Assembly: GCF_036227325.1 (NCBI RefSeq)
Contig: NZ_CP109467.1
Span: 6,200,001 to 6,264,000 of the forward strand
DNA: 64,000 bases
Reading direction: 5' to 3'
From: Streptomyces sp. NBC_01465
GTDB taxonomy: Bacteria > Actinomycetota > Actinomycetes > Streptomycetales > Streptomycetaceae
The position numbers were made by a program, and so were the translations under genes. Numbering within the stretch: the stretch's first letter is position 1; every line of letters starts with the position of its first letter. This document shows, in pieces, positions 1-64,000 of the stretch. The notes beneath the pieces were generated by a model, which did no database searches, had not been told where the DNA came from, and saw nothing but the letters and a program-made list of their open reading frames with translations.

Positions 1-316
1 CTCCACCGACACCACCGCCGCCCAGCGCGCGCTGGAGATCGACGCCGAAGTCATGCTCATGGGCAAGAACGGTGTCGACGGGGTCTACGACTCCGACCCC
101 AGGACCAATCCGGACGCGGTGAAGTTCGACGCGCTCGAGTACAACGAGGTCATCACCCGCGACCTGAAGGTGGCGGACATGACGGCCATCACCCTCTGCC
201 GGGACAACGACCTCCCCATCCTGGTCTTCGAGTTGCTCACCTCGGGCAATATCGCCCGTGCCGTCAAGGGTGAGAAGATCGGGACGCTGGTGAACGGCCA
301 GGGAACCCGGGCCTGA
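1..316 (+). CDS. pyrH: UMP kinase, C-terminal part (5' end outside window)
   Basis: Only the last ~104 residues are present; the frame is open from base 2. The segment carries the bacterial UMP kinase motif [20 protein letters not shown] followed by [12 protein letters not shown], which is the UMP/ATP-binding end of the amino-acid-kinase fold. UMP kinase makes UDP from UMP in the cytosol as a hexamer and is feedback-inhibited by UTP in the family. It is followed after 83 nt by frr, the usual actinobacterial order (tsf-pyrH-frr-cdsA), which supports the assignment strongly. Confidence 0.95.
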
Positions 317-399
317 CCGGGGCATGGACAAAGCCCTGCCGGTCGGACACCGTGCAGGGAAGACGCGGGTTTACCTCTCTCAACATGCAGGAGCAAGTG

Positions 400-957
400 G
401 TGATCGAAGAGACCCTCCTCGAGGCAGAGGAGAAGATGGAGAAGGCCGTCCTGGTCGCCAAGGAGGACTTCGCCGCGATCCGCACCGGCCGTGCGCACCC
501 GGCGATGTTCAACAAGATCGTGGCGGACTACTACGGTGCCCTCACCCCGATCAACCAGCTGGCCTCGTTCTCGGTTCCCGAGGCGCGGATGGCCGTGGTG
601 ACCCCGTTCGACAAGAGCGCGCTGCGCAACATCGAGCAGGCGATCCGTGACTCGGACCTCGGCGTCAACCCGAGCAACGACGGCAACATCATCCGTGTGA
701 CGTTCCCGGAGCTGACCCAGGACCGCCGCAAGGAGTACATCAAGGTCGCCAAGACCAAGGCCGAGGACTCCAAGATCTCGATCCGCTCCATCCGCCGCAA
801 GGCGAAGGAGACCCTCGACAAGCTCGTCAAGGACAAGGAGTCCGGCGAGGACGAGGTCCGCCGTGCCGAGAAGGAGCTCGACGACACCACCGCGAAGTAC
901 GTCGCGCAGGTGGACGAGCTGCTGAAGCACAAGGAAGCCGAGTTGCTCGAGGTCTGA
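400..957 (+). CDS. frr: Ribosome recycling factor
   Basis: The 185-residue product has the full length of RRF. It starts [16 protein letters not shown] and contains the conserved [14 protein letters not shown] and [13 protein letters not shown] segments; the C-terminal half is a Lys/Glu-rich long helix ([20 protein letters not shown]), as in the three-helix bundle of the family. RRF with EF-G splits post-termination ribosomes. I chose GTG at 400 because GGAG lies at 390-393, 6 nt upstream, and because upstream codons (ATG 385) would add residues absent from the family. Its stop overlaps the cdsA start by one base (TGATG), so the two are translationally coupled. Confidence 0.96.
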
Positions 958-2042
958 TGAACGACTCTTCCTGGGGCGCCCCGCCGAGAGCCGAATACTG
1001 GGGTCAGGCCCCCGACCAGGGGCCTTTCCCGGCGGGTCCCGCGTACGGTGAGCATGAAGTTGAGCAGACTCGGCCCATGCCCATCGTGCCCGACGCAGGC
1101 AGAGACGCCGAGTCCGCAGACAACAGCGACGACCGCGACCAGGGGGCCGCTCGGCTGAGCGGTCCCCTGTTCCGCGACGAGATTCCGCAGGAGCCCATGT
1201 CCGCCCCCGAACCGCCGCCTCCTGAGAAGAAGAAGGCCGGCCGTGATCTTCGCGCGGCCATAGGGGTCGGTGTCGGTCTCGGCGCTCTGGTCGTCGGCTC
1301 GCTGTTCATCGTGAAGGCCGTCTTCGTCGGCGTGATAGCGGTCGCCGTGGTCGTCGGCCTGTGGGAGCTCACCTCCCGGCTCGAGGAGCGCAAGGGCATC
1401 AAGGCCCCGCTGGTGCCGCTCGCGGTGGGCGGTGCGGCCATGGTCGTCGCCGGTTACGTACGCGGTGCCGAGGGCGCCTGGGTGGCGATGGCGCTCACCG
1501 CTCTCGCCGTCCTGGTGTGGCGGATGACCGAGCCGCCCGAGGGTTACCTCAAGGACGTCACCGCAGGGGTCTTCGCGGCCTTCTACGTACCGTTCCTGGC
1601 CACCTTCGTGGCGATGATGCTCACGGCGGACGACGGCCCGCAGCGGGTGCTCACCTTCCTGCTGCTCACCGTGGTCAGCGACACCGGTGCGTACGCGATC
1701 GGCTGGCGCTTCGGCAAGACGAAGCTGGCGCCGCGCATCAGCCCCGGAAAGACCCGCGAGGGTCTGGTCGGGGCGGTGACCTTCGCGATGGTGGCGGGGG
1801 CGCTGTGCATGCAGTTCCTGATCGACGACGGCCAGTGGTGGCAGGGTCTGCTGCTCGGCCTCGCGGTCGCGGCCAGTGCGACCCTGGGCGACCTGGGCGA
1901 ATCCATGATCAAGCGCGATCTCGGGATCAAGGACATGGGCACGCTGCTGCCCGGTCACGGTGGAATCATGGACCGACTGGACTCGCTGCTGCCGACCGCG
2001 CCGGTCGTGTGGCTGTTGCTGGTGCTGTTCGTAGGGTCCTGA
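957..2042 (+). CDS. cdsA: Phosphatidate cytidylyltransferase (CDP-diglyceride synthase)
   Basis: 361 residues. The first ~85 are acidic/proline-rich and cytosolic. They are followed by about eight hydrophobic membrane segments (from ~residue 95) and the C-terminal CdsA signature SMIKRDLGIKDMGTLLPGHG with GGIMDRLDS. The enzyme makes CDP-diacylglycerol from phosphatidic acid and CTP, the branch point to all phospholipids, in the cytoplasmic membrane. The long N-terminal extension is common in actinobacterial CdsA. ATG overlaps the frr stop. A strong hairpin terminator follows. Confidence 0.94.
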   Translation: MNDSSWGAPPRAEYWGQAPDQGPFPAGPAYGEHEVEQTRPMPIVPDAGRDAESADNSDDRDQGAARLSGPLFRDEIPQEPMSAPEPPPPEKKKAGRDLRAAIGVGVGLGALVVGSLFIVKAVFVGVIAVAVVVGLWELTSRLEERKGIKAPLVPLAVGGAAMVVAGYVRGAEGAWVAMALTALAVLVWRMTEPPEGYLKDVTAGVFAAFYVPFLATFVAMMLTADDGPQRVLTFLLLTVVSDTGAYAIGWRFGKTKLAPRISPGKTREGLVGAVTFAMVAGALCMQFLIDDGQWWQGLLLGLAVAASATLGDLGESMIKRDLGIKDMGTLLPGHGGIMDRLDSLLPTAPVVWLLLVLFVGS

Positions 2043-2055
2043 CCTGCTGTTTTCG

Positions 2056-2100
2056 TACGGGAGGGCTCGTTGTCCACAGGACGGCGAGCCCTCCTTCGTA
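2056..2100 (+). terminator. Hairpin terminator after cdsA
   Basis: GGAGGGCTCG (2060-2069) and CGAGCCCTCC (2085-2094) form a perfect 10-bp stem with a 15-nt loop. The outer TACG/CGTA bases extend it past a TT bulge. It lies between the cdsA stop (2042) and the rlmN start (2123), so rlmN probably has its own promoter or depends on read-through. There is no long U tract, which is usual in Streptomyces. Confidence 0.8.
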
Positions 2101-2122
2101 TGTCTGCGACACTTGAATCACC

Positions 2123-3229
2123 ATGCCAAAGCCCGGAGAACTCACTTTTGTCGCGCCCCGCGGGGCGAAGCTGCCGCCGACGCACCTCGCCGACCTCACG
2201 CCCGCCGAGCGCAAGGACGCCGTGGCCGGGATCGGTGAGAAGCCGTTCCGCGCCAAGCAGCTGTCGCAGCACTACTTCGCGCGGTACGCGCACGACCCCG
2301 AGCAGTGGACCGACATTCCGGCCGCCTCGCGGGAGAAGCTCCGGGAAGCGCTGCTGCCCGACCTGATGAGCGTGATCCGCCACATCAGCTGCGACGACGA
2401 CACCACGCGCAAGACGCTGTGGAAGCTGCACGACGGGACGCTCGTCGAGTCCGTGCTGATGCGCTACCCGGACCGCGTGACGATGTGCATCTCGTCCCAG
2501 GCCGGGTGCGGGATGAACTGTCCGTTCTGTGCGACGGGGCAGGCCGGGCTCGACCGGAATCTGTCCACCGCCGAGATCGTGCACCAGATCGTCGACGGCA
2601 TGCGCGCCCTGCGCGACGGTGATGTACCGGGCGGTCCCGCGCGGCTCTCCAACATCGTCTTCATGGGCATGGGCGAGCCGCTCGCCAACTACAAGCGCGT
2701 CGTCGGCGCGATCCGCCGGCTGACCGACCCCGAGCCGGACGGGCTCGGGCTCTCGCAGCGTGGGATCACCGTCTCGACCGTCGGGCTCGTCCCGGCGATG
2801 CTGCGCTTCGCCGACGAGGGCTTCAAGTGCCGGCTCGCCGTCTCGCTGCACGCCCCCGACGACGAGCTCCGCGACACCCTCGTCCCCGTGAACACGCGGT
2901 GGAAGGTGCGCGAGGTGCTGGACGCGGCATGGGAGTACGCGGAGAAGTCCGGGCGCCGGATTTCCATCGAGTACGCGCTGATCCGCGACATCAACGACCA
3001 GGCCTGGCGCGGTGACCGGCTGGGGCGGCTGCTGAAGGGGAAGCGGGTCCATGTGAACCTGATTCCGCTGAACCCGACGCCCGGGTCGAAGTGGACCGCC
3101 TCGCGTCCTGAGGACGAGAAGGCCTTCGTCGCGGCGATCGCAGCCCACGGCGTGCCCGTGACCGTACGGGACACGCGTGGCCAGGAGATCGACGGGGCCT
3201 GTGGTCAGCTGGCCGCCTCCGAGCGGTAG
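2123..3229 (+). CDS. rlmN: 23S rRNA (adenine2503-C2) / tRNA methyltransferase, radical SAM
   Basis: 368 residues. The radical-SAM motif CGMNCPFC gives cysteines at 129, 133 and 136 for the 4Fe-4S cluster. The SAM-binding GMGEPLANY motif and the C-terminal catalytic cysteine (C360 in EIDGACGQL) are present; C360 would resolve the methyl-enzyme intermediate. The family methylates A2503 of 23S rRNA and A37 of some tRNAs in the cytosol. The length is normal for RlmN, and the start ATG gives [10 protein letters not shown], typical of actinobacterial members. Cfr-type resistance paralogues share the motifs, but the housekeeping context favours RlmN. Confidence 0.93.
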
Positions 3230-3269
3230 GACCCGAACAGGCCCGTGCAATACTGGCCGCACATTTTCA

Positions 3270-3365
3270 TATTCCGACAGGGGAGCGCCACAGCGCTGAG
3301 AGTGCGGCCCAGCCGCAGACCCTCAGAACCTTGCCCAGGTCATTCTGGGTAGGAAGTTCGGTCTC
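3270..3365 (+). promoter_or_regulatory. TPP riboswitch (THI element) aptamer
   Basis: The conserved thi-box blocks appear in order: AGGGGAGCG (3279-3287), GCTGAGAGTG (3295-3304), ACCCTCAGAACC (3319-3330), and CTGGGTAGGAAG (3345-3356). The ends CCGA (3274-3277) and TCGG (3358-3361) can pair as P1. The aptamer sits directly upstream of thiBPQ, as expected for thiamine-pyrophosphate control of a thiamine importer. TPP binding normally lowers expression. Confidence 0.93.
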
Positions 3366-3381
3366 ATACTCGAGCTGTTGC

Positions 3382-3437
3382 GCCCTGCCCGCTTCCCGGC
3401 GGGCGGGGCCGCGTCTCTTCCTGGATCTCCCAGGAGG
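3382..3437 (+). promoter_or_regulatory. Expression platform: GC hairpin plus Shine-Dalgarno-masking hairpin
   Basis: Two hairpins lie between the aptamer and the thiB start. GCCCTGCCCGC (3382-3392) pairs with GCGGGCGGGGC (3399-3409), 11 bp with one G-U. Then CTTCCTGG (3417-3424) pairs with CCAGGAGG (3430-3437), 8 bp with one G-U, which covers the whole AGGAGG Shine-Dalgarno sequence (3432-3437). The second points to control at translation initiation; the first could act as a terminator or spacer. Which of them the aptamer controls is inference. Confidence 0.65.
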
Positions 3438-3443
3438 AATTCA

Positions 3444-4535
3444 GTGAGCACCACCATCACCCGAATATCCGTCACCGCCGTTGTTGCCGCGCTCGGCGTC
3501 ACCACCCTTGCCGCGTGCGGGAGTTCGGACGGCGGCTCGTCGTCGTCCGGTACGTCGTCCAAGACCGTGACCCTCGTCAGCCACGACTCCTTCGCCGCCT
3601 CCCCGGCCGTGCTGAAGGCGTTCACCAAGGAGACCGGGTACACGGTCAAGGTCCTCAAGAGCGGGGACGCGGGGGCGGCCCTCAACCAGGAGATCCTCAC
3701 CAAGGGGTCCCCGCGCGGTGACGTCTTCTTCGGCGTCGACAACACCCTGCTCTCGCGCGCGCTCGACAACGGGCTGTTCCAGTCGTACACGGCCAAGGGC
3801 CTCGACCAGGTCGACGCCGCTGTGCAGCTGGACTCGGAGAAGCACCGGGTCACGCCGATCGACAGCGGCGACATCTGCGTCAACTACGACAAGAAGTACT
3901 TCGCCGACCACAAGATCGCCGTGCCGCAGTCCTTCGACGATCTTGTGAAGCCCGAGTACAAGAATCTGTTGGTGACGGAGAATGCGGCGACCTCTTCGCC
4001 GGGGCTCGGTTTCCTGCTCGGTACCACCGCCCAGTACGGCGAGAGCGGCTGGGAGTCGTACTGGAAGAAGCTCAAGGCCAACGGTGTGAAGGTCGTCGAC
4101 GGCTGGGAGCAGGCCTACAACGAGGAGTTCTCCGGGTCGGCCGGCGGCAAGAAGGCCAAGGGGGACCGGCCGCTCGTCGTCTCGTACGCCTCCAGTCCGC
4201 CCGTCGAGGTGCTCTACGCCAAGCCGCAGCCCAAGACCGCGCCGACCGGTGTCGCGACCGGGACCTGCTTCCGGCAGATCGAGTTCGCGGGGCTGCTGGA
4301 CGGGGCGAAGAACACGGCGGGCGGCAAGGCGCTGATCGACTTCCTGGTGAGCAAGACGTTCCAGGAGGACATGCCGCTGAACATGTTCGTGGACCCGGTC
4401 GCGAAGAACGCCGAGGTCCCCGCGCTGTTCACCGAGTTCGGTGCCAAGGTGACCGACCCGAAGACCGTGGCGCCCGAGACGATCGCCAAGAACCGTGACC
4501 AGTGGGTCAAGTCGTGGTCCTCGCTCGTCAAGTAG
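3444..4535 (+). CDS. thiB: Thiamine ABC transporter, substrate-binding lipoprotein
   Basis: 363 residues starting at GTG 3444, 6 nt after a perfect AGGAGG (3432-3437). A short lipoprotein signal ends in the lipobox LAAC (cysteine at about residue 23), so the protein is anchored on the outer face of the membrane. The mature part is a periplasmic-binding-protein type 2 fold of the thiamine/iron-binding group (KTVTLVSHDSFAASPAVLKAF, later SPGLGFLLGT and VSYASSPPVEV). The TPP riboswitch upstream and the fused permease plus ATPase downstream make thiamine (or TPP/TMP) the likely ligand. An open frame reaches upstream to 3378, but those residues lie in the riboswitch leader. Confidence 0.93.
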   Translation: MSTTITRISVTAVVAALGVTTLAACGSSDGGSSSSGTSSKTVTLVSHDSFAASPAVLKAFTKETGYTVKVLKSGDAGAALNQEILTKGSPRGDVFFGVDNTLLSRALDNGLFQSYTAKGLDQVDAAVQLDSEKHRVTPIDSGDICVNYDKKYFADHKIAVPQSFDDLVKPEYKNLLVTENAATSSPGLGFLLGTTAQYGESGWESYWKKLKANGVKVVDGWEQAYNEEFSGSAGGKKAKGDRPLVVSYASSPPVEVLYAKPQPKTAPTGVATGTCFRQIEFAGLLDGAKNTAGGKALIDFLVSKTFQEDMPLNMFVDPVAKNAEVPALFTEFGAKVTDPKTVAPETIAKNRDQWVKSWSSLVK

Positions 4536-4543
4536 GTGCCGGG

Positions 4544-6187
4544 ATGCGCGGGAACGCGGTGCGGATCGGGCTCATGGCCGGTCCCGTCGCGTTCTTCGCG
4601 CTCTTCTTCGCCTATCCGGTCGTCGCGATCGTCGGGCGCGGGCTCGACGTGGGCGGCGACTGGCAGTTCGGGCGGATCGGGGAGGTGCTCGGTGAGCCGG
4701 ACATTCTCCAGGTGCTGTGGTTCACGCTCTGGCAGGCGCTCGCCTCGACCGCGCTGACGCTGCTGATCGCGCTGCCCGGTGCGTATGTCTTCGCGCGCTT
4801 CGACTTTCCCGGCAAGCAGCTGCTGCGGGCGATCGTCACCGTGCCGTTCGTGCTGCCGACCGTGGTCGTCGGCACTTCCTTTCTGGCGGTGCTCGGGCGC
4901 GGGGGGATGCTGGACCAGCTGTGGGGGGTGCGGCTCGACACCACCGTGTGGGCGATCCTGCTCGCCCATGTCTTCTTCAATTACGCGGTCGTCGTACGGA
5001 CCGTGGGCGGGCTCTGGTCGCAGCTCGACCCCCGGCAGGAGGAGGCCGCGCGGGTCCTCGGGGCGTCCCGGTTCGCCGCCTGGCGTCGCGTGACGCTGCC
5101 CGCGCTGGGGCCTGCTGTCGCCGCCGCCTCGCTGATGGTCTTTCTCTTCACCTTCACCTCTTTCGGTGTGGTGCAGATCCTGGGTGGGCCCGCCTTCTCG
5201 ACCCTTGAGGTGGAGATATACCGGCAGACCGCCCAGTTGCTCGATCTGCCGACCGCCGCCGTGCTGACCCTGGTGCAGTTCGCCGCGGTCGGCGCGATTC
5301 TCGCCCTGCACGCCTGGACCGTACGGCGCCGGGAGAGCGCGCTGAAGCTGGTGGACCCCGCGCAGACGGCACGCCGGCCGCGGGGTGCGGGGCAGTGGGC
5401 GCTGCTCGGCGGGGTGCTCGTATCCGTGGTGGTGCTGATCCTGCTGCCGCTGTCGGTGCTGGTGCAGCGGTCCCTCGACACCCCCGAGGGTTACGGCTTC
5501 GGCTATTTCCGGGCGCTGCAGTCGCAGGGCGCGGACGGCGGGACCTTCCTCGTACCGCCGATCGACGCCATCTGGAACTCGGTGCAGTACGCGCTCGTGG
5601 CGACCGCCATCGCGCTGCTGGTCGGGGGGCTTGCGGCCGCCGCGCTGACCCGGCGGGCCGGTCGTCTCGTGCGCGGCTTCGACGCGCTGCTGATGCTGCC
5701 GCTCGGGGTCTCGGCCGTGACCGTCGGCTTCGGGTTCCTGATCACGCTCGACAAACCGCCGCTCGACCTGCGGACCTCCTGGATCCTGGTGCCGCTCGCC
5801 CAGGCGCTGGTCGGTGTGCCTTTCGTCGTACGGACGATGCTGCCGGTCCTGCGCGCCGTCGACGGGCGGCTGCGCGAGGCCGCCGCCGTGCTCGGGGCGT
5901 CCCCGCTGCGGGCCTGGCGCGAGGTGGATCTGCCGATGGTGCGGCGGGCCCTGCTGGTGGCCGCCGGGTTCGCCTTCGCCGTGTCGCTGGGGGAGTTCGG
6001 GGCGACGGTCTTCATCGCACGGCCCGACAATCCGACGCTGCCGGTGGCCGTGGCGCGGCTCCTCGGGCGGGCCGGGGACCTCAACTACGGCCAGGCGATG
6101 GCCCTTTCGACGATCCTGATGCTGGTGTGCGCGGTGTCGCTGCTGGTGCTGGAGCGTATACGTACCGACCGCTCGGGAGAGTTCTGA
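4544..6187 (+). CDS. thiP: Thiamine ABC transporter, fused permease
   Basis: 547 residues with two homologous permease halves and about twelve membrane segments. Each half has an EAA loop that docks on the ATPase: EEAARVLGASRFAAWRRVTL in the first half and REAAAVLGASPLRAWREVDL in the second. A single fused permease is the standard ThiP layout. I take ATG 4544, 8 nt after the thiB stop; an upstream in-frame ATG at 4502 lies inside thiB, so the start is not certain. The stop overlaps the thiQ ATG (TGATG). Confidence 0.92.
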   Translation: MRGNAVRIGLMAGPVAFFALFFAYPVVAIVGRGLDVGGDWQFGRIGEVLGEPDILQVLWFTLWQALASTALTLLIALPGAYVFARFDFPGKQLLRAIVTVPFVLPTVVVGTSFLAVLGRGGMLDQLWGVRLDTTVWAILLAHVFFNYAVVVRTVGGLWSQLDPRQEEAARVLGASRFAAWRRVTLPALGPAVAAASLMVFLFTFTSFGVVQILGGPAFSTLEVEIYRQTAQLLDLPTAAVLTLVQFAAVGAILALHAWTVRRRESALKLVDPAQTARRPRGAGQWALLGGVLVSVVVLILLPLSVLVQRSLDTPEGYGFGYFRALQSQGADGGTFLVPPIDAIWNSVQYALVATAIALLVGGLAAAALTRRAGRLVRGFDALLMLPLGVSAVTVGFGFLITLDKPPLDLRTSWILVPLAQALVGVPFVVRTMLPVLRAVDGRLREAAAVLGASPLRAWREVDLPMVRRALLVAAGFAFAVSLGEFGATVFIARPDNPTLPVAVARLLGRAGDLNYGQAMALSTILMLVCAVSLLVLERIRTDRSGEF

Positions 6188-7206
6188 TGCTGAGGCTGGA
6201 AGGGGTGACCGTACGCTTCGGCGACCGGGCCGCCCTGGACGCGGTGGACCTGGAGGTCGCCGACCACGAGACGGTCTGTGTGCTCGGGCCCAGCGGCAGC
6301 GGCAAGTCCACGCTGCTGCGGGTGGTGGCGGGGCTGCAGGAGGCGTCGGGGAAGGTGCTGCTCGACGGCGCCGACCAGAGCGGGGTGCCGGTGCACCGGC
6401 GCGGTGTGGGCCTGATGTTCCAGGACCACCAGCTCTTCCCGCAGCGCGACGTCGCGGGCAATGTCGCCTTCGGGCTGCGGATGCGGGGTGCCGGGCGGGC
6501 CGAACAGGCGCGTCGCGTCGAGGAGTTGCTGGAGCTGGTCGGGCTCCCCGGCGCCCAGCGGCGGGCGGTCGCCGCGCTCTCCGGCGGCGAGCAGCAGCGT
6601 GTCGCGCTCGCGCGGGCGCTGGCCCCGCAGCCGAAGCTGCTGATGCTGGACGAGCCGCTGGGGCAGCTGGACCGCGGGCTGCGCGAGCGGCTCGTGGGGG
6701 AACTCCGGGCGCTCTTCCGGCAGTTGGGGACCACCGTGCTGGCCGTCACCCATGACCAGGGCGAAGCGTTCGCGCTCGCCGACCGGGTCGTGGTGATGCG
6801 CGACGGGCGCATCGCCCAGACGGGTACGCCGCTGGACGTCTGGCAGCGGCCCGCGTCCGAGTTCGTGGCGCGCTTCCTCGGCTTCGACAACGTGGTGTCC
6901 GCGACCGTGAGCGGCGAGGCCGCCGACACCCCGTGGGGGAAGGTCCCGGTGGCCGCGGGCTCTGCGGAGGGCGAGTGCCGGCTGCTGGTGCGGCCGGCCG
7001 GCGTACGTCTCGTGGCGGCGGACCAGGGGCTGCGCTGCACGGTGCGGGCGCGGACCTTCCGGGGGCAGCACGTCGCCGTACTCCTGGAGCCGTCGAACGG
7101 CCCCCGGCTGGAGGCCCAGTGCCCGCCCGGTGCGGCGCCCGAGGAGGGGGCGACGGTCGGGGCGGTCTTCGCGGCCGACGACGTGGTGCTGCTGCCCGCG
7201 GAGTAG
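6187..7206 (+). CDS. thiQ: Thiamine ABC transporter, ATP-binding protein
   Basis: 339 residues. Walker A GPSGSGKS (34-41), Q-loop FQDHQLFPQ, signature LSGGEQQRVALARAL, Walker B LLMLDEPLGQLD and H-loop THDQ are all intact. A C-terminal ~110-residue extension resembles the TOBE-type regulatory domain of MalK/FbpC-like ATPases, so it is longer than the E. coli ThiQ (~230 residues). It energises ThiP. It is translationally coupled to thiP by a one-base overlap. Confidence 0.92.
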   Translation: MLRLEGVTVRFGDRAALDAVDLEVADHETVCVLGPSGSGKSTLLRVVAGLQEASGKVLLDGADQSGVPVHRRGVGLMFQDHQLFPQRDVAGNVAFGLRMRGAGRAEQARRVEELLELVGLPGAQRRAVAALSGGEQQRVALARALAPQPKLLMLDEPLGQLDRGLRERLVGELRALFRQLGTTVLAVTHDQGEAFALADRVVVMRDGRIAQTGTPLDVWQRPASEFVARFLGFDNVVSATVSGEAADTPWGKVPVAAGSAEGECRLLVRPAGVRLVAADQGLRCTVRARTFRGQHVAVLLEPSNGPRLEAQCPPGAAPEEGATVGAVFAADDVVLLPAE

Positions 7207-7217
7207 CTCCCTGCCGC

Positions 7218-8318
7218 CTACTGGTCCAGCATGCGGGCCAGTGCCACCGGGGCCTCGGCGACCGTGTCGACCAGGGCGATGCGCGACTCCATCGCGCGGC
7301 CCTTCGCCAGCGCCTGGAGCAGCGGCCAGGCCGGCAGCTTCTCCGTCCAGTGCGTACGGTTCACCAGGACCATGGGGGTCGGTTCGCCGCGCGAGGAGTA
7401 GTAGTTCGGCGTCGCGTTGTCGAAGATCTCCTGTACGGTCCCGGCCGCGCCCGGCAGGAAGATCACGCCCGCCGTGGAGCGGGCCAGGAGGCCGTCCTCG
7501 CGGGTGGCGTTGGCGAAGTACTTGGCGATGTGGCCGGCGAACGCGTTGGGCGGCTCGTGGCCGTAGAACCAGGTGGGGATGCCCACCGAGTCGCCGCCCC
7601 GGGGCCAGCGGGTCCGTACCTCGAAGGCGGCCGCGGCCCAGTCGGAGACCGACGGGGTGAACGACGGTGCCTTGGCGAGGAGTTCGAGCGCCTCGTCCAG
7701 CATCGCGTCCCGGAAGGGTGCCGCGTACGCACCGAGGTTCGCCGCCTCCATCGCGCCGGGGCCGCCGCCCGTGGCGACGGTCAGGCCGGTGCGGGCCAGC
7801 GTGCGGCCGAGGCGGGCGGCGCCCGCGTACTCCGCCGTACCGCGCGCCATCGCGTGGCCGCCCATCACGCCCACCACCTGCGCGCCGACGAGGTGTTCGT
7901 CGAGGGCGTCGGAGATCGCGTCGTCGTGTATCGAGCGGAGCATCGAGGCGAAGACGTCGCCGTCGGTCTTGGTCTGCTGGAACCAGGCGTAGGCGCGGGC
8001 GTCGGGGGTCTGCTCGTACCCCTCGGCGAGCCCCTCGAAGAGCTCGTCCGCGGAGTAGAGCAGTCCGCGGTACGGGGCGAACGGCAGTCCGGGGACGGGC
8101 GGGAAGACGAGCGCGCCGTCGCCGCGGACCTTGGCCTCCGTGTCGGGGGTCATCGGGCAGCCGAGGAACACCGCCCCCGCCGTGTCGGTGGCACGCAGCG
8201 CCTTGTCACGGTCCGTCAGGTCGACGGCCTGAATGCGGTGTCCGCCGAGGGGGCCGCGGGCGACGGCCCGGTCGAACTCGTCCAGGGTTTCGATCTCACG
8301 ATCCGTGTTCTGATCCAC
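7218..8318 (-). CDS. LOG-family (lysine-decarboxylase-like) nucleotide phosphoribohydrolase-type protein
   Basis: 366 residues on the minus strand, convergent with thiQ (11 nt between stops). The Rossmann-like core carries GVMGGHAMARG, then GLTVATGGGPGAMEAANLGA, the nucleotide-binding motif of LOG proteins. Further on is LPGAAGTVQEIFD, a variant of the family motif PGGxGTxxE in which the second Gly is Ala. LOG enzymes remove the base from nucleoside monophosphates (cytokinin activation in plants, nucleotide salvage in bacteria). The ~130-residue N-terminal extension makes it longer than plant-type LOG (~190). Start GTG 8318 has no clear Shine-Dalgarno sequence. Substrate unknown. Confidence 0.75.
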   Translation of the reverse strand: MDQNTDREIETLDEFDRAVARGPLGGHRIQAVDLTDRDKALRATDTAGAVFLGCPMTPDTEAKVRGDGALVFPPVPGLPFAPYRGLLYSADELFEGLAEGYEQTPDARAYAWFQQTKTDGDVFASMLRSIHDDAISDALDEHLVGAQVVGVMGGHAMARGTAEYAGAARLGRTLARTGLTVATGGGPGAMEAANLGAYAAPFRDAMLDEALELLAKAPSFTPSVSDWAAAAFEVRTRWPRGGDSVGIPTWFYGHEPPNAFAGHIAKYFANATREDGLLARSTAGVIFLPGAAGTVQEIFDNATPNYYSSRGEPTPMVLVNRTHWTEKLPAWPLLQALAKGRAMESRIALVDTVAEAPVALARMLDQ

Positions 8319-8340
8319 GCGGTCATCGTAGGCGAACGCG

Positions 8341-8378
8341 GCAGGGAGGCCCGGGCGAATGTGCCCGGACCTCCCTGC
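8341..8378 (-). terminator. Hairpin terminator of the subtilisin gene
   Basis: GCAGGGAGG (8341-8349) pairs with CCTCCCTGC (8370-8378) and, after one mismatch, CCGGGC (8351-8356) pairs with GCCCGG (8363-8368); the loop is 6 nt. It lies just past the stop of the large minus-strand protease. It leaves only 22 nt before the start of the LOG gene on the same strand. Confidence 0.8.
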
Positions 8379-8417
8379 TCCCCTCCTTGCATCCCCCGGT
8401 TCAGTGGCTCTGAGAGA

Positions 8418-11400
8418 TCAGAGCTTCATGCGGTGCACGCCCCCCTGCACCGTGCCGACGTACAGCCAGCCACCCGCGGCGGCCAGGCTCGTGGCGTTGG
8501 TGTTCTGCAGGCCCGTGGACACGTTGTGCCAGGTCCGGCCGCCGTCGGTGGAGCGCAGCACGCCCCGGCCGCCGCGCGGCAGCGCCGTCTCCCACACGCT
8601 GGTGGTGGACGCGTACAGGGTGTTGCCCACCTGGAGCAGGTCGCTGACGCGCATCGGGAGGGATCCGGTGTCGCCCGTACGGAAGCTCTTGCCGCCGTCC
8701 GTCGAGACCTTGATCGTGTCGCCGCCGGTCAGCATGCGGGAGCCCGCGAACTCGATGGTGGTCACCAGACCGTCGGCGACCTTGGTGAGGTCGGCGCCGC
8801 CGTTGTCCGAGCGGTAGAGGCCGTCGGTCGTGCCGAGCCAGAGCCGGTTCGCGTTCTTCGGGTCGCCCGCGACGGCGGTGAAGTACGTGTCCTGGCGGAG
8901 GTTCTTCCAGTTCGCGCCGCCGTCCGTGGTGGAGAAGAGGCCGGTGCTCATGTTGTTGCCGTAGGCGACGTACACGCGGTTCGGATCGGCCGGGTGCACG
9001 GTCATCGCGAAGACCTGGCCGTCGCCCGCGCCCTTCTCCTCCCAGGTCGCCCCGGCGTCGCCGCTGCGCTCCACATGGAAGTCGCCGAACGGGCCGTAGC
9101 GCACCCGCCAGACGATCCGCGAGTCGCTGGGCGAGGCCTGCATCAGCGGGACCGTGTTGCCGATCGTGCCCTCGCCGCCGGTGTTGCCCCAGTCCGATCC
9201 GGAGACGGGGAGCTGGGCGCGGTGCGTGCCCACGTCACCGGCCGCGAGCAGTGAACTGCCGCTCACCGCAAGGGAGTTGACCGTGCCGCCCTGGACGCCG
9301 ATGCGCTGGTAGTCCGTACCGCTGCCGGACGTGCGGTAGATGCCCGCCGAGGACGCGGAGACGGTCAGCGAGCCGTCCTGCCAGCGGTCGAAGTCCAAGC
9401 CCACCGAAGAGTTGTTGACGCCCGGGATGGTGCTCCAGGTCCGGCCGTGGTCGCGGCCGATGCGGGTCTGGTCGCCGTAACTGGCGTACACATCGCCGCC
9501 GGTGACGCTCAGCCCCGAACCCCCGTACCCGAACTTGTCGAGCGTGGACCAGGTCGTGCCGCCGTCGTGCGAGCCGATGACGCCGGTGCCGATCTCGTAC
9601 GCCGCCACCACGTCGCGGTCCGCGGCGAGGGTGACGGTGATCTTGCCGTCCTTCGTCGCGTAGACCTGCTTCGCCTCGCCCAGCGTGCCCGAGGTGACCC
9701 CGTCGCGCTTCCAGATCGACTTGCCCGCGGACAGATAGAGGCTGTCGCCGCCGATGGCCATGTCGTAGATCTCGGACCCGGGCACGCCGGTGGTCTGTGC
9801 GGTCCAGTGGTCCCCGCCGTCCGTGCTCGTCACCAGTCCGGCCTCGGTGAGGGCGATGAGCGTGTGCCCCGTCGCGTCGGTGAGGAACTTGACGACCGGT
9901 GAGTCGGGGGTGTTCAGGGTCTCCCAGGTGCGCCCCGCGTCCTCGGTGCGCAGGATCGAGGACGTACGCGGGATGCCGCTCGCGCTGTTGGCCGCGAACC
10001 ACCAGCGGTCGGCGTTCTTCGGGTCGACGACCGTGAAGGGCTGGCCGATCACATCGGTCAGCGGGAGGCGGCCGTTCTGGCGCCAGGTGGCACCGTTGTC
10101 ATCGGTCGCCCAGGGGCCGATCTTGCCGTACTGGCTGAGGACCGCGTGCCCGGGGGCGCTCGGCGCGGTGTCGATCGCGCCGCTCGCCTCGTACGGGCCG
10201 ACGGGCTGCCAGCGGGAGTTGCGGCTGGCCACGGGGGTGACGTCGAAGCCGTCGCGGTTGGAGACGAGCGTCTTGCCGTCGGAGGTCTCGGCGCTCGCGG
10301 AGACCAGGTGGGCGCCGTCGCCCCGGCCGGTGATCTCGGCCTTGTAGACGTTGCCGCCGAGGAGCTTCGTGGCGACCGTGTACGACCTGCCGTGCGGCGG
10401 GGTCACGGTCAGGACCGGAGGCTTCGCGAGGGCGGCCGGGGTGAAGACGACCGCGGTGGACTTGCCGTCGCTCGGGTCGGGACCGGCCTGCACGAACAAC
10501 TGCCGTATGACCAGGAGGTACGGGACGCGCAGCGCGGCCCCGTTGTCCGGGTCGACGGTGACCGTGCCGGTGATCTCCTTCTCGCCCGACGGGCGGTCGG
10601 CTCGCACGGTCACCGTGGCGGTGGCGCTGCCGCCCGCCGGGATCCGCAGGGTGCGCGGGCTGACGGTGGCCTCGCCGCTGACCTTGAGGGAGACCGTACG
10701 GGTACGGGACCCGGAGTTGCGGACGGTGAGCTTCTTGCTGCCGCCCACGGTGCGGTGGGCCAGGTCGGCCAGTCCGTACGAGAGCGTCGAGGGGGTGGTG
10801 GTGATCCCGGTGTCGGCGGCGTCGGCGGCAGCGGACACGTCGAGGCGGCCGGAGCCGACCGTGGTGGTCCCGTAGTCGTCGACCTTCTTGGTGGAGCCCA
10901 CCAGTTCGGAGGTGACCTTCGCCGGGGTCTCGGCCGGGTGCAGCTGACGCAGCAGGGCTGCGGCGCCGGCGACCATCGGGGAGGCCATCGACGTACCCGA
11001 CATGCGGTAATAGCCGGGCGCGTAGAGGGACTTGGGGACCGTGGAACGGATGTCGTAGCCCGGTGCGACCAGCTCCGGCTTCAGGTTCCAGTTGAGGTCG
11101 GGGCCGCGCGAGGAGAACGAGGCGATCTTGTCGGTGACGTCCGTGCCGGTCAGGGTGATCTCGACCTTGCCCGCCGCGAGCTTGCGCCCGAGCTCGGCGA
11201 ACTGCGTCGAGTCCACGCCCAGCATCACCTCGGAGTCCATGCGCAGCGAGTCGCCGGACTCCTTCACGGTGGTCTGCGGGGCCAGCGGGACGGTGTTGTC
11301 GGACTGCGGTACGGAGAAGACCGGACCGCCGCCCCCGGACTGTCCGCCGAAGACGGCGACCGCGCCGCGGCGCTCCGCCTCGCGGGCGGTCTCGAGCTCC

Positions 11401-12626
11401 GAGGCGTACAGGTCCTGCGAGTTCTGGGCGACCAGCATGTTGATCAGGACGGCCTTGCCCTTGACGTCGCCCGCCCGCTCCCAGTCCTCCGGCGTGCCCT
11501 GGCCGACGTCCACGAGCTCGGTCGTCAGCGGCCTGGCCGGCGGGTTCGCGGAGATCATCCCGCGGTACGTCTGGATCTTCTCGCCGCCCTTGTAGGCGGC
11601 GCCCGGTATGCGCAGCCCGCTGACGGACGCGCCGACCGCGACGACGCCGTCGGCCGCGGCGGGGGTGCCGACCGTACCGCTGCCGGGGCCTTCGTTGCCC
11701 GCGGAGGCGACGACGACAACTCCCGCCTTGGTGGCGGCCGTTGCTGCCTGTCCGAGGGGGTCGCTGCCGTCGCCGTAACCGCCGAGGCTCATGTTGATGA
11801 CATCGGCGCGGTGCGGATTGGCCGGGTCGATCGCGGCCTCGATCCCCGCGATGATGTCGGAGGTGTTGCCCTCGCCGTTGGCGTTCATGACCTTGTACGC
11901 GAGGAGCTGGGCGCCCGGAGCGACACCGGTGACGCCGCCCTCTTCGGCGGCGCTGCCCGCGATGATCCCCGACACGTGGGTGCCGTGGCCGTTGTCGTCC
12001 ATCGGGTCGGCGTCGCCGTTGACGAAGTCGTACCCGCCGACGACCTTGTGGCCCTCGCCGAACGCGCCGCCCAGGTCGGGGTGGGTGTAATCGACGCCGC
12101 TGTCCAGGACGGCGACGGTGACGCCCTTGCCGTTGGCCTTCTGGCCCTTGGAGTCCTTGCGCTTCCAGACGTCGGGCGCGCCGACGAGCGGCACGGCGTC
12201 GTCGGTCTGCACCTTCATCTTCGTATCGGGGCTGACACTCGCGACGCCCGGCAGCCCGCGCAATCCGGCGACCTGCGAGGCCTTGACCGTCACCGCCACC
12301 GCGTTGAGCAGCAGCCCCAGCTTGCGCGGCTTGGCGGTGCGCACCCCGGCGTCCTTCGCCCGCTCCAGGAACGCCGACTGCTCCGCGGAAACGGCCTTGC
12401 GGTCCGCGGCCACCTCTCCCGCGTCAGCTGTCCGCAGGGCGCCGACTCCGGCAGCCGCGGCCGCGCCGTCGAGCGTCACGATCACCCGCTGCTCCGGGTC
12501 GGGCTGCGCGGCGGAGGAGGCGGACGGGGGAGCGGCGGCAAGGAGTCCGCCGAGCACGGACGCGGTGACCGATGCGGTCAGTGCGCGCCGTGTTCCGCGG
12601 CGGTGAGATCTTCGAGAGGTAGCCAT
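8418..12626 (-). CDS. Secreted S8 subtilisin-like protease with C-terminal Asp-box (BNR/VPS10-like) propeller
   Basis: 1402 residues. Order: twin-arginine-like/Sec signal (to ~residue 40, ending ASSAAQ), inhibitor I9-like propeptide (~45-140), S8 catalytic domain with Asp175 (VLDSG), His214 (NGHGTHVSG), oxyanion Asn311 and Ser546 (GTSMASPMVAG), and a protease-associated insert (~370-490). A Fn3-like/CARDB-like linker follows. The last ~550 residues hold about ten Asp-box repeats of the S-x-D-x-G-x-T-W type (for example TEDAGRTWETL, STDGGDHW, SHDGGTTWSTL, TTDGGANWKNL), predicting a beta-propeller. It should be an extracellular endopeptidase, the propeller perhaps binding polymer. I chose ATG 12626 because AGGA lies ~9 nt upstream and the signal peptide follows directly. 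It is divergent from the regulator at 12718. Confidence 0.9.
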   Translation of the reverse strand: MATSRRSHRRGTRRALTASVTASVLGGLLAAAPPSASSAAQPDPEQRVIVTLDGAAAAAGVGALRTADAGEVAADRKAVSAEQSAFLERAKDAGVRTAKPRKLGLLLNAVAVTVKASQVAGLRGLPGVASVSPDTKMKVQTDDAVPLVGAPDVWKRKDSKGQKANGKGVTVAVLDSGVDYTHPDLGGAFGEGHKVVGGYDFVNGDADPMDDNGHGTHVSGIIAGSAAEEGGVTGVAPGAQLLAYKVMNANGEGNTSDIIAGIEAAIDPANPHRADVINMSLGGYGDGSDPLGQAATAATKAGVVVVASAGNEGPGSGTVGTPAAADGVVAVGASVSGLRIPGAAYKGGEKIQTYRGMISANPPARPLTTELVDVGQGTPEDWERAGDVKGKAVLINMLVAQNSQDLYASELETAREAERRGAVAVFGGQSGGGGPVFSVPQSDNTVPLAPQTTVKESGDSLRMDSEVMLGVDSTQFAELGRKLAAGKVEITLTGTDVTDKIASFSSRGPDLNWNLKPELVAPGYDIRSTVPKSLYAPGYYRMSGTSMASPMVAGAAALLRQLHPAETPAKVTSELVGSTKKVDDYGTTTVGSGRLDVSAAADAADTGITTTPSTLSYGLADLAHRTVGGSKKLTVRNSGSRTRTVSLKVSGEATVSPRTLRIPAGGSATATVTVRADRPSGEKEITGTVTVDPDNGAALRVPYLLVIRQLFVQAGPDPSDGKSTAVVFTPAALAKPPVLTVTPPHGRSYTVATKLLGGNVYKAEITGRGDGAHLVSASAETSDGKTLVSNRDGFDVTPVASRNSRWQPVGPYEASGAIDTAPSAPGHAVLSQYGKIGPWATDDNGATWRQNGRLPLTDVIGQPFTVVDPKNADRWWFAANSASGIPRTSSILRTEDAGRTWETLNTPDSPVVKFLTDATGHTLIALTEAGLVTSTDGGDHWTAQTTGVPGSEIYDMAIGGDSLYLSAGKSIWKRDGVTSGTLGEAKQVYATKDGKITVTLAADRDVVAAYEIGTGVIGSHDGGTTWSTLDKFGYGGSGLSVTGGDVYASYGDQTRIGRDHGRTWSTIPGVNNSSVGLDFDRWQDGSLTVSASSAGIYRTSGSGTDYQRIGVQGGTVNSLAVSGSSLLAAGDVGTHRAQLPVSGSDWGNTGGEGTIGNTVPLMQASPSDSRIVWRVRYGPFGDFHVERSGDAGATWEEKGAGDGQVFAMTVHPADPNRVYVAYGNNMSTGLFSTTDGGANWKNLRQDTYFTAVAGDPKNANRLWLGTTDGLYRSDNGGADLTKVADGLVTTIEFAGSRMLTGGDTIKVSTDGGKSFRTGDTGSLPMRVSDLLQVGNTLYASTTSVWETALPRGGRGVLRSTDGGRTWHNVSTGLQNTNATSLAAAGGWLYVGTVQGGVHRMKL

Positions 12627-12717
12627 GACCCGAAGTCCTAATCGGCGGAGCATGTTCCGGACAACGATTTGGCCTGGCCCATTGCTGCCGCTGGCACCGA
12701 CCGGCCAAGATCCGACC
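12627..12717. promoter_or_regulatory. Divergent promoter region, protease / regulator
   Basis: The 91 bp between the two divergent starts must hold both promoters. I see no convincing -35/-10 pair; TTGGCCTGGCCC (12669-12680) is a short palindrome-like element. Its position makes it the obvious place for the neighbouring HTH protein to bind, but that is inference. Confidence 0.35.
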
Positions 12718-13677
12718 ATGTCCCAGCTCACCGCCGCAGGCATCGATCCGTTCGACGAGAGCGTGTACCGCGCGATCCTCGTCCGCCACACCGCAGCCCC
12801 CGCCGACCTCGCCGACGACCTCGGCTGCTCGCTGGAGCGCGCCGCCCGTGCCCTGGACAGGCTCAGGGAGAACGGCCTGGTGGGGAGGTTGTCGGGCGCC
12901 CGTCGCCGCTATGCGGCGATCGAGCCGGGCGCCGCCGTCGAGGCCCTCGTACGCTCCCGTACGGCCGAACTCGACTCGGTCCGATCGGCGGCGGACGAGC
13001 TGTCGCGGCTCTTCACCGCGGCCCACACGGGCGGCTCCGAACAGATCGAAGTCGTGCACGGCAGTGAGGCGTTGGGCCGTTGGTTCGTGACGCTGCAGCA
13101 GGAGGCGCGCGAGGAAGTCATCACCCTGGACCGGCCGCCGTACGCGCTCACGACCTCCAATCCGGTCGAGGCGACGGCCCTGTCCCGGGGGGTCCGCTAC
13201 CGGGTGGTGTACGCGCCCGAGGCCCTGGAGTGGCCGGGCGTTCTCGCCGACATCCAGGAGCTCGTCGCACACGGCGAGATGGCGCGCGTGCTCCCGGGGC
13301 TGCGGATCAAACTCGCCATCGCCGACCGCAGACTGGCCCTGATGCCGCTCTCCCTCGACTTCGGCGCGACCGACGAGGTGCGTGCCGCGGTCATCCGGCC
13401 CTCGGCGCTCCTCAACGGCCTCATCGACTACTGGGAGATGTGCTGGCGCGAGGCGACCCCGCTGGGCGCGCCCGCCGACGACCCGCTCGACGAGGACGAC
13501 CGCCAGATGCTCACTCTGCTGGTGAGCGGGCTCAAGGACGAGGCGATAGCCCGCCAGTTGGGCTGGTCGGTACGGACGATGCGCCGCAGGATCAGCCGTC
13601 TGACCGGTGAGCTGGGCGCCGCGAACCGTTTCCAGGCGGGCGTGATCGCGGCGCGTCGCGGCTGGGTCAGCGGGTGA
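12718..13677 (+). CDS. TrmB/LuxR-type helix-turn-helix transcriptional regulator
   Basis: 319 residues. The N-terminus (~1-75) is a winged-helix TrmB-like domain (YRAILVRHTAAPADLADDLG, then RAARALDRLRENGLVGR). A middle domain resembles the phosphatidyltransferase/PLD-like sensor of this class (residues ~110-230). The C-terminus is a LuxR-type HTH (LLVSGLKDEAIARQLGWSVR with RTMRRRISRL). Such proteins are common in Streptomyces next to secreted hydrolases. ATG 12718 starts the family-like MSQLTAAGIDPFDESVYRA; residues upstream in frame run into the divergent promoter. It overlaps the convergent ABC permease gene by 11 nt. Confidence 0.82.
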   Translation: MSQLTAAGIDPFDESVYRAILVRHTAAPADLADDLGCSLERAARALDRLRENGLVGRLSGARRRYAAIEPGAAVEALVRSRTAELDSVRSAADELSRLFTAAHTGGSEQIEVVHGSEALGRWFVTLQQEAREEVITLDRPPYALTTSNPVEATALSRGVRYRVVYAPEALEWPGVLADIQELVAHGEMARVLPGLRIKLAIADRRLALMPLSLDFGATDEVRAAVIRPSALLNGLIDYWEMCWREATPLGAPADDPLDEDDRQMLTLLVSGLKDEAIARQLGWSVRTMRRRISRLTGELGAANRFQAGVIAARRGWVSG

Positions 13678-14797
13678 GCGGAAGGGCGGCCAGTTCGGCG
13701 ACGGCCCAGGTCAGCGGCGCGAACACGGCGAGAAGTGCCGCGACGCGCAGCGCCGACGCCTTGCGGAGGAGCTGGGCGGGGGCGCCGAGGCGGACCAGCG
13801 CCGTGGTGGTGGCGGCGCGCGACTGCTTCGACTCCAGCGCCGCCGTGAGGAGGGTTGCCACCGCGCAGGTCATGACGACGGCGGCGCCCAGACCCGTGAG
13901 CGGTCCGAAGGAGTCGGGCCCCGGCGTGTAGACGCCGGCCGCCGCGATGACGCCGGAGGTCACCGCGCAGACCACCCCGAGGGGGCGGCCGATGCGTCCG
14001 GCCTCGGCCTGGAGCACCCGGCCGGCCAGCAGCCGTACCGCTCCCGGGTGCAGGGACTGCAGCACGCGCCCGGTCGTGTACGTCAGCCCGGGACCCGCCG
14101 TCGCCAGACCGATCGCCGTGAGCGTCCAGCCCGCGAGCACGCCCAGCGGGCTGCCGTCGAAGTGCCCGGGGAGCGGGAAGGGCGTGCCGGCGGCCCGGCT
14201 GGTGTACGACTCCGTCGCCAGTCCGGCCGCGATCAGTGCGATGCCCCAGGGGAGACCGGTGGGCGCGGTCAGCGGTGCGGGCGTCGTCTTGCGGGGGCGC
14301 ATCGTCCAGGCGCTGCCCGCCGCCGCGAGGACGGGGGTGAGCGCGAGCAGGGTGAGGGCGGCCGCGAGGGGCAACGGGGCCTGGGAGGACAGGAGTTGGG
14401 AGGCCGCTCCGTCGAAGGGCAGCCCGGTGATGTCGCCCCGCAGGTGGAGGAAGAAGAGCAGGCCCACCACGCTGCCGAGCGTGCAGGAGACCGCGGTGGA
14501 GACCGCCGCCAGCGCGGTCAGCGAGACCGGCCCGAGGCCGGCCGCGGTGAGGCCGGGGCTGGGGCGGGTGCTCGGGTCCGTACGGGCGACCGAGACCGCG
14601 AAGTACACCGTCGCGGCCAGGGGAATCAGCGACCACAGCAGCCGCAGCGTGGCGTGCGAGGCGTGGGCGGGGTGCGAGGAGGCGTAGGCGAGCGTGCCCA
14701 GGAGGAGGAATCCGACGCCCGCGGATGCGGCCGCCACCATCAGTCGGCGCAGCAGGACCAGGGGATGGGTGCCGCGGGCTAGACGGAGAGCGAGCAC
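13667..14797 (-). CDS. ABC-type exporter permease-like integral membrane protein
   Basis: 376 residues with about eight to ten hydrophobic segments and short loops; no soluble domain. GTG 14797 lies inside the 3' end of the upstream ATPase gene (19-nt overlap), so the pair is translationally coupled and should form one transporter. I do not recognise a family beyond an FtsX/MacB-like two-gene arrangement. The substrate is unknown. Confidence 0.65.
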   Translation of the reverse strand: MLALRLARGTHPLVLLRRLMVAAASAGVGFLLLGTLAYASSHPAHASHATLRLLWSLIPLAATVYFAVSVARTDPSTRPSPGLTAAGLGPVSLTALAAVSTAVSCTLGSVVGLLFFLHLRGDITGLPFDGAASQLLSSQAPLPLAAALTLLALTPVLAAAGSAWTMRPRKTTPAPLTAPTGLPWGIALIAAGLATESYTSRAAGTPFPLPGHFDGSPLGVLAGWTLTAIGLATAGPGLTYTTGRVLQSLHPGAVRLLAGRVLQAEAGRIGRPLGVVCAVTSGVIAAAGVYTPGPDSFGPLTGLGAAVVMTCAVATLLTAALESKQSRAATTTALVRLGAPAQLLRKASALRVAALLAVFAPLTWAVAELAALPLTR

Positions 14798-15507
14798 TCG
14801 GGACTGCCCTCCGTTTCCGCGAGCTGTACGGAGTTGACGCGGCGTCCGTCGAGGAGCGAGACGGTGCGGTCGGCGAGGGCGGCCACGTCCGGGTCGTGGG
14901 TGGCGAGCACGACGGTGATGCGGTGCGAGCGTGCGGCCGCGGTGAGCGTGCGCAGGATCTGGGCGCGGTCAGTGCGGTGCAGGGACGCGGTGGGCTCGTC
15001 CGCGAAGAGCACGGTCGGCGAGGTGATCAGCGCCCGGGCGATGGCGACGCGCTGGCGCTGCGACTGGAGGAGGCCGTGGGGGCGCTTGCGCGCGTACGTA
15101 CCGATGTCGAGGCGCTCCAGCCACTCCATCGCGGCCTGCTTGGCGGCGCGGTGGGCGGTGCCGTTGAGCAGCAGCGGGAGCGCCGTGTTCTCCCAGGCGT
15201 TGAGCTCGGGGACGAGGTGCGGCTCGGGGTCGATCCAGCCGAAGCGGTCGATGCGCAGACGCTCTCGGGCGAGGGGGTTCATCGTGTGGATGGGGGTGCT
15301 GTTGAACCACACCTCGCCCTGGGAGGGCGTGAGCTGTCCCGAGAGGCACTGCAGCAGAGTCGTTTTGCCGCTGCCGCGTGGGCCGGTCAGGGCGAGGATC
15401 TCGCCCTCGCGGACACCGAGCGAGACACCGGTGAGCGCGGGGGATCCGCTGTGGGAGTAGTGCACCGCGCGTGCCCAGAGCACATCGTTGTCCGGTGGGG
15501 CCACCAT
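14779..15507 (-). CDS. ABC transporter ATP-binding protein with degenerate signature motif
   Basis: 242 residues. Walker A GPRGSGKTT, Walker B VLFADEPTAS and H-loop THDPD are intact. The ABC signature, normally LSGGQ, reads LLQSQRQRVAIARAL, lacking the SGG. The MacB/LolD-like spacing suggests an exporter-type ATPase paired with the downstream membrane protein. I prefer ATG 15507 (GAGG 8 nt upstream) over GTG 15516, which lacks spacing for a ribosome site. Confidence 0.82.
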   Translation of the reverse strand: MVAPPDNDVLWARAVHYSHSGSPALTGVSLGVREGEILALTGPRGSGKTTLLQCLSGQLTPSQGEVWFNSTPIHTMNPLARERLRIDRFGWIDPEPHLVPELNAWENTALPLLLNGTAHRAAKQAAMEWLERLDIGTYARKRPHGLLQSQRQRVAIARALITSPTVLFADEPTASLHRTDRAQILRTLTAAARSHRITVVLATHDPDVAALADRTVSLLDGRRVNSVQLAETEGSPECSLSV

Positions 15508-15678
15508 GGTGAACACCTCGGTTCAGTTCAGATTTTCGGCCCCCCGTACGGGGGAACGAAAGCGGAGCCGATCGGTCACTGGGCACCGTAAGGACTGAGA
15601 CCTGGCCGGGCGGGGCAGCCGCGCGGTGCGGCAGCTCCTGTTCCCACCCGGATGGGTGTACGCGAGGGCCCGGAGGCC

Positions 15679-16101
15679 TCAGAGGTCGAAGACGGCCGGG
15701 TCGGCGGCGAGCTCGCGGAACTGCTGGCGCGGGTCGGTGACGAGCTTGCGGGCGCGGAGGTCCAACAGGCCGCCCACACCGGTCACTTCGGCGCACACCG
15801 TGCCGTCGGCCCTGCGGATCGTCTGCTCGATGCGGAAGGTCTTGCCCTCGCCCCACACGAAGCGGCAGTCGACCACGGTCTCGTCGCCGGCCCGCAGTTC
15901 GTGCAGATAGCGGACGGTGACTTCGAGGGCGACCGGGCCGACGCCCTTGTCGAGGAGGTCGGACTGGCGGATGCCGCCCTGCTGGAGGTAGGACCAGCGG
16001 GCGTGTTCCGCGTACTGGAGGTAGACCGCCTGGTTGAGGTGGCCCTGCGAGTCGGTCTCGTAACCGCGGACCGTGATGGGGAGCGAGAACGGGGCTGTCA
16101 T
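15679..16101 (-). CDS. Acyl-CoA thioesterase, hotdog (4HBT) family
   Basis: 140 residues, the normal size of a single hotdog domain. The motif YETDSQGHLNQAVYLQYAEH is the 4HBT active-site loop and helix (YbgC/FcbC type, Asp plus the GHxNxxxY pattern). It should hydrolyse an acyl-CoA in the cytosol; chain length cannot be read from sequence. It is a monocistronic minus-strand gene behind the strong terminator of the aminotransferase. Confidence 0.85.
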   Translation of the reverse strand: MTAPFSLPITVRGYETDSQGHLNQAVYLQYAEHARWSYLQQGGIRQSDLLDKGVGPVALEVTVRYLHELRAGDETVVDCRFVWGEGKTFRIEQTIRRADGTVCAEVTGVGGLLDLRARKLVTDPRQQFRELAADPAVFDL

Positions 16102-16172
16102 GGCGGAGCCTTTCGGAGGAAGTGGCTGAGCGCTTGCTCACCCCGTCCAACCAGCGCGGTGCGGACAGCATT

Positions 16173-16208
16173 CCGCCCCCGGTCACCAAGTGCGGTGACC
16201 GGGGGCGG
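16173..16208 (-). terminator. Hairpin terminator of the aminotransferase operon
   Basis: CCGCCCCCGGTCACC (16173-16187) and GGTGACCGGGGGCGG (16194-16208) form a perfect 15-bp stem with a 6-nt loop (AAGTGC). It lies 12 nt past the stop of the minus-strand aminotransferase gene. Confidence 0.88.
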
Positions 16209-16220
16209 GGTTCACACCTG

Positions 16221-17582
16221 TCAGATCTTGGCCCAGGCGTCGGTGAGGACGTGGCGCAGGACCGACTCGATCTCGTCGAACGTCGACTGGTCGGAGATCA
16301 GCGGCGGCGCGAGCTGGACGACCGGGTCGCCACGGTCGTCGGCGCGGCAGTACAGACCGTTCTCGTACAGGCCCTTGGAGACGGCGTTGTAGAGGATGCG
16401 CTCGGTCTCGTCCTCGTTGAAGGTCTCCTTGGTGACCTTGTCCTTGACGAGCTCGATGCCGTAGAAGAAGCCGTTGCCGCGGACGTCGCCGACGATCGGC
16501 AGGTCGTGCAGCTTCTGGAGGGTCTTGAGGAAGGCGCCCTCGTTGTCGAGCACGTGCTGGTTGAGGTTCTCGCGCTCGAAGATGTCGAGGTTGGCGAGGC
16601 CGACCGCCGCGGAGACCGGGTGGCCGCCGAAGGTGTAGCCGTGCAGGAAGGTGTTGCCGTCCCGGTAGAAGGGCTCGGCGAGCTTGTCGGAGATGATGCA
16701 GGCGCCGATCGGGGAGTAGCCCGAAGTCATGCCCTTGGCGCAGGTGATCATGTCCGGTACGTAGTCGAACTTGTCGCAGGCGAACATCGTGCCCAGGCGG
16801 CCGAAGGCGCAGATGACCTCGTCCGAGACGAGCAGCACGTCGTACTTGTCGCAGATCTCGCGCACCCGCTGGAAGTAGCCGGGCGGGGGCGGGAAGCAGC
16901 CGCCCGCGTTCTGGACCGGCTCCAGGAAGACCGCCGCGACCGTCTCGGCGCCCTCGAAGAGGATCTCCTGCTCGATCTGGTCGGCGGCCCAGCGGCCGAA
17001 GGCCTCCGGGTCGTCGCCGTGGATCGGGGCGCGGTAGATGTTGGTGTTCGGCACCTTGTGCGCGCCGGGGACCAGCGGCTCGAAGGGGGCCTTCAGGGCC
17101 GGGAGTCCGGTGATGGACAGGGCGCCCTGCGGGGTGCCGTGGTAGGCGACCGCACGCGAGATGACCTTGTACTTGGTGTGCTTGCCCTGCAGCTTGAAGT
17201 ACTGCTTCGCCAGCTTCCAGGCGGTCTCGACGGCCTCGCCGCCACCGGTGGTGAAGAAGACCTTGTTGAGGTCGCCCGGCGCGTGGTGGGCGAGACGCTC
17301 GGCGAGCTCGACGGCCTTCGGGTGGGCGTAGGACCACACCGGGAAGAAGGCCAGCTCCTGCGCCTGCTTGTACGCGGCCTCCGCCAGCTCGTGGCGGCCG
17401 TGGCCGGCGTTGACCACGAACAGGCCGGAGAGGCCGTCGAGGTACTTCTTGCCCTTGTCGTCGAAGATGTAGGTGCCCTCGCCACGCACGATGGTGGGAA
17501 CGGGCGCGTTCTCGTACGACGACATGTCCGTGAAGTGCATCCACAAGTGGTCGTACGCGGTCCGGCTCAGGTCCTTGCTCAT
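16221..17582 (-). CDS. Class III PLP aminotransferase, polyamine/omega-amino acid type
   Basis: 453 residues. Class III fold: N-terminal LWMHFTDMSSYENAPVPTIV, PLP-phosphate segment TTGGGEAVETAWKLAKQY, YHGTPQGALSITG, LVSDEVICAFGRLG, and the PLP lysine in ITCAKGMTSGYSP. It matches the omega-amino acid/putrescine-pyruvate group rather than GABA transaminases. It starts 2 nt after the stop of the AsnC regulator gene, so the two form one operon. Together with the divergent aldehyde dehydrogenase it fits oxidation of putrescine or gamma-glutamyl-putrescine to the amino acid. Substrate is inferred from context. Confidence 0.85.
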   Translation of the reverse strand: MSKDLSRTAYDHLWMHFTDMSSYENAPVPTIVRGEGTYIFDDKGKKYLDGLSGLFVVNAGHGRHELAEAAYKQAQELAFFPVWSYAHPKAVELAERLAHHAPGDLNKVFFTTGGGEAVETAWKLAKQYFKLQGKHTKYKVISRAVAYHGTPQGALSITGLPALKAPFEPLVPGAHKVPNTNIYRAPIHGDDPEAFGRWAADQIEQEILFEGAETVAAVFLEPVQNAGGCFPPPPGYFQRVREICDKYDVLLVSDEVICAFGRLGTMFACDKFDYVPDMITCAKGMTSGYSPIGACIISDKLAEPFYRDGNTFLHGYTFGGHPVSAAVGLANLDIFERENLNQHVLDNEGAFLKTLQKLHDLPIVGDVRGNGFFYGIELVKDKVTKETFNEDETERILYNAVSKGLYENGLYCRADDRGDPVVQLAPPLISDQSTFDEIESVLRHVLTDAWAKI

Positions 17583-17584
17583 GA

Positions 17585-18088
17585 CTATCGGGTGCCCCAC
17601 TGGTAGGTCTGCTTCTTGAGTTTCAGGTAGACGAAGCTCTCGGTGGCGCGCACTCCGGGGAGGGCGCGGATCTGCTTGTTGATCACGTCGAGCAGGTGGT
17701 CGTCGTCCTCGCAGACGACCTCCGCCATCAGGTCGAAGGAGCCCGCGGTCATCACCACGTAGTCGACCTCGTCCATGGCGGCCAGCGCGTCCGCGACCGG
17801 GTCGAGATCGCCCTCGACCCTTATCCCGACCATCGCCTGACGCCGGAAGCCGACGGTCAGAGGGTCGGTGACGGCGACGATCTGCATCACGCCCTGGTCC
17901 TGCAGTTTCTGCACGCGCTGTCGTACGGCTGCTTCGGAGAGGCCGACGGCCTTGCCGATCGTTGCGTACGGACGCCTGCCGTCCTGCTGGAGCTGCTCGA
18001 TGATCGCCAGGGAGACGGCGTCGATCGGAGGGGTGCCGTTCCCGTTTCTGGATTCCGCGCTGCGACTGGCCACGTCCTCACTCTGCAT
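17585..18088 (-). CDS. Lrp/AsnC-family transcriptional regulator
   Basis: 167 residues. N-terminal HTH (IDAVSLAIIEQLQQDGRRPY, IGKAVGLSEAAVRQRVQKLQ) is followed by the RAM effector domain (MVGIRVEGDLDPVADAL, YVVMTAGSFDLMAEVVCEDD). I take ATG 18088; TTG 18109 is possible. It is upstream of and coupled to the aminotransferase and divergent from the aldehyde dehydrogenase at 18251, so it probably controls both and responds to an amino acid or pathway intermediate. Confidence 0.9.
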   Translation of the reverse strand: MQSEDVASRSAESRNGNGTPPIDAVSLAIIEQLQQDGRRPYATIGKAVGLSEAAVRQRVQKLQDQGVMQIVAVTDPLTVGFRRQAMVGIRVEGDLDPVADALAAMDEVDYVVMTAGSFDLMAEVVCEDDDHLLDVINKQIRALPGVRATESFVYLKLKKQTYQWGTR

Positions 18089-18209
18089 GAGGTCTCGACC
18101 GTCCCGCAAGCCCCGAGCGATGAAATTCGTTGTCTTGATGCGTTTCTGGAACTGAATCCGAAGTTCGTCGGGGCTGGGTATGTCGAAAGCGTGGCACCTC
18201 CTACTAGTG

Positions 18210-18224
18210 TGGGTGTCTCACCCA
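18210..18224. promoter_or_regulatory. Candidate AsnC-type operator, palindrome
   Basis: TGGGTGTCTCACCCA is a perfect 6-bp inverted repeat around a 3-nt centre. It is 26 nt upstream of the aldehyde dehydrogenase start and inside the AsnC/ALDH divergent region. The size and form suit a dimeric regulator; the link to the AsnC protein is inferred from position. Confidence 0.45.
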
Positions 18225-18250
18225 TCGGACTTCTGACAGGAGGGGTGGCT

Positions 18251-19690
18251 GTGACCACCGAGCTGCGCCGGCTGCGCAACTACATCAACGGAGAGTTCCG
18301 GGACGCCGCTGACGGCCGGACCATCGAGGTCGTCAATCCGGCCACGGGCGACGCGTACGCCACCTCGCCCCTCTCGGGCGACGCGGACGTCGACGCCGCG
18401 ATGCAGGCGGCCGCGGCCGCCTTCCCCGCCTGGCGCGACTCCACCCCCGCCGAGCGCCAGCGCGTCCTGCTGAAGATCGCGGACGCCTTCGAGGAGCGCG
18501 CCGAGGAGCTGATCGCCGCCGAGAGCGAGAACACCGGCAAGCCGGTCGGGCTCACACGCTCCGAAGAGATCCCGCCGATGATCGACCAGATCCGCTTCTT
18601 CGCGGGCGCGGCACGGCTCCTGGAGGGGCGCGCCGCCGGCGAGTACATGGAGGGAATGACCTCCATCATCCGGCGCGAGCCGGTCGGGGTCTGCGCGCAG
18701 GTCGCGCCCTGGAACTACCCGATGATGATGGCCGTGTGGAAGTTCGCCCCGGCGCTGGCCGCGGGCAACACCGTCGTACTGAAGCCGTCCGACACCACGC
18801 CGGCGTCGACCGTGCTGATGGGCGAGATCATCGGGGCGATCGCGCCCAAGGGTGTCTTCAACGTTGTGTGCGGCGACCGCGACACCGGGCGCGCGATGGT
18901 CGAGCACAAGGTGCCGGCGATGGCGTCCATCACCGGTTCGGTGCGGGCCGGCATGCAGGTCGCGGAGTCCGCGGCCAAGGACGTCAAGCGCGTCCACCTG
19001 GAGCTGGGCGGCAAGGCTCCGGTCGTCGTCTTCGAGGACGCCGACATCCCGAAGGCCGTCGAGGACATCTCGGTGGCGGGCTTCTTCAACGCCGGCCAGG
19101 ACTGCACAGCCGCGACCCGCGTCCTCGTACACGAGTCGATCCACGACGAGTTCGTGACCGCGCTCGCCAAGGCTGCCGCCGACACGAAGACCGGGCAGCC
19201 GGACGACGAGGACGTGCTCTACGGCCCCCTCAACAACGCCAACCAGCTCGCGCAGGTCACCGGCTTCATCGACCGGCTTCCCGCGCACGCCAAGGTCGAG
19301 GCGGGCGGCCACCGCGTCGGCGAGAAGGGCTTCTTCTACGCCCCGACCGTCGTCTCCGGCCTCCAGCAGGACGACGAGATCATCCAGAACGAGGTCTTCG
19401 GCCCCGTCATCACCGTCCAGTCCTTCACGGACGAGGCCGAGGCCCTGGCCCACGCCAACGGCGTCGACTACGCGCTGGCCTCCTCGGTGTGGACCAAGGA
19501 CCACGCGCGCGCCATGCGGATGTCCAAGAACCTGGACTTCGGCTGCGTGTGGATCAACACCCACATCCCGCTGGTTGCCGAGATGCCGCACGGCGGCTTC
19601 AAGAAGTCCGGCTACGGCAAGGACCTCTCCGCGTACGGCTTCGAGGACTACACCCGCATCAAGCACGTCATGACGTCGATCGACGGCTGA
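18251..19690 (+). CDS. Gamma-aminobutyraldehyde (or gamma-glutamyl-aminobutyraldehyde) dehydrogenase
   Basis: 479 residues. GTG 18251 has a strong AGGAGGGG at 18238-18245. NAD-binding VAPWNYPMMMAVWK and VLKPSDTTP, general base Glu251 (LELGGK) and catalytic Cys285 (NAGQDCTAATR) are all present. Residues around the cysteine match the PatD/betaine-aldehyde type, which oxidises amino aldehydes to amino acids with NAD. Divergent from the AsnC-aminotransferase operon, it would take the aldehyde made by that aminotransferase. It has a close paralogue at 42965. Confidence 0.88.
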   Translation: MTTELRRLRNYINGEFRDAADGRTIEVVNPATGDAYATSPLSGDADVDAAMQAAAAAFPAWRDSTPAERQRVLLKIADAFEERAEELIAAESENTGKPVGLTRSEEIPPMIDQIRFFAGAARLLEGRAAGEYMEGMTSIIRREPVGVCAQVAPWNYPMMMAVWKFAPALAAGNTVVLKPSDTTPASTVLMGEIIGAIAPKGVFNVVCGDRDTGRAMVEHKVPAMASITGSVRAGMQVAESAAKDVKRVHLELGGKAPVVVFEDADIPKAVEDISVAGFFNAGQDCTAATRVLVHESIHDEFVTALAKAAADTKTGQPDDEDVLYGPLNNANQLAQVTGFIDRLPAHAKVEAGGHRVGEKGFFYAPTVVSGLQQDDEIIQNEVFGPVITVQSFTDEAEALAHANGVDYALASSVWTKDHARAMRMSKNLDFGCVWINTHIPLVAEMPHGGFKKSGYGKDLSAYGFEDYTRIKHVMTSIDG

Positions 19691-19712
19691 GCCACCCTGC
19701 GGTGAACAGAAC

Positions 19713-19744
19713 GGCCCCGGACGGGAGTTGATCCGTCCGGGGCC
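19713..19744. terminator. Bidirectional hairpin terminator
   Basis: GGCCCCGGACGG (19713-19724) and CCGTCCGGGGCC (19733-19744) form a perfect 12-bp stem with an 8-nt loop, placed between the convergent aldehyde dehydrogenase (+) and small secreted protein (-) genes. Confidence 0.88.
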
Positions 19745-19764
19745 GCTTCGTGTGCGGTGCCGTG

Positions 19765-20343
19765 TCAGCCCTTCTTCTGGATGACGCAGATCTCCCCGTG
19801 GCGGGCGGAGCCCTTCTCGGAGCCGCCCTTGCCCGGGCCCACGATGTGCTTCGCCTTGTGGCCCTTGAAGGGGCCGTTCGGCGGACCGGGCAGCTTGGGC
19901 AGGCCCTTCTCGCCCTTGCCGCCCTTGACCGCCTTGCACTTGCCGTCGCCCGGCTCAGGCGGCAGCGGCACTCCGGCCTTCGTCAGGATCGGACCGCAGG
20001 CCTTGAGGGCGCGCTGGTACGCCTTCGACGTCGGGTCGAAGGGCTTTCCGCCGAGACGGGAATCCCCACTGGCCTGCACGGAGACTCCGCCCTTGCCGCT
20101 CTTCCCGGCCTTGTCCTTGTCCACCTGGATGTGGAGGTCGGGGAAGTTCTTCAGCCCGTGCTCCCGCATGCAGCTGCCGAAAGCCCTGCCTGCGGCGTCC
20201 TTGTTGCCGGCGCTGCCGCCCTTGCCGCCCCCGTGCGTGGGGGATGCCGTGGCCTGTGCCGCGCCGACGCCGGTCAGAGTGATTGCCGAGAACAGTGCCG
20301 TCGCCGCGATCATGCGCTTCGGACGGCTGGTCAACACCCGCAT
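19765..20343 (-). CDS. Secreted protein with paired-cysteine 'CMREHG-FPD' motif, unknown function
   Basis: 192 residues. A signal peptide (residues 1-~35, ending AQATA) is followed by a Gly/Lys-rich, very basic chain. FGSCMREHGLKNFPDLHI and, further on, FDPTSKAYQRALKACGPIL are the two halves of a motif I know from actinobacterial secreted proteins that sit beside two-component systems. Their function is not established. ATG 20343 has GAGGAGG 5 nt upstream. It is divergent from the response regulator (120-bp shared control region), which suggests it is a target or accessory of that system. Confidence 0.7.
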   Translation of the reverse strand: MRVLTSRPKRMIAATALFSAITLTGVGAAQATASPTHGGGKGGSAGNKDAAGRAFGSCMREHGLKNFPDLHIQVDKDKAGKSGKGGVSVQASGDSRLGGKPFDPTSKAYQRALKACGPILTKAGVPLPPEPGDGKCKAVKGGKGEKGLPKLPGPPNGPFKGHKAKHIVGPGKGGSEKGSARHGEICVIQKKG

Positions 20344-20366
20344 GGGTGCCTCCTCGTGTGGTGGTG

Positions 20367-20439
20367 GCTGTTACGGCTACTCACCCAACTCCGGGGGCGG
20401 TTACGGCACGGGAACGGCCGCCCTTACGGCCGTGTAACC
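20367..20439. promoter_or_regulatory. Divergent control region with GTTACGG repeats
   Basis: GGCTGTTACGGCTAC (20367-20381) and GGCGGTTACGGCAC (20396-20409) are near-direct repeats about 29 bp apart. GGTTACGGCACGG (20399-20411) faces CCGTGTAACC (20430-20439) as an imperfect inverted repeat. OmpR-type regulators bind direct repeats, so these are plausible autoregulatory sites for the adjoining response regulator. Confidence 0.5.
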
Positions 20440-20462
20440 CCCGGCCCGGCATCCTCTTCTCC

Positions 20463-21116
20463 ATGCGCGTGTTGGTGGTCGAGGATCACGAAGAGCTCGC
20501 GGAGACCGTGGCGGCGGGACTGCGCCGTGAGGGGATGGCCGTCGACCTCGCGTTCGACGGGCATACGGCGCTGGAGCGCGCCACGGTCAACGGGTACGAC
20601 GTCGTCGTGCTCGACCGCGATCTGCCAGGTCTCCACGGTGACCGGGTCTGCCGCGCGCTGGCCGAGGGGGGCAGCCGGGCCCGTGTGCTGATGCTCACGG
20701 CGTCCGGTACGGTCGCCGACCGGGTCGCCGGGCTCGGCCTCGGCGCGGACGACTATCTCCCCAAGCCCTTCGCGTTCACCGAACTCGTCGCGCGGATACG
20801 GGCGCTGGCGCGCCGGGCGCAGCCCGCGCTGCCGCCGGTCCTCGTCCACGGCGAGCTGCGGCTCGACCCGGCACGCCGGACCGCGACCCGGGCCGGGCTC
20901 CAACTCCCGCTCAGTCCCAAGGAGTTCGCCGTACTGGAGCTGCTGCTCGCCGCACAGGGCGCGGTGGTCTCCGCCGAGGAACTCCTGGAGCGGGCCTGGG
21001 ACGAGGCGGCCGACCCCTTCACCCAGACCGTGAAGGTCACCATCAGCCGGCTGCGCCGCAAGCTCGGCGAGCCGCCGCTGATCGAGACCGTCTCCCAGGC
21101 CGGATACCGGGTGTGA
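20463..21116 (+). CDS. OmpR-family response regulator
   Basis: 217 residues. Receiver domain with acidic pocket (VVEDHEE), phospho-acceptor Asp in VVVLDRDLPGLHGD, and Lys in DDYLPKPFAF; C-terminal winged helix with SPKEFAVLELLL and VKVTISRLRRKLG. ATG 20463 gives MRVLVVEDHEE; an upstream in-frame extension lies in the divergent promoter. Its stop overlaps the sensor-kinase GTG by 4 nt. Stimulus unknown. Confidence 0.93.
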   Translation: MRVLVVEDHEELAETVAAGLRREGMAVDLAFDGHTALERATVNGYDVVVLDRDLPGLHGDRVCRALAEGGSRARVLMLTASGTVADRVAGLGLGADDYLPKPFAFTELVARIRALARRAQPALPPVLVHGELRLDPARRTATRAGLQLPLSPKEFAVLELLLAAQGAVVSAEELLERAWDEAADPFTQTVKVTISRLRRKLGEPPLIETVSQAGYRV

Positions 21117-22309
21117 GGCGGCTCCTGCGCGGCCCCCGCAGCGTCCGGTGGCGGCTCACGCTGCTCTACAGCGGGCTGTTCGTGGCGGCCGCCGCCGTGC
21201 TCCTGGCGATCACGTACGGGCTGATGGCGAACTCGGCGTCCCGGGCGAAGGGCGAGGCGGGCGCTCCCGCGCCGACGCTCGACGGCCCGCTGGCCCACAA
21301 GGGGCCCGAGGTCGGTGCGTACGTCGTCCAGCAGCTGGACGTCCAGCGCGGCGACCAACTGCACCTGCTGCTCGTCGAGTCGGGCATCGCGCTGGGCGTG
21401 ATGGTGGGGCTCTCGCTGCTGCTCGGCTGGCTGGTGGCCGGGCGGGTCCTCGCGCCGCTGCGGGGCATGGCCGCCACCGCCCGCCGGATCTCCGCCGACC
21501 ATCTGCACCGGCGGCTCGCCGTGCAGGGCCCCGCCGACGAACTCACCGATCTCTCCGACACGTTCGACGACATGCTGGCCCGCCTGGAGGTCTCCTTCGA
21601 GGCGCAGCGCCAGTTCGTCGCCAACGCCTCGCACGAACTGCGCACCCCGCTCACCCTCCAGCAGGCCCTGGTCGACGTCGCGCTCGCCGACCCGGAGGCG
21701 ACGGCCGACACCCTGCGCGCCGCCTGTCTGCGGGTACGGGCGGCGGGCCAGGAGCAGGAGCGCCTGATCGACGCGCTGCTGACCCTCGCCCGCAGCCAGC
21801 GCGGGCTCCAGGAACGGGAGTACGTCGATCTCGCGGCGGTCGCGGGAGCCCTGCTGCCGGAGACCGGTCACCGCATCGAGGCGGACCTCGCGCCCGCCGG
21901 ACTCCTGGGCGATCCCCCGCTGGTGGAACGCCTCGCGGGCAACCTCATCGACAACGCCGTACGCCACAACGTGATCGACGGCGGCTGGATCTCGGTGCGG
22001 ACCGGGCTGCGCGCCGGCTGCCCCACCCTGCGCGTCACCAACAGCGGCCCGCCGATCCCGCCCGACCAGATCGACGCCCTCTTCCAGCCCTTCCGCCGCC
22101 TCGGCGACCAGCGCACCAGGCGCCGCGACGGCCACGGTCTGGGGCTCTCCATCGTCGCGGCCATCACCGCCGCGCACGGCGGATCCGTGCAGGCGAGGCC
22201 GGGGGAGGGCGGCGGACTCTGTGTCGAGGTGACCTTTCCGCCCGACAAGGTGTCGGGGTCGGCGGGCGCCGAGCGTACGCAGCGTCCATTGCCCGGCGGC
22301 CCCGGGTGA
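21113..22309 (+). CDS. Sensor histidine kinase
   Basis: 398 residues. TM1 (~14-36), an extracytoplasmic loop of about 50 residues, TM2 (~88-108), HAMP domain, HisKA with ASHELRTPLTL, N-box LAGNLIDNAVRHN and G-box GHGLGLSIVAA. GTG start overlaps the response regulator by 4 nt. The small loop suggests sensing at the membrane or of a small ligand/cell-wall signal. A PotD-type binding protein begins 16 nt after the stop. Confidence 0.92.
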   Translation: MRRLLRGPRSVRWRLTLLYSGLFVAAAAVLLAITYGLMANSASRAKGEAGAPAPTLDGPLAHKGPEVGAYVVQQLDVQRGDQLHLLLVESGIALGVMVGLSLLLGWLVAGRVLAPLRGMAATARRISADHLHRRLAVQGPADELTDLSDTFDDMLARLEVSFEAQRQFVANASHELRTPLTLQQALVDVALADPEATADTLRAACLRVRAAGQEQERLIDALLTLARSQRGLQEREYVDLAAVAGALLPETGHRIEADLAPAGLLGDPPLVERLAGNLIDNAVRHNVIDGGWISVRTGLRAGCPTLRVTNSGPPIPPDQIDALFQPFRRLGDQRTRRRDGHGLGLSIVAAITAAHGGSVQARPGEGGGLCVEVTFPPDKVSGSAGAERTQRPLPGGPG

Positions 22310-22325
22310 GGAGAGGCTGTGCGGC

Positions 22326-23513
22326 ATGGCAGATCTCGGCATGTCGCGTCGCTCCCTCCTCCGCGGTTTCGGCGGTCTCGGTACGGTCGGGGCCCTCGCG
22401 GCGCTCACCGGGTGCGGGGTGCCGGCCGCGTACGTGAAGCCCGGCGACCGGGCCGCGGCCGACCGCTCGGCCCGCGACAAGAGCCTGGTCTTCGCCAACT
22501 GGCCCCTCTACATCGACACCGACGACGAGGACGCCTCCAAGCGCCCGACCCTGGACGCCTTCCAGAAGCGCTCCGGGATATCGGTGAAGTACACCGAGGA
22601 GATCAACGACAACGACGAGTTCTTCGGGAAGATCAGCCCCGCGCTGATGAACCACCAGGAGACCGGCCGGGACCTGATCGTCATCAGCGACTGGATGGCG
22701 GCCCGCTTCGTACGGCTCGGCTGGGTCCAGGAGATGGACCGCGCGAAGCAGCCCAACGTCGCCAAGTACCTCGACCCGCAGCTCAGTTCGCCCGCCTTCG
22801 ACAAGGGCAGGATGCACAGCGTGCCGTGGCAGTCGGGGATCACCGGGATCGCGTACAACAAGAAGAAGCTCGGCCGCGAGATCAAGCACATGAGCGAGCT
22901 GTGGGCCCCCGAACTCAAGGGCAAGGTCACGCTGCTCTCCGGTCTCGACGAGGCGTTCGCACTGCTGATGCAGGGGCAGGGCGTCGACATCACTCGCTGG
23001 ACGGCGGACGACTTCCACCGGATGTGCGACGAGGTGGAGAAGTACGTCAAGAACCGGCAGATACGCCGCTTCACCGGCAACGACTACATCAAGGACCTGT
23101 CGACGGGCGACGTCCTGGCCTGCCAGGCGTACTCGGGCGACGTCATCCAGCTGCAGGCGGACAACCCGGACATCGAGTTCGTGGTGCCGGAGGAGGGCGC
23201 CGAGCTCTGGGCCGAGTCGATGATGATCCCCAACCTCGCGCGCCACAAGAGCAACGCCGAGAAGCTGATCGACTACTACTACGAGCCCGAGGTCGCCGCC
23301 GAGCTCGCGGCCTGGGTCAACTACGTCTGTCCGGTGCCCGCGGCGCGCGAGGTCCTCGCGTCCTCGAAGGACGAGGACACGGCCGCCCTGGCGGAGGATC
23401 CGCTGATCTTCCCGGACGACGCGATGCGCAAGCGGCTGGCGATCGCCCGGGACATCACGTCCGAGGAGCGGGTGGAGTTCGCGAAGCGGTGGAACTCGAT
23501 CGTCGGGCTCTGA
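22326..23513 (+). CDS. Polyamine (spermidine/putrescine) ABC transporter substrate-binding lipoprotein, orphan copy
   Basis: 395 residues. Twin-arginine-like start MSRRSLLRG and lipobox LTGC (Cys ~35). The PotD-family body has LVFANWPLYIDT, YTEEINDNDEFFGKI, RRFTGNDYIKDL and the C-terminal LIDYYYEPEVAAELA. Spermidine/putrescine-binding family; ligand not proven. No permease or ATPase follows; the matching PotABC is ~22 kb downstream with its own PotD. It starts only 16 nt after the sensor-kinase stop, behind GAGGAGAGG, and may be co-transcribed with it. Confidence 0.86.
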   Translation: MADLGMSRRSLLRGFGGLGTVGALAALTGCGVPAAYVKPGDRAAADRSARDKSLVFANWPLYIDTDDEDASKRPTLDAFQKRSGISVKYTEEINDNDEFFGKISPALMNHQETGRDLIVISDWMAARFVRLGWVQEMDRAKQPNVAKYLDPQLSSPAFDKGRMHSVPWQSGITGIAYNKKKLGREIKHMSELWAPELKGKVTLLSGLDEAFALLMQGQGVDITRWTADDFHRMCDEVEKYVKNRQIRRFTGNDYIKDLSTGDVLACQAYSGDVIQLQADNPDIEFVVPEEGAELWAESMMIPNLARHKSNAEKLIDYYYEPEVAAELAAWVNYVCPVPAAREVLASSKDEDTAALAEDPLIFPDDAMRKRLAIARDITSEERVEFAKRWNSIVGL

Positions 23514-23532
23514 CCCGTACGATCCACCGCCC

Positions 23533-24885
23533 TCAAGCGGGTTCGAGCTGCGGCTCCGCGGGGCGCTTGCCCGCCTGCTGCTCCGGTGCGGCCTTCGGGT
23601 CCCAGCGGCGGGTGGTCCGGAGGTAGAGGTGGATCACCGAGGCCGTCGCCAGGAGGAGGAGCGGGCCGAACACCCACGGGTGGGCGGCCAGCTGCATCGG
23701 CAGATAGCGGTAGGACAGCAGGAGTGCGGTGAAGACCACCGTGCCGTAGCCGACGAGCACGGTGGCCGACCGGTCCCAGCCGCGGGAGAGGGCGCGCATG
23801 CCCGCCTCGACGGTGAGGGCGAAGACCACGCCTGCGATGAGGTCGGCGCCGTAGTGGTAGCCGAAGCCCAGCGTGGCGGTGAGGGTCGCGACCAGCCAGA
23901 AGGTGCCCGTGTTCCGCATGGCGCGCGAGCCGTTGCGGGAGTGGATGAAGAGGGTGGTGGCCCAGGCGGTGTGCAGGCTGGGCATGCAGTTGCGCGGGGT
24001 GATCCCGTCGAAGAGGACCGGGTGCGGGACGCCGATCGACGGCAGGCTGTCCGGCCAGACGTTGGACACGGCCCACTGGCCGCCCTCGGCGCCGTAGGCG
24101 TAGATCGGGCCGACGACCGGGAAGATCATGTAGACGGCGGGCCCGAGCAGGCCTATGACCAGGAACGTGCGCACGAGGTGGTGGGCCGGGAAGCGCCGCT
24201 CGGCCGCGACGTGGCGCAGCTGGTAGAGGCCGATGAGTGCGGCGGCCAGCGGGAGTTGTCCGTAGACGACGTGGAGGGCGTGGCCGCTGATCGGCTGGGT
24301 GGCCTCGATGGCGCGGCCGACCAGCCAGGAGGGGTTGCCGAGGGCGTGGTCGGCGGTGGCGACGTACGGGTCGAGCACCTTCGGGCGGGCCTTCGAGGTG
24401 ATGAGCAGCCAGGTGTCGCCCGTCTTGTGGCCGAAGACGAGCAGCTGGCCGAGCCCGACCCCCTTGAGCAGCAGCATGCGTTCCGTGCCGGTGCGGCGGG
24501 TGATGGCGACGACCGCGATGGCCACGGTCACCCACAGCGCGCCGTTGCCGAACTGCTGGGGGCCGGTGCCGGCGGCCAGGCGCACCAGGAGGAAGCCGAG
24601 GTCGATGGCGGCCGCGGCGCCGAGCGCGATGAACCGCTGCCGCCAGGTGAGCACTACCATCGTGAGCGCAAGACCGGCGTACATCAGCGGACCCAGGCGG
24701 GGGGCGAAGATCAGCTCGCGTGCCTCATGGGTGAGCGGACCCGGCTGGCCGTAGTGCCGCGCCGCGATCTCCAGGGCGACGAGGAAGCCGAGGGTCGCCG
24801 CACCCGCTGCCACCCACAGCTTTGTGCGTCGCTCGGGCTCGAGCTCGTTGCGGGGCCTGGGTATTCGCGGTGGTGTGGTCGTCAT
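23533..24885 (-). CDS. PAP2-superfamily membrane phosphatase / inositolphosphotransferase-like protein
   Basis: 450 residues with about ten hydrophobic segments. The PAP2 motifs are present late in the chain: RNCMPSLHTAWA (the PSxH motif) and FGYHYGADLIAG (the SxxxxxHxxxD-type motif, here with His and Asp). This Aur1/Ipt1-like layout is common in actinomycetes and acts on lipid phosphates or transfers phosphoalcohols at the membrane. ATG 24885 gives MTTTPPRIPRPRNELEPERR, a cytosolic start. Convergent with potD (19 nt). Confidence 0.8.
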   Translation of the reverse strand: MTTTPPRIPRPRNELEPERRTKLWVAAGAATLGFLVALEIAARHYGQPGPLTHEARELIFAPRLGPLMYAGLALTMVVLTWRQRFIALGAAAAIDLGFLLVRLAAGTGPQQFGNGALWVTVAIAVVAITRRTGTERMLLLKGVGLGQLLVFGHKTGDTWLLITSKARPKVLDPYVATADHALGNPSWLVGRAIEATQPISGHALHVVYGQLPLAAALIGLYQLRHVAAERRFPAHHLVRTFLVIGLLGPAVYMIFPVVGPIYAYGAEGGQWAVSNVWPDSLPSIGVPHPVLFDGITPRNCMPSLHTAWATTLFIHSRNGSRAMRNTGTFWLVATLTATLGFGYHYGADLIAGVVFALTVEAGMRALSRGWDRSATVLVGYGTVVFTALLLSYRYLPMQLAAHPWVFGPLLLLATASVIHLYLRTTRRWDPKAAPEQQAGKRPAEPQLEPA

Positions 24886-25069
24886 GTGTCCGGCTCATTG
24901 GGTGAAATAAAGACAAAAGGTCACTTACTGTGCCGGATGACATGAGTTTCCCGTGAGAAACGGGTGGTCAGGGTAGTCGTCGCAAGCTCGAACATGCTAA
25001 CGGCATGTGAATCTCCCTGGTAGGGCTGGGGGCGAAGTCGTGCAGTGGGGCTGGTCATACGCTGCCCCC

Positions 25070-25606
25070 ATGACTGAACGAAGATCGCTTCTGCGGCGCA
25101 TACGGATCTGGCTGGTCGTCTTCATCGTGTGCCTGGTCCTGAGTGGGCTGACCGCCTTCCCGCTGGTGCACGAACTGCACTGGACCGAGAGCCTGTTGAA
25201 GTCCACGCAGGTGGTCCCCGACCACTTCCCGGCGCTGATGGAGTGGATCCACCGGGTGCGCGTGGGGCTGGACGAAACCGACGCGAAGTACCCCTTTGTC
25301 CTGTACGGCACGGACTGGCTTGCTTTCGCCCACCTCGTCATCGCGGTGGCCTTCTACGGCCCCTACCGCGACCCCGTACGCAACATCTGGGTGATCGAGT
25401 TCGGGATGATCGCCTGCGCCGGAATCATCCCGCTCGCCCTGATCTGCGGTCCGGTCCGCGGGATCCCCTTCTGGTGGTCGGTGATCGACATGTCCTTCGG
25501 GATCTTCGGGGTCGTCCCGCTCTATGTCGTACGACGGAAGATCAAGCAGCTGGAGGCGCTGACGGCGGCATCGGCCGCTTCGGTCACTTCAGCGCTCCCA
25601 GCGTGA
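25070..25606 (+). CDS. Four-pass membrane protein, unknown function
   Basis: 178 residues with four predicted membrane helices (IWLVVFIVCLVLSGLTAF; WLAFAHLVIAVAFYG; IEFGMIACAGIIPLALI; FWWSVIDMSFGIFGVVPL) and a basic C-terminal tail. I do not recognise a named family. ATG 25070 (MTERRSLLRR) is chosen because it begins a normal positive-inside N-terminus; upstream in-frame residues look non-coding. Its 3' end overlaps the convergent sugar permease gene by 23 nt. Confidence 0.7.
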   Translation: MTERRSLLRRIRIWLVVFIVCLVLSGLTAFPLVHELHWTESLLKSTQVVPDHFPALMEWIHRVRVGLDETDAKYPFVLYGTDWLAFAHLVIAVAFYGPYRDPVRNIWVIEFGMIACAGIIPLALICGPVRGIPFWWSVIDMSFGIFGVVPLYVVRRKIKQLEALTAASAASVTSALPA

Positions 25607-26501
25607 CCCCCGAGCGCCAGTAGCGGCGCATCGCCGTCATCATCACGGCCATCGGCACGATCGAGAGCAGCGCGCCCGTCAGGACCAGGCTCGTCAGGTC
25701 GACGCCGGACTCCAGGCGCTTGCCGGACCAGTTGTAGAGGCCCAGGTTGAGCGTCCAGTTCTCCTCGCCGCGCAGCACGGTCAGCGGCAGGAAGAAGGCG
25801 TTCCAGGTGTTCACGAAGGCGAGCAGGAAGACGGTCGCGCCGCCCGTCGTCATCATCCGCAGGACGATGGAGAAGAAGATCCGCAGCTCGCCCGCGCCGT
25901 CGATGCGGGCCGCCTCCAGGATCTCGTACGGGATCGTCGCCTCGGTGTAGACCTTGGCGAGGTACACGCTGAACGGATTGATCAGGCAGGGGACGAGCAT
26001 CGCCCACGGGGTGTCGACCATGCCGATCGCCGAGAAGAGGAGATAGAGGGGGAGCGTGAGGAGGGCGATGGGGATCAGGAAGGAGCCCACCACGCACGCG
26101 AAGACGGCGTTGCGGCCGGGGAAGTCGAAGCGGGCCAGGCCGTAGCCGGTGGCCAGGGCGATCAGGGTGCCGCCGAGCGAGCCGACTCCTGCGTAGAGGA
26201 GTGAGTTGGCCGTCCAGCGCAGGAAGATGCCGTTCTCGTACGTGAAGAGCTGACGCAGGTTCGCCCAGAGGTGCATGCCGGAGAACCAGAGGCCGTTGCT
26301 CTGGTAGAGCCCGGTGCGGTCCTTGGTGGCGGCGACGAGCAGCCACCACACCGGGAAGAGGCTGTACGCGCAGGCCAGCACCAGGCCGAGCAGTACGAAG
26401 CGCTGGGCGCCGCGGCCCCGGGCCCGGGCGTCGGGGCGGGCGAGCGTGCGCACGGCGGCTGTGCGGCGGTGCTGCTCGGTTTCGGGGTCGGTCATCACCA
26501 T
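25584..26501 (-). CDS. Carbohydrate ABC transporter permease, MalG type
   Basis: 305 residues, six membrane segments. The EAA loop EILEAARIDGAGELRIFFSI and FVNTWNAFFLPL are typical of CUT1-type inner permeases. The start overlaps the stop of the upstream permease by one base (TGATGG), so the two are coupled. It is the third gene of the binding protein-MalF-MalG set of the saccharolytic locus. The ATPase is not in the cluster; Streptomyces CUT1 systems often share the MsiK ATPase encoded elsewhere. Confidence 0.9.
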   Translation of the reverse strand: MVMTDPETEQHRRTAAVRTLARPDARARGRGAQRFVLLGLVLACAYSLFPVWWLLVAATKDRTGLYQSNGLWFSGMHLWANLRQLFTYENGIFLRWTANSLLYAGVGSLGGTLIALATGYGLARFDFPGRNAVFACVVGSFLIPIALLTLPLYLLFSAIGMVDTPWAMLVPCLINPFSVYLAKVYTEATIPYEILEAARIDGAGELRIFFSIVLRMMTTGGATVFLLAFVNTWNAFFLPLTVLRGEENWTLNLGLYNWSGKRLESGVDLTSLVLTGALLSIVPMAVMMTAMRRYWRSGVTLGALK

Positions 26502-27385
26502 CAGTCGGTCTCCTTCGAGGTCAGGCGGTAGAAGAGGAAGGAGGCGATGCCGAGGATGAGGGCGAGGAGGACGGAGAGCGCGGCCGCGTAGTGGTAGTTG
26601 TTGGCGTTGAACGCCTGGTTGTAGATGACCATGATCGGCGTGAAGGCGTCACTCACGGTCTGCGGGGTGACGTTGCGGAACAGGGCCGGCTCGTTGAAGA
26701 TCTGCAGCATCTGGATGATCGAGAGCAGACCGGTGAGGACGAGCGCGCCGCGTACGTGCGGGATCTTGATGGAGAGGGCGATGCGCTTCTCCGAGGCGCC
26801 GTCGAGGCGGGCTGCCTCGAAGAGCTCGCGGGGTACGGACTGCAGTGCGGCGTAGATGATCACCATGTTGTAGCCGATGCCGTGCCAGGTCAGCAGATTG
26901 CCGATGGACGGCCAGACCATCGAGGGCGCGAAGAAGTCCCACGACGCCCCGAAGAGACGGCCGAGCGAGGTCAGCGGGCCGACGTCGGGGCTGTAGAGGT
27001 TGACCCAGACGACGGCGGCGACCACGCCGGGGATCATGTACGGGACCAGGAGCAGGATGCGGAGCCGGCTTGCCGCCCGGGAGGTCAGCGCGTCCAGGAA
27101 CAGGGCGAGGAGCAGGCTGATCGCGAGCATCACGGGGATCTGGACGCAGGCGAACAGGACCACGCGCAGGACCGAGCCCATGAAGGCCGAATCGGTCAGT
27201 CCCTGCTGGTAGTTGGCGAGACCGGTGAACTTCGTCGTCGCGCCGCCGAGGCCGAGTCCTGACTGCTGCTCGCGGAAGAGCGACTCGTAGACGGCGTAGC
27301 CGATCGGGACCGCGTAGATGAAGAGGAAGCCGAGCTGGAAGGGCACCGTGAAGGCGGCGCCCTTCCAGCGCTGGGAGCGGATCAT
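26501..27385 (-). CDS. Carbohydrate ABC transporter permease, MalF type
   Basis: 294 residues, six membrane segments, EAA loop ELFEAARLDGASEKRIALSI and the VPYMIPGVVAAVVWVNLY segment of CUT1 MalF-type permeases. It lacks the large periplasmic loop of E. coli MalF, as is normal in Gram-positives. It starts 12 nt after the binding-protein stop and overlaps the MalG-type gene by one base. Confidence 0.9.
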   Translation of the reverse strand: MIRSQRWKGAAFTVPFQLGFLFIYAVPIGYAVYESLFREQQSGLGLGGATTKFTGLANYQQGLTDSAFMGSVLRVVLFACVQIPVMLAISLLLALFLDALTSRAASRLRILLLVPYMIPGVVAAVVWVNLYSPDVGPLTSLGRLFGASWDFFAPSMVWPSIGNLLTWHGIGYNMVIIYAALQSVPRELFEAARLDGASEKRIALSIKIPHVRGALVLTGLLSIIQMLQIFNEPALFRNVTPQTVSDAFTPIMVIYNQAFNANNYHYAAALSVLLALILGIASFLFYRLTSKETD

Positions 27386-27397
27386 CGGGTCTGCCCC

Positions 27398-28738
27398 TCA
27401 GCCCTCGACGCTGATGCCGCGGGACTTCAGGTCCTTGACCGTCCACTCCTGCATGTGTGCGAGGAGGTCGGTGACCTTCTGTTCCTTGGAGACGACCTTG
27501 GCCCAGCCGGTGGCCAACTCGGTGAACATCGCGGTCCAGTTGGGGCCGAAGGTCCAGTCGGTGGTGACGGTGGGGAGGCTGTCCGTGACCGTCTTCTTGG
27601 CGGGTTCGTAGTTCGGGCCGAGGAGCTTGGCGGAGATCGCCTTGTCGACGTAGCTCTGGCTGTCGGCGAGGGCGGGCATCACGCCGTTGCCGGTCTCCGG
27701 GTTGGCCATCGTGCCGACGGCGCCGGTGTCGGTGGACATCCAGAGGGCGGCCTCGGCGGCCTGCTTCTGGTTCTTGCACTGCTTGGTGACGAGGGTGACG
27801 CCGCCGCTCTGGTTGGTGCCGGCCGGGGTCTTGGCCGCTTCGCCGGTGAACGTCGGCCAGGGGGACAGGGCCCACTTTCCGTTCGACTTGGTGAAGTTCT
27901 GCACCATGCCGGCCATCTGCCAGGTGGAGATCTGCCGGGTCGCCGTGCCGCCGGTGTCGTAGTTGCGCTGGACGGCGGCGTAGTCGGCGAAGGAGAGCGT
28001 GGAGTCGAGGTCGTTGTCGACGATCTCCTGGATGACCTGGGCGGCCTTGAGGGTGCCGGGGTCCTGGAAGTTCACCTTCCAGGAGTCTCCGTCGATGGCG
28101 TACCAGTGGGCACCGGCCTGCATGGCGAGCACCTCCAGGGTGCTCGGGTCCTCGCCCGCGTAGTTGGTGAGGTGGATGCCGTGCTTCTTGAGCACCTTGC
28201 CGGCGGCTATGAAGTCGTCCCAGGTGGCAGGGGCCTTGAGGCCGTACTTGGTGAAGAGGTCGGTGCGGAGAATCGTGAAGGCCGGGGCCGAACTGGTCGG
28301 GACGCCGTACGACTTGCCCTGGACCTGGGCGCTCGCCCAGGAGCCCGCGTTGAACGTGGACTTGGCGGAGGAGACGTACGGGGTGATGTCGGCCAGGGCG
28401 CCCTGGGAGACCAGTGTCGTCACGTACTCGGCGGTGTTCTGCACCAGACAGGGCGCGTTGCCTGCCTTGACCGCGTTGGCGAGCTGCTTCTGCATCGTCA
28501 ACTGGTCGGTGACCTTGGTGTACTTGAGCCGGATGTCCTTGTGGGCGGCGTTGAACGCCTTGACCACCTCCGGCTGTCCGTTGGCCCAGCCCCAGAAGGG
28601 GAGGGTGACGGGGCCGCCCGATCCCGATGACGCCTTGTCGCCGGAGCCCGATCCGCCGCAGGCGGAGAGCAGTCCGGTCAGGGCGAGGCCGGTTGCCGCG
28701 GCTCGGACGAGCTTGCTCCTGGAACTGGTGAAGTTCAT
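27398..28738 (-). CDS. Carbohydrate ABC transporter substrate-binding lipoprotein
   Basis: 446 residues. A lipoprotein signal ends at LLSACGG (Cys ~26), followed by a Ser/Gly linker and a type 1 extracellular binding domain (VTLPFWGWANGQPEVVKAFN, IVDNDLDSTLSFADYAAVQR, EAALWMSTDTGAVG). I chose ATG 28738 (AAGGA ~10 nt upstream), where the signal begins. First gene of the importer operon. An AACCGGTT operator lies 54 nt upstream of the start, linking it to the LacI regulator. Likely ligand: oligosaccharides released by the secreted enzymes next door. Confidence 0.9.
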   Translation of the reverse strand: MNFTSSRSKLVRAAATGLALTGLLSACGGSGSGDKASSGSGGPVTLPFWGWANGQPEVVKAFNAAHKDIRLKYTKVTDQLTMQKQLANAVKAGNAPCLVQNTAEYVTTLVSQGALADITPYVSSAKSTFNAGSWASAQVQGKSYGVPTSSAPAFTILRTDLFTKYGLKAPATWDDFIAAGKVLKKHGIHLTNYAGEDPSTLEVLAMQAGAHWYAIDGDSWKVNFQDPGTLKAAQVIQEIVDNDLDSTLSFADYAAVQRNYDTGGTATRQISTWQMAGMVQNFTKSNGKWALSPWPTFTGEAAKTPAGTNQSGGVTLVTKQCKNQKQAAEAALWMSTDTGAVGTMANPETGNGVMPALADSQSYVDKAISAKLLGPNYEPAKKTVTDSLPTVTTDWTFGPNWTAMFTELATGWAKVVSKEQKVTDLLAHMQEWTVKDLKSRGISVEG

Positions 28739-28791
28739 CTGACCGTGATCCTTCGGGAGTACTGGCGGGTGGTCAACGCGCAACATATAGA

Positions 28792-28799
28792 AACCGGTT
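28792..28799. promoter_or_regulatory. LacI-type operator 1 (AACCGGTT)
   Basis: The palindrome AACCGGTT sits in TAGAAACCGGTTGGCG. Its left half TAGAAACC is identical to the reverse complement of the right half of operator 4. It lies 54 nt upstream of the importer binding-protein start. Confidence 0.7.
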
Positions 28800-29003
28800 G
28801 GCGTGGACGCTAGGCCCATCAGGGAGTCCCTAGCAAGGGGAGATGACGAAATTGTTTCGCCTGCCGTGAGTCGTTCGGCCTGTCGGACGCCTGGGCGGCG
28901 TTGCAGGTGATGTGCCGCCGGGGGCGCACGGCTTTCGCGTAATGCTGTCCGATCTCTTGACGCGTGCGACGGAACAGGAAGATGCTCTGCCGCATTGCCC
29001 GAC

Positions 29004-29011
29004 AACCGGTT
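29004..29011. promoter_or_regulatory. LacI-type operator 2 (AACCGGTT)
   Basis: CAACCGGTTG (29003-29012) is a perfect 10-bp palindrome 29 nt upstream of the secreted glycosidase start, close enough to block transcription. It shares the core AACCGGTT with three other sites in the locus. Confidence 0.7.
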
Positions 29012-29040
29012 GCTGCCCTCGCCCTCGCAAGGAGCCTTCC

Positions 29041-30573
29041 ATGAGCGTGCCCCAGAACCCCACCCGCCGTAGAACCCTCCAGGCCGCAGGCGCGACCGTC
29101 CTCGCCGCGGGCCTGTCGGGACTCACCGCACGTACCGCCGCCGCCGAGCCGGCCGGCGGCCATCACACCCCCGTACCGAAGCTGGTCACCTACCCCCGCC
29201 CCTCCACCATGCCGACCAACACCAGCTTCAAGGTGCGCGTCCGCTCCGTGCCCGACGGCGAGTGGCAGACCCTCGACATCTGGCGGCCCCAGCTGGAGGA
29301 GATCAACGCCGACACGGGCTCCGGCAAGGTCTACAACTCATCGATGGTGTACTTCGACTTCCGCGGCCCCGTCGAGCTGGAGATCATCTACGTTCCCGGC
29401 GGCACCACCAAGGCCCGCGTACGCCCCGACGCGCTGGGCATCACGCCCGAACTCCTCGGCGACACCATGCGGTTCACCCTCGAGACGCCGAAGGACATTG
29501 TCGTCCAGGTCAACGACCTGGTCTTCGACTGCCTGCACATCATCACCAACCGGGTCGACCCGCACCCGCCGGCCGCCGACGACCCCGACGTCATCTACTT
29601 CGGCCCCGGCGAGCACACCGTCCCCGGCAACGTCCTCACCGTCCCCAGCGGCAAGACCGTCCATCTCGCGGGCGGCGCGGTCCTCAAAGCGCAGGTCTTC
29701 TTCAAGAACGTCGAAAAGGCGGCCCTGACCGGCCACGGCATGCTCAACGCAGGACCCGGCGGAATCCTCTGCGAGGGCAGCAAGAACATCCGCGTACGCG
29801 ACGTCATCATCATGAACCCGAACGGATACGCGGGCACGTTCGGGATGAGCGAGAACGTCCACGTCACCAAGGCCCGCTCCTTCAGCTCGAAGGGCAACGG
29901 CGACGGCTTCGACGTCTTCTCCTCCACCGACATCACCTTCGACGGCTGCTTCATGCGCAACTCCGACGACTGCTTCGCCATCTACTGCCACCGCTGGGAC
30001 TACTACGGCGACACCCGCGACATCACCATCAAGAACTGCACCCTGTGGGCGGACGTCGCGCACCCCATCAACGTGGGCACGCACGGCAACAGCGACAACC
30101 CCGAGACGATCGAGAACCTCGTCATCCAGAACCTCGACATCCTCGACCACCGCGAGCCGCAGCTGAACTACCAGGGCTGCATCGCCCTGAACGTCGGCGA
30201 CTCCAACCTCCTCAAGACCGTCCGGATCGAGGACATCCGGATCGAGGACTTCCGCTGGGGCCAGGTCATCTACATGAAGGTCATGTACAACACGAAGTAC
30301 AACACCTCGGTCGGGCGCGGCATCAGCGACGTCTACGTCAAGAACCTCAGCTACACCGGCACCCACGCCCAGCCGTCGCTGTTCCTCGGCTACGACGCCG
30401 ACCACGCCATCGACGGCGTCACCTTCGAGAACCTCGTCATCAACGGCACGGTCGTCGCCGACACGATGAAGAAGCCCACCTGGTACTACACGACCGACAC
30501 CGTCCAGTGGTACGCCAACGAGCACGTCACCCACCTGAAGTTCCTCACCACCGCCGAGGCGGCCGCACTGTGA
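29041..30573 (+). CDS. Secreted right-handed beta-helix glycoside hydrolase, clan GH-N (GH28/GH49-like)
   Basis: 510 residues. Tat-like signal (RRRTLQAAG, cleavage ~35), an N-terminal beta-sandwich (~60-165, SFKVRVRSVPDGEWQTLDIW through VVQVNDL) as seen in GH49-type enzymes, then a pectin-lyase-like beta-helix. Candidate catalytic acids: Asp288/Asp291 (GNGDGFDV) and Asp309/Asp310 (RNSDDCFAI), with GTHGN (346-350) resembling the GHG motif. The GH28 RIK motif is not evident. It should cut a uronate- or glucan-type backbone outside the cell. AAGGAG at 29029-29034 sets ATG 29041. Its stop overlaps the next GTG by 4 nt. GH28 versus GH49 substrate cannot be decided by eye. Confidence 0.8.
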   Translation: MSVPQNPTRRRTLQAAGATVLAAGLSGLTARTAAAEPAGGHHTPVPKLVTYPRPSTMPTNTSFKVRVRSVPDGEWQTLDIWRPQLEEINADTGSGKVYNSSMVYFDFRGPVELEIIYVPGGTTKARVRPDALGITPELLGDTMRFTLETPKDIVVQVNDLVFDCLHIITNRVDPHPPAADDPDVIYFGPGEHTVPGNVLTVPSGKTVHLAGGAVLKAQVFFKNVEKAALTGHGMLNAGPGGILCEGSKNIRVRDVIIMNPNGYAGTFGMSENVHVTKARSFSSKGNGDGFDVFSSTDITFDGCFMRNSDDCFAIYCHRWDYYGDTRDITIKNCTLWADVAHPINVGTHGNSDNPETIENLVIQNLDILDHREPQLNYQGCIALNVGDSNLLKTVRIEDIRIEDFRWGQVIYMKVMYNTKYNTSVGRGISDVYVKNLSYTGTHAQPSLFLGYDADHAIDGVTFENLVINGTVVADTMKKPTWYYTTDTVQWYANEHVTHLKFLTTAEAAAL

Positions 30574-33500
30574 CACCGCCCCTCGGCCGCCGCGCCCTGC
30601 TCCAGTCCTCCACGGCGCTGCTGCTCGCCGCGGGCACGAACAGCCTGTTCGTGCCCGCGGCGCGGGCCGCCCAACAGGCCGACTCCGAGGGCGAGTTCAC
30701 CTTCTCCCACCCCGGCCTCCTGCACACCGCCGCCGACCTCGCCCGGATGAGGACCGCCGTCGCCGCGCAGGAGTCCCCGGTGTACGACGGCTACCTCGCG
30801 CTCGCCGCCCACGCCCGCTCCTCGGCGGCGTACCCCGTGCAGAACACCGGGCAGATCACCTCCTGGGGCCGCGGCCCCTCCAACTTCATGTCCCAGGCCG
30901 TCGCCGACTCGGCCGCCGCGTACCAGAACGCCCTCATGTGGTGCATCACCGGCGAGCGCGCCCACGCCGACAAAGCCCGCGACCTCCTCAACGCCTGGTC
31001 CGCCTCGCTCACCGCGATCACCGGCGCCGACGGCCCGCTCGGCGCGGGACTCCAGGCGTTCAAGTTCGTCAACGCCGCCGAACTCCTGCGCCACACCGGC
31101 TACGACGGCTGGGCGGACGCCGACGTCGCGCGCTGCGAGGAGTCGTTCCTGCGCGTCTGGTACCCGGCCGTCTCCGGCTACATGCTCTACGCCAACGGCA
31201 ACTGGGACCTCACCGCCGTCCAGACCGTCCTGGCCATCGGCGTCTTCTGCGAACAGCGCACCCTCTTCGAGGACGCCCTGCGCTACGCCGCCGCCGGAGC
31301 GGGCGACGGCAGCGTGCCCCACCGCATCGTCACCGACGCAGGTCAGGGCCAGGAGTCGGGCCGCGACCAGGGCCACGAACAGCTCGCCGTCGGCCTGCTC
31401 ACCGACGCCGCCCAGGTCGCCTGGGCCCAGGGGGTCGACCTCTACGGCCACCTGGACAACAGGATCCTCGCCAACGTCGAGTACGCCGCCCGCTACAACC
31501 TCGGCGGCGACGTCCCCTTCGTCCCCGACCTCGACCGCACCGGCAAGTACATCAAGACCGCCGTCTCCGCGACCTCGCGCGGCTCCATACCGCCGGTCTA
31601 CGAGATGGCCTACGCGCACTACGCCGGAGTCCGCGGACTCGAAGCCCCCGCCACCCGGCAGCTCCTCTTCCGGGGCGCGGACGGCGCCCGTGCCGTCGAG
31701 GGCAGCAACGACGACCTGCCCTCCTTCGGGACGCTGGCCTACGCGGGCGCCGTCCGCGCCCCGGCCGCCCCCACCGCCCCCGCCGGGCTCTCGGCCACCG
31801 GCACCCGCGACGCGGTCACCGTGTCCTGGCTGCCGACTGCCTGGGCGGACACGTACACGGTGTGGCGCGCATCCGACCCCCAAGGGCCGTACGAGCGGCT
31901 GGAGTCGGGCGTCGAGGGGACCTCGTACGCCGACCGCTCGGTGCGCGCGGGCCGCACGTACCACTACACGGTCTCGGCGGTGAACTCCCTCTCGCAGAGC
32001 CCGAGTTCGGCCGTCATCAGTGCCGGTGCGGGTCTCCCCGGGCGCTGGGAATCGCACAACGTCGGCGACGTGCGCCGCGAGGGCGCGGCCCTCTTCGACG
32101 GGGAGCGGTTCGTCCTGGAGGCGGGTGGCGCGGACATCGGGTCCACCTCCGACGCCTTCCGCTTCGTCCATCTGCCGTTGCACGGCGACGGCACCGTCAC
32201 CGCTCGCCTCGTCCAGCCGCTCAGCTCCCAGTACTCCAAGGCCGGAGTCATGATCCGCGGCTCCCTCGCGGCCGGCGCCCCGCACGCCTCGATGCTGATC
32301 CAGGGGCTGCCGCTGCACACCTGGAGCGGAGTGTGGACGGTGCGTTCCGCTCCGTCGGCGGCGACCACGGGCAGTGGTTCCACACCCGTACCGCCCGCGC
32401 AGCAGCAGGCGATCACCACCGCCGCCTCGTTCCCGATCTCCGACCTCGGTACGCTTCCCGGCTCGGCGACCCCGCTGAGCGCGCCGTACGTCGAAGGCGC
32501 GGGCGACGGCTACCGGCTGCGCGCCCCGTACTGGGTGCGCGTCACCCGCAAGGGATCCCGGTTCACCGGGGAGATCTCGCCGGACGGCGTGTACTGGACC
32601 CAAGTGGGCTCCACCGAGGTCGAGTTGGGCCGCTCGGTGTACGCGGGACTCGCCTTCACCTCCTGCCTGGGCGTCGATCAGGCCTACGCGGAGACGGGCA
32701 CGGCCGCCTTCGACAATGTCATCGTCACCGGCTGGAGCGCGGGCCGCCCCTTCCGTACCGCCTCCGATCTGACCGCCGTCACCGGCGCCGACGCCGTCGA
32801 ACTGGCCTGGACCGACCCCGACCCCTCCGCCCGCTACACCCTGCTCCGCGCCACCCGCCCGGACGGCCCGTACCGCACGCTCGCCACCGGAATCGGCCCG
32901 GTCGGCCTCGGTACGCGGCTGCGGTACGCGGACGCCACCGGGACCCCCGGGGAGACGTACCACTACACCGTCGCGAAGACCAACACCGTTGGCAGCGGCC
33001 CGCGTTCACGGTCCGCGGCCGCGCCCATGCCGACGCCCGCCGCACCCCTCCTCACCTCGCACGGCACCGCGTACGCGAACACCGGCGACGCCTTCCGCCA
33101 TCAGCTGCGCGCCTCCCACGAGCCCGTACGCTTCACCGCGAGCGGCCTGCCGCGCGGTCTGCGGTTGAACCGGCGCACCGGACTGATCTCCGGGACACCC
33201 GCCGAGACCGGAACCTTCCCCGTCACCACCACGGCCGGCAACGCGGCCGGTGACGCCACCGGCGCGCTCGCCCTCACCGTTGGTGCGCCGCCACCCGCCC
33301 CCTGGACGTACGGCGACCTCGGCGACCCGGCCGCCGACGAGCGGACGCTCGGCACGCTCGGCGTCGTCGCGATACGGACGCCGGGATCGACCTCGTACGA
33401 GAACGGCACGTTCACCGTGCGCGGGGCGGGCGTCGATCTGAACACCAACGGCCAGGCGATGACAGGGCAGTTCGTACGCCGCCCCGTCACCGGCGACTGC

Positions 33501-33902
33501 GAGCTCACCGCCCGCCTCGTCTCCCGTACCGGCGCACCCGCCGACCGGGTCGGCCTGCTGATGGCCAAGTCCCTGTCCCCGTTCGACCAGGCGGCCGGCG
33601 TCATCGTCGCGGGCGGAACCGCCGCTCAGCTCATGCTGCGTACCAAAGTCGCGGGTGCATCCGCCTTCACGGGCAGCGCCACGGTAGCGGCCCCCTGCCT
33701 CCTGCGGCTGCGGCGCACCGGGGCGGCCTTCACCGCGTACGTCTCCGCCGACGACGGCGCCACCTGGACCCAGGTCGCCGCAGGTGAGATCCCCGGCTTC
33801 GGAGACGCCCCCTACGACGTGGGCCTGGTGGTCTGCTCCCGCAGCCCCCTGACCCTCGCCACCACCGTGTTCGGCGAGGTGACCGTCACCCCGCTCCCGT
33901 AA
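30570..33902 (+). CDS. Large secreted alginate-lyase-superfamily protein with Fn3, LamG/DUF1349-like and Ig modules
   Basis: 1110 residues. Signal peptide with RRALLQSS (to ~33), then an alpha/alpha-toroid alginate-lyase-like domain (~45-395) with NGNWDLTAVQ (209-218) and the repeated family motif QESGRDQGHE (261-270). A Fn3 domain follows (~400-485), a jelly-roll LamG/DUF1349-like domain (~490-720), a second Fn3 (~730-830), an Ig/He_PIG-like domain (~835-910) and a second DUF1349-like domain to the end. It should be an extracellular polysaccharide lyase with binding modules. GTG 30570 is in a GTGA overlap with the glycosidase gene. The catalytic domain is paralogous to the next gene. Confidence 0.8.
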   Translation: MTPPLGRRALLQSSTALLLAAGTNSLFVPAARAAQQADSEGEFTFSHPGLLHTAADLARMRTAVAAQESPVYDGYLALAAHARSSAAYPVQNTGQITSWGRGPSNFMSQAVADSAAAYQNALMWCITGERAHADKARDLLNAWSASLTAITGADGPLGAGLQAFKFVNAAELLRHTGYDGWADADVARCEESFLRVWYPAVSGYMLYANGNWDLTAVQTVLAIGVFCEQRTLFEDALRYAAAGAGDGSVPHRIVTDAGQGQESGRDQGHEQLAVGLLTDAAQVAWAQGVDLYGHLDNRILANVEYAARYNLGGDVPFVPDLDRTGKYIKTAVSATSRGSIPPVYEMAYAHYAGVRGLEAPATRQLLFRGADGARAVEGSNDDLPSFGTLAYAGAVRAPAAPTAPAGLSATGTRDAVTVSWLPTAWADTYTVWRASDPQGPYERLESGVEGTSYADRSVRAGRTYHYTVSAVNSLSQSPSSAVISAGAGLPGRWESHNVGDVRREGAALFDGERFVLEAGGADIGSTSDAFRFVHLPLHGDGTVTARLVQPLSSQYSKAGVMIRGSLAAGAPHASMLIQGLPLHTWSGVWTVRSAPSAATTGSGSTPVPPAQQQAITTAASFPISDLGTLPGSATPLSAPYVEGAGDGYRLRAPYWVRVTRKGSRFTGEISPDGVYWTQVGSTEVELGRSVYAGLAFTSCLGVDQAYAETGTAAFDNVIVTGWSAGRPFRTASDLTAVTGADAVELAWTDPDPSARYTLLRATRPDGPYRTLATGIGPVGLGTRLRYADATGTPGETYHYTVAKTNTVGSGPRSRSAAAPMPTPAAPLLTSHGTAYANTGDAFRHQLRASHEPVRFTASGLPRGLRLNRRTGLISGTPAETGTFPVTTTAGNAAGDATGALALTVGAPPPAPWTYGDLGDPAADERTLGTLGVVAIRTPGSTSYENGTFTVRGAGVDLNTNGQAMTGQFVRRPVTGDCELTARLVSRTGAPADRVGLLMAKSLSPFDQAAGVIVAGGTAAQLMLRTKVAGASAFTGSATVAAPCLLRLRRTGAAFTAYVSADDGATWTQVAAGEIPGFGDAPYDVGLVVCSRSPLTLATTVFGEVTVTPLP

Positions 33903-33927
33903 TCCCCCCACCGAAGGAGCCCGGTCC

Positions 33928-35187
33928 ATGAATCAACCGTCCCCCCACCCCACCCACCGCAAAACCGTGCTGAGCCGCCGCGGTCTGCTGAAGACCGCCG
34001 GCGGTCTCACCGCCGCACTCGCGGCGGGCTCGGCCACCACCGCGCTGACCTCCGCCACCGCCGACGCGGCACCCACCACCTGGACCCACCCCGGCATGCT
34101 GCACAACGCGGGCGACATCAACCGGGCGAAGGTGCGCGTCGCCGCGGGCACCGAGCCCTGGCTGTCCGGCTGGAACGTCCTCACCGCCAACGCGCACTCC
34201 GCGTCCACCTGGACCCCCAGCCCCAAGGAGACCGTGATCCGCGGTGGCACCGGAGAGAACTACGCCTCGCTCTACAACGACATCGCCGCCGCGTACCAGA
34301 ACGCGCTGCGCTGGAAGGTCGCGGGCACCGAGGCCAACGCCCAGTGCGCCGCCACGATCCTCAACGCCTGGTCCTCGACGCTGACTTCGGTCACCGGCAA
34401 CGCCGACCGTTTCCTCGCCGCAGGCATCTACGGCTGGGAGTTCGCCAACGCCGCCGAGCTGATGCGCGACTACGACGGCTTCGACCTCGCCGCCTTCCAG
34501 ACGATGATGACCAACGTCTTCTACCCGCTCAACAACCAGTTCCTCACCGGCCACAACGACGCCTGCATCACCAACTACTGGGCCAACTGGGACCTGTGCA
34601 ACATGGCGTCGATCATGGCCATCGGCATCCTCTGCGAGGACAGCGCCAAGTACGACCAGGCCGTCACCTACTTCAAGTCCGGTGCGGGCAACGGCGCGCT
34701 GGCCAAGGCCGTCCCCTTCCTCTACACCGACGACGACGACGGCTACGCACTCGGCCAGTGGCAGGAGTCGGGCCGCGACCAGGGCCACACCATGATGGGC
34801 ATGGGCCAGATCGGCGCGATCTGCGAGATGGCCTGGAACCAGGGCGACGACCTCTACTCCTACGACGACCGCCGCGTCATGAAGGCCGCCCAGTACGTCG
34901 CCAAGTACAACCTCGGAAACGACGTCCCCTACACCACCTACAGCTGGGGCACCGGACAGAACTGCGCCTACAGCGAGCAGACCGTCATCTCGTCCGCCTC
35001 GCGCGGCCAGGTGCGCCCGGTCTGGGCGCTGCTGCACTTCCACTACAACCGGCGGCTGAACCTGGACGACAAGTACATCTCGCAGATGTACTACTCGCTC
35101 GCCCCCGAGGGCGGCGGCGGCAACTACGGCTCCACCAGCGGTGGTTACGACCAGCTCGGCTTCGGCACGCTGATGTACGCGAAGTAG
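33928..35187 (+). CDS. Secreted single-domain alginate-lyase-superfamily protein
   Basis: 419 residues. Tat signal SRRGLLKTAGG with cleavage near residue 48. The whole mature chain corresponds to the N-terminal domain of the preceding protein: WANWDLCNMASIMAIGILCE matches its NGNWDLTAVQTVLAIGVFCE, and QESGRDQGHT (279-288), LNAWSSTLTSVTG and KYNLGNDVPY also match. AAGGAG (33914-33919) lies 8 nt before ATG 33928. It starts 25 nt after the large lyase, so the three secreted enzymes form one operon. Substrate unknown; alginate is only the family name. Confidence 0.8.
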   Translation: MNQPSPHPTHRKTVLSRRGLLKTAGGLTAALAAGSATTALTSATADAAPTTWTHPGMLHNAGDINRAKVRVAAGTEPWLSGWNVLTANAHSASTWTPSPKETVIRGGTGENYASLYNDIAAAYQNALRWKVAGTEANAQCAATILNAWSSTLTSVTGNADRFLAAGIYGWEFANAAELMRDYDGFDLAAFQTMMTNVFYPLNNQFLTGHNDACITNYWANWDLCNMASIMAIGILCEDSAKYDQAVTYFKSGAGNGALAKAVPFLYTDDDDGYALGQWQESGRDQGHTMMGMGQIGAICEMAWNQGDDLYSYDDRRVMKAAQYVAKYNLGNDVPYTTYSWGTGQNCAYSEQTVISSASRGQVRPVWALLHFHYNRRLNLDDKYISQMYYSLAPEGGGGNYGSTSGGYDQLGFGTLMYAK

Positions 35188-35196
35188 CCGGTCGTC

Positions 35197-36255
35197 TCAC
35201 CCGGTGAAGCGCGCCGTGGACTCCCGTACGACCACATGCGTGCCGAGCAGCAGATGCTCCGCCCCGCCGTCCGCATCCCGGTTCAGGGCTGTCCGGACGG
35301 CGAGGCGGCCCAGCTCCTCGTACGGGACGTGCACCGTGGTCAGCGGCGGGTGCAGATCGCGGGTGAAGGCGATGTCGTCGTACCCGGCGAGCGACACGTC
35401 ACCGGGGACCGAGAGCCCCGCCTCGTGCAGCGCGGTGAGCGCGCCCGCCGCCACCATGTCCGTCGTCGCGAACACCGCGCTGAACTCCAGCCCGCGCTCG
35501 ATGGCTTGGCGCATCAGCCGGTGGCCGCTGTCGCGGGTGAAGTCGCCGGGCAGCCGCAGTGCCGGGTCGGGCTCGATGCCCACGGCCCGGTGCGCGGAGG
35601 TGTAGCCGCGCTCGCGGCCCTGCAGGGTGGTGTTGTCGGGGGCGCCGCCGAGGAGCAGGATGCGGCGGTGGCCCTGGCCGAGGAGGTACGCGCACAGGGC
35701 GTGGGCGCCGCCCTCGTTGTCGTACTCGATGACGGTCGCGGGCACCTTCTCCGCCAGCGGGGGGCGCCCGCACAGTACGAGCCGGGAGCCGGAGGAGTGC
35801 AGGGCGTGCGCGGTGCGGGCCGTGCGCTCCTCGTAGCTCGGGGTGGAGTGCGCGCCGCCTACCAGGATCACGGCCGCGGCCCGCTGGGCGCGCATCATCT
35901 CCGTGAAGGCGAGCTGCTCGTCGGCATCCCCGTCGGTGCTGCACACCAGGCAGAGGTGGCCCATCTTGCGGGCCTCGCGCTCCACACCCTGTGCCATCTG
36001 CGCGAACGAGGGCCCGGTGATGTCGTCGAGGACGAAGGCCAGCGTCGGAGTGCCCGCGCCCGCCACCGCCTTCGCGCGCGCGTCCGCCACGTAGTCGAGG
36101 GCGTCCACCGCCCGCATGACGCGGGAGCGGGTCGCCGCGCTCACCGGGTACTCGCCGCCGAGCACCCGCGACACGGTGGACGCGGACACCCCGGCGCGGG
36201 CTGCGACGTCGCGGATCGTGTGCCGGCCCTGAACGTCGGCGGTCTTCCTGGTCAT
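35197..36255 (-). CDS. LacI-family transcriptional repressor
   Basis: 352 residues. N-terminal HTH TIRDVAARAGVSASTVSRVL with hinge helix, then a periplasmic-binding-protein-like sugar sensor (LAFVLDDITGPSFAQMAQGV, GHRRILLLGGAP, SLAGYDDIAFT). I chose ATG 36255 because AAGGA is ~9 nt upstream; a GTG at 36273 has no ribosome site. Convergent with the lyase operon and divergent from the dehydrogenase. An AACCGGTT site lies 46 nt upstream of its start, so it probably represses itself and the whole locus, released by a sugar or sugar-acid inducer. Confidence 0.92.
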   Translation of the reverse strand: MTRKTADVQGRHTIRDVAARAGVSASTVSRVLGGEYPVSAATRSRVMRAVDALDYVADARAKAVAGAGTPTLAFVLDDITGPSFAQMAQGVEREARKMGHLCLVCSTDGDADEQLAFTEMMRAQRAAAVILVGGAHSTPSYEERTARTAHALHSSGSRLVLCGRPPLAEKVPATVIEYDNEGGAHALCAYLLGQGHRRILLLGGAPDNTTLQGRERGYTSAHRAVGIEPDPALRLPGDFTRDSGHRLMRQAIERGLEFSAVFATTDMVAAGALTALHEAGLSVPGDVSLAGYDDIAFTRDLHPPLTTVHVPYEELGRLAVRTALNRDADGGAEHLLLGTHVVVRESTARFTG

Positions 36256-36300
36256 CCGCGCTGATCCTTCCACCCCACGGGCGGTGCCACAAGGCGCAGC

Positions 36301-36308
36301 AACCGGTT
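36301..36308. promoter_or_regulatory. LacI-type operator 3 (AACCGGTT)
   Basis: AACCGGTT within AGCAACCGGTTCCCG, upstream of the minus-strand LacI gene. It fits autoregulation. Confidence 0.68.
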
Positions 36309-36448
36309 CCCGAAACGGGAGGCTAGCAGTGCCCTGCAGCCGGGTGGAAGAGCAGTGCGGTCAGGACCTCCCGGAAGCGTGTCCGCAGCCGCAACTATCG
36401 CCCCTCTCCCGTTCGTTGACCGCGCCGGGTGAGGGGTTCTAGCGTAGG

Positions 36449-36456
36449 AACCGGTT
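36449..36456. promoter_or_regulatory. LacI-type operator 4 (AACCGGTT), best palindrome
   Basis: TAGGAACCGGTTTCTA (36445-36460) pairs at seven of eight positions about its centre, the most complete of the four sites. It lies 41 nt upstream of the TTG start of the hydroxyacid dehydrogenase. Confidence 0.7.
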
Positions 36457-36496
36457 TCTATACCTGCTGTGCGAGCCGACCCGGAAGGCCCCTCCC

Positions 36497-37528
36497 TTGT
36501 CCGATCCCCAGTCCGGCGACCGCCCGAAAGCGCTGTTCGCCATGGGCGCCGCCACCCTGCCGTACGCCTTCCCGCCCCCGGTGATGGCCAGGCTGCGTAC
36601 GGCCGTCGACATCGACCCCGGTCTGCTGGCGGAGAACTTCACGGACCCCCGGGTGCGCGAGGAGCTGGCCCGCACCGAGATCCTCGTCACCGGCTGGGGC
36701 TGCCCGCCGCTCGACGACTCCGTACTCGCCGCAGCGCCCCGGCTCCGCGCGGTGCTGCATGCGGCAGGATCGGTCAAGACCCTGATCACCGAGGCCTGTT
36801 GGCGGCGCGGGCTGCTGGTCTCCTCGGCCGCGGCGGCCAATGCGCTGCCGGTCGCCGAGTACACCCTCGGCATGATTCTCCTCGCGGGGAAGGACCTCTT
36901 CGCCCAGCGCGAGAGCTACCGCACGGCCCGCACGTTCGAACTCGGCGGGATCGTCCCCTCCATCGGCAACTTCGGCCGTCGCATCGGCATCGTCGGCGCC
37001 TCGCGCATCGGCCGCCGCGTCATCGAGCTCCTGCGCCCCTTCGACTTCGAGGTCTCGCTCACCGATCCGTACGTGGACGAGGCGCAGGCCGCGGCGCTCG
37101 GCGTACGACTGCGCGGTCTGTACGGGGCGGACGGGCTGCTCGCCACCAGTGACATCGTCACCGTGCACGCCCCGGAGACCCCGGAGACCCACCGGCTGAT
37201 CGGCCGCCGGGAGCTGGCGCTGATGCCCGACGGGGCGGTCCTGATCAACACCGCACGCGGCAGTCTCGTCGACACCGAGGCGCTGGCCGACGAGGCGCGG
37301 ACGGGCCGTGTCCGCGCGATTCTCGACGTCACCGACCCCGAACCGCTGCCCGCCCTGTCCCCGCTCTACGACCTCCCCGACATCTACCTCACCCCTCATG
37401 TCGCGGGCTCGCAGGGCAATGAGATCGCCCGACTCGGCCTGGCCGTGGCCGCGGAGGCGGAGCGCCTCGCGGCGGGGCTGCCGCTGGCGCACGCCGTCGA
37501 TCACGCGGCCCTGGAGCGGGCCGCGTGA
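36497..37528 (+). CDS. D-isomer-specific 2-hydroxyacid dehydrogenase
   Basis: 343 residues. NAD-binding GIVGASRIGRRV (164-175) and the catalytic triad Arg254 (NTARGSLVD), Glu282 (DPEP) and His301 (TPHVAG) are intact. The family reduces or oxidises 2-keto/2-hydroxy acids. The start is TTG 36497 with GGAAGG (36483-36488) 8 nt upstream; no ATG or GTG fits the family N-terminus. The operator just upstream places it in the LacI regulon, where it could act on a sugar-acid intermediate such as glyoxylate, hydroxypyruvate or a deoxyuronate product. Substrate not determined. Confidence 0.87.
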   Translation: MSDPQSGDRPKALFAMGAATLPYAFPPPVMARLRTAVDIDPGLLAENFTDPRVREELARTEILVTGWGCPPLDDSVLAAAPRLRAVLHAAGSVKTLITEACWRRGLLVSSAAAANALPVAEYTLGMILLAGKDLFAQRESYRTARTFELGGIVPSIGNFGRRIGIVGASRIGRRVIELLRPFDFEVSLTDPYVDEAQAAALGVRLRGLYGADGLLATSDIVTVHAPETPETHRLIGRRELALMPDGAVLINTARGSLVDTEALADEARTGRVRAILDVTDPEPLPALSPLYDLPDIYLTPHVAGSQGNEIARLGLAVAAEAERLAAGLPLAHAVDHAALERAA

Positions 37529-37537
37529 TCGGGGGGC

Positions 37538-38314
37538 TCAGGTGACGGAGAACCCGCCGTCCGCGAAGAGCGTCTGCCCGGTGACGTAGCAGGCGGCGTC
37601 GCTCGCCAGGAACACCGCCGCTCCGCCGAAGTCCTCGGGCTCGCCGTTGCGGCCGGTCATCGTGCGGGCCGCCAGGGCCTTCGGGCGGTCCGGGTCGGAG
37701 AAGACCGGCTCCGTGAGCGGGGTGTGGACGAAGCCGGGGCCGATCGCGTTGACGCAGACGCCGTGCCGCGACCAGGCCTCCGCCTGGGAGCGGGTCAGCG
37801 CGCAGATCGCCGCCTTGGAGACGCCGTACGCGCCACTGTTGCCGAAGGCGCGGATCGACTGCTGCGAGGCCAGGTGGATGATCCGGCCCCAGCCGCGCGC
37901 CGCCATGGCCGGACCGAACCGCTGGCCCAGGAGGAACGGGGCGGTGAGGTTGACCTCCAGGGTGGCGTCCCAGACGTCCTCGCCGAGGTCGTCGAGCGGC
38001 GGCCGGGGGTTGATGCCCGCCGAGGTGACGAGGATGTCGGGGGCGCCGAAGCGCGACTCCATCTCGTCGGCGGCGGCGTGGAGTTCGGTGCGCGAGCCGA
38101 GGTCGGCGGTGATCCAGGAGACGTCGGCGGGCTTCAGCTCGTCCGCGGCCGCCCGGAGCCGGTCCTCGTTGCGGGCCAGGAGGACCACCCGGGCGCCGGC
38201 CCCCGCCAGCGCCCGTGCGATGCCCAGGCCGATGCCCGAGCTCCCGCCGGTGATCAGTGCCGTACGGCCGTCGAGGCCGAACGTGCGCTCCAGGAAAGTC
38301 GATCGTGTGTCCAT
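37538..38314 (-). CDS. Short-chain dehydrogenase/reductase, gluconate 5-dehydrogenase / KduD-like
   Basis: 258 residues. Cofactor motif TGGSSGIG, NAG-like SAGIN, catalytic Ser in ASQQS, and YGVSK, all normal for classical SDRs. VTSAGINPRPPLDDL and GRIIHLASQQSIRAFGNSGA resemble gluconate 5-dehydrogenase and 2-deoxy-D-gluconate/KduD-type enzymes that work on uronate products. Convergent with the hydroxyacid dehydrogenase (9 nt between stops). No operator seen directly upstream. Confidence 0.84.
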   Translation of the reverse strand: MDTRSTFLERTFGLDGRTALITGGSSGIGLGIARALAGAGARVVLLARNEDRLRAAADELKPADVSWITADLGSRTELHAAADEMESRFGAPDILVTSAGINPRPPLDDLGEDVWDATLEVNLTAPFLLGQRFGPAMAARGWGRIIHLASQQSIRAFGNSGAYGVSKAAICALTRSQAEAWSRHGVCVNAIGPGFVHTPLTEPVFSDPDRPKALAARTMTGRNGEPEDFGGAAVFLASDAACYVTGQTLFADGGFSVT

Positions 38315-38326
38315 GAACGCAGCATG

Positions 38327-39493
38327 TCAGGAGGGGTCCGGGGCTCCGAAGGCGGCCACCACGATCTTCATGGCGGTCGCGTTCATGCCGTCGCCCTTCG
38401 CGTCCGTCCCGTTCACGCTGTAGACGAGGGTCGTCGAGAGGTCGCGGGTCGCCGCGATCGCCGCGAGATAGCCGTAGCGGCTGCCCGTCTTGCCCCAGAC
38501 CTGGCGCCCGCCGAGGTTCAGCGCGGAGAGCCCGGCGCTGTACTCGGCCGTGCCCTTCTTCAGCTTCGGCAGCGTGAACATCTCCTCCAGCACCGGCCCG
38601 CGCACCACCTGCCCGCGGAACAGGGCCTTGGTGAAGTGCTCCAGATCGGCGGTGGTGGAGATGAGGTCGCCCGCGGCCCAGGACCCCGTCTGACCCCAGA
38701 CCGTCACATCACGCAGCTCGGTCGTGCCGTCGGCGTGCTCGTACGCCTGGTAGCCGTGGTTGTGCGGGCCGCTGATGCCGGTGTCGGCGCCGGGGAGCGA
38801 AGTGCCGTGCAGGCCGAGGGGGTTGATGATGCGGCGGGTGACCTGGTTCTCGTACGAGTCGTGGGTGATCCGCTCGATGAGCAGGCCCGCCACGGTGTAG
38901 CCGATGTTGTCGTAACTCTGCTGGGTGCCGGGCCTGAAGAGCGGCTTCTGGGACGTCGCGGAGGTCACCTGCTGCTGCGGCGAGTAGACGTCGAAGCGGT
39001 GCTGGTACACCTCCTCGGGCGTGCCGTCCACGCCGCCGGACGACGGCAGACCGCTGGTGTGGTTGAGCAACTGCCGTACGGTGACGTGCTTGTACGCCGC
39101 CGGGATCAGGTCCGGGAGGTAGTCGCGGACCGGGCGGTCCAGGGAGAGCCGGTGCTCGGAGGCGAGCTGGAGGACCACGGCGGCGGTGAAGACCTTGGTG
39201 ACGGAGCCGGCGCGGAAGCGCCCGTTCGGGTCGGCGGGCTTCCCGGAGGCGAGGTCGTGTACGCCTGAACTCCCGCGCCAGCTCCCGTCTCTGCCTCCGA
39301 TCCGTACGAGCGCGGCCGTCGCGTCCGCGCTCGGGAGCCCGGCGATCGCCGCGCGCAGGGCCGCCGCGTCCGGAGCGGTGTGCTGCGCGGAGACCGCTGC
39401 GGGGGAGTCGGCGAGGGCGGGCGCGGCCGTGCCGGCCGCCAGGCCGAGGACGACGGTGGCGGCGAGCAGGACATTGCGGGTGCGGGCGTTCAT
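38327..39493 (-). CDS. Secreted serine hydrolase, beta-lactamase/D-Ala-D-Ala carboxypeptidase (class C fold)
   Basis: 388 residues. Signal peptide 1-~28 (ending ALA). Active-site SVTK (AGSVTKVFTAAV), the YDN motif (YDNIGYTVAG) and KTG (GKTGSRYGY) are all present, as in class C penicillin-binding enzymes and carboxypeptidases. It should act on peptidoglycan peptides or small esters outside the cell. ATG 39493 is chosen from the signal peptide. It is not obviously part of the sugar locus although the SDR gene follows 12 nt downstream. Confidence 0.85.
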   Translation of the reverse strand: MNARTRNVLLAATVVLGLAAGTAAPALADSPAAVSAQHTAPDAAALRAAIAGLPSADATAALVRIGGRDGSWRGSSGVHDLASGKPADPNGRFRAGSVTKVFTAAVVLQLASEHRLSLDRPVRDYLPDLIPAAYKHVTVRQLLNHTSGLPSSGGVDGTPEEVYQHRFDVYSPQQQVTSATSQKPLFRPGTQQSYDNIGYTVAGLLIERITHDSYENQVTRRIINPLGLHGTSLPGADTGISGPHNHGYQAYEHADGTTELRDVTVWGQTGSWAAGDLISTTADLEHFTKALFRGQVVRGPVLEEMFTLPKLKKGTAEYSAGLSALNLGGRQVWGKTGSRYGYLAAIAATRDLSTTLVYSVNGTDAKGDGMNATAMKIVVAAFGAPDPS

Positions 39494-39565
39494 CGGTGAC
39501 TCACTCCGGAGGTGGACGGCTGTGGTGCGGACATGAGCCATCCTGCTGAGGCCGGAGCGCTTGCG

Positions 39566-39600
39566 GATCATCCGTGGGGTCGGCCCCGGCCCGGATGATC
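39566..39600 (-). terminator. Hairpin after the GDPD gene
   Basis: GATCATCCG (39566-39574) and CGGATGATC (39592-39600) form a perfect 9-bp stem; the 17-nt loop is itself GC-rich. It lies 15 nt past the stop of the minus-strand GDPD gene and upstream of the hydrolase gene. Confidence 0.65.
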
Positions 39601-39614
39601 ACCGGGGGCAACCC

Positions 39615-40307
39615 CTAGGGTTCGCGGGGCAGTTGGGTCAGGGGTGCCAGTACGTCGACGCGGTTGCTGGTGATCGAGTCGACGCCGCGCTCGATCAGCC
39701 GGCGCATCGTCCGCTTCGTGTCGGCGGTCCACGCCGAGACCAGCAGCCCGTCGTGGTGGACGCGGTCGCAGAGGTCCGAAGTGACCAGTCCGAAGCGGTA
39801 GTTGAGCCAGCGCGGCTTCACCGCGTCCACGAGTGCGGGGCGCGGCGGGGCGACGGTCGTCCAGGTCATGGCGATCTCGGCGGCGGGGTCGGCGGCGCGG
39901 ACCATCAGCATCGTCGCCGCACCCGCGCAGTAGTACGCGCGCTCCGCCGCGCCGTGCTCGTGGACGGCGCCGACCACGGCGCGTACCGCCTTCGCGTCCG
40001 CACCGGGGAGGTCGATCATGAGGCGGTGGCCGTCCGTGGCGGCCAGGGCCTCCTCGAAGGTGGGGACGCCGCCGCCCGTCAGCCCGCGCACCTCGGCGGC
40101 GGAGAGCCGGCCGAGCGGACGGTCGTGGCCCCAGAGGCGTTGAAGGGTCTCGTCGTGGAGCAGGACGGGGACGCCGTCACGGGTGAGGCGGACGTCGATC
40201 TCGACCGCGCCCGCTCCCCTCCCCAGCGCCGAACGCAGGGAGGGGAGGGTGTTCTCACGGACGCGGTACGGGTCGCCGCGGTGGCCTACGGCAGTGACGG
40301 TGCGCAT
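39615..40307 (-). CDS. Glycerophosphodiester phosphodiesterase
   Basis: 230 residues. GHRGDPYRVRENTL (catalytic His, ENT), VEIDVRLTRDGVPVLLHDETL (metal-binding Glu-x-Asp and catalytic HD) mark the GDPD family. It splits glycerophosphodiesters to glycerol 3-phosphate and an alcohol. No signal peptide, so cytosolic. ATG 40307. It is 22 nt downstream of the deaminase gene on the same strand and may share its transcript. Confidence 0.9.
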   Translation of the reverse strand: MRTVTAVGHRGDPYRVRENTLPSLRSALGRGAGAVEIDVRLTRDGVPVLLHDETLQRLWGHDRPLGRLSAAEVRGLTGGGVPTFEEALAATDGHRLMIDLPGADAKAVRAVVGAVHEHGAAERAYYCAGAATMLMVRAADPAAEIAMTWTTVAPPRPALVDAVKPRWLNYRFGLVTSDLCDRVHHDGLLVSAWTADTKRTMRRLIERGVDSITSNRVDVLAPLTQLPREP

Positions 40308-40329
40308 GCGCCCATTGTGCGGGTCTGTC

Positions 40330-41361
40330 TTACTTGGCGAGCCAGTTCGCGGTGTACGTGTCGATCTCCGCGGCCAGCTTCGCCTTGCCCGCCTCGTCGA
40401 GGAAGGACGCCTCGACGGCGTTCTTCGCCAGCGCGGCCAGGCCCTGCTCGTCGAGGCCGAGGAGGCGGGCGGCGACCAGGTACTCGTTGTTGAGGTCGGT
40501 GCCGAACATGGGCGGGTCGTCGCTGTTGATGGTGACCAGTACGCCGGCGTCGACCATCTGCTTGAGCGGGTGCTCGTCGAGGGTCTCGACCACGCGGGTC
40601 GCGATGTTGGAGGTCGGGCATACCTCCAGCGCGATGCGGTTCTCGGCGAGGTGCGCCAGGAGCTTGGGGTCCTGGACGGCGCTGGTGCCGTGGCCGATGC
40701 GCTCGGCGCCGAGGTGGGTGAGCGCGTCCCAGATCGTCTCGGGGCCCGTCGCCTCGCCCGCGTGCGGCACGGAGTGCAGTCCGGCGGCGATCGCGCGGTC
40801 GAAGTACGGCTTGAACTGCGGGCGCGGTACGCCGATCTCGGGCCCGCCGAGCCCGAAGGAGACCAGGCCCTCGGGGTGCAGCTCGACAGCCATACGGGCC
40901 GTCTCCTCGGCGGAGACGATGCCTGCCTCGCCGGGGATGTCGAAGCACCAGCGCAGGATGACGCCCAGTTCGTCCTCGGCCGCCTTGCGGGCGTCCTCGA
41001 TCGCCTCCATGAAGGCCTTCTCGGGGATGCCGCGGCGGGTCGAGGAGTACGGGGTGATGGTGAGCTCCGCGTACCGGATGTTCTGGCGGGCCATGTCGCG
41101 GGCGACCTCGAAGGTCAGCAGCCGGACGTCCTCGGGGGTGCGGACCAGGTCCACGACGGAGAGATAGACCTGGATGAAGTGCGCGAAGTCGGTGAACGTG
41201 AAGTAGTCGGCGAGCGCCTCGGGGTCGGTGGGGACCTGGGAGTCGGGGTGGCGCGCGGCCAGCTCGGCAACGATGCGGGGGGAGGCCGACCCGACGTGAT
41301 GCACATGCAGCTCTGCCTTGGGCAGGCCTGCGATGAAAGGGTGCAGGTCGTGGTCGGTCAT
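40330..41361 (-). CDS. Adenosine-deaminase-family enzyme, probably aminodeoxyfutalosine deaminase
   Basis: 343 residues. Metal and catalytic residues are complete: His19/His21 (LHVHHVGS), His199 and Glu202 (HAGE), His223 (GHGTS), Asp280/Asp281 (NSDDPPMF). In true adenosine deaminases the first motif reads LHxHLDGS; here the Leu-Asp is replaced by His-Val, which changes the ribose 5' side of the pocket. Streptomyces members of this cog1816 group (S. avermitilis Sav2595 is the one I recall) deaminate 6-amino-6-deoxyfutalosine in the futalosine menaquinone pathway. GGAGG 6 nt upstream supports ATG 41361. Plain adenosine deaminase is the alternative. Confidence 0.75.
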   Translation of the reverse strand: MTDHDLHPFIAGLPKAELHVHHVGSASPRIVAELAARHPDSQVPTDPEALADYFTFTDFAHFIQVYLSVVDLVRTPEDVRLLTFEVARDMARQNIRYAELTITPYSSTRRGIPEKAFMEAIEDARKAAEDELGVILRWCFDIPGEAGIVSAEETARMAVELHPEGLVSFGLGGPEIGVPRPQFKPYFDRAIAAGLHSVPHAGEATGPETIWDALTHLGAERIGHGTSAVQDPKLLAHLAENRIALEVCPTSNIATRVVETLDEHPLKQMVDAGVLVTINSDDPPMFGTDLNNEYLVAARLLGLDEQGLAALAKNAVEASFLDEAGKAKLAAEIDTYTANWLAK

Positions 41362-41469
41362 CGGGTCCTCCGGGATGCGGTGGGTGCTGGTGTTCGGGGA
41401 TCATCGTAGGCGGGGGCTCGGCCTGCGACCGCAGGACCTAGCATGTCGATCCGAGGATGGGGGAGGCCC

Positions 41470-42183
41470 ATGTCAGACAATGCGCAGCAGCCACCGGGGG
41501 ATCAGGATCCCCCCAGGGACCCCTGGGCTCCTCCGGAGCGGAAGGTTCCGCTGGAGAAGCCGCAGGCGCCCACGGGCAGTCCCGTGCACGACCAGCAGAC
41601 GGTCTCGGCGATGCCGGGAGTGCCCGAGGCGGGGCAGGGCCCGCAGGGTCCCGGCCCCGGACAGGGCCCGGGGCAACCGCAGCCCGGCGCCGTACCGCCG
41701 CCGCCGACGGGTCCCAACGGACCCGGGCAGCCGCAGTCGCCCGCCGGCTACGGATACCCGTCGTACCCGAGCGCACCCCAGGCCCCGGGCGCCTACCCGG
41801 GCTCCGGCTATCCCGGATACCCGGGATACGCGGGCCAGGGCGGCTGGAACACGATGCAGCAGGCGCCGATGAACGGCTTCGGCATCGCGGGGATGGTGCT
41901 CGGCATCATCTCCGTGGTGATCTTCTGCGCCTGGGGGATCGGGATCATCCTGGGCATCCTCGCGCTGATCTTCGGAATCCTCGGCCGCAAGCGGGCCAAC
42001 CGGGGCGAGGCGAACAACGGCGGGATGGCGCTGGCGGGGATCATCCTCGGGAGCATCGGGATCGTGATCGGCGCGGTGGTCCTGGGCTTCATCATCTGGG
42101 CGATCGCGACGGACGCGGACTCGGACGACGACCCGTTCAGCGACACGTACCAGACGTCCATCTCCCTGACGCTGACCCGATAG
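41470..42183 (+). CDS. DUF4190-type small membrane protein with Pro/Gly/Gln-rich N-terminus
   Basis: 237 residues. Residues 1-~125 are low-complexity Pro/Gly/Gln (GYPGYPGYAGQ type), then two membrane helices (FGIAGMVLGIISVVIFCAWG; GMALAGIILGSIGIVIGAVV) with the short basic KRANRGEANNGG between them, the DUF4190 pattern. Function unknown. ATG 41470 follows GGAGG closely; ATG 41443 is possible but has no ribosome site. Confidence 0.75.
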   Translation: MSDNAQQPPGDQDPPRDPWAPPERKVPLEKPQAPTGSPVHDQQTVSAMPGVPEAGQGPQGPGPGQGPGQPQPGAVPPPPTGPNGPGQPQSPAGYGYPSYPSAPQAPGAYPGSGYPGYPGYAGQGGWNTMQQAPMNGFGIAGMVLGIISVVIFCAWGIGIILGILALIFGILGRKRANRGEANNGGMALAGIILGSIGIVIGAVVLGFIIWAIATDADSDDDPFSDTYQTSISLTLTR

Positions 42184-42189
42184 AGGACC

Positions 42190-42215
42190 GGGGGCCCTGT
42201 TCCGTCAGGGCCCCC
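42190..42215. terminator. Bidirectional hairpin terminator
   Basis: GGGGGCCCTG (42190-42199) and CAGGGCCCCC (42206-42215), perfect 10-bp stem, 6-nt loop, between the convergent DUF4190 and NADAR genes. Confidence 0.85.
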
Positions 42216-42235
42216 GCCCGCAGCAGAGAGCCCAG

Positions 42236-42781
42236 CTAACGCCGCAGCCGGGTCCGCGCGTCCATCAGCGCGAACCCCAGCAGGTTCAGGCCGCGCCACT
42301 TCGACGGGTCCTGGGCTCGGTCGTCCGTGGCCGCCAGGCCTATGCCCCATATGCGGTCCATCGGGCTCGCCTCCACCAGTACCCGGTCGCCCGTGGCCAG
42401 CAGGAAATCCCGCAGCCCGGCCTCTGCGCCGAACTTGTGCACGCTGCCCTCGACCACGATGCCGTACCGCTCGCGCTCCCACACCGTGTCGTCGAAGCCC
42501 TTGACCAGGCGGCCCGCCTTCTTCGCCAGCGCCGGGTTCTTCGCCTCCACCGCCTTGCGCTCGGCCGCCTCGTCGCCGAAGAGCCGCGCCTTGGACGCCA
42601 TCATCCAGTGCTCCGCCGTCGCGTACTCCACCCCGTCCACCGTGAACGGCGACGGCCACCACTGGCTCAGACAGCTCGCGCTCAGCGTCCCGTCCGGCCT
42701 CGGCGTGTGCCCCCAGAAGTGCAGATACTTGATCTTCTCGCCCGCGCTGACCTGCGCGTGAAGTTCCTCGATCTTCCCCAT
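42236..42781 (-). CDS. NADAR-family protein (YbiA-like N-glycosidase)
   Basis: 181 residues. LHFWGHTPRPDGTLSASCLS, FTVDGVEYATAEHWMMASKA, RLFGDEAAERK and the C-terminal NLLGFALMDARTRL fit the NADAR fold. Known members cleave N-glycosidic bonds in riboflavin-pathway intermediates or remove ADP-ribose from guanine. I chose ATG 42781 (MGKIEELHAQV); the in-frame residues upstream run into the promoter of the ALDH operon. Confidence 0.85.
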   Translation of the reverse strand: MGKIEELHAQVSAGEKIKYLHFWGHTPRPDGTLSASCLSQWWPSPFTVDGVEYATAEHWMMASKARLFGDEAAERKAVEAKNPALAKKAGRLVKGFDDTVWERERYGIVVEGSVHKFGAEAGLRDFLLATGDRVLVEASPMDRIWGIGLAATDDRAQDPSKWRGLNLLGFALMDARTRLRR

Positions 42782-42964
42782 GCACGCGAGTCTCGCAGCC
42801 GCCACTGACACTCCGTCGTGGTTTTCCAGGCTGAGACGACACATGGTCGACCGAATCCGTCGCGTAACCAAAAGGCAACAACGGAATCACTTGTTGGAGA
42901 ACTGTGCCTCTGTCAGGATCGGCACTCAAATCGAGCTGGAGCTACGCAGAGCACGGAGAGCACG

Positions 42965-44470
42965 ATGGGCAACCGCTTCCAGGTGCAGGACCGCTTCGCG
43001 GCCGGCGCGCAGTACATCGCCGGAGAATTGAGGAGCGGCACCTCGGGCCGTCACCACGACGTCGTGAACCCCGCGACCGGCGAGATCGTCTACACCTACG
43101 AGCTGGCCTCGACCGCCGATGTCGACGCCGCCGTGGCCGCCGCCCGCGCCGCCTTCCCCGGCTGGTCGGGTGCAACCCCGGGCGAGCGTTCCGACGCGCT
43201 GCACAGGTTCGCGGCCGTACTCGCCGAGCGCGCCGAGGAGTTCGCCTACGCGGAGTCCCTCCAGTGCGGGAAGCCGGCCAAGCTGACCGCCGAGTTCGAC
43301 GTGCCGGGCACCGTCGACAACACCGCCTTCTTCGCGGGCGCGGCCCGTCACCTCCAGGGCCAGTCCGCGGGCGAGTACAGCGGCGACCACACCTCCTACG
43401 TACGGCGCGAGGCCATCGGCGTCGTCGGTTCCATCGCCCCCTGGAACTACCCGCTCCAGATGGCCGCCTGGAAGATCCTCCCGGCGATCGCCGCGGGCAA
43501 CACCATCGTCCTGAAGCCCGCCGAGATCACCCCGCTGACCTCGCTCCTCTTCGCGCAGGCCGCCACCGAAGCAGGCATCCCGGACGGTGTCGTCAATATC
43601 GTCACCGGCGCGGGCAAGGACGCGGGCGAGCACCTCGTCGCCCACCCCGACGTCGTCATGACCTCCTTCACCGGCTCCACCGCCGTCGGCAAGCGCGTCG
43701 CCGAGATCGCCACCGCGACCGTCAAGCGCATCCACCTGGAGCTCGGCGGCAAGGCCCCGTTCGTCGTCTTCGACGACGCCGACCTGGAGGCCGCCGTCCA
43801 CGGCGCCGTCGCGGGATCGCTGATCAACACCGGCCAGGACTGCACCGCCGCCACCCGCGCCTACGTACAACGCCCGCTCTACGACGCCTTCGTGACCGGC
43901 GTCGCCGAGCTGATGGAGTCCGTCCGCGTCGGCGACCCCTTCGCCCCGGACACCGACCTCGGCCCGCTGATCTCTTATCAGCACCGCGACCGCGTCGCCG
44001 CGATCGTCGAGCGCGCCCGCGCGTACGCCACCGTCGTCACCGGCGGCGAAGCCCCGAAGCGCGACGGCGCCTACTACCTCCCGACCCTCGTCACCGGCGC
44101 CCCCCAGGACAGCGAGATCGTCCAGGCCGAGATCTTCGGCCCCGTCCTCGTGGTCCTCCCCTTCGACACCGACGACGAAGGGATCGCCCTCGCCAACGAC
44201 ACCCCCTACGGCCTCGCCGCCTCCGCCTGGACCGGCAGTGTCTACCGCGCCAACCGCGCCACCCGCGAGATCAAGGCGGGCTGCGTCTGGGTCAACGACC
44301 ACATTCCGATCATCAGCGAGATGCCGCACGGCGGATACAAGGCCAGCGGCTTCGGCAAGGACATGTCCGTGTACTCGTTCGAGGAGTACACACAGGTCAA
44401 GCACGTGATGTACGACAACACCGCGGTCGCCCGCAAGGACTGGCACCGCACGATCTTCGGGGACCGATAG
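42965..44470 (+). CDS. Aminobutyraldehyde-type aldehyde dehydrogenase, first gene of the pot operon
   Basis: 501 residues. IAPWNYPLQMAAWK, VLKPAEITP, Glu259 (LELGGK) and Cys293 (NTGQDCTAATR) are in place. It shares the Cys-loop GQDCTAATR with the ALDH at 18251, so the two are paralogues of the amino-aldehyde group. ATG 42965 has GGAG ~6 nt upstream. potD follows after 18 nt, so it is co-transcribed with polyamine uptake. It probably oxidises (gamma-glutamyl-)aminobutyraldehyde. Confidence 0.88.
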   Translation: MGNRFQVQDRFAAGAQYIAGELRSGTSGRHHDVVNPATGEIVYTYELASTADVDAAVAAARAAFPGWSGATPGERSDALHRFAAVLAERAEEFAYAESLQCGKPAKLTAEFDVPGTVDNTAFFAGAARHLQGQSAGEYSGDHTSYVRREAIGVVGSIAPWNYPLQMAAWKILPAIAAGNTIVLKPAEITPLTSLLFAQAATEAGIPDGVVNIVTGAGKDAGEHLVAHPDVVMTSFTGSTAVGKRVAEIATATVKRIHLELGGKAPFVVFDDADLEAAVHGAVAGSLINTGQDCTAATRAYVQRPLYDAFVTGVAELMESVRVGDPFAPDTDLGPLISYQHRDRVAAIVERARAYATVVTGGEAPKRDGAYYLPTLVTGAPQDSEIVQAEIFGPVLVVLPFDTDDEGIALANDTPYGLAASAWTGSVYRANRATREIKAGCVWVNDHIPIISEMPHGGYKASGFGKDMSVYSFEEYTQVKHVMYDNTAVARKDWHRTIFGDR

Positions 44471-44488
44471 AGGAAGGGCAGACAGCCC

Positions 44489-45739
44489 ATGGAGCAGTAC
44501 GAGACCGAGCGTCTCTCCCCGGCCCAACTGGCCGCCATGCAGCGCAGTCTGCGCAGCGGCCGGGGCGCCCTCACCCGCCGTTCGCTGCTGCGCGCCTCCG
44601 GCGCCGGCGCCCTGGCCGTCGGCGGAATGGCAGCCCTGAGCGGCTGCGGCATTCCCGCCGCCGCACGGGACAACGGCACCGCCAAGGCCTCCGACGACCA
44701 CTCGGCCCAGGAGAAGGTGATCAACTTCTCCAACTGGACCGAGTACATGGACGTCAGCGACGACGAGAAGCACCGCCCGACCCTGGAGGCGTTCACGAAG
44801 CGCACCGGGATCAAGGTCAAGTACACCGAGGACATCAACGACAACGTCGAGTTCTTCGGCAAGGTCAAGCCGATGCTCGCCGCAGGCCAGGACACCGGCC
44901 GCGACCTGATGGTCCTCACCGACTGGCTGGCCGCCCGCATGATCCGCCTCGGCTGGGTCCAGAGACTGGACCCGTCGCACCTCCCGCATGCGTACGCCAA
45001 CCTCTCGGCCCAGTTCCGTTCCCCCGACTGGGACCCGGGCCGCGCCTACTCCTACCCCTGGACCGGCATTCCCACCGTCATCGCGTACAACGTGAAGGCG
45101 ACCGGCGGGAAGAAGGTCGACTCCATCTCGCAGATGCTGGACGACCCCGCGCTCAAGGGCCGCGTCGGCTTCCTCACCGAGATGCGCGACTCGGTCGGTA
45201 TGACCCTGCTCGACATGGGCAAGGACCCCGCCACCTTCACCGACGACGACTTCAACGGTGCGATAGCCCGCCTGCAGAAGGGCGTCGACTCCAAGCAGAT
45301 ACGCCGCTTCACGGGCAACGACTACACCTCCGACCTCGACAAGGGCGACCTCGCCGCCTGTGTCGCCTGGGCCGGCGACCTCATCCAGCTGCAGGCCGAC
45401 AACAAGGACATCAGGTTCGCGATCCCGAAGGCCGGTTACCTCACCTCCTCGGACAACCTGCTCGTCCCCGCGAAGGCACGCCACCAGCGCAACGCCGAGC
45501 GGCTGATCGACTACTACTACGAGCCGAAGGTCGCCGCCCAGCTCGCCGCGTACATCAACTACGTCTGCCCCGTCGACGGTGTGCACGACGAACTCGCCAA
45601 GATCGACCCGGCTCTGGCGTCCAACACGCTGATCCTCCCGGACAAGGCCATGGCAGCGAAGTCGCACGCTTTCCGCTCGCTCACGAGCAAGGAAGAGACG
45701 GCGTACGAAGAGAAGTTCGCCAAGCTCATCGGCGTCTGA
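44489..45739 (+). CDS. potD: Spermidine/putrescine ABC transporter substrate-binding lipoprotein
   Basis: 416 residues. A 25-residue cytosolic lead, TRRSLLRAS twin-arginine-like signal and lipobox LSGC (Cys ~52), then the PotD body (VINFSNWTEYMDVSD, YTEDINDNVEFFGKV, RRFTGNDYTSDLDKG, DLIQLQADNKDIRF). Close paralogue of the orphan at 22326. It delivers polyamine to PotBC. Lies in ALDH-potD-potA-potB-potC-oxidase order. Confidence 0.9.
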   Translation: MEQYETERLSPAQLAAMQRSLRSGRGALTRRSLLRASGAGALAVGGMAALSGCGIPAAARDNGTAKASDDHSAQEKVINFSNWTEYMDVSDDEKHRPTLEAFTKRTGIKVKYTEDINDNVEFFGKVKPMLAAGQDTGRDLMVLTDWLAARMIRLGWVQRLDPSHLPHAYANLSAQFRSPDWDPGRAYSYPWTGIPTVIAYNVKATGGKKVDSISQMLDDPALKGRVGFLTEMRDSVGMTLLDMGKDPATFTDDDFNGAIARLQKGVDSKQIRRFTGNDYTSDLDKGDLAACVAWAGDLIQLQADNKDIRFAIPKAGYLTSSDNLLVPAKARHQRNAERLIDYYYEPKVAAQLAAYINYVCPVDGVHDELAKIDPALASNTLILPDKAMAAKSHAFRSLTSKEETAYEEKFAKLIGV

Positions 45740-45788
45740 GCCTCCTCCCTCCCTCTTCCCCCTCCTCAAGACTCCGGGATCGCAACCC

Positions 45789-46925
45789 ATGACAGAGACC
45801 TCAGGCGGCGACGTCCGCCTCACCGGCATCAGCAAGACCTACGGCTCCTTCACCGCCGTGCACCCCCTCGAACTCACCGTCCCGCAGGGCTCGTTCTTCG
45901 CCCTGCTCGGCGCCTCGGGCTGCGGCAAGACCACCACGCTGCGGATGATCGCCGGCCTGGAGGACCCGACCACCGGCACGGTCTTCCTCGGCGACAAGGA
46001 CGTCACCGACCTGCCCCCGTACAAGCGGCCCGTCAACACCGTCTTCCAGTCCTACGCGCTCTTCCCGCACCTGAACGTCACCGAGAACATCGCCTTCGGC
46101 CTGCGCCGCCGCGGCATCAAGTCGGTGAAGAAGCAGGTCGACGACATGCTGGAGCTCGTCCAGCTCGGCGACTTCGCGCACCGCAAGCCGCACCAGCTCT
46201 CCGGCGGCCAGCAGCAGCGCGTCGCCGTCGCCCGCGCGCTCATCAACCACCCGCAGGTCCTGCTCCTCGACGAGCCGCTCGGTGCGCTCGACCTCAAGCT
46301 GCGCCGTCAGATGCAGCTGGAGCTCAAGCGCATCCAGACCGAGGTCGGCATCACCTTCATCCATGTCACCCACGACCAGGAGGAGGCCATGACCATGGCC
46401 GACACGGTCGCGGTGATGAACGGCGGCCGCGTCGAGCAGCTGGGCGCACCCGCCGATCTGTACGAGAACCCGAACACCACCTTCGTCGCCAACTTCCTCG
46501 GCACCTCCAACCTCATCGAGGCCGAGGTCGTCGAGGCGGGATCCGACATCACGGTGGCGGCCTCCGGGGCCAAGCTGCACCTGCCCGCCAACCGATGTTC
46601 GGCGCAGACTTCAAGCGGCGGCAAGCTCCTCGTCGGCGTACGCCCCGAGAAGATCTCCCTCGCGCACGCGGACGACGCGGACGAGATACCCGACGGCCGC
46701 AACCGCATCACCGGCCGTATCGCCGACTCCAGCTTCATCGGCGTCTCCACGCAGTTCGTCATCGACAGCCCGGTCTGCCCCGAGCTGGAGGTGTACGTAC
46801 AGAACATCGAGCGCGACTCCCGCCTGACCCCCGGCGCCGAGGTCGTCCTGCACTGGAACCCCGAGCACACCTTCGGTCTCGACGCGGCCCAGGACATCGA
46901 CGCGGGGACGGAGGAGGCGGCGTGA
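45789..46925 (+). CDS. potA: Spermidine/putrescine ABC transporter ATP-binding protein
   Basis: 378 residues. Walker [10 protein letters not shown], signature [15 protein letters not shown], Walker [13 protein letters not shown] and H-loop [12 protein letters not shown] are intact; the C-terminal ~120 residues form a TOBE domain ([13 protein letters not shown]). 49 nt separate it from potD. The stop overlaps the potB GTG by 4 nt. Confidence 0.93.
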
Positions 46926-47848
46926 CGACGCTCACGGAGACACCTCCCGCCGCCCCCGCCGAACTCCCGGTCCGCAAGCCCCTGTTGCGCCGCAAGCTCG
47001 TCCCGTACTGGCTGCTGCTGCCCGGCATCGTCTGGCTGCTGATCTTCTTCGCGCTGCCGATGGTCTACCAGGCGTCGACGTCCGTGCAGACCGGCTCCCT
47101 GGAGAAGGGCTTCGAGGTCACCTGGCACTTCCAGACGTACTGGGACGCCTTCCAGGAGTACTACCCGCAGTTCATCCGCTCCCTGCTCTACGCGGGAACG
47201 GCCACGGTCCTCTGTCTGATCCTGGGCTACCCGCTCGCGTATCTGATCGCCTTCAAGGCGGGCCGCTGGCGCAACGTGGTGCTGATCCTGGTCATCGCGC
47301 CGTTCTTCACGAGCTTCCTGATCCGCACCCTCGCCTGGAAGACGATCCTCGCCGACGGCGGCCCGGTGGTGCACGTCCTCAACACGCTGCACATCCTGGA
47401 CGTCACCAGCTGGCTCGGCTGGACGGAGGGAAGCCGCGTCCTGGCCACACCCATGGCGGTGGTCTGCGGCCTCACGTACAACTTCCTGCCCTTCATGATC
47501 CTGCCGCTCTACACCTCGCTGGAGCGCATCGACGGGCGCCTCCACGAGGCGGCAGGCGACCTGTACGCCACCCCCGCGACCACCTTCCGCAAGGTGACCT
47601 TCCCGCTCTCCATGCCGGGTGTCGTCTCCGGGACGCTCCTCACCTTCATCCCGGCGAGCGGCGACTACGTCAACGCCGAACTGCTCGGCTCCACCGACCA
47701 GAAGATGGTCGGCAACGTCATCCAGTCGCAGTTCCTGCGCGTACTGGACTACCCGACGGCCGCAGCCCTCTCCTTCATCCTCATGGCGATCGTGCTGGCC
47801 ATGGTCACCGTCTACATCCGCCGCGCCGGAACGGAGGACCTGGTCTGA
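46922..47848 (+). CDS. potB: Spermidine/putrescine ABC transporter permease
   Basis: 308 residues, six membrane segments starting with YWLLLPGIVWLLIFFALP; EAA loop LHEAAGDLYATPATTFRKVT. GTG 46922 lies in a GTGA overlap with potA; the frame upstream of it belongs to potA. The stop overlaps the potC ATG. Confidence 0.92.
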   Translation: MTTLTETPPAAPAELPVRKPLLRRKLVPYWLLLPGIVWLLIFFALPMVYQASTSVQTGSLEKGFEVTWHFQTYWDAFQEYYPQFIRSLLYAGTATVLCLILGYPLAYLIAFKAGRWRNVVLILVIAPFFTSFLIRTLAWKTILADGGPVVHVLNTLHILDVTSWLGWTEGSRVLATPMAVVCGLTYNFLPFMILPLYTSLERIDGRLHEAAGDLYATPATTFRKVTFPLSMPGVVSGTLLTFIPASGDYVNAELLGSTDQKMVGNVIQSQFLRVLDYPTAAALSFILMAIVLAMVTVYIRRAGTEDLV

Positions 47849-48645
47849 TGCGCTGGCTCCGACGCAATCTCATCACCATCGCGGGCCTGATCACGCTCGC
47901 GTATCTCATCCTGCCGAACATCGTCGTGATGGTGTTCTCCTTCAACAAGCCGAAGGGGCGCTTCAACTACGCCTGGCAGAAGGGCTCGCTCGACGCCTGG
48001 AAGGACCCCTGCGGCGTCGCCGACATGTGCGGTTCGCTGTCTCTTTCCCTGCAGATCGCGGCCTGGGCGACCTTGGGCGCAACCGTGCTCGGCACGATGA
48101 TCGCCTTCGCGCTGGTCCGCTACCGCTTCCGGGCGCGCGGCGCGATCAACTCGCTGATCTTCCTGCCGATGGCGATGCCCGAGGTCGTCATGGCGGCCTC
48201 CCTCCTCACGCTCTTCCTCAACATGGGCGCGAAGCTCGGCTTCTGGACGATCCTCATCGCGCACATCATGTTCTGCCTCAGCTTCGTGGTGACGGCGGTC
48301 AAGGCACGCGTGATGTCGATGGACCCGCGCCTGGAGGAGGCGGCCCGCGACCTGTACGCGGGTCCGGTCCAGACGTTCGTACGGGTCACGCTCCCCATCG
48401 CCGCCCCCGGAATCGCCGCAGGTGCGCTGCTCTCCTTCGCGCTCTCCTTCGACGACTTCATCATCACCAACTTCAACGCCGGCTCGACGGTGACCTTCCC
48501 CATGTTCGTCTGGGGATCGGCACAGCGCGGCACGCCGGTGCAGATCAACGTCATCGGCACGGCGATGTTCATCATTGCCGTACTGGTGGTCCTCGCCGCG
48601 CAGCTGCTCAGCAACAGCCGGCAGAAGAACAGCGCAAAACCCTAA
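47848..48645 (+). CDS. potC: Spermidine/putrescine ABC transporter permease
   Basis: 265 residues, six membrane segments; LPNIVVMVFSFNKPKGRFNY near the N-terminus and EAA loop LEEAARDLYAGPVQTFVRVT are typical of PotC. ATG overlaps the potB stop (TGATG). The last ABC gene of the operon. Confidence 0.92.
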   Translation: MRWLRRNLITIAGLITLAYLILPNIVVMVFSFNKPKGRFNYAWQKGSLDAWKDPCGVADMCGSLSLSLQIAAWATLGATVLGTMIAFALVRYRFRARGAINSLIFLPMAMPEVVMAASLLTLFLNMGAKLGFWTILIAHIMFCLSFVVTAVKARVMSMDPRLEEAARDLYAGPVQTFVRVTLPIAAPGIAAGALLSFALSFDDFIITNFNAGSTVTFPMFVWGSAQRGTPVQINVIGTAMFIIAVLVVLAAQLLSNSRQKNSAKP

Positions 48646-48669
48646 AGTTCCCTGAGGGAGTTGGAAGAC

Positions 48670-50088
48670 ATGGCCCCAGCCGCCATGCGCACGTCCGCCG
48701 CACGATCCCTTTCCGAGGCCCGCCCGGTCTCCTTCTGGCTGGAGGACCCGGGAAAGCCCGCCACCCTCCCCGCCCTCACGGGCGACGAGACCTGCGACCT
48801 CCTCGTCATCGGCGGCGGCTACAGCGGACTGTGGACCGCGCTCCTCGCCAAGGAGCGCGACCCGCAGCGGGACGTCGTCCTGATCGAGGGCCACGAGGTG
48901 GGCTGGGCCGCCTCGGGCCGCAACGGCGGATTCTGCGCCGCGTCCCTCACCCACGGCCTGGCCAACGGCATCGCCCGCTGGCCGGGCGAGATCCAGAAGC
49001 TGGAACAGCTGGGCGAGCAGAACCTCGACGCGATCGAGGAGACGGTCGCCCGGTACGGCATCGACTGCGACTTCGAGCGCACCGGCGAGATCGACGTGGC
49101 GACTCAGCCGCACCAGGTCGAGGAGCTCCGTGAGTTCCACTCGGAGATCTCCGAACTGGGCTTCACAGGGCTCGAGTTCCTCGACCGGGACCAGGTCCGC
49201 AAGGAGGTCGACTCCCCGACCTTCCTCGGCGGCCTCCACGACCCGCGCGGCGTCGCGATGCTCCACCCCGCCAAGCTGGCGTGGGGCCTGAAGCGGGCGT
49301 GCCTGGATCTGGGCGTACGGATCTACGAGCGCACCCGGGGCCTGGACCTGGTGGGCGCGGGCGCGGGGATGGCGGTCCGTACCCCGTACGGCAGGATCCG
49401 CGCGCGCCATGTCGCGCTGGGCACGAACATCTTCCCGTCGCTGGTCAAGCGGGTCCGTCCGTACACCGTGCCGGTCTACGACTACGCGCTGATGACCGAG
49501 CCCCTCAGCGCGGACCAACTGGCCTCCATCGGCTGGAAGAACCGCCAGGGGCTGGGCGACAGCGCCAACCAGTTCCACTACTTCCGCATCACCGCGGACA
49601 ACCGGATCCTCTGGGGCGGCTACGACGCGATCTACCCCTACGGGGGCCGGATGAGCGCCGACCTGGACCACGGCCCGGCGACGTATCTGAAGCTGGCGGA
49701 GCACTTCTTCACCGCCTTCCCGCAGCTGGCGGGCGTCAACTTCAGCCACGCCTGGGGCGGGGCGATCGACACCTGCTCGCGCTTCTCGGCGTTCTTCGGG
49801 ACGGCGCACGGCGGGAAGGTCTCCTACGCGGCCGGGTACACGGGCCTGGGCGTGGGCGCGACGCGCTTCGGTGCGGACGTGATGCTGGATCTGCTCTCCG
49901 GTGTACGGACCGAGCGCACCGCCCTGGAGATGGTGCGCACCAAGCCGCTGCCGTTCCCGCCGGAGCCCTTCGCCTGGGCGGGGATCGGCCTCACGAAGTG
50001 GTCCCTGGCCAGGTCGGACGCGCAGGGCGGCCGGCGCAATCTGTGGCTGAAGGCCATGGACAAGGTGGGACTCGGCTTCGACTCCTGA
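48670..50088 (+). CDS. FAD-dependent oxidoreductase, gamma-glutamyl-putrescine oxidase (PuuB)-like
   Basis: 472 residues. DAO-fold FAD motif LLVIGGGYSGLWTALLAKE and the FAD-contact GWAASGRNGGFC, then HPAKLAWGLKRAC, and the C-terminal YAAGYTGLGVGATRFG. This matches PuuB/OrdL-type amine oxidases. It would oxidise (gamma-glutamyl-)putrescine to the aminoaldehyde used by the ALDH at the head of the operon. ATG 48670 follows GAGGGAG; 24 nt from the potC stop. A strong terminator ends the operon. Confidence 0.87.
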   Translation: MAPAAMRTSAARSLSEARPVSFWLEDPGKPATLPALTGDETCDLLVIGGGYSGLWTALLAKERDPQRDVVLIEGHEVGWAASGRNGGFCAASLTHGLANGIARWPGEIQKLEQLGEQNLDAIEETVARYGIDCDFERTGEIDVATQPHQVEELREFHSEISELGFTGLEFLDRDQVRKEVDSPTFLGGLHDPRGVAMLHPAKLAWGLKRACLDLGVRIYERTRGLDLVGAGAGMAVRTPYGRIRARHVALGTNIFPSLVKRVRPYTVPVYDYALMTEPLSADQLASIGWKNRQGLGDSANQFHYFRITADNRILWGGYDAIYPYGGRMSADLDHGPATYLKLAEHFFTAFPQLAGVNFSHAWGGAIDTCSRFSAFFGTAHGGKVSYAAGYTGLGVGATRFGADVMLDLLSGVRTERTALEMVRTKPLPFPPEPFAWAGIGLTKWSLARSDAQGGRRNLWLKAMDKVGLGFDS

Positions 50089-50091
50089 TCT

Positions 50092-50119
50092 TGCGCCCCC
50101 GGCTCGCGCCGGGGGCGCA
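50092..50119 (+). terminator. Terminator of the pot operon
   Basis: TGCGCCCCCGGC (50092-50103) and GCCGGGGGCGCA (50108-50119) make a perfect 12-bp stem with a TCGC loop, 4 nt past the oxidoreductase stop. Confidence 0.9.
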
Positions 50120-50252
50120 CAACCACTGATCATGGTGTGACCCACTTCACTACCAACAAGTAGCCAAACCCGCGTCATAGTTCACGGCCACCTCGCTCTC
50201 ACCCAGTGCACGCACCGTTTTCGCGTACACGGACTGGATGGAGGGCCGAGCG

Positions 50253-50729
50253 ATGAGTGGCTCGGAGACAAAGACCGCGGTGGAGTGGCTGGCTTCGGTG
50301 GCACCGGATCCGGACGCCTGCCGATGGGAATGGGAGCGCAACCCGCACGGGGTCGCTCTCCTTCCCGCCGGCAGGCTCTGGGACGTACTGATCCTCCCCG
50401 GCGAACTGGGCTATCCGACCCTGGACGTCCTCACCCGGCTGATCGACCGGCCCGGCCCTGTCCTGGCCGACTTCGGCGACTCCCGGATGGGCTTCTTCGT
50501 ACCGCCGGGGACGGCCGCGCGCTGGGTCGGCACGGGGGTGCGGGGGGCGGGCCGCGGGACCTGGATCGTGGTCCCGTATCCGGGGCGCGCGACGGGCGGG
50601 GTGCGCTGGCTGGTGCTCCCCGACGGCAACGGCACGCTGACCGATCCCGCGCTCCTGGAGCTCGCGATGCACGAGGCGGCGTCCCAAATCGCCAGGAATG
50701 ACGGGGGTGGTGGGGGCGGCGGAGGGTGA
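50253..50729 (+). CDS. Small protein of unknown function with polyglycine tail
   Basis: 158 residues, no signal or membrane segment. I do not recognise a family with confidence. It has WLASVAPDPDACRWEWERNP, LLPAGRLWDVLILPGELGYP and a long alternating hydrophobic/Gly pattern that suggests an alpha/beta or beta-rich fold; a loose similarity to Streptomyces prim-pol-like small proteins is possible. The last eight residues are glycine, encoded by the G-rich arm of a terminator hairpin. GGAGGG (50240-50245) lies 7 nt before ATG 50253. Confidence 0.6.
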   Translation: MSGSETKTAVEWLASVAPDPDACRWEWERNPHGVALLPAGRLWDVLILPGELGYPTLDVLTRLIDRPGPVLADFGDSRMGFFVPPGTAARWVGTGVRGAGRGTWIVVPYPGRATGGVRWLVLPDGNGTLTDPALLELAMHEAASQIARNDGGGGGGGG

Positions 50730-50738
50730 TGCTCCGCC
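50718..50738 (+). terminator. Hairpin overlapping the stop codon
   Basis: GGCGGAG (50718-50724) and CTCCGCC (50732-50738) form a 7-bp stem with a 7-nt loop that contains the TGA stop. It is only 7 nt upstream of the chitinase -35 hexamer. Confidence 0.6.
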
Positions 50739-50745
50739 AGAGGTC

Positions 50746-50774
50746 TTGACAACAGGATTGGTCTGGACCAAATT
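50746..50774 (+). promoter_or_regulatory. Chitinase promoter with DasR-like (dre) operator
   Basis: TTGACA at 50746-50751 is a consensus -35; 17 nt on, CAAATT (50769-50774) is a candidate -10. Between and over them TTGGTCTGGACCAA (50758-50771) pairs at six of seven positions and differs by one base from TGGTCTAGACCA, the core of the DasR responsive element. A repressor there would cover the promoter. Confidence 0.8.
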
Positions 50775-50819
50775 GTGGCGCGCTCCACCACATCAATCCC
50801 GCCACGTCCGGAGGCAGTT

Positions 50820-52616
50820 GTGGATCGTCGAAGACTTCTGGCTGTGCTCGCCTCGGCCTCCCTGGCCGCAAGCGGAATCGTTGTTCTGACGCAGACGGCG
50901 CAGGCCGCGGATGCGGATCAGTTGCGTAACGGAGGGTTCGAGGCCGGCCTGGACGGCTGGAGCTGTACGAACGGATCCGCGGTGAACTCGCCCGTCCGCA
51001 GCGGCACTTCGGCGCTCAGGGCGACACCCGCGGGCAGCGACTACGCCCAGTGCGCGCAGACCGTCGCGGTCCAGCCCAACTCGAAGTACACGCTGAGCGG
51101 CTGGGTGCAGGGGAGCTACGTCTACCTCGGCGCGACCGGGACGGGGACGACGGACGTGTCGACCTGGACGCAGTCGGCGACCGGCTGGCAGCAGCTGACC
51201 ACGAGCTTCACGACGGGCGCCTCGACGACGTCGGTACAGGTCTACACCCATGGCTGGTACGGAACCGCCGCGTACAGCGCCGACGACCTCACCCTGGTCG
51301 GCCCCGGCGGCGCACCCGCGCAGATACCGGCGGCGCCGACGGGCCTGAGGGCGGGCACGGTCACCTCCACGACGGTGGACCTCTCGTGGGGCGCGGCGAG
51401 CGGCGCGACGTCGTACGCGATCTACCGCAACGGCACCAAGGTCTCGACGGTGACGGGCACTTCGGCCACGGTGAGCGGCCTGACGGCCTCGACGGCGTAC
51501 AGCTTCCAGGTGACGGCGTCCAACGCGGCGGGCGAGTCCCCGAAGTCGGTGACGGTCACCGCCACCACAACGGCGGGCGGCGGCACGGGAACAGGAACGC
51601 TCCCCGCGCACGCCCTGGTCGGCTACCTCCACTCCAGCTTCGCGAACGGCTCCGGCTACACGCGCATGGCCGACGTACCCGACTCCTGGGACGTGATCGA
51701 CCTGGCCTTCGGCGAGCCGACCTCGGTGACGTCGGGCGACATCCGCTTCAGCCTCTGCCCGGTGAGCGAGTGCCCGACGGTGGAGTCGCTCGCGGACTTC
51801 AAGGCGGCGATCAAGGCGAAGCAGGCGGCGGGCAAGAAGGTCCTGATCTCGATAGGCGGCCAGAACGGCCAGGTCCAGCTGACGACAACGGCGGCCAGGG
51901 ACACCTTCGTGTCGTCCGTCTCGAAAATCATCGACGACTACGGCCTGGACGGCCTGGACATCGACTTCGAGGGCCACTCGCTCTCGCTCAACACGGGCGA
52001 CACGGACTTCCGGAACCCGACCACCCCGGTGGTGGTGAATCTGATCGCGGCGCTGAAGACCCTGAAGGCGAAGTACGGCTCGAAGTTCGTGCTGACGATG
52101 GCCCCCGAGACGTTCTTCGTCCAACTCGGCTACCAGTACTACGGATCGGGCCCCTGGGGCGGCCAGGACCCGCGCGCGGGCGCGTACCTCCCGGTGATCA
52201 ACGCCCTGCGCGATGACCTCACCCTGCTCCACGTCCAGGACTACAACTCGGGCTCGATCATGGGCCTGGACAACCAGTACCACTCGATGGGCGGCGCCGA
52301 CTTCCACATTGCGATGACGGACATGCTGCTGACGGGCTTCCCGGTGGCGGGCGACACGACGAAGGTCTTCCAGCCGCTGCGCCCGGACCAGGTGGCGATA
52401 GGCCTCCCGGCGTCGACGAACGCGGGCAACGGCTACACGTCGCCGGCGGAGGTCACGAAGACCCTGGACTGCCTGACGAAGAAGACGAACTGCGGGACGT
52501 ACACCACGCACGGGACGTGGCCCGCGCTGCGCGGCCTGATGACGTGGTCGATCAACTGGGACCGCTTCAACAACCAGGAGTTCTCGAAGAACTTCGACGC
52601 GTACAACTGGAGCTAG
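50820..52616 (+). CDS. Secreted family 18 chitinase with CBM and Fn3 modules
   Basis: 598 residues. Signal with DRRRLLAVLA (cleavage ~35 at AQAA), a carbohydrate-binding beta-sandwich (~40-165, LRNGGFEAGLDGWSC), a Fn3 domain (~170-260), a Thr/Gly linker, and a GH18 barrel with DGLDIDFE (377-384; Glu384 is the acid/base). It hydrolyses chitin outside the cell. GTG 50820 is set by GGAGG (50810-50814); the in-frame GTG 50775 lies in the promoter. A dre-like operator predicts induction when amino sugars relieve DasR. Confidence 0.93.
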   Translation: MDRRRLLAVLASASLAASGIVVLTQTAQAADADQLRNGGFEAGLDGWSCTNGSAVNSPVRSGTSALRATPAGSDYAQCAQTVAVQPNSKYTLSGWVQGSYVYLGATGTGTTDVSTWTQSATGWQQLTTSFTTGASTTSVQVYTHGWYGTAAYSADDLTLVGPGGAPAQIPAAPTGLRAGTVTSTTVDLSWGAASGATSYAIYRNGTKVSTVTGTSATVSGLTASTAYSFQVTASNAAGESPKSVTVTATTTAGGGTGTGTLPAHALVGYLHSSFANGSGYTRMADVPDSWDVIDLAFGEPTSVTSGDIRFSLCPVSECPTVESLADFKAAIKAKQAAGKKVLISIGGQNGQVQLTTTAARDTFVSSVSKIIDDYGLDGLDIDFEGHSLSLNTGDTDFRNPTTPVVVNLIAALKTLKAKYGSKFVLTMAPETFFVQLGYQYYGSGPWGGQDPRAGAYLPVINALRDDLTLLHVQDYNSGSIMGLDNQYHSMGGADFHIAMTDMLLTGFPVAGDTTKVFQPLRPDQVAIGLPASTNAGNGYTSPAEVTKTLDCLTKKTNCGTYTTHGTWPALRGLMTWSINWDRFNNQEFSKNFDAYNWS

Positions 52617-52634
52617 CCCCCTGTTCCGACGTCC

Positions 52635-52667
52635 GCAGCGCCCCGGTGTCACATACCGGGGCGCTGC
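52635..52667 (+). terminator. Chitinase terminator
   Basis: GCAGCGCCCCGGT (52635-52647) and ACCGGGGCGCTGC (52655-52667) form a perfect 13-bp stem with a 7-nt loop, 18 nt after the chitinase stop. Confidence 0.9.
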
Positions 52668-52703
52668 TTCGTCATATCCACGACCGAGGAAAGGGTGGGC
52701 ACC

Positions 52704-53144
52704 ATGCCGACACAGTACGAGGCGGACGAAGCAGCACTCCGGCAGCACATGGACAAGATCGTCGAGGGCATCCGGGCCAAGGACCTCGACGCCCTGAGGA
52801 AGCTCTACGCCCCGGACGTCATCTCCTTCGACGTCCAGCCGCCGCTGCAACACGTGGGCGTGGAGGCGAAGATGAAGAACTGGGAGGAGGCATTCACCTT
52901 CTTCGCCGAGGTGTCGTACGAGGTGCGAGACCTGCGCCTGTCCGTGGACAACAGCCTGGCCTTCGGCCACTGCTTCGGTCGCCTGAGCGGCACGCTCCGG
53001 AACGGCGCGACGACGGACGGAATGTGGGTCCGTGGCACGTTCTGCTTCCGTAAGACGGAGGGCGAGTGGCTGATCGCGCACGATCAGGCGTCGGTTCCGT
53101 TCGACGTGCTGACCGGCCGGGGGGTGGCTGACCTGGAGCCCTGA
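52704..53144 (+). CDS. SnoaL-like / NTF2-fold protein
   Basis: 146 residues, one NTF2-like domain: IVEGIRAKDLDALRKLYAPD, ISFDVQPPLQHVG, and WVRGTFCFRKTEGEWLIAHD. Members are small cyclases, isomerases or ligand-binding proteins, so function is open. Starts GTG 52695 (GAGG 5 nt upstream) and ATG 52704 (AAGGG 8 nt upstream) are both possible. It overlaps the convergent PAP2 gene by 61 nt. Confidence 0.78.
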   Translation: MPTQYEADEAALRQHMDKIVEGIRAKDLDALRKLYAPDVISFDVQPPLQHVGVEAKMKNWEEAFTFFAEVSYEVRDLRLSVDNSLAFGHCFGRLSGTLRNGATTDGMWVRGTFCFRKTEGEWLIAHDQASVPFDVLTGRGVADLEP

Positions 53145-53914
53145 GCGGTCCGCGCCAGCGGCACCAGGAGCAGTGTTCCCAGGAGCCAGCTCGCGATGAC
53201 GTCCAGGGGCCAGTGGTAGCCGTGCAGGATCAGACCGGTGGCTGTCGCGAGGTTCAGCGCCGCTGCCAGCGGTAGGGCCCAACTCCGTTTCAGGTACGGG
53301 GAGATCAGCAGTGCCGCCCCGCCGTACGCCACCATCGCCGTCGCCGCGTGGCCCGACGGGAAGTAGCCCGTCTCCGGTGTCAGTGGGCCCGGGCGGGCGA
53401 TCCAGTCCTTGAGGGGGACCACCAGGGCCGGGGTCAGCGCCATCGTCGCGGCGGAGGCCAGGACTGGGGTGCGGGCGCCGCGCCAGGCTGCGTACGCCAT
53501 TGCCGCCGCCAGGAGCGGGAGCGCGATCTGGACGTTGCCGAGGTCCGCGAGGAGCTGGGTCAGCCAGGACGGGCCGTGGTTCACCAGGGTGCGGTCGACG
53601 CGCTCGTCCAGGCGGCGCAGGGGGCCGGCCGACGCGACCTGCCAGGTGATCAGCGCGAAGAGGACTACGCAGAGTGCCGGGAGGAGAAAGGGGGAAGCCC
53701 TTCGCTCCGGATCAGGGGGGGTTGTTCCGGAGCGAAGGGCTGGACCGGTGTGCCGCGCGCCCCGGGGGGTGTGGGGCGGGCGGCCATCCGATCGGTGAGG
53801 ATTTCCGGAGCCCGAAGCTCCGGTGGTGTGCGCGAAGGCACGACCAGGCTGGAACTGGGGAGGCCCCTGCCTGGATTCGTCCGCAGTTCCCTGCGGGCGA
53901 GGTGTTTCTCTCAT
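53084..53914 (-). CDS. PAP2-family lipid phosphatase (start uncertain)
   Basis: From about base 53710 down to 53084 the frame encodes a normal PAP2 protein: TM1 FLLPALCVVLFALITWQV, VVPLKDWIARPGPLTPETGY (KxxxxxRP), YFPSGHAATA (PSGH) and HGYHWPLDVIASWLLG (SxxxxxHxxxD-like). It should dephosphorylate a membrane lipid phosphate such as undecaprenyl or phosphatidylglycerol phosphate. The upstream part of the frame (53710-53995) has poor G/C third positions, a Pro/Arg-rich composition and a 15-bp inverted repeat, and no ATG or GTG lies between it and TM1. The given start (ATG 53914) is a placeholder. Confidence 0.7.
   Translation of the reverse strand: MRETPRPQGTADESRQGPPQFQPGRAFAHTTGASGSGNPHRSDGRPPHTPRGARHTGPALRSGTTPPDPERRASPFLLPALCVVLFALITWQVASAGPLRRLDERVDRTLVNHGPSWLTQLLADLGNVQIALPLLAAAMAYAAWRGARTPVLASAATMALTPALVVPLKDWIARPGPLTPETGYFPSGHAATAMVAYGGAALLISPYLKRSWALPLAAALNLATATGLILHGYHWPLDVIASWLLGTLLLVPLARTAQGSRSATPRPVSTSNGTDA
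53698..53741. repeat. Perfect 15-bp inverted repeat at the PAP2 5' end
   Basis: GCCCTTCGCTCCGGA (53698-53712) and TCCGGAGCGAAGGGC (53727-53741) are exact inverted copies separated by 14 nt containing seven consecutive G. It could be a terminator, a leader hairpin for PAP2, or a small inserted element. The sequence between it and the gabT terminus (to 54030) shows no convincing gene. Confidence 0.8.
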
Positions 53915-54030
53915 CTGCAGAAACCGTACGGCAGAGACCAGGGGGGCGGACAGCCGGATCTCCATCCCGCCATCGGCCCCCCACAGGGTCTTCACACCGT
54001 CTGACCGTTACTGAAGGTCACAGGCGTGGT

Positions 54031-55362
54031 TCAGATGCCCGCGAAGGCCTGCTCGAGGATGTCGAGGCCCTCGGTGAGCAGGTCCTCGCCGATCACCAGC
54101 GGAGGCAGGAAGCGGAGGACGTTCCCGTACGTGCCGCACGTGAGGACCAGCAGACCCTCGGCGTGGCAAGCCTTGGCCAGAGCTGCGGTCGCCGCCGGGT
54201 TCGGGTCCTTGGTGCCGGACTGGACCAGCTCGATCGCGATCATGGCACCGCGGCCGCGGATGTCGCCGACGATGTCGTACTTCTCCTGGATGGCGGCGAG
54301 GCGGGCCTTCATGACCTCCTCGATGCGCTTGGCCTTCGCGTTGAGGTCGAGCTCCTTCATCGTCTCGATCGCACCGAGCGCGGCGGCACAGGCGACCGGG
54401 TTTCCGCCGTACGTACCGCCGAGGCCGCCCGAGTGCGGGGCGTCCATGATCTCGGCGCGGCCCGTGACGGCGGCGAGCGGGAGGCCGCCCGCGATGCCCT
54501 TGGCGGTGGTGATCAGGTCGGGGACGATGCCCTCGTCCTCGGAAGCGAACCACTGGCCCGTACGGCAGAAGCCGGACTGGATCTCGTCCGCGACGAAGAC
54601 GATGCCGTTGTCCTTCGCGAACTGCGCGATCGCCGGCAGGAAGCCCTTCGCCGGCTCGATGAAGCCGCCCTCGCCGAGCACCGGCTCGATGATGATCGCG
54701 GCGACGTTCTCCGCGCCGACCTGCTTGTTGATCATGTCGATGGCCTGGGCGGACGCCTCGGCGCCGGCGTTGTCCGGGCCGGTCGGCCAGCGGTAGCCGT
54801 AGGCGACCGGGACGCGGTAGATCTCGGGGGCGAACGGGCCGAAGCCGTTCTTGTACGGCATGTTCTTCGCCGTCATGCCCATGGTGAGGTTCGTACGGCC
54901 GTGGTAGCCGTGGTCGAAGACGACGACGGCCTGGCGCTTGGTGTACGCACGGGCGATCTTGACGGCGTTCTCGACGGCCTCGGCGCCCGAGTTGAAGAGG
55001 GCCGACTTCTTGGCGTGGTCGCCCGGGGTCAGCTCGGCGAGGAGCTCGCAGACCTCGACGTAGCCCTCGTACGGCGTGACCATGAAACAGGTGTGGGTGA
55101 AGTCCGCGAGCTGGGCCGAGGCCCGGCGGACGACGGCCTCGGCGGAGGAACCGACCGAGGTCACGGCGATGCCGGAACCGAAGTCGATGAGGCGGTTGCC
55201 GTCGACGTCCTCGATGATGCCGCCGCCCGCGCGGGTCGTGAAGACCGGCAGCACGGAACCGACGCCACCGGCGACGGCGGCCGTACGGCGGGCCTGCAGC
55301 TCCTGCGACTTCGGGCCGGGGATGGCGGTGACGACGCGTCGCTCCTGCGGGAGAGCGGTCAT
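54031..55362 (-). CDS. gabT: 4-aminobutyrate aminotransferase
   Basis: 443 residues. Class III aminotransferase of the GABA group: FNSGAEAVENAVKIARAYTK, VVVFDHGYHGRTNLTMGMTA, IEPVLGEGGFI, FVADEIQSGFCRTGQ and the PLP lysine in LITTAKGIAGG. It converts GABA and 2-oxoglutarate to succinate semialdehyde and glutamate, the step after the aldehyde dehydrogenases in polyamine breakdown. AGGAG lies ~6 nt before ATG 55362. Divergent from the ATPase-pucR-aldehyde dehydrogenase side. Confidence 0.92.
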   Translation of the reverse strand: MTALPQERRVVTAIPGPKSQELQARRTAAVAGGVGSVLPVFTTRAGGGIIEDVDGNRLIDFGSGIAVTSVGSSAEAVVRRASAQLADFTHTCFMVTPYEGYVEVCELLAELTPGDHAKKSALFNSGAEAVENAVKIARAYTKRQAVVVFDHGYHGRTNLTMGMTAKNMPYKNGFGPFAPEIYRVPVAYGYRWPTGPDNAGAEASAQAIDMINKQVGAENVAAIIIEPVLGEGGFIEPAKGFLPAIAQFAKDNGIVFVADEIQSGFCRTGQWFASEDEGIVPDLITTAKGIAGGLPLAAVTGRAEIMDAPHSGGLGGTYGGNPVACAAALGAIETMKELDLNAKAKRIEEVMKARLAAIQEKYDIVGDIRGRGAMIAIELVQSGTKDPNPAATAALAKACHAEGLLVLTCGTYGNVLRFLPPLVIGEDLLTEGLDILEQAFAGI

Positions 55363-55696
55363 GGGGGACTCCTGGGGTGGGCTGGGGGTGACCGGGGTAA
55401 ATCGGACGCTTGGCTTCTTCTCGCAGGCTAGGGGTGGGGGGAGGAGCTGGGCATGCGCCGTTCGGTAGTGGTGGGGGCGTGTCGTTGTCCGCAAGGGCAA
55501 AAAGGGTGGGCAAATCAAGCCGTCGAGGGGGTCCCCCCTGCTCCTTAAGAGCTTGGGGGAGATTGAGGACCGGGGTCCGGGGCAGAGCCCCGGGACGGAG
55601 GCCGCGCAACCCGCCCGGGTCGCGCTCGGGACGGTGAACTGGCCAGGCGGGGCACTAGATTGGGGGGTCGCGTACGCAGACGGAGGGGCGATCAGC
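55363..55696. other. Divergent non-coding region between gabT and the P-loop ATPase gene
   Basis: This 334-bp gap has no open frame with coding-like third positions. It contains a GTCCCCCCTGCTC / GAGCTTGGGGGAG hairpin (about 55531-55560) and a dispersed-repeat box (listed separately). It must also carry the gabT promoter; no clear hexamers are seen. Confidence 0.6.
55561..55592 (+). repeat. Streptomyces-type dispersed intergenic repeat, copy 1
   Basis: The 32 bp start GATTGAGGACCGGGGTCC and end GGGCAGAGCCCCG. The reverse complement of 59706-59737 is the same except at two positions. Boxes of this kind (GATTGAGGAGCGGGGTCC type) are, from memory, scattered between genes in Streptomyces genomes. 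The arms GGGGTC/GGGGCAGAGCCCC can form hairpins. Confidence 0.75.
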
Positions 55697-58042
55697 ATGG
55701 ACACCGAGGGCACCCACGACGCACGCGGGACCCGGGCCAACCCCGTCCCGCGCCCCGCCGGGCCCCCCGCCGTCCCGCCCGCCCCCACCCACGCCCCCTC
55801 CACGGGCCGCCCCGGCGTCACCGACTGGCTCCGGACCCCGCGCGCCGCCGCCGAACCGGGGCTCTGGCGGTTCGGGCACCGGCCGCGCCCCGACGCCGAC
55901 CCCGACCGCGTACCGAACCGGGCCCTGATCGGCGGAGCCGTCGTCGCGCTGCTCGCCGCCGCACTCGTCTGGTCCCTGTGGCGCAACGGCTACGTCCCGC
56001 ACAGCCGCATCCTGCTCGAGCTCGTCACGCCCACCGACTGGTGGGGCCTGGAGCGGCCCACCGCCGCGATCACCGCCCTCGCCGTCTACAACAGCCTGGT
56101 CGCCGCACTTGTGATCGTCGGCTTCGGCCGCCTCGGCAACTGGCGCGAGGTCTTCCACCGGTACGCCGTCGACCACCCGCAGCCCTCCCGCGCCCTGCGC
56201 ACCGCCCTGGTCGGCGCCGTCCTGGTCTGGTTCTTCGTACGCGCCGACGACCTGCTCCCCTTCGACAACCTTGCGCTCGGCCTGACCCCCAAGTCCTGGC
56301 TGTTCACCACCGACGCCGAGCAGACGAAGAACAACGTCGAGACGTTCGGGACCGTCTACCACCTGGTCGTCTCCGCCCTCATCCTCTGGCCGATCGCCAG
56401 GGCGGGCGGCTGGCTCACGCTCGTACGGGACCTGCGGCAGGGGAAGAAGCGCGCCGCCCTTCCGCAGCAGCAGAGCAACAGCGAAGACCCCGCCGCCTGG
56501 CCCCAGTTGCGCTCCGCCGGACTGCCCGCCGCCGCCGACCGGCTCGCCGCCGACGGGAACTCCGGGCTCATGAACGACGTTGACTGTGTACGGATCCGGC
56601 GGGCCTGGGAATCCGTCCAGGCCGACCCCTCCCGGCTTCCGGCGTTCACCGACGCGGTGCTGCGCCAGGGCGGCCAGGCCTGTCCGCATCCCTCCGGCGA
56701 CCGGGACCTGCCCGCCCGCGCCGCCACGCACGACCTGCTCACCTCGCAGGTGCGGCTCGGTCAGTACGCCGACCGCGACCGCAACCCGGCCGCCCGCCGG
56801 GGCGCGGGCTCCGCCGTCGACCCCGACACGCTCGGCTCCTCGCTGCTCGCGGTCGGGCCGCCCGGCGCGGGCAAGACCCGGCTGCTGGTGCGCCCCGTCG
56901 TCGAGTCGCTCGCCCTGCAGGCCCTCGCCGGCCAGGCCGCCGTCGTCGCGGTCTGCGCGGCGGGCACCCCGCTCGGACCCGACGAGGGATACGACGTGGT
57001 GGTGAAGCCGGGCGACCCGGCCTCCACGTACGACCTCGACCTGTACGGCGGCACCGCCGACCCCGACGAGGCCGCCGCCCTCCTCGCCGAGGCCCTCGCC
57101 GGCGACCTGCCCGAGGTCGACGCGCGCCGCGCCCAGACCGCGCTGGCCCAGCTGCTCGGCCCCTACCGCGCCGCCCACGGGCACTTCCCCTCCGTCCCCG
57201 TCCTGCGCGAGCTCCTCGACGCCACCCCCGCCGCCCTCGACGACCTGCGCCGACGCCTGGCCGCCGATGGCCCCCACCTGCGCGAACTCGACGCCCGCGC
57301 CCGCCAGTTCGGCACCCCCGGCGACCCCGCACTCGCCCTCGCCGACCGCGTCGCCGTCCTCGACCGGCCCGCCTTCGCGGACTTCTTCGACGCGAGCGGC
57401 GACAGCCGCCCCTTCTCGCTGCGCACCCTGGAACACCCGCTGCGCGCCCGGATCGACCTGCCCGAGCGGGCCCACCCCGAGGCCGCCCATGTCCTGACCC
57501 GCCTCGTCCTCGCCCAGTTCACCGCCGGGGCGCCCGCCCGCCGCGACCGCTCCCTCTTCGCGTTCCTGGTGATCGACGACGCCACCCACGCCGTCACCGC
57601 CGAGTCGGTCCGGGCCCTGCAGCGGCTGCGGAACGCCAACGCCGGAGTGCTGCTGACGCTGCGCGCGCTCGGTGACGTACCGGAGAACCTGCACACGTCG
57701 CTGCTCGGTGCGGCCGGCTGCCACATGGCGTTCGCCGGGGTCACCACCTGGGACGGGCGGCTCTTCGCGCAGTCCTGGGGCACCGAGTGGGTGGAGACGA
57801 CGGAGGTCGCCAAGCACACGGTCTTCGCCGACCAGCCGCTCACCCGGGCCGTGCACGCGGTGCGGAAACTCGTCACGGGGAAGGCCGTCACCACGGACGC
57901 GGTGACCGTACGGAAGGTCGAGCGCGAGCGCTGGTCCGCCTCCGACCTGGCCCGTGAGGTGCCCACCGGGCACGCGGTGCTGTCGCTGACGACCGTACGG
58001 GGAGAGCACGCGCCGCCGCTGCTCGTGGATCTTCACGGTTGA
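55697..58042 (+). CDS. Membrane-anchored P-loop ATPase, VirD4/TraG/FtsK-like, unknown function
   Basis: 781 residues. A ~75-residue Pro-rich cytosolic lead is followed by three to four membrane helices between ~78 and 245 (IGGAVVALLAAALVWSLW; VYNSLVAALVIVGF; ALVGAVLVWFFV; VYHLVVSALILWPIA). The cytosolic ATPase domain has Walker A GPPGAGKTR (~390) and a Walker B-like LFAFLVIDDATHAV (DD rather than DE), then LQRLRNANAGVLLTLRALGD. The layout recalls type IV coupling proteins, but no conjugation genes are nearby, so it looks like a resident chromosomal gene. GGAGGGG 8 nt before ATG 55697 fixes the start. Confidence 0.72.
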   Translation: MDTEGTHDARGTRANPVPRPAGPPAVPPAPTHAPSTGRPGVTDWLRTPRAAAEPGLWRFGHRPRPDADPDRVPNRALIGGAVVALLAAALVWSLWRNGYVPHSRILLELVTPTDWWGLERPTAAITALAVYNSLVAALVIVGFGRLGNWREVFHRYAVDHPQPSRALRTALVGAVLVWFFVRADDLLPFDNLALGLTPKSWLFTTDAEQTKNNVETFGTVYHLVVSALILWPIARAGGWLTLVRDLRQGKKRAALPQQQSNSEDPAAWPQLRSAGLPAAADRLAADGNSGLMNDVDCVRIRRAWESVQADPSRLPAFTDAVLRQGGQACPHPSGDRDLPARAATHDLLTSQVRLGQYADRDRNPAARRGAGSAVDPDTLGSSLLAVGPPGAGKTRLLVRPVVESLALQALAGQAAVVAVCAAGTPLGPDEGYDVVVKPGDPASTYDLDLYGGTADPDEAAALLAEALAGDLPEVDARRAQTALAQLLGPYRAAHGHFPSVPVLRELLDATPAALDDLRRRLAADGPHLRELDARARQFGTPGDPALALADRVAVLDRPAFADFFDASGDSRPFSLRTLEHPLRARIDLPERAHPEAAHVLTRLVLAQFTAGAPARRDRSLFAFLVIDDATHAVTAESVRALQRLRNANAGVLLTLRALGDVPENLHTSLLGAAGCHMAFAGVTTWDGRLFAQSWGTEWVETTEVAKHTVFADQPLTRAVHAVRKLVTGKAVTTDAVTVRKVERERWSASDLAREVPTGHAVLSLTTVRGEHAPPLLVDLHG

Positions 58043-58129
58043 ACCGGTTGGGGACACTCTGCCGTCCTGGCAGAATCGAAGGGTGCTGTTCATACGGAAC
58101 GGCGCACCCCCACCCGAAGGTTCCGCCCC

Positions 58130-59701
58130 GTGCCGCCCACCCTCGCCTCCCTCGTCCACCACTCCGCGCTCAAGCTGACCGTGCGCGCGGGGGAGGGGCG
58201 GCTGGAGACCCCGGTCCGCTGGGCGCACGTCAGCGAGCTCGCCGACCCCGTCCCGTACATGGAGGGCGGCGAGCTGCTCCTCATCACGGCGATGACGCTC
58301 AACGCCGAGGACCCCGAGTCGATGCGGCGGTACGTGAAGCGGCTCTCCGGAGCCGGGGTCGTCGGGCTCGGCTTCGCCGTCGGCGTCAACTACGAGGACA
58401 TCCCGCAGGCGCTGGTCGCCGCCGCCGAGGAGGAGGGCCTGCCGCTCCTGGAGGTCCCGCGGCGCACGCCCTTCCTGGCGATCAGCAAGGCGGTCTCGGC
58501 CGCGATCGCCGCCGACCAGTACCGCTCGGTGACCGCCGGCTTCGAGGCCCAGCGCGAACTGACCCGGGCCGCCCTCAACGGCGACGGCCCCGGCGACCTG
58601 CTCGCCCGCCTCGCCGCGCACGTCGACGGGTGGGCGGCGCTGTACGACGCCTCGGGCGCGGTCGTCGCGGCCGCCCCCGACTGGGCCGCACGGCGGGCCG
58701 CCCGCCTCACCCCCGACGTGGAGCGGCTGCGCGAGCGGCCCGCGCCGGCGAGCGCGGTGGTCGGCGGCGCGGACGACCGCGTCGAGCTCCAGTCGCTGGG
58801 CACCGGGCGGCGGGCGCGCGGGGCGCTGGCCGTGGGGACGGGGGCGGCGCTGGGCACGGCCGAGCGGTACGCCGTACATTCCGCGATCGCCCTGCTGACG
58901 CTGACCACCGAGCGGTCGCGCTCCCTGCAGGCGGCCGAGCAGCGGCTGGGGGCGGCGGTGCTGCGGATGCTCCTCGCGGGCCAGCCCGACCATGCGCGCG
59001 GGGTGGCGGGTGACCTCTACAACGGGCTCCTCGACGCGCCCTTCCGGATCCTGATCGCCGAGGCGGCGGACCCGGCCGTACTGCAGGAGCTGACCGACGC
59101 CCTCGAAACCGGGGCCTCGCGAGCGGGCGAGACGGTCCTCGCCGTGCCCGACGGGGAGCGCCTGGTGGTCCTCGCGGCGGACGAGGGCGCGGTCGTCGAG
59201 GCGGTCGCCACGTACGCCGAGGTGCTCGAAGGCCGCCGGGGTTCGTCCGACGCGGTGCCGGAGGAGGACGAGGTGGTCATCGGGCAGTCGGCCCCGGCGG
59301 GTCCGATCGCGACGGCGTCCGCGTACAAGCAGGCGGAACAGGCACTTTCCGTCGCGCGACGCAGGCGCCGGGTGCTGGTGGAACACGACGAGTTGGCGGC
59401 GGGCTCGGTGCTGCCGCTGCTTGCGGACGACGCGGTGCGGGCGTTCGCGGACGGGATGCTGAGGGCGCTGTACGAACACGATGCGAAGGGCCGGGGCGAC
59501 CTGGTGGACTCCTTGCGGGCGTGGCTCTCGCGCCACGGGCAGTGGGATGCGGCGGCGGCGGACCTGGGGGTGCATCGGCACACGCTGCGGTACCGGATGC
59601 GGCGGGTGGAGGAGATCCTGGGGCGGTCGCTGGACGACGCGGATGTACGGATGGAGCTGTGGCTGGCGCTGAAAGCGACGTCGGCACCGGCGCAGACGTG
59701 A
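58130..59701 (+). CDS. PucR-family transcriptional regulator
   Basis: 523 residues. N-terminal PucR domain (LASLVHHSALKLTVRAG through RRTPFLAISKAVS), a middle GGDEF-like/GAF-like region, and the C-terminal PucR HTH (LVDSLRAWLSRHGQWDAAAA, DLGVHRHTLRYRMRRVEEIL). GTG 58130 with GAAGG 9 nt upstream. PucR regulators commonly activate purine, GABA or amino-acid catabolism; lying between gabT and the aldehyde dehydrogenase it probably controls GABA use. Confidence 0.9.
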   Translation: MPPTLASLVHHSALKLTVRAGEGRLETPVRWAHVSELADPVPYMEGGELLLITAMTLNAEDPESMRRYVKRLSGAGVVGLGFAVGVNYEDIPQALVAAAEEEGLPLLEVPRRTPFLAISKAVSAAIAADQYRSVTAGFEAQRELTRAALNGDGPGDLLARLAAHVDGWAALYDASGAVVAAAPDWAARRAARLTPDVERLRERPAPASAVVGGADDRVELQSLGTGRRARGALAVGTGAALGTAERYAVHSAIALLTLTTERSRSLQAAEQRLGAAVLRMLLAGQPDHARGVAGDLYNGLLDAPFRILIAEAADPAVLQELTDALETGASRAGETVLAVPDGERLVVLAADEGAVVEAVATYAEVLEGRRGSSDAVPEEDEVVIGQSAPAGPIATASAYKQAEQALSVARRRRRVLVEHDELAAGSVLPLLADDAVRAFADGMLRALYEHDAKGRGDLVDSLRAWLSRHGQWDAAAADLGVHRHTLRYRMRRVEEILGRSLDDADVRMELWLALKATSAPAQT

Positions 59702-59705
59702 CGCA

Positions 59706-59737
59706 CGGGGCTCCGCCCCGGACCCCGCTCCTCAATC
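59706..59737 (-). repeat. Streptomyces-type dispersed intergenic repeat, copy 2 (inverted)
   Basis: CGGGGCTCCGCCCCGGACCC onward; reverse complement of copy 1 at 55561-55592 with two mismatches. It starts 4 nt after the pucR stop and contains GGGGC-TCC-GCCCC, which can act as a terminator. Confidence 0.75.
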
Positions 59738-59836
59738 GCCGGAGGGGCTGAGATTGCCAATCCGGCACCTCCGACACCCCCACCACTCCACCCCGGACAA
59801 ACGCCACGCCGCCGCCCCGCCCCTACGGTGGGAAAC

Positions 59837-61282
59837 ATGACTTCCACCCACGCCTTCTGGCTCGCCGGCCGTCAGGCCACCGGCGAGGACACCTTCGACG
59901 TCACCTCCCCCTGGGACGGCCGGCTCGTCGGCACGGTCGCCGTGCCGACCGACGCCCAGGTCGAGGAGGCCGTGGCCGCCGCGCACGCCGTACGTGACGA
60001 GTTCGCCGCGACCCCCGCGCACGTGCGCGCCGCCGCCCTCGACCACGTTTCGCGCCGCCTCGTCGAGCGCACCGAGGAGATCGCCCAGCTGATCTCCGCC
60101 GAGAACGGCAAGCCCATCAAGTGGGCGCGCGGAGAGGTCGGCCGGGCCGTCTCCGTCTTCCGGTTCGCCGCCGAGGAGGCCCGCCGCTACAACGGCGGCG
60201 AGGCCCAGCGCCTCGACACCGACGCCGGCGGCGCGGGCCGGCTCGCCCTGACCCGCCGCTTCCCGCGCGGCACGGTCCTGGGCATCGCGCCCTTCAACTT
60301 CCCGCTCAACCTCTGCGCCCACAAGATCGCCCCGGCGATCGCCGTCGGCGCCCCGATCATCCTCAAGCCGGCCCCGGCGACGCCCCTTTCGGGCCTCATC
60401 CTCGGCGACCTGCTCGCCGAGACGGAGCTCCCCGCCGGCTCCTGGTCGATCCTCCCGGTCGCCAACGACAAGATGCCCGCCCTCGTCCAGGACGAGCGGC
60501 TGCCGGTCATCTCCTTCACCGGCTCCGAGACCGTCGGCTTCGCGATCATGGACTCGGTCCCGCGCAAGCACGTCACGCTGGAGCTCGGCGGCAACGGTGC
60601 GGCTGTCGTCCTCGGCGACTGGGCCTCCGAGAAGGACCTCGACTGGGCCGCGACCCGTATCGCGACCTTCTCGAACTACCAGGGCGGCCAGTCCTGCATC
60701 TCCGTGCAGCGCGTGATCGCGGACGCCGCCGTCTACGACCGCCTCGTCCCGAAGATCGTCGCGGCCGTCGAGGCGCAGGTGACGGGTGACCCGTCCGACG
60801 CCGCCACCGATGTCGGCCCGCTCGTCAGCGAGGCCGCCGCCGTGCGCGTCGAGTCCTGGGTCGACGAGGCCGTCAAGGCGGGCGCCAAGCTGCTCACGGG
60901 CGGCAAGCGCGACGGTGCGGCGTACGCGCCGACCGTCCTCGCCGACCTCCCGGCCGACACCACGCTCGCCTGCGAGGAGGTCTTCGGGCCGGTCCTCTCG
61001 GTGCGGAAGGTCGACGGCGAGGCGGAGGCGTTCGCGGCGGTCAACGACTCCAAGTACGGCCTGCAGGCAGGGGTGTTCACCCACGACCTGCAGACGGCCT
61101 TCCGTGCGCACGGCGCGCTGGAGGTGGGCGGCGTGATCATCGGCGACGTCCCGTCGTACCGCGCGGACCAGATGCCGTACGGCGGCGCCAAGCAGTCCGG
61201 TGTGGGCCGCGAGGGCGTGGCGTTCGCGATGGCGGACTACACCTACGAGCGGGTCATGGTCTTCACGGGCCTCGCGCTCTAG
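59837..61282 (+). CDS. Aldehyde dehydrogenase, candidate succinate-semialdehyde dehydrogenase
   Basis: 481 residues. Glu249 (LELGGN) and Cys287 (GGQSCISVQR) are present. The cofactor-side motif reads IAPFNFPLNLCAHKIAPAIA, the FNxP form of the GAPN/phosphonoacetaldehyde/lactaldehyde branch, not the PWNFP form of E. coli GabD. The position next to PucR and near gabT makes succinate semialdehyde the best guess; related aldehydes are possible. ATG 59837 rather than GTG 59828. A strong terminator follows. Confidence 0.8.
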   Translation: MTSTHAFWLAGRQATGEDTFDVTSPWDGRLVGTVAVPTDAQVEEAVAAAHAVRDEFAATPAHVRAAALDHVSRRLVERTEEIAQLISAENGKPIKWARGEVGRAVSVFRFAAEEARRYNGGEAQRLDTDAGGAGRLALTRRFPRGTVLGIAPFNFPLNLCAHKIAPAIAVGAPIILKPAPATPLSGLILGDLLAETELPAGSWSILPVANDKMPALVQDERLPVISFTGSETVGFAIMDSVPRKHVTLELGGNGAAVVLGDWASEKDLDWAATRIATFSNYQGGQSCISVQRVIADAAVYDRLVPKIVAAVEAQVTGDPSDAATDVGPLVSEAAAVRVESWVDEAVKAGAKLLTGGKRDGAAYAPTVLADLPADTTLACEEVFGPVLSVRKVDGEAEAFAAVNDSKYGLQAGVFTHDLQTAFRAHGALEVGGVIIGDVPSYRADQMPYGGAKQSGVGREGVAFAMADYTYERVMVFTGLAL

Positions 61283-61310
61283 CAGGTACGCGCGTACGCG
61301 AAAGATCCGG

Positions 61311-61343
61311 CGGCCGGAGCCCACTGTGCGGGGGCTCCGGCCG
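61311..61343 (+). terminator. Terminator after the aldehyde dehydrogenase
   Basis: CGGCCGGAGCCC (61311-61322) and GGGCTCCGGCCG (61332-61343), perfect 12-bp stem, 9-nt loop, 28 nt past the stop. Confidence 0.88.
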
Positions 61344-61467
61344 TTCGCGTGTCCGACCCGCGCGAGGTCTGGCCGAGCCGTCAGGAATCGGGTAATACGG
61401 ACGGGTAGCACCGCTCGGTAACGGGTAGGTGCGTCCACCCGACACCCCGCGGCGAGGAGTTCCCCTC

Positions 61468-63423
61468 ATGACCGCACCACAGGACAGCCGACCGACCCCG
61501 CAGACCCCCAAGGTCACCGAGCGCGAGGCCCGCCAGGTGGCCGAGGCCGCGCGTGAACAGGACTGGCGCAAGCCGAGTTTCGCCAAGGAGCTCTTCCTCG
61601 GCCGCTTCCGGCTCGACCTCATCCACCCCCATCCGCTGCCGGCGGCCGACGACGCGCAGCGCGGCGAGGACTTCCTCGCCAGGCTGCACGTCTTCTGCGA
61701 GACGAAGGTCGACAGCGCGCTCATCGAGCGCGAGGCGCGGATCCCCGACGAGACGATCAACGGGCTCAAGGAGCTCGGCGCGCTCGGCATGAAGATCGAC
61801 ACCAAGTACGGCGGTCTCGGACTGACGCAGGTGTACTACAACAAGGCGCTCGCGCTGGCCGGTTCGGCCAGCCCCGCCATCGGTGCGCTCCTCTCCGCCC
61901 ACCAGTCGATCGGCGTACCGCAGCCGCTGAAGCTCTTCGGTACGCAGGCCCAGAAGGACGCCTTCCTGCCGCGGCTGGCCCGCACCGACATCTCCGCCTT
62001 CCTCCTCACGGAGCCGGACGTCGGCTCGGACCCGGCGCGCCTCGCGACGACGGCGGTGCCCGACGGCGATGCGTACATCCTCGACGGCGTAAAACTCTGG
62101 ACGACCAATGGCGTGGTCGCCGATCTCCTGGTCGTCATGGCGCGCGTCCCCAAGTCCGAGACGTCCAAGGGCGGCATCACCGCCTTCGTGGTCGAGGCGG
62201 ACGCGCCGGGCGTCACGGTCGAGAACCGCAACGCCTTCATGGGGCTGCGCGGTCTGGAGAACGGCGTCACCCGCTTCCACCAGGTCCGCGTCCCTGCGGC
62301 GAACCGCATCGGCCCGGAGGGCGCGGGCCTCAAGATCGCCCTGACCACGCTCAATACGGGGCGCTTGTCCCTTCCCGCGATGTGCGTGGGCGCGGGGAAG
62401 TGGTGTCTGAAGATCGCCCGCGAGTGGTCCTCGGTACGGGAACAGTGGGGCAAGCCGGTCGCCCAGCACGAGGCGGTGGGCGGGAAGATCGCCTTCATCG
62501 CGGCGACGACGTTCGCCCTGGAGGCGATCCTGGACCTTTCGTCACAGATGGCGGACGAGGACCGCAACGACATCCGCATCGAGGCGGCGCTCGCCAAGCT
62601 CTACGGCTCGGAGATGGGCTGGCTGATGGCGGACGAACTGGTCCAGATCAGGGGCGGCCGCGGCTTCGAGACGGCCGACTCCCTTGCCGCACGCGGCGAG
62701 CGGGCCGTTCCTGCCGAGCAGGTCCTGCGCGACATGCGCATCAACCGCATCTTCGAGGGCTCGACGGAGATCATGCACCTGCTGATCGCCCGCGAGGCGG
62801 TCGACGCCCACCTGAAGGTCGCAGGCGACCTGATCGACCCGGAGAAGAACCTCTCGGCCAAGGCGAAGGCGGGCGCCCAGGCCGGGGCCTTCTATGCCCG
62901 CTGGCTCCCGAAGCTGGTCGCGGGACCGGGTCAACTCCCGCGCAGTTACGCGGAGTTCCACCCGCAGGACCATCCTGACCTCTCGGGCCATCTGCGCTAC
63001 GTGGAACGTTCGGCGCGCAAGCTGGCCCGCTCGACGTTCTACGCGATGTCGCGCTGGCAGGGCCGCATGGAGACCAAACAGGGCTTCCTCGGCCGGATCG
63101 TGGACATCGGCGCGGAGCTCTTCGCGATGAGCGCGGCCTGCGTACGGGCCGAACTCCTGCGCACCACCGAGGAGTACGGCCGCGAGGCGTACCAGCTGGC
63201 GGACGCGTTCTGCCGCCAGTCCCGCATCCGCACCGACGAACTCTTCGCCCGCCTCTGGACGAACACCGACGACCTGGACCGCAAGGTCGTCACGGGCGTC
63301 CTGTCGGGTACGTACAACTGGCTGGAACAGGGCATCGTCGACCCCTCGGGCGAAGGCCCCTGGATCGCGGACGCCACCCCCGGCCCGACGACGAAGGACA
63401 ACGTCCACCGCCCCGTCCGCTGA
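61468..63423 (+). CDS. Acyl-CoA dehydrogenase, long (VLCAD/ACAD9-like) form
   Basis: 651 residues, longer than the ~380 of a basic enzyme. The core (to ~455) has FLLTEPDVGSDPARLATTAV, MGLRGLENGVTRFHQVRVPA, VQIRGGRGF and INRIFEGSTEIMHLLIAREA; the last ~190 residues add a helical C-terminal domain as in very-long-chain enzymes. It oxidises acyl-CoA with FAD, passing electrons to ETF. GAGGAG (61454-61459) 8 nt before ATG 61468. Not obviously linked to the GABA genes. Confidence 0.88.
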   Translation: MTAPQDSRPTPQTPKVTEREARQVAEAAREQDWRKPSFAKELFLGRFRLDLIHPHPLPAADDAQRGEDFLARLHVFCETKVDSALIEREARIPDETINGLKELGALGMKIDTKYGGLGLTQVYYNKALALAGSASPAIGALLSAHQSIGVPQPLKLFGTQAQKDAFLPRLARTDISAFLLTEPDVGSDPARLATTAVPDGDAYILDGVKLWTTNGVVADLLVVMARVPKSETSKGGITAFVVEADAPGVTVENRNAFMGLRGLENGVTRFHQVRVPAANRIGPEGAGLKIALTTLNTGRLSLPAMCVGAGKWCLKIAREWSSVREQWGKPVAQHEAVGGKIAFIAATTFALEAILDLSSQMADEDRNDIRIEAALAKLYGSEMGWLMADELVQIRGGRGFETADSLAARGERAVPAEQVLRDMRINRIFEGSTEIMHLLIAREAVDAHLKVAGDLIDPEKNLSAKAKAGAQAGAFYARWLPKLVAGPGQLPRSYAEFHPQDHPDLSGHLRYVERSARKLARSTFYAMSRWQGRMETKQGFLGRIVDIGAELFAMSAACVRAELLRTTEEYGREAYQLADAFCRQSRIRTDELFARLWTNTDDLDRKVVTGVLSGTYNWLEQGIVDPSGEGPWIADATPGPTTKDNVHRPVR

Positions 63424-63436
63424 GACGCGGACCGGC

Positions 63437-63625
63437 TCAGGCGCTGTCGCGCTCCGCGCGGCGGCGCCTTGCGACGTACACCGCAGCGCCCGCGAACCCT
63501 GCGGCGACGACGGTGAACTCGGCCACCAGCCCCCAGCGGTGCGCGACGAGGACCGTGCGCAGGCTGCCCAGAGTCATGACGGCCATGAAGACGAACAGCC
63601 AGAAGAGAACGCGCCATTTGGGCAT
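63437..63625 (-). CDS. Small two-helix membrane protein, unknown
   Basis: 62 residues: helices VLFWLFVFMAVMTLGSL and VAEFTVVAAGFAGAAVYVA followed by a basic tail RRRRAERDS. No family recognised. Convergent with the acyl-CoA dehydrogenase (13 nt between stops), good G/C third positions. Confidence 0.6.
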   Translation of the reverse strand: MPKWRVLFWLFVFMAVMTLGSLRTVLVAHRWGLVAEFTVVAAGFAGAAVYVARRRRAERDSA

Positions 63626-63722
63626 GCGCGGATGCTACCTGCGCCTCGCACGCTCCCGCAGCGCGTCCAACGCGTGAAACGCACCCCCGCCCCTCACTCC
63701 GGACCGGGCAAAATCTCCCCTC

Positions 63723-64000
63723 ATGACCGAGATCGAAATCCCCGGCTCCAAGTCCGTGACCGCCCGCGCCCTCTTCCTCGCCGCGGCGGCCGAGGGCACC
63801 ACCACCCTCCTTCGGCCCCTCGTCTCAGACGACACCGAGGGCTTCGCCGAGGGCCTCGTCAGTCTCGGTTACGACGTCGAGCGCGCCCCCGGCGCCTGGC
63901 GCATCCAGGGCCGCCCCGAAGGCCCCGCGGCCACCGACGCGGACGTCTACTGCCGCGACGGCGCGACCACCGCCCGCTTCCTGCCCACCCTCGCCGCCGC
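63723..64000 (+). CDS. EPSP-synthase-like (3-phosphoshikimate 1-carboxyvinyltransferase), 3' end outside window
   Basis: The first ~92 residues are visible. PGSKSVTARALFLAAAAEG is the N-terminal EPSPS motif (Lys, Ser and Arg that bind shikimate 3-phosphate are kept; the usual Asn before Arg is Ala). CRDGATTARFLPTL corresponds to the phosphoenolpyruvate-site loop that normally reads GNAGTxxR. The N-terminus is short, starting directly at the first strand. It is AroA or an AroA-like paralogue. Confidence 0.75.
   Translation, partial: MTEIEIPGSKSVTARALFLAAAAEGTTTLLRPLVSDDTEGFAEGLVSLGYDVERAPGAWRIQGRPEGPAATDADVYCRDGATTARFLPTLAA

Follow-up and report, generated by a model that had tools for sequence, protein, structure and literature searches.

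Gram-positive polysaccharide utilisation loci that combine a LacI repressor, a CUT1 importer and CAZymes are the closest described counterparts of the locus reported here, with which they presumably share a local repressor, an importer without an ATPase gene of its own, secreted depolymerases and an intracellular oxidoreductase. The enzyme set of our locus differs from those described in open-access titles and abstracts. In these, a GH28-like enzyme of GH49 architecture together with two PF05426 toroids, one of them modular, finds no description, which is weak evidence in favour of the initial annotation, where the gene set had not been recognised as described. With regard to regulation, PtxS is reported to be the LacI repressor of 2-ketogluconate use in Pseudomonas, which represses the kgu operon and whose 14-bp site, TGAAACCGGTTTCA, contains the palindrome AACCGGTT (PMC11678583). 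The same palindrome marks the promoters of our locus, in front of other genes and in another phylum. With regard to the enzymes, the toroid family PL38 includes two glucuronan lyases, according to PMC13027841. Judged from sequence, we consider it fairly probable that the present locus is itself a polysaccharide utilisation locus of the Gram-positive kind, governed by a single local repressor and directed at an acidic and probably arabinose-decorated plant glycan.

Layout and conservation of the locus

The window, meaning the whole 64-kb stretch of DNA analysed, corresponds to bases 6200001-6264000 of a single 9.14-Mb contig. The genes of the block, and the SDR gene beside it, are as follows (window positions):

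25584..26501, minus strand, CUT1 permease B (permB, MalG/UgpE-like), PF00528 at 44.1 bits
26501..27385, minus strand, CUT1 permease A (permA, MalF/UgpA-like), PF00528 at 47.5 bits
27398..28738, minus strand, solute-binding lipoprotein (SBP), 446 aa, PF01547 at 79.9 bits
29041..30573, plus strand, GH-N enzyme, 510 aa, predicted secreted, GH28-like sequence with GH49-like N-terminal beta-sandwich and beta-helix
30570..33902, plus strand, ALY1, 1110-aa PF05426 toroid, predicted secreted, with He_PIG, DUF1349 and fn3-like accessory modules
33928..35187, plus strand, ALY2, 419-aa PF05426 toroid, predicted secreted
35197..36273, minus strand, start possibly at 36255, LacI-family repressor (lacI), PF00356 and PF13377
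36497..37528, plus strand, TTG start, D-2-hydroxyacid dehydrogenase (2HADH), PF02826 at 149.5 bits
37538-38314, minus strand, SDR, called KduD-like in the initial annotation

The block forms four transcription units (SBP-permA-permB, GH-N-ALY1-ALY2, lacI and 2HADH), and its domain matches bear out the three-gene CUT1 importer (PF00528 in both permeases, PF01547 in the SBP), the LacI repressor and the D-2-hydroxyacid dehydrogenase that had been read from the sequence before. The permease genes overlap by 1 base, and their orthologues in relatives are 78-86% (permA) and 88-90% (permB) identical, the latter adjoining SBP and permA genes. The SBP starts at the ATG of MNFTSSRSK, with a start-like stretch likewise present in one relative locus (L043), and an LTGLLSAC lipobox-like signal can be read by eye. 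The block holds no importer ATPase gene, so the ATPase must come from elsewhere. The GTG start of ALY1 overlaps the GH-N stop by 4 bases and only 25 bases separate ALY1 from ALY2, so these three genes look like one operon; the N-termini of all three products, again read by eye, carry a twin arginine followed by a hydrophobic stretch. 2HADH reached the cut-off of none of the 21 NCBIfam models listed for it, and is presumably an intracellular member of the regulon.

The cassette is shared widely within the genus. In a sample of 121 Streptomyces genomes, our own included and drawn from a larger group, 69 encode an ALY2 relative at E<=1e-20 and 21, again counting our own, at >=72% identity. We compared neighbourhoods in 19 of the other 20 genomes of the latter group, leaving out the fragmentary contig of G001, and GH28-like, ALY1 and ALY2 genes occur together in 17 of them; L057 is without ALY1, and L059 is without both the GH28-like gene and ALY1. 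The ALY1 match in L051 is fragmented. A second importer is common among relatives, with both binding-protein types matched in 6 of the 19 neighbourhoods (L042, L043, L045, L051, L055 and L056), and two LacI genes occur in 8. Given the 21 genomes and the spread of the cassette across many Streptomyces species, a sizeable share of the genus may use one and the same unrecognised glycan.

The proposal that these genes belong together had been staked on their conservation as a block, and for the core genes this conservation is found. Our orthologous set comprises the first 36 (L077-L112) of at least 80 loci from genomes of named organisms, the remaining 44 (L113-L156) being mostly ALY2 homologues without GH28-ALY1. 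The order GH28-ALY1-ALY2 is kept in 31 of the 36, a LacI orthologue more than 70% identical is present in 22, a second importer binding protein (SBP2) in 26, the SBP type of the window in 6, and a carboxylesterase gene in 23. None of the loci reaches further than 10 kb past ALY2, which makes the tallies of remote partner genes minimum values. L081, L097 and L049 share the layout of the window, in which the importer faces GH28-ALY1-ALY2 directly. 2HADH was matched in 24 of the 36 loci, at 55-61% identity to its syntenic counterparts; this is below the conservation of LacI, and we counted it against our preferred explanation.

The candidate operator and the proposed regulon

Reading of the intergenic DNA revealed the palindrome AACCGGTT once in each of the four promoters of the block. 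These LacI-type candidate operators, to which no strand is assigned, are:

28792..28799, 53 bp upstream of the SBP start, promoter position conserved
29004..29011, 29 bp upstream of the GH-N start, promoter position conserved
36301..36308, upstream of lacI, 27 or 45 bp from its possible starts
36449..36456, 40 bp upstream of the 2HADH start, conserved

Across the window the palindrome occurs 5 times where 0.37 are expected, a number reached by none of 100 shuffles; the fifth copy, at 58042, is far from the block. A 12-base version with up to 3 mismatches is no commoner than chance (17 against 16.25), indicating that the exact 8-base core carries the signal. The whole genome contains 68 copies, compared with 21 of a reversed control pattern. 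We read 52 of the 63 sites outside the window (48 plus 4). Among the 48, 22 are inside called genes, 8 are within one repeated 20-mer and 4 precede a separate LacI gene (L202), while the remaining 14 lie before or between frames whose first residues identified no sugar gene. Since no sugar-utilisation promoter was recognised at the 52 sites, that LacI gene aside, the regulon looks local, and we dropped the idea of a wider AACCGGTT regulon.

In the orthologous loci the palindrome recurs 5′ of importer, 2HADH, lacI and GH-N genes, with 20 sites at LacI promoters in L077-L112. The control was a tally of all 96 palindromic 8-mers containing four G/C in the block-gene promoters of 34 loci, that is the 36 without the short fragments L080 and L102. 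AACCGGTT accounts for 77 promoter sites in 32 of the 34 loci, compared with 3 for the best of the other 95 palindromes, a footprint that reflects conservation and not 34 separate events, as the strains are related. In total, these loci hold 109 copies in 673,332 bases, of which the 77 fall inside only 39,452 promoter bases. Further copies in the orthologous loci are located inside genes (16, many in ALY2) or were unplaced (11), and the core lies inside ALY2 in 5 loci, which means that some copies are not operators. A LacI regulon is characterised by a palindromic site that is conserved in the promoters of the repressor and of its targets, and such a site is found here.

The genes could alternatively be unrelated and adjacent by chance, and bystanders do sit directly next door, namely the SDR and beta-lactamase-like genes. 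Neither of these has a AACCGGTT site in the window, and in the 36 loci the SDR is found once and the beta-lactamase-like gene never, whereas one operator is common to all four promoters of the block and conserved in relatives; we regard chance adjacency as highly improbable. The single LacI regulon put forward by the initial annotation is strongly supported for the core genes by the shared operator and by synteny, and loses its KduD-like SDR. The latter scored 183.1 bits with TIGR01832, well short of the 338.85-bit cut-off, and was rejected as KduD and as a regulon member based on this score, its missing operator and its synteny.

Our preferred explanation is thus a local regulon, for which we propose the following mechanism. 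LacI would bind the AACCGGTT sites and silence the gene set, probably including its own gene, until an imported oligosaccharide or a catabolite of it frees the repressor. The GH-N enzyme and the two toroids would be exported via their twin-arginine-like signals, with the accessory domains holding ALY1 on the polymer, and would jointly break down an acidic plant glycan of pectic or arabinogalactan type that probably bears arabinose. The oligosaccharides would be taken up through the SBP/permA/permB importer, after which 2HADH may reduce a 2-keto acid derived from uronate. The SDR at 37538-38314 has no part in this scheme.

Secreted enzymes and candidate substrates

The clan GH-N beta-helix enzyme named by the initial annotation is recovered by both sequence and structure, which point to different families of the clan. 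As in GH28 polygalacturonases, PF00295 matches above its cut-off (48.5 against 22.9 bits), the D-x20-DD aspartates (D289, D310 and D311 in model numbering) are invariant in 47 of 47 sequences, and the best PDB match of the profile is the exopolygalacturonase 3jur (E 5.2e-6). We take the spacing of these aspartates to be GH28-like and not GH49-like. Unlike GH28 polygalacturonases, the enzyme has an extra N-terminal beta-sandwich that aligns to GH49, and its whole length (45-504/505) matches isopullulanase and dextranase in structural comparison, with the GH49 combination of beta-sandwich and beta-helix; identity in the structural matches is 10-19%. Pfam includes GH49 models, and in contrast to GH49 dextranase and isopullulanase the GH-N enzyme matches none of them at E<=0.001, where PF00295 and PF13229 are the only Pfam matches listed.

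The two proteins assigned earlier to the alginate-lyase superfamily, one of them modular and 1110 residues long, do match PF05426 (42-48 bits) and have the (alpha/alpha) toroid fold of PL5 and PL38. Their identity to BoPL38 and A1-III (PL38/PL5) is 11-13%. Profile searches of the PDB reach only 3nfv (E 0.0047 for profile A1 and 0.54 for profile A2), and ALY2 alone retrieves no lyase among the PDB sequences, only unrelated matches. Conserved residues of ALY2 are N220-W221-D222 and E280-R283-D284-H287; weak profile alignments place H287 opposite a Tyr in 3nfv, and N220-W221 can be set against the N-H of PL5/PL38 in a hand-made alignment by pattern. Catalysis by BoPL38 is reported to involve H243 and Y298 (PMC13169297). 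The toroids carry N-W-D and E-x-x-R-D-x-x-H, residues that may not be the same as the catalytic pair of PL38. The family is large, with 4377 proteins at E<=0.001 among 8000 candidates scored, and we think that its usual name, alginate lyase, is misleading. That name would suggest alginate or glucuronan as the substrate, which we consider unlikely: identity in the structural matches is 9-17%, W221 and H287, which the family conserves, may stand in for the His/Tyr pair, the GH-N enzyme and the arabinosidase partners described below are ill-suited to alginate, and no second alginate-lyase family appeared among the ten proteins scanned in or beside the block.

Partner genes in relatives direct attention to plant glycans. 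Some relatives and paralogous cassettes add GH43, GH51, GH127 and carboxylesterase genes (assigned by Pfam) and a GH2-like gene (named by eye), and these partners make a pectic or arabinogalactan glycan that bears arabinose more likely than alginate. In a Chitinophaga locus (L153), the ALY2 homologue is directly followed by a GH51 homologue. Arabinose-active partners are nevertheless rare, matched in 5 of the 36 orthologous loci (GH43 3, GH127 1, GH51 1), and the window's own block has none, which counts against this reading. We rank the substrate as a guess, pectic first and arabinogalactan second.

A pectic rhamnogalacturonan-type polymer is our leading candidate, plausible though short of an even chance. 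The GH-N enzyme would cut galacturonyl linkages and the toroids would cleave at uronates, and in relatives GH43, GH51, GH127 and GH2 enzymes would strip arabinan and galactan side chains while the carboxylesterase removes esters. The invariant aspartates, the exopolygalacturonase match and the partner enzymes in some relatives all fit this assignment; the GH49 architecture of the whole GH-N enzyme does not, and neither does the gene content of the genome. The only PF04962 (KduI/IolB-family) match in the genome adjoins an IolD-like frame and is therefore probably IolB, and we discarded its identification as KduI. In addition, the only GH88/GH105 gene is at 7.37 Mb, 1.1 Mb away and outside the regulon. 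We see no sign of the customary unsaturated-uronate route in the genome.

An arabinogalactan protein or gum, with type II arabinogalactan capped by glucuronic acid, strikes us as a distinctly weaker candidate. Here the toroids would act at glucuronate and other enzymes would take off L-arabinose and galactose. In the paralogous cassette L116, homologues of ALY2 and GH28 are accompanied by two GH51 genes and a GH2-like gene, the cassettes L107 and L118 show the same pairing without GH2, and the glucuronan lyases within PL38 (PMC13027841) are consistent with such an activity. No GH16, GH35 or GH39 was detected among the ten proteins scanned in or beside the block, which speaks against this substrate. 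It also counts against it that, to our knowledge, no GH clan-N enzyme acts on arabinogalactan.

A possibly exchangeable GH-N slot

The cassette has a further feature, a variable GH-N gene. Across 32 loci, identity of the GH28-like protein to that of the window ranges from 52 to 83%, compared with 69-75% for ALY1 in 31 of the 32 and 58% in one. Together with the strain pairs given below, this tentatively suggests that the GH-N gene is exchanged within a stable cassette. Weighing against it, rank correlations are low for all three genes (GH28-ALY1 0.14, GH28-ALY2 0.37, ALY1-ALY2 0.31), and a clean split of the slot into two types was dropped, as the script forced two groups and identity within one group fell to 50%. 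More speculatively, and with considerable doubt on our part, ALY1 and ALY2 may represent a lyase or other toroid family with a catalytic set of its own (N-W-D ... E-x-x-R-D-x-x-H), which together with a hydrolase bridging GH28 and GH49 would take apart an arabinose-bearing uronate glycan new to utilisation loci, the exchangeable GH-N slot adapting the cassette to different forms of this glycan. Strain pairs whose ALY1 proteins are 85% identical or more number 17, and in 4 of these the GH28-like proteins are no more than 60% identical, as exemplified by L083 and L099, where the fractional identities are 0.895 for ALY1, 0.912 for ALY2 and 0.595 for the GH28-like enzyme.

Variability of the GH28-like slot and ALY2 homologues in Bacteroidota

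The GH28-like gene of the putatively LacI-controlled cassette (window 29041-30573, + strand) is far more variable than the toroid genes that flank it, with identities of 52-83% across the same slot in the orthologous loci (L077-L112). In 4 of the 17 strain pairs whose ALY1 proteins are near-identical (at least 85%), the GH28-like gene is at most 60% identical, and exchange of the specificity enzyme is possible. Among the matches listed, homologues of ALY2 with 56-58% identity also occur in the Bacteroidota genera Olivibacter, Niastella, Chitinophaga and Mucilaginibacter (L140, L151, L153 and L155), near frames that by eye appear SusC/SusD-like or, in some, hybrid two-component-like. Transfer between phyla is a possible reading of these sequences.

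Neighbours of ALY2 homologues and other window genes

Further observations concern these genes:
L068:8291-12847, large protein of about 1500 aa, close to an ALY2 homologue
window 50775-52616, CBM4/9, fn3 and GH18 protein by domain matches, not in the regulon

Near ALY2 homologues, the large protein is found in Nonomuraea, Glycomyces and some Streptomyces, with relatives of the L068 protein at 54-76% (L120, L121, L128, L134, L137, L142) and at 28-38% (L127, L138, L152). Pfam and NCBIfam searches returned no match for it, and its PDB matches at E < 1e-4 are to fn3 or CBM6-entry chains, all beyond residue 900. Residues 1-900 may represent an uncharacterised carbohydrate-active domain. The window protein is probably a chitinase, based on its CBM4/9, fn3 and GH18 matches.

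In other Streptomyces (L066, L117, L122-L126), an ALY2 paralogue lies near a 54-57% homologue of the window beta-lactamase-like gene (38327-39571), followed in L066, L117, L125 and L126 by a homologue of the adenosine-deaminase region. Judging by this arrangement, toroid genes may have resided at this chromosomal location on more than one occasion.

Repeated sequences elsewhere in the genome

Four CGAACCGGTTCG sites precede another LacI gene of the same genome (L202:1372-1661; G000:C1 about 7215871-7216160); this gene and its sites constitute a putative second LacI regulon, with a core near-identical to that of the cassette. The 20-mer AATATCAACCGGTTGTCCAT, perhaps a mobile or rRNA-linked repeat, was found in eight genome stretches (L168, L169, L173, L179, L185, L189, L196 and L198).
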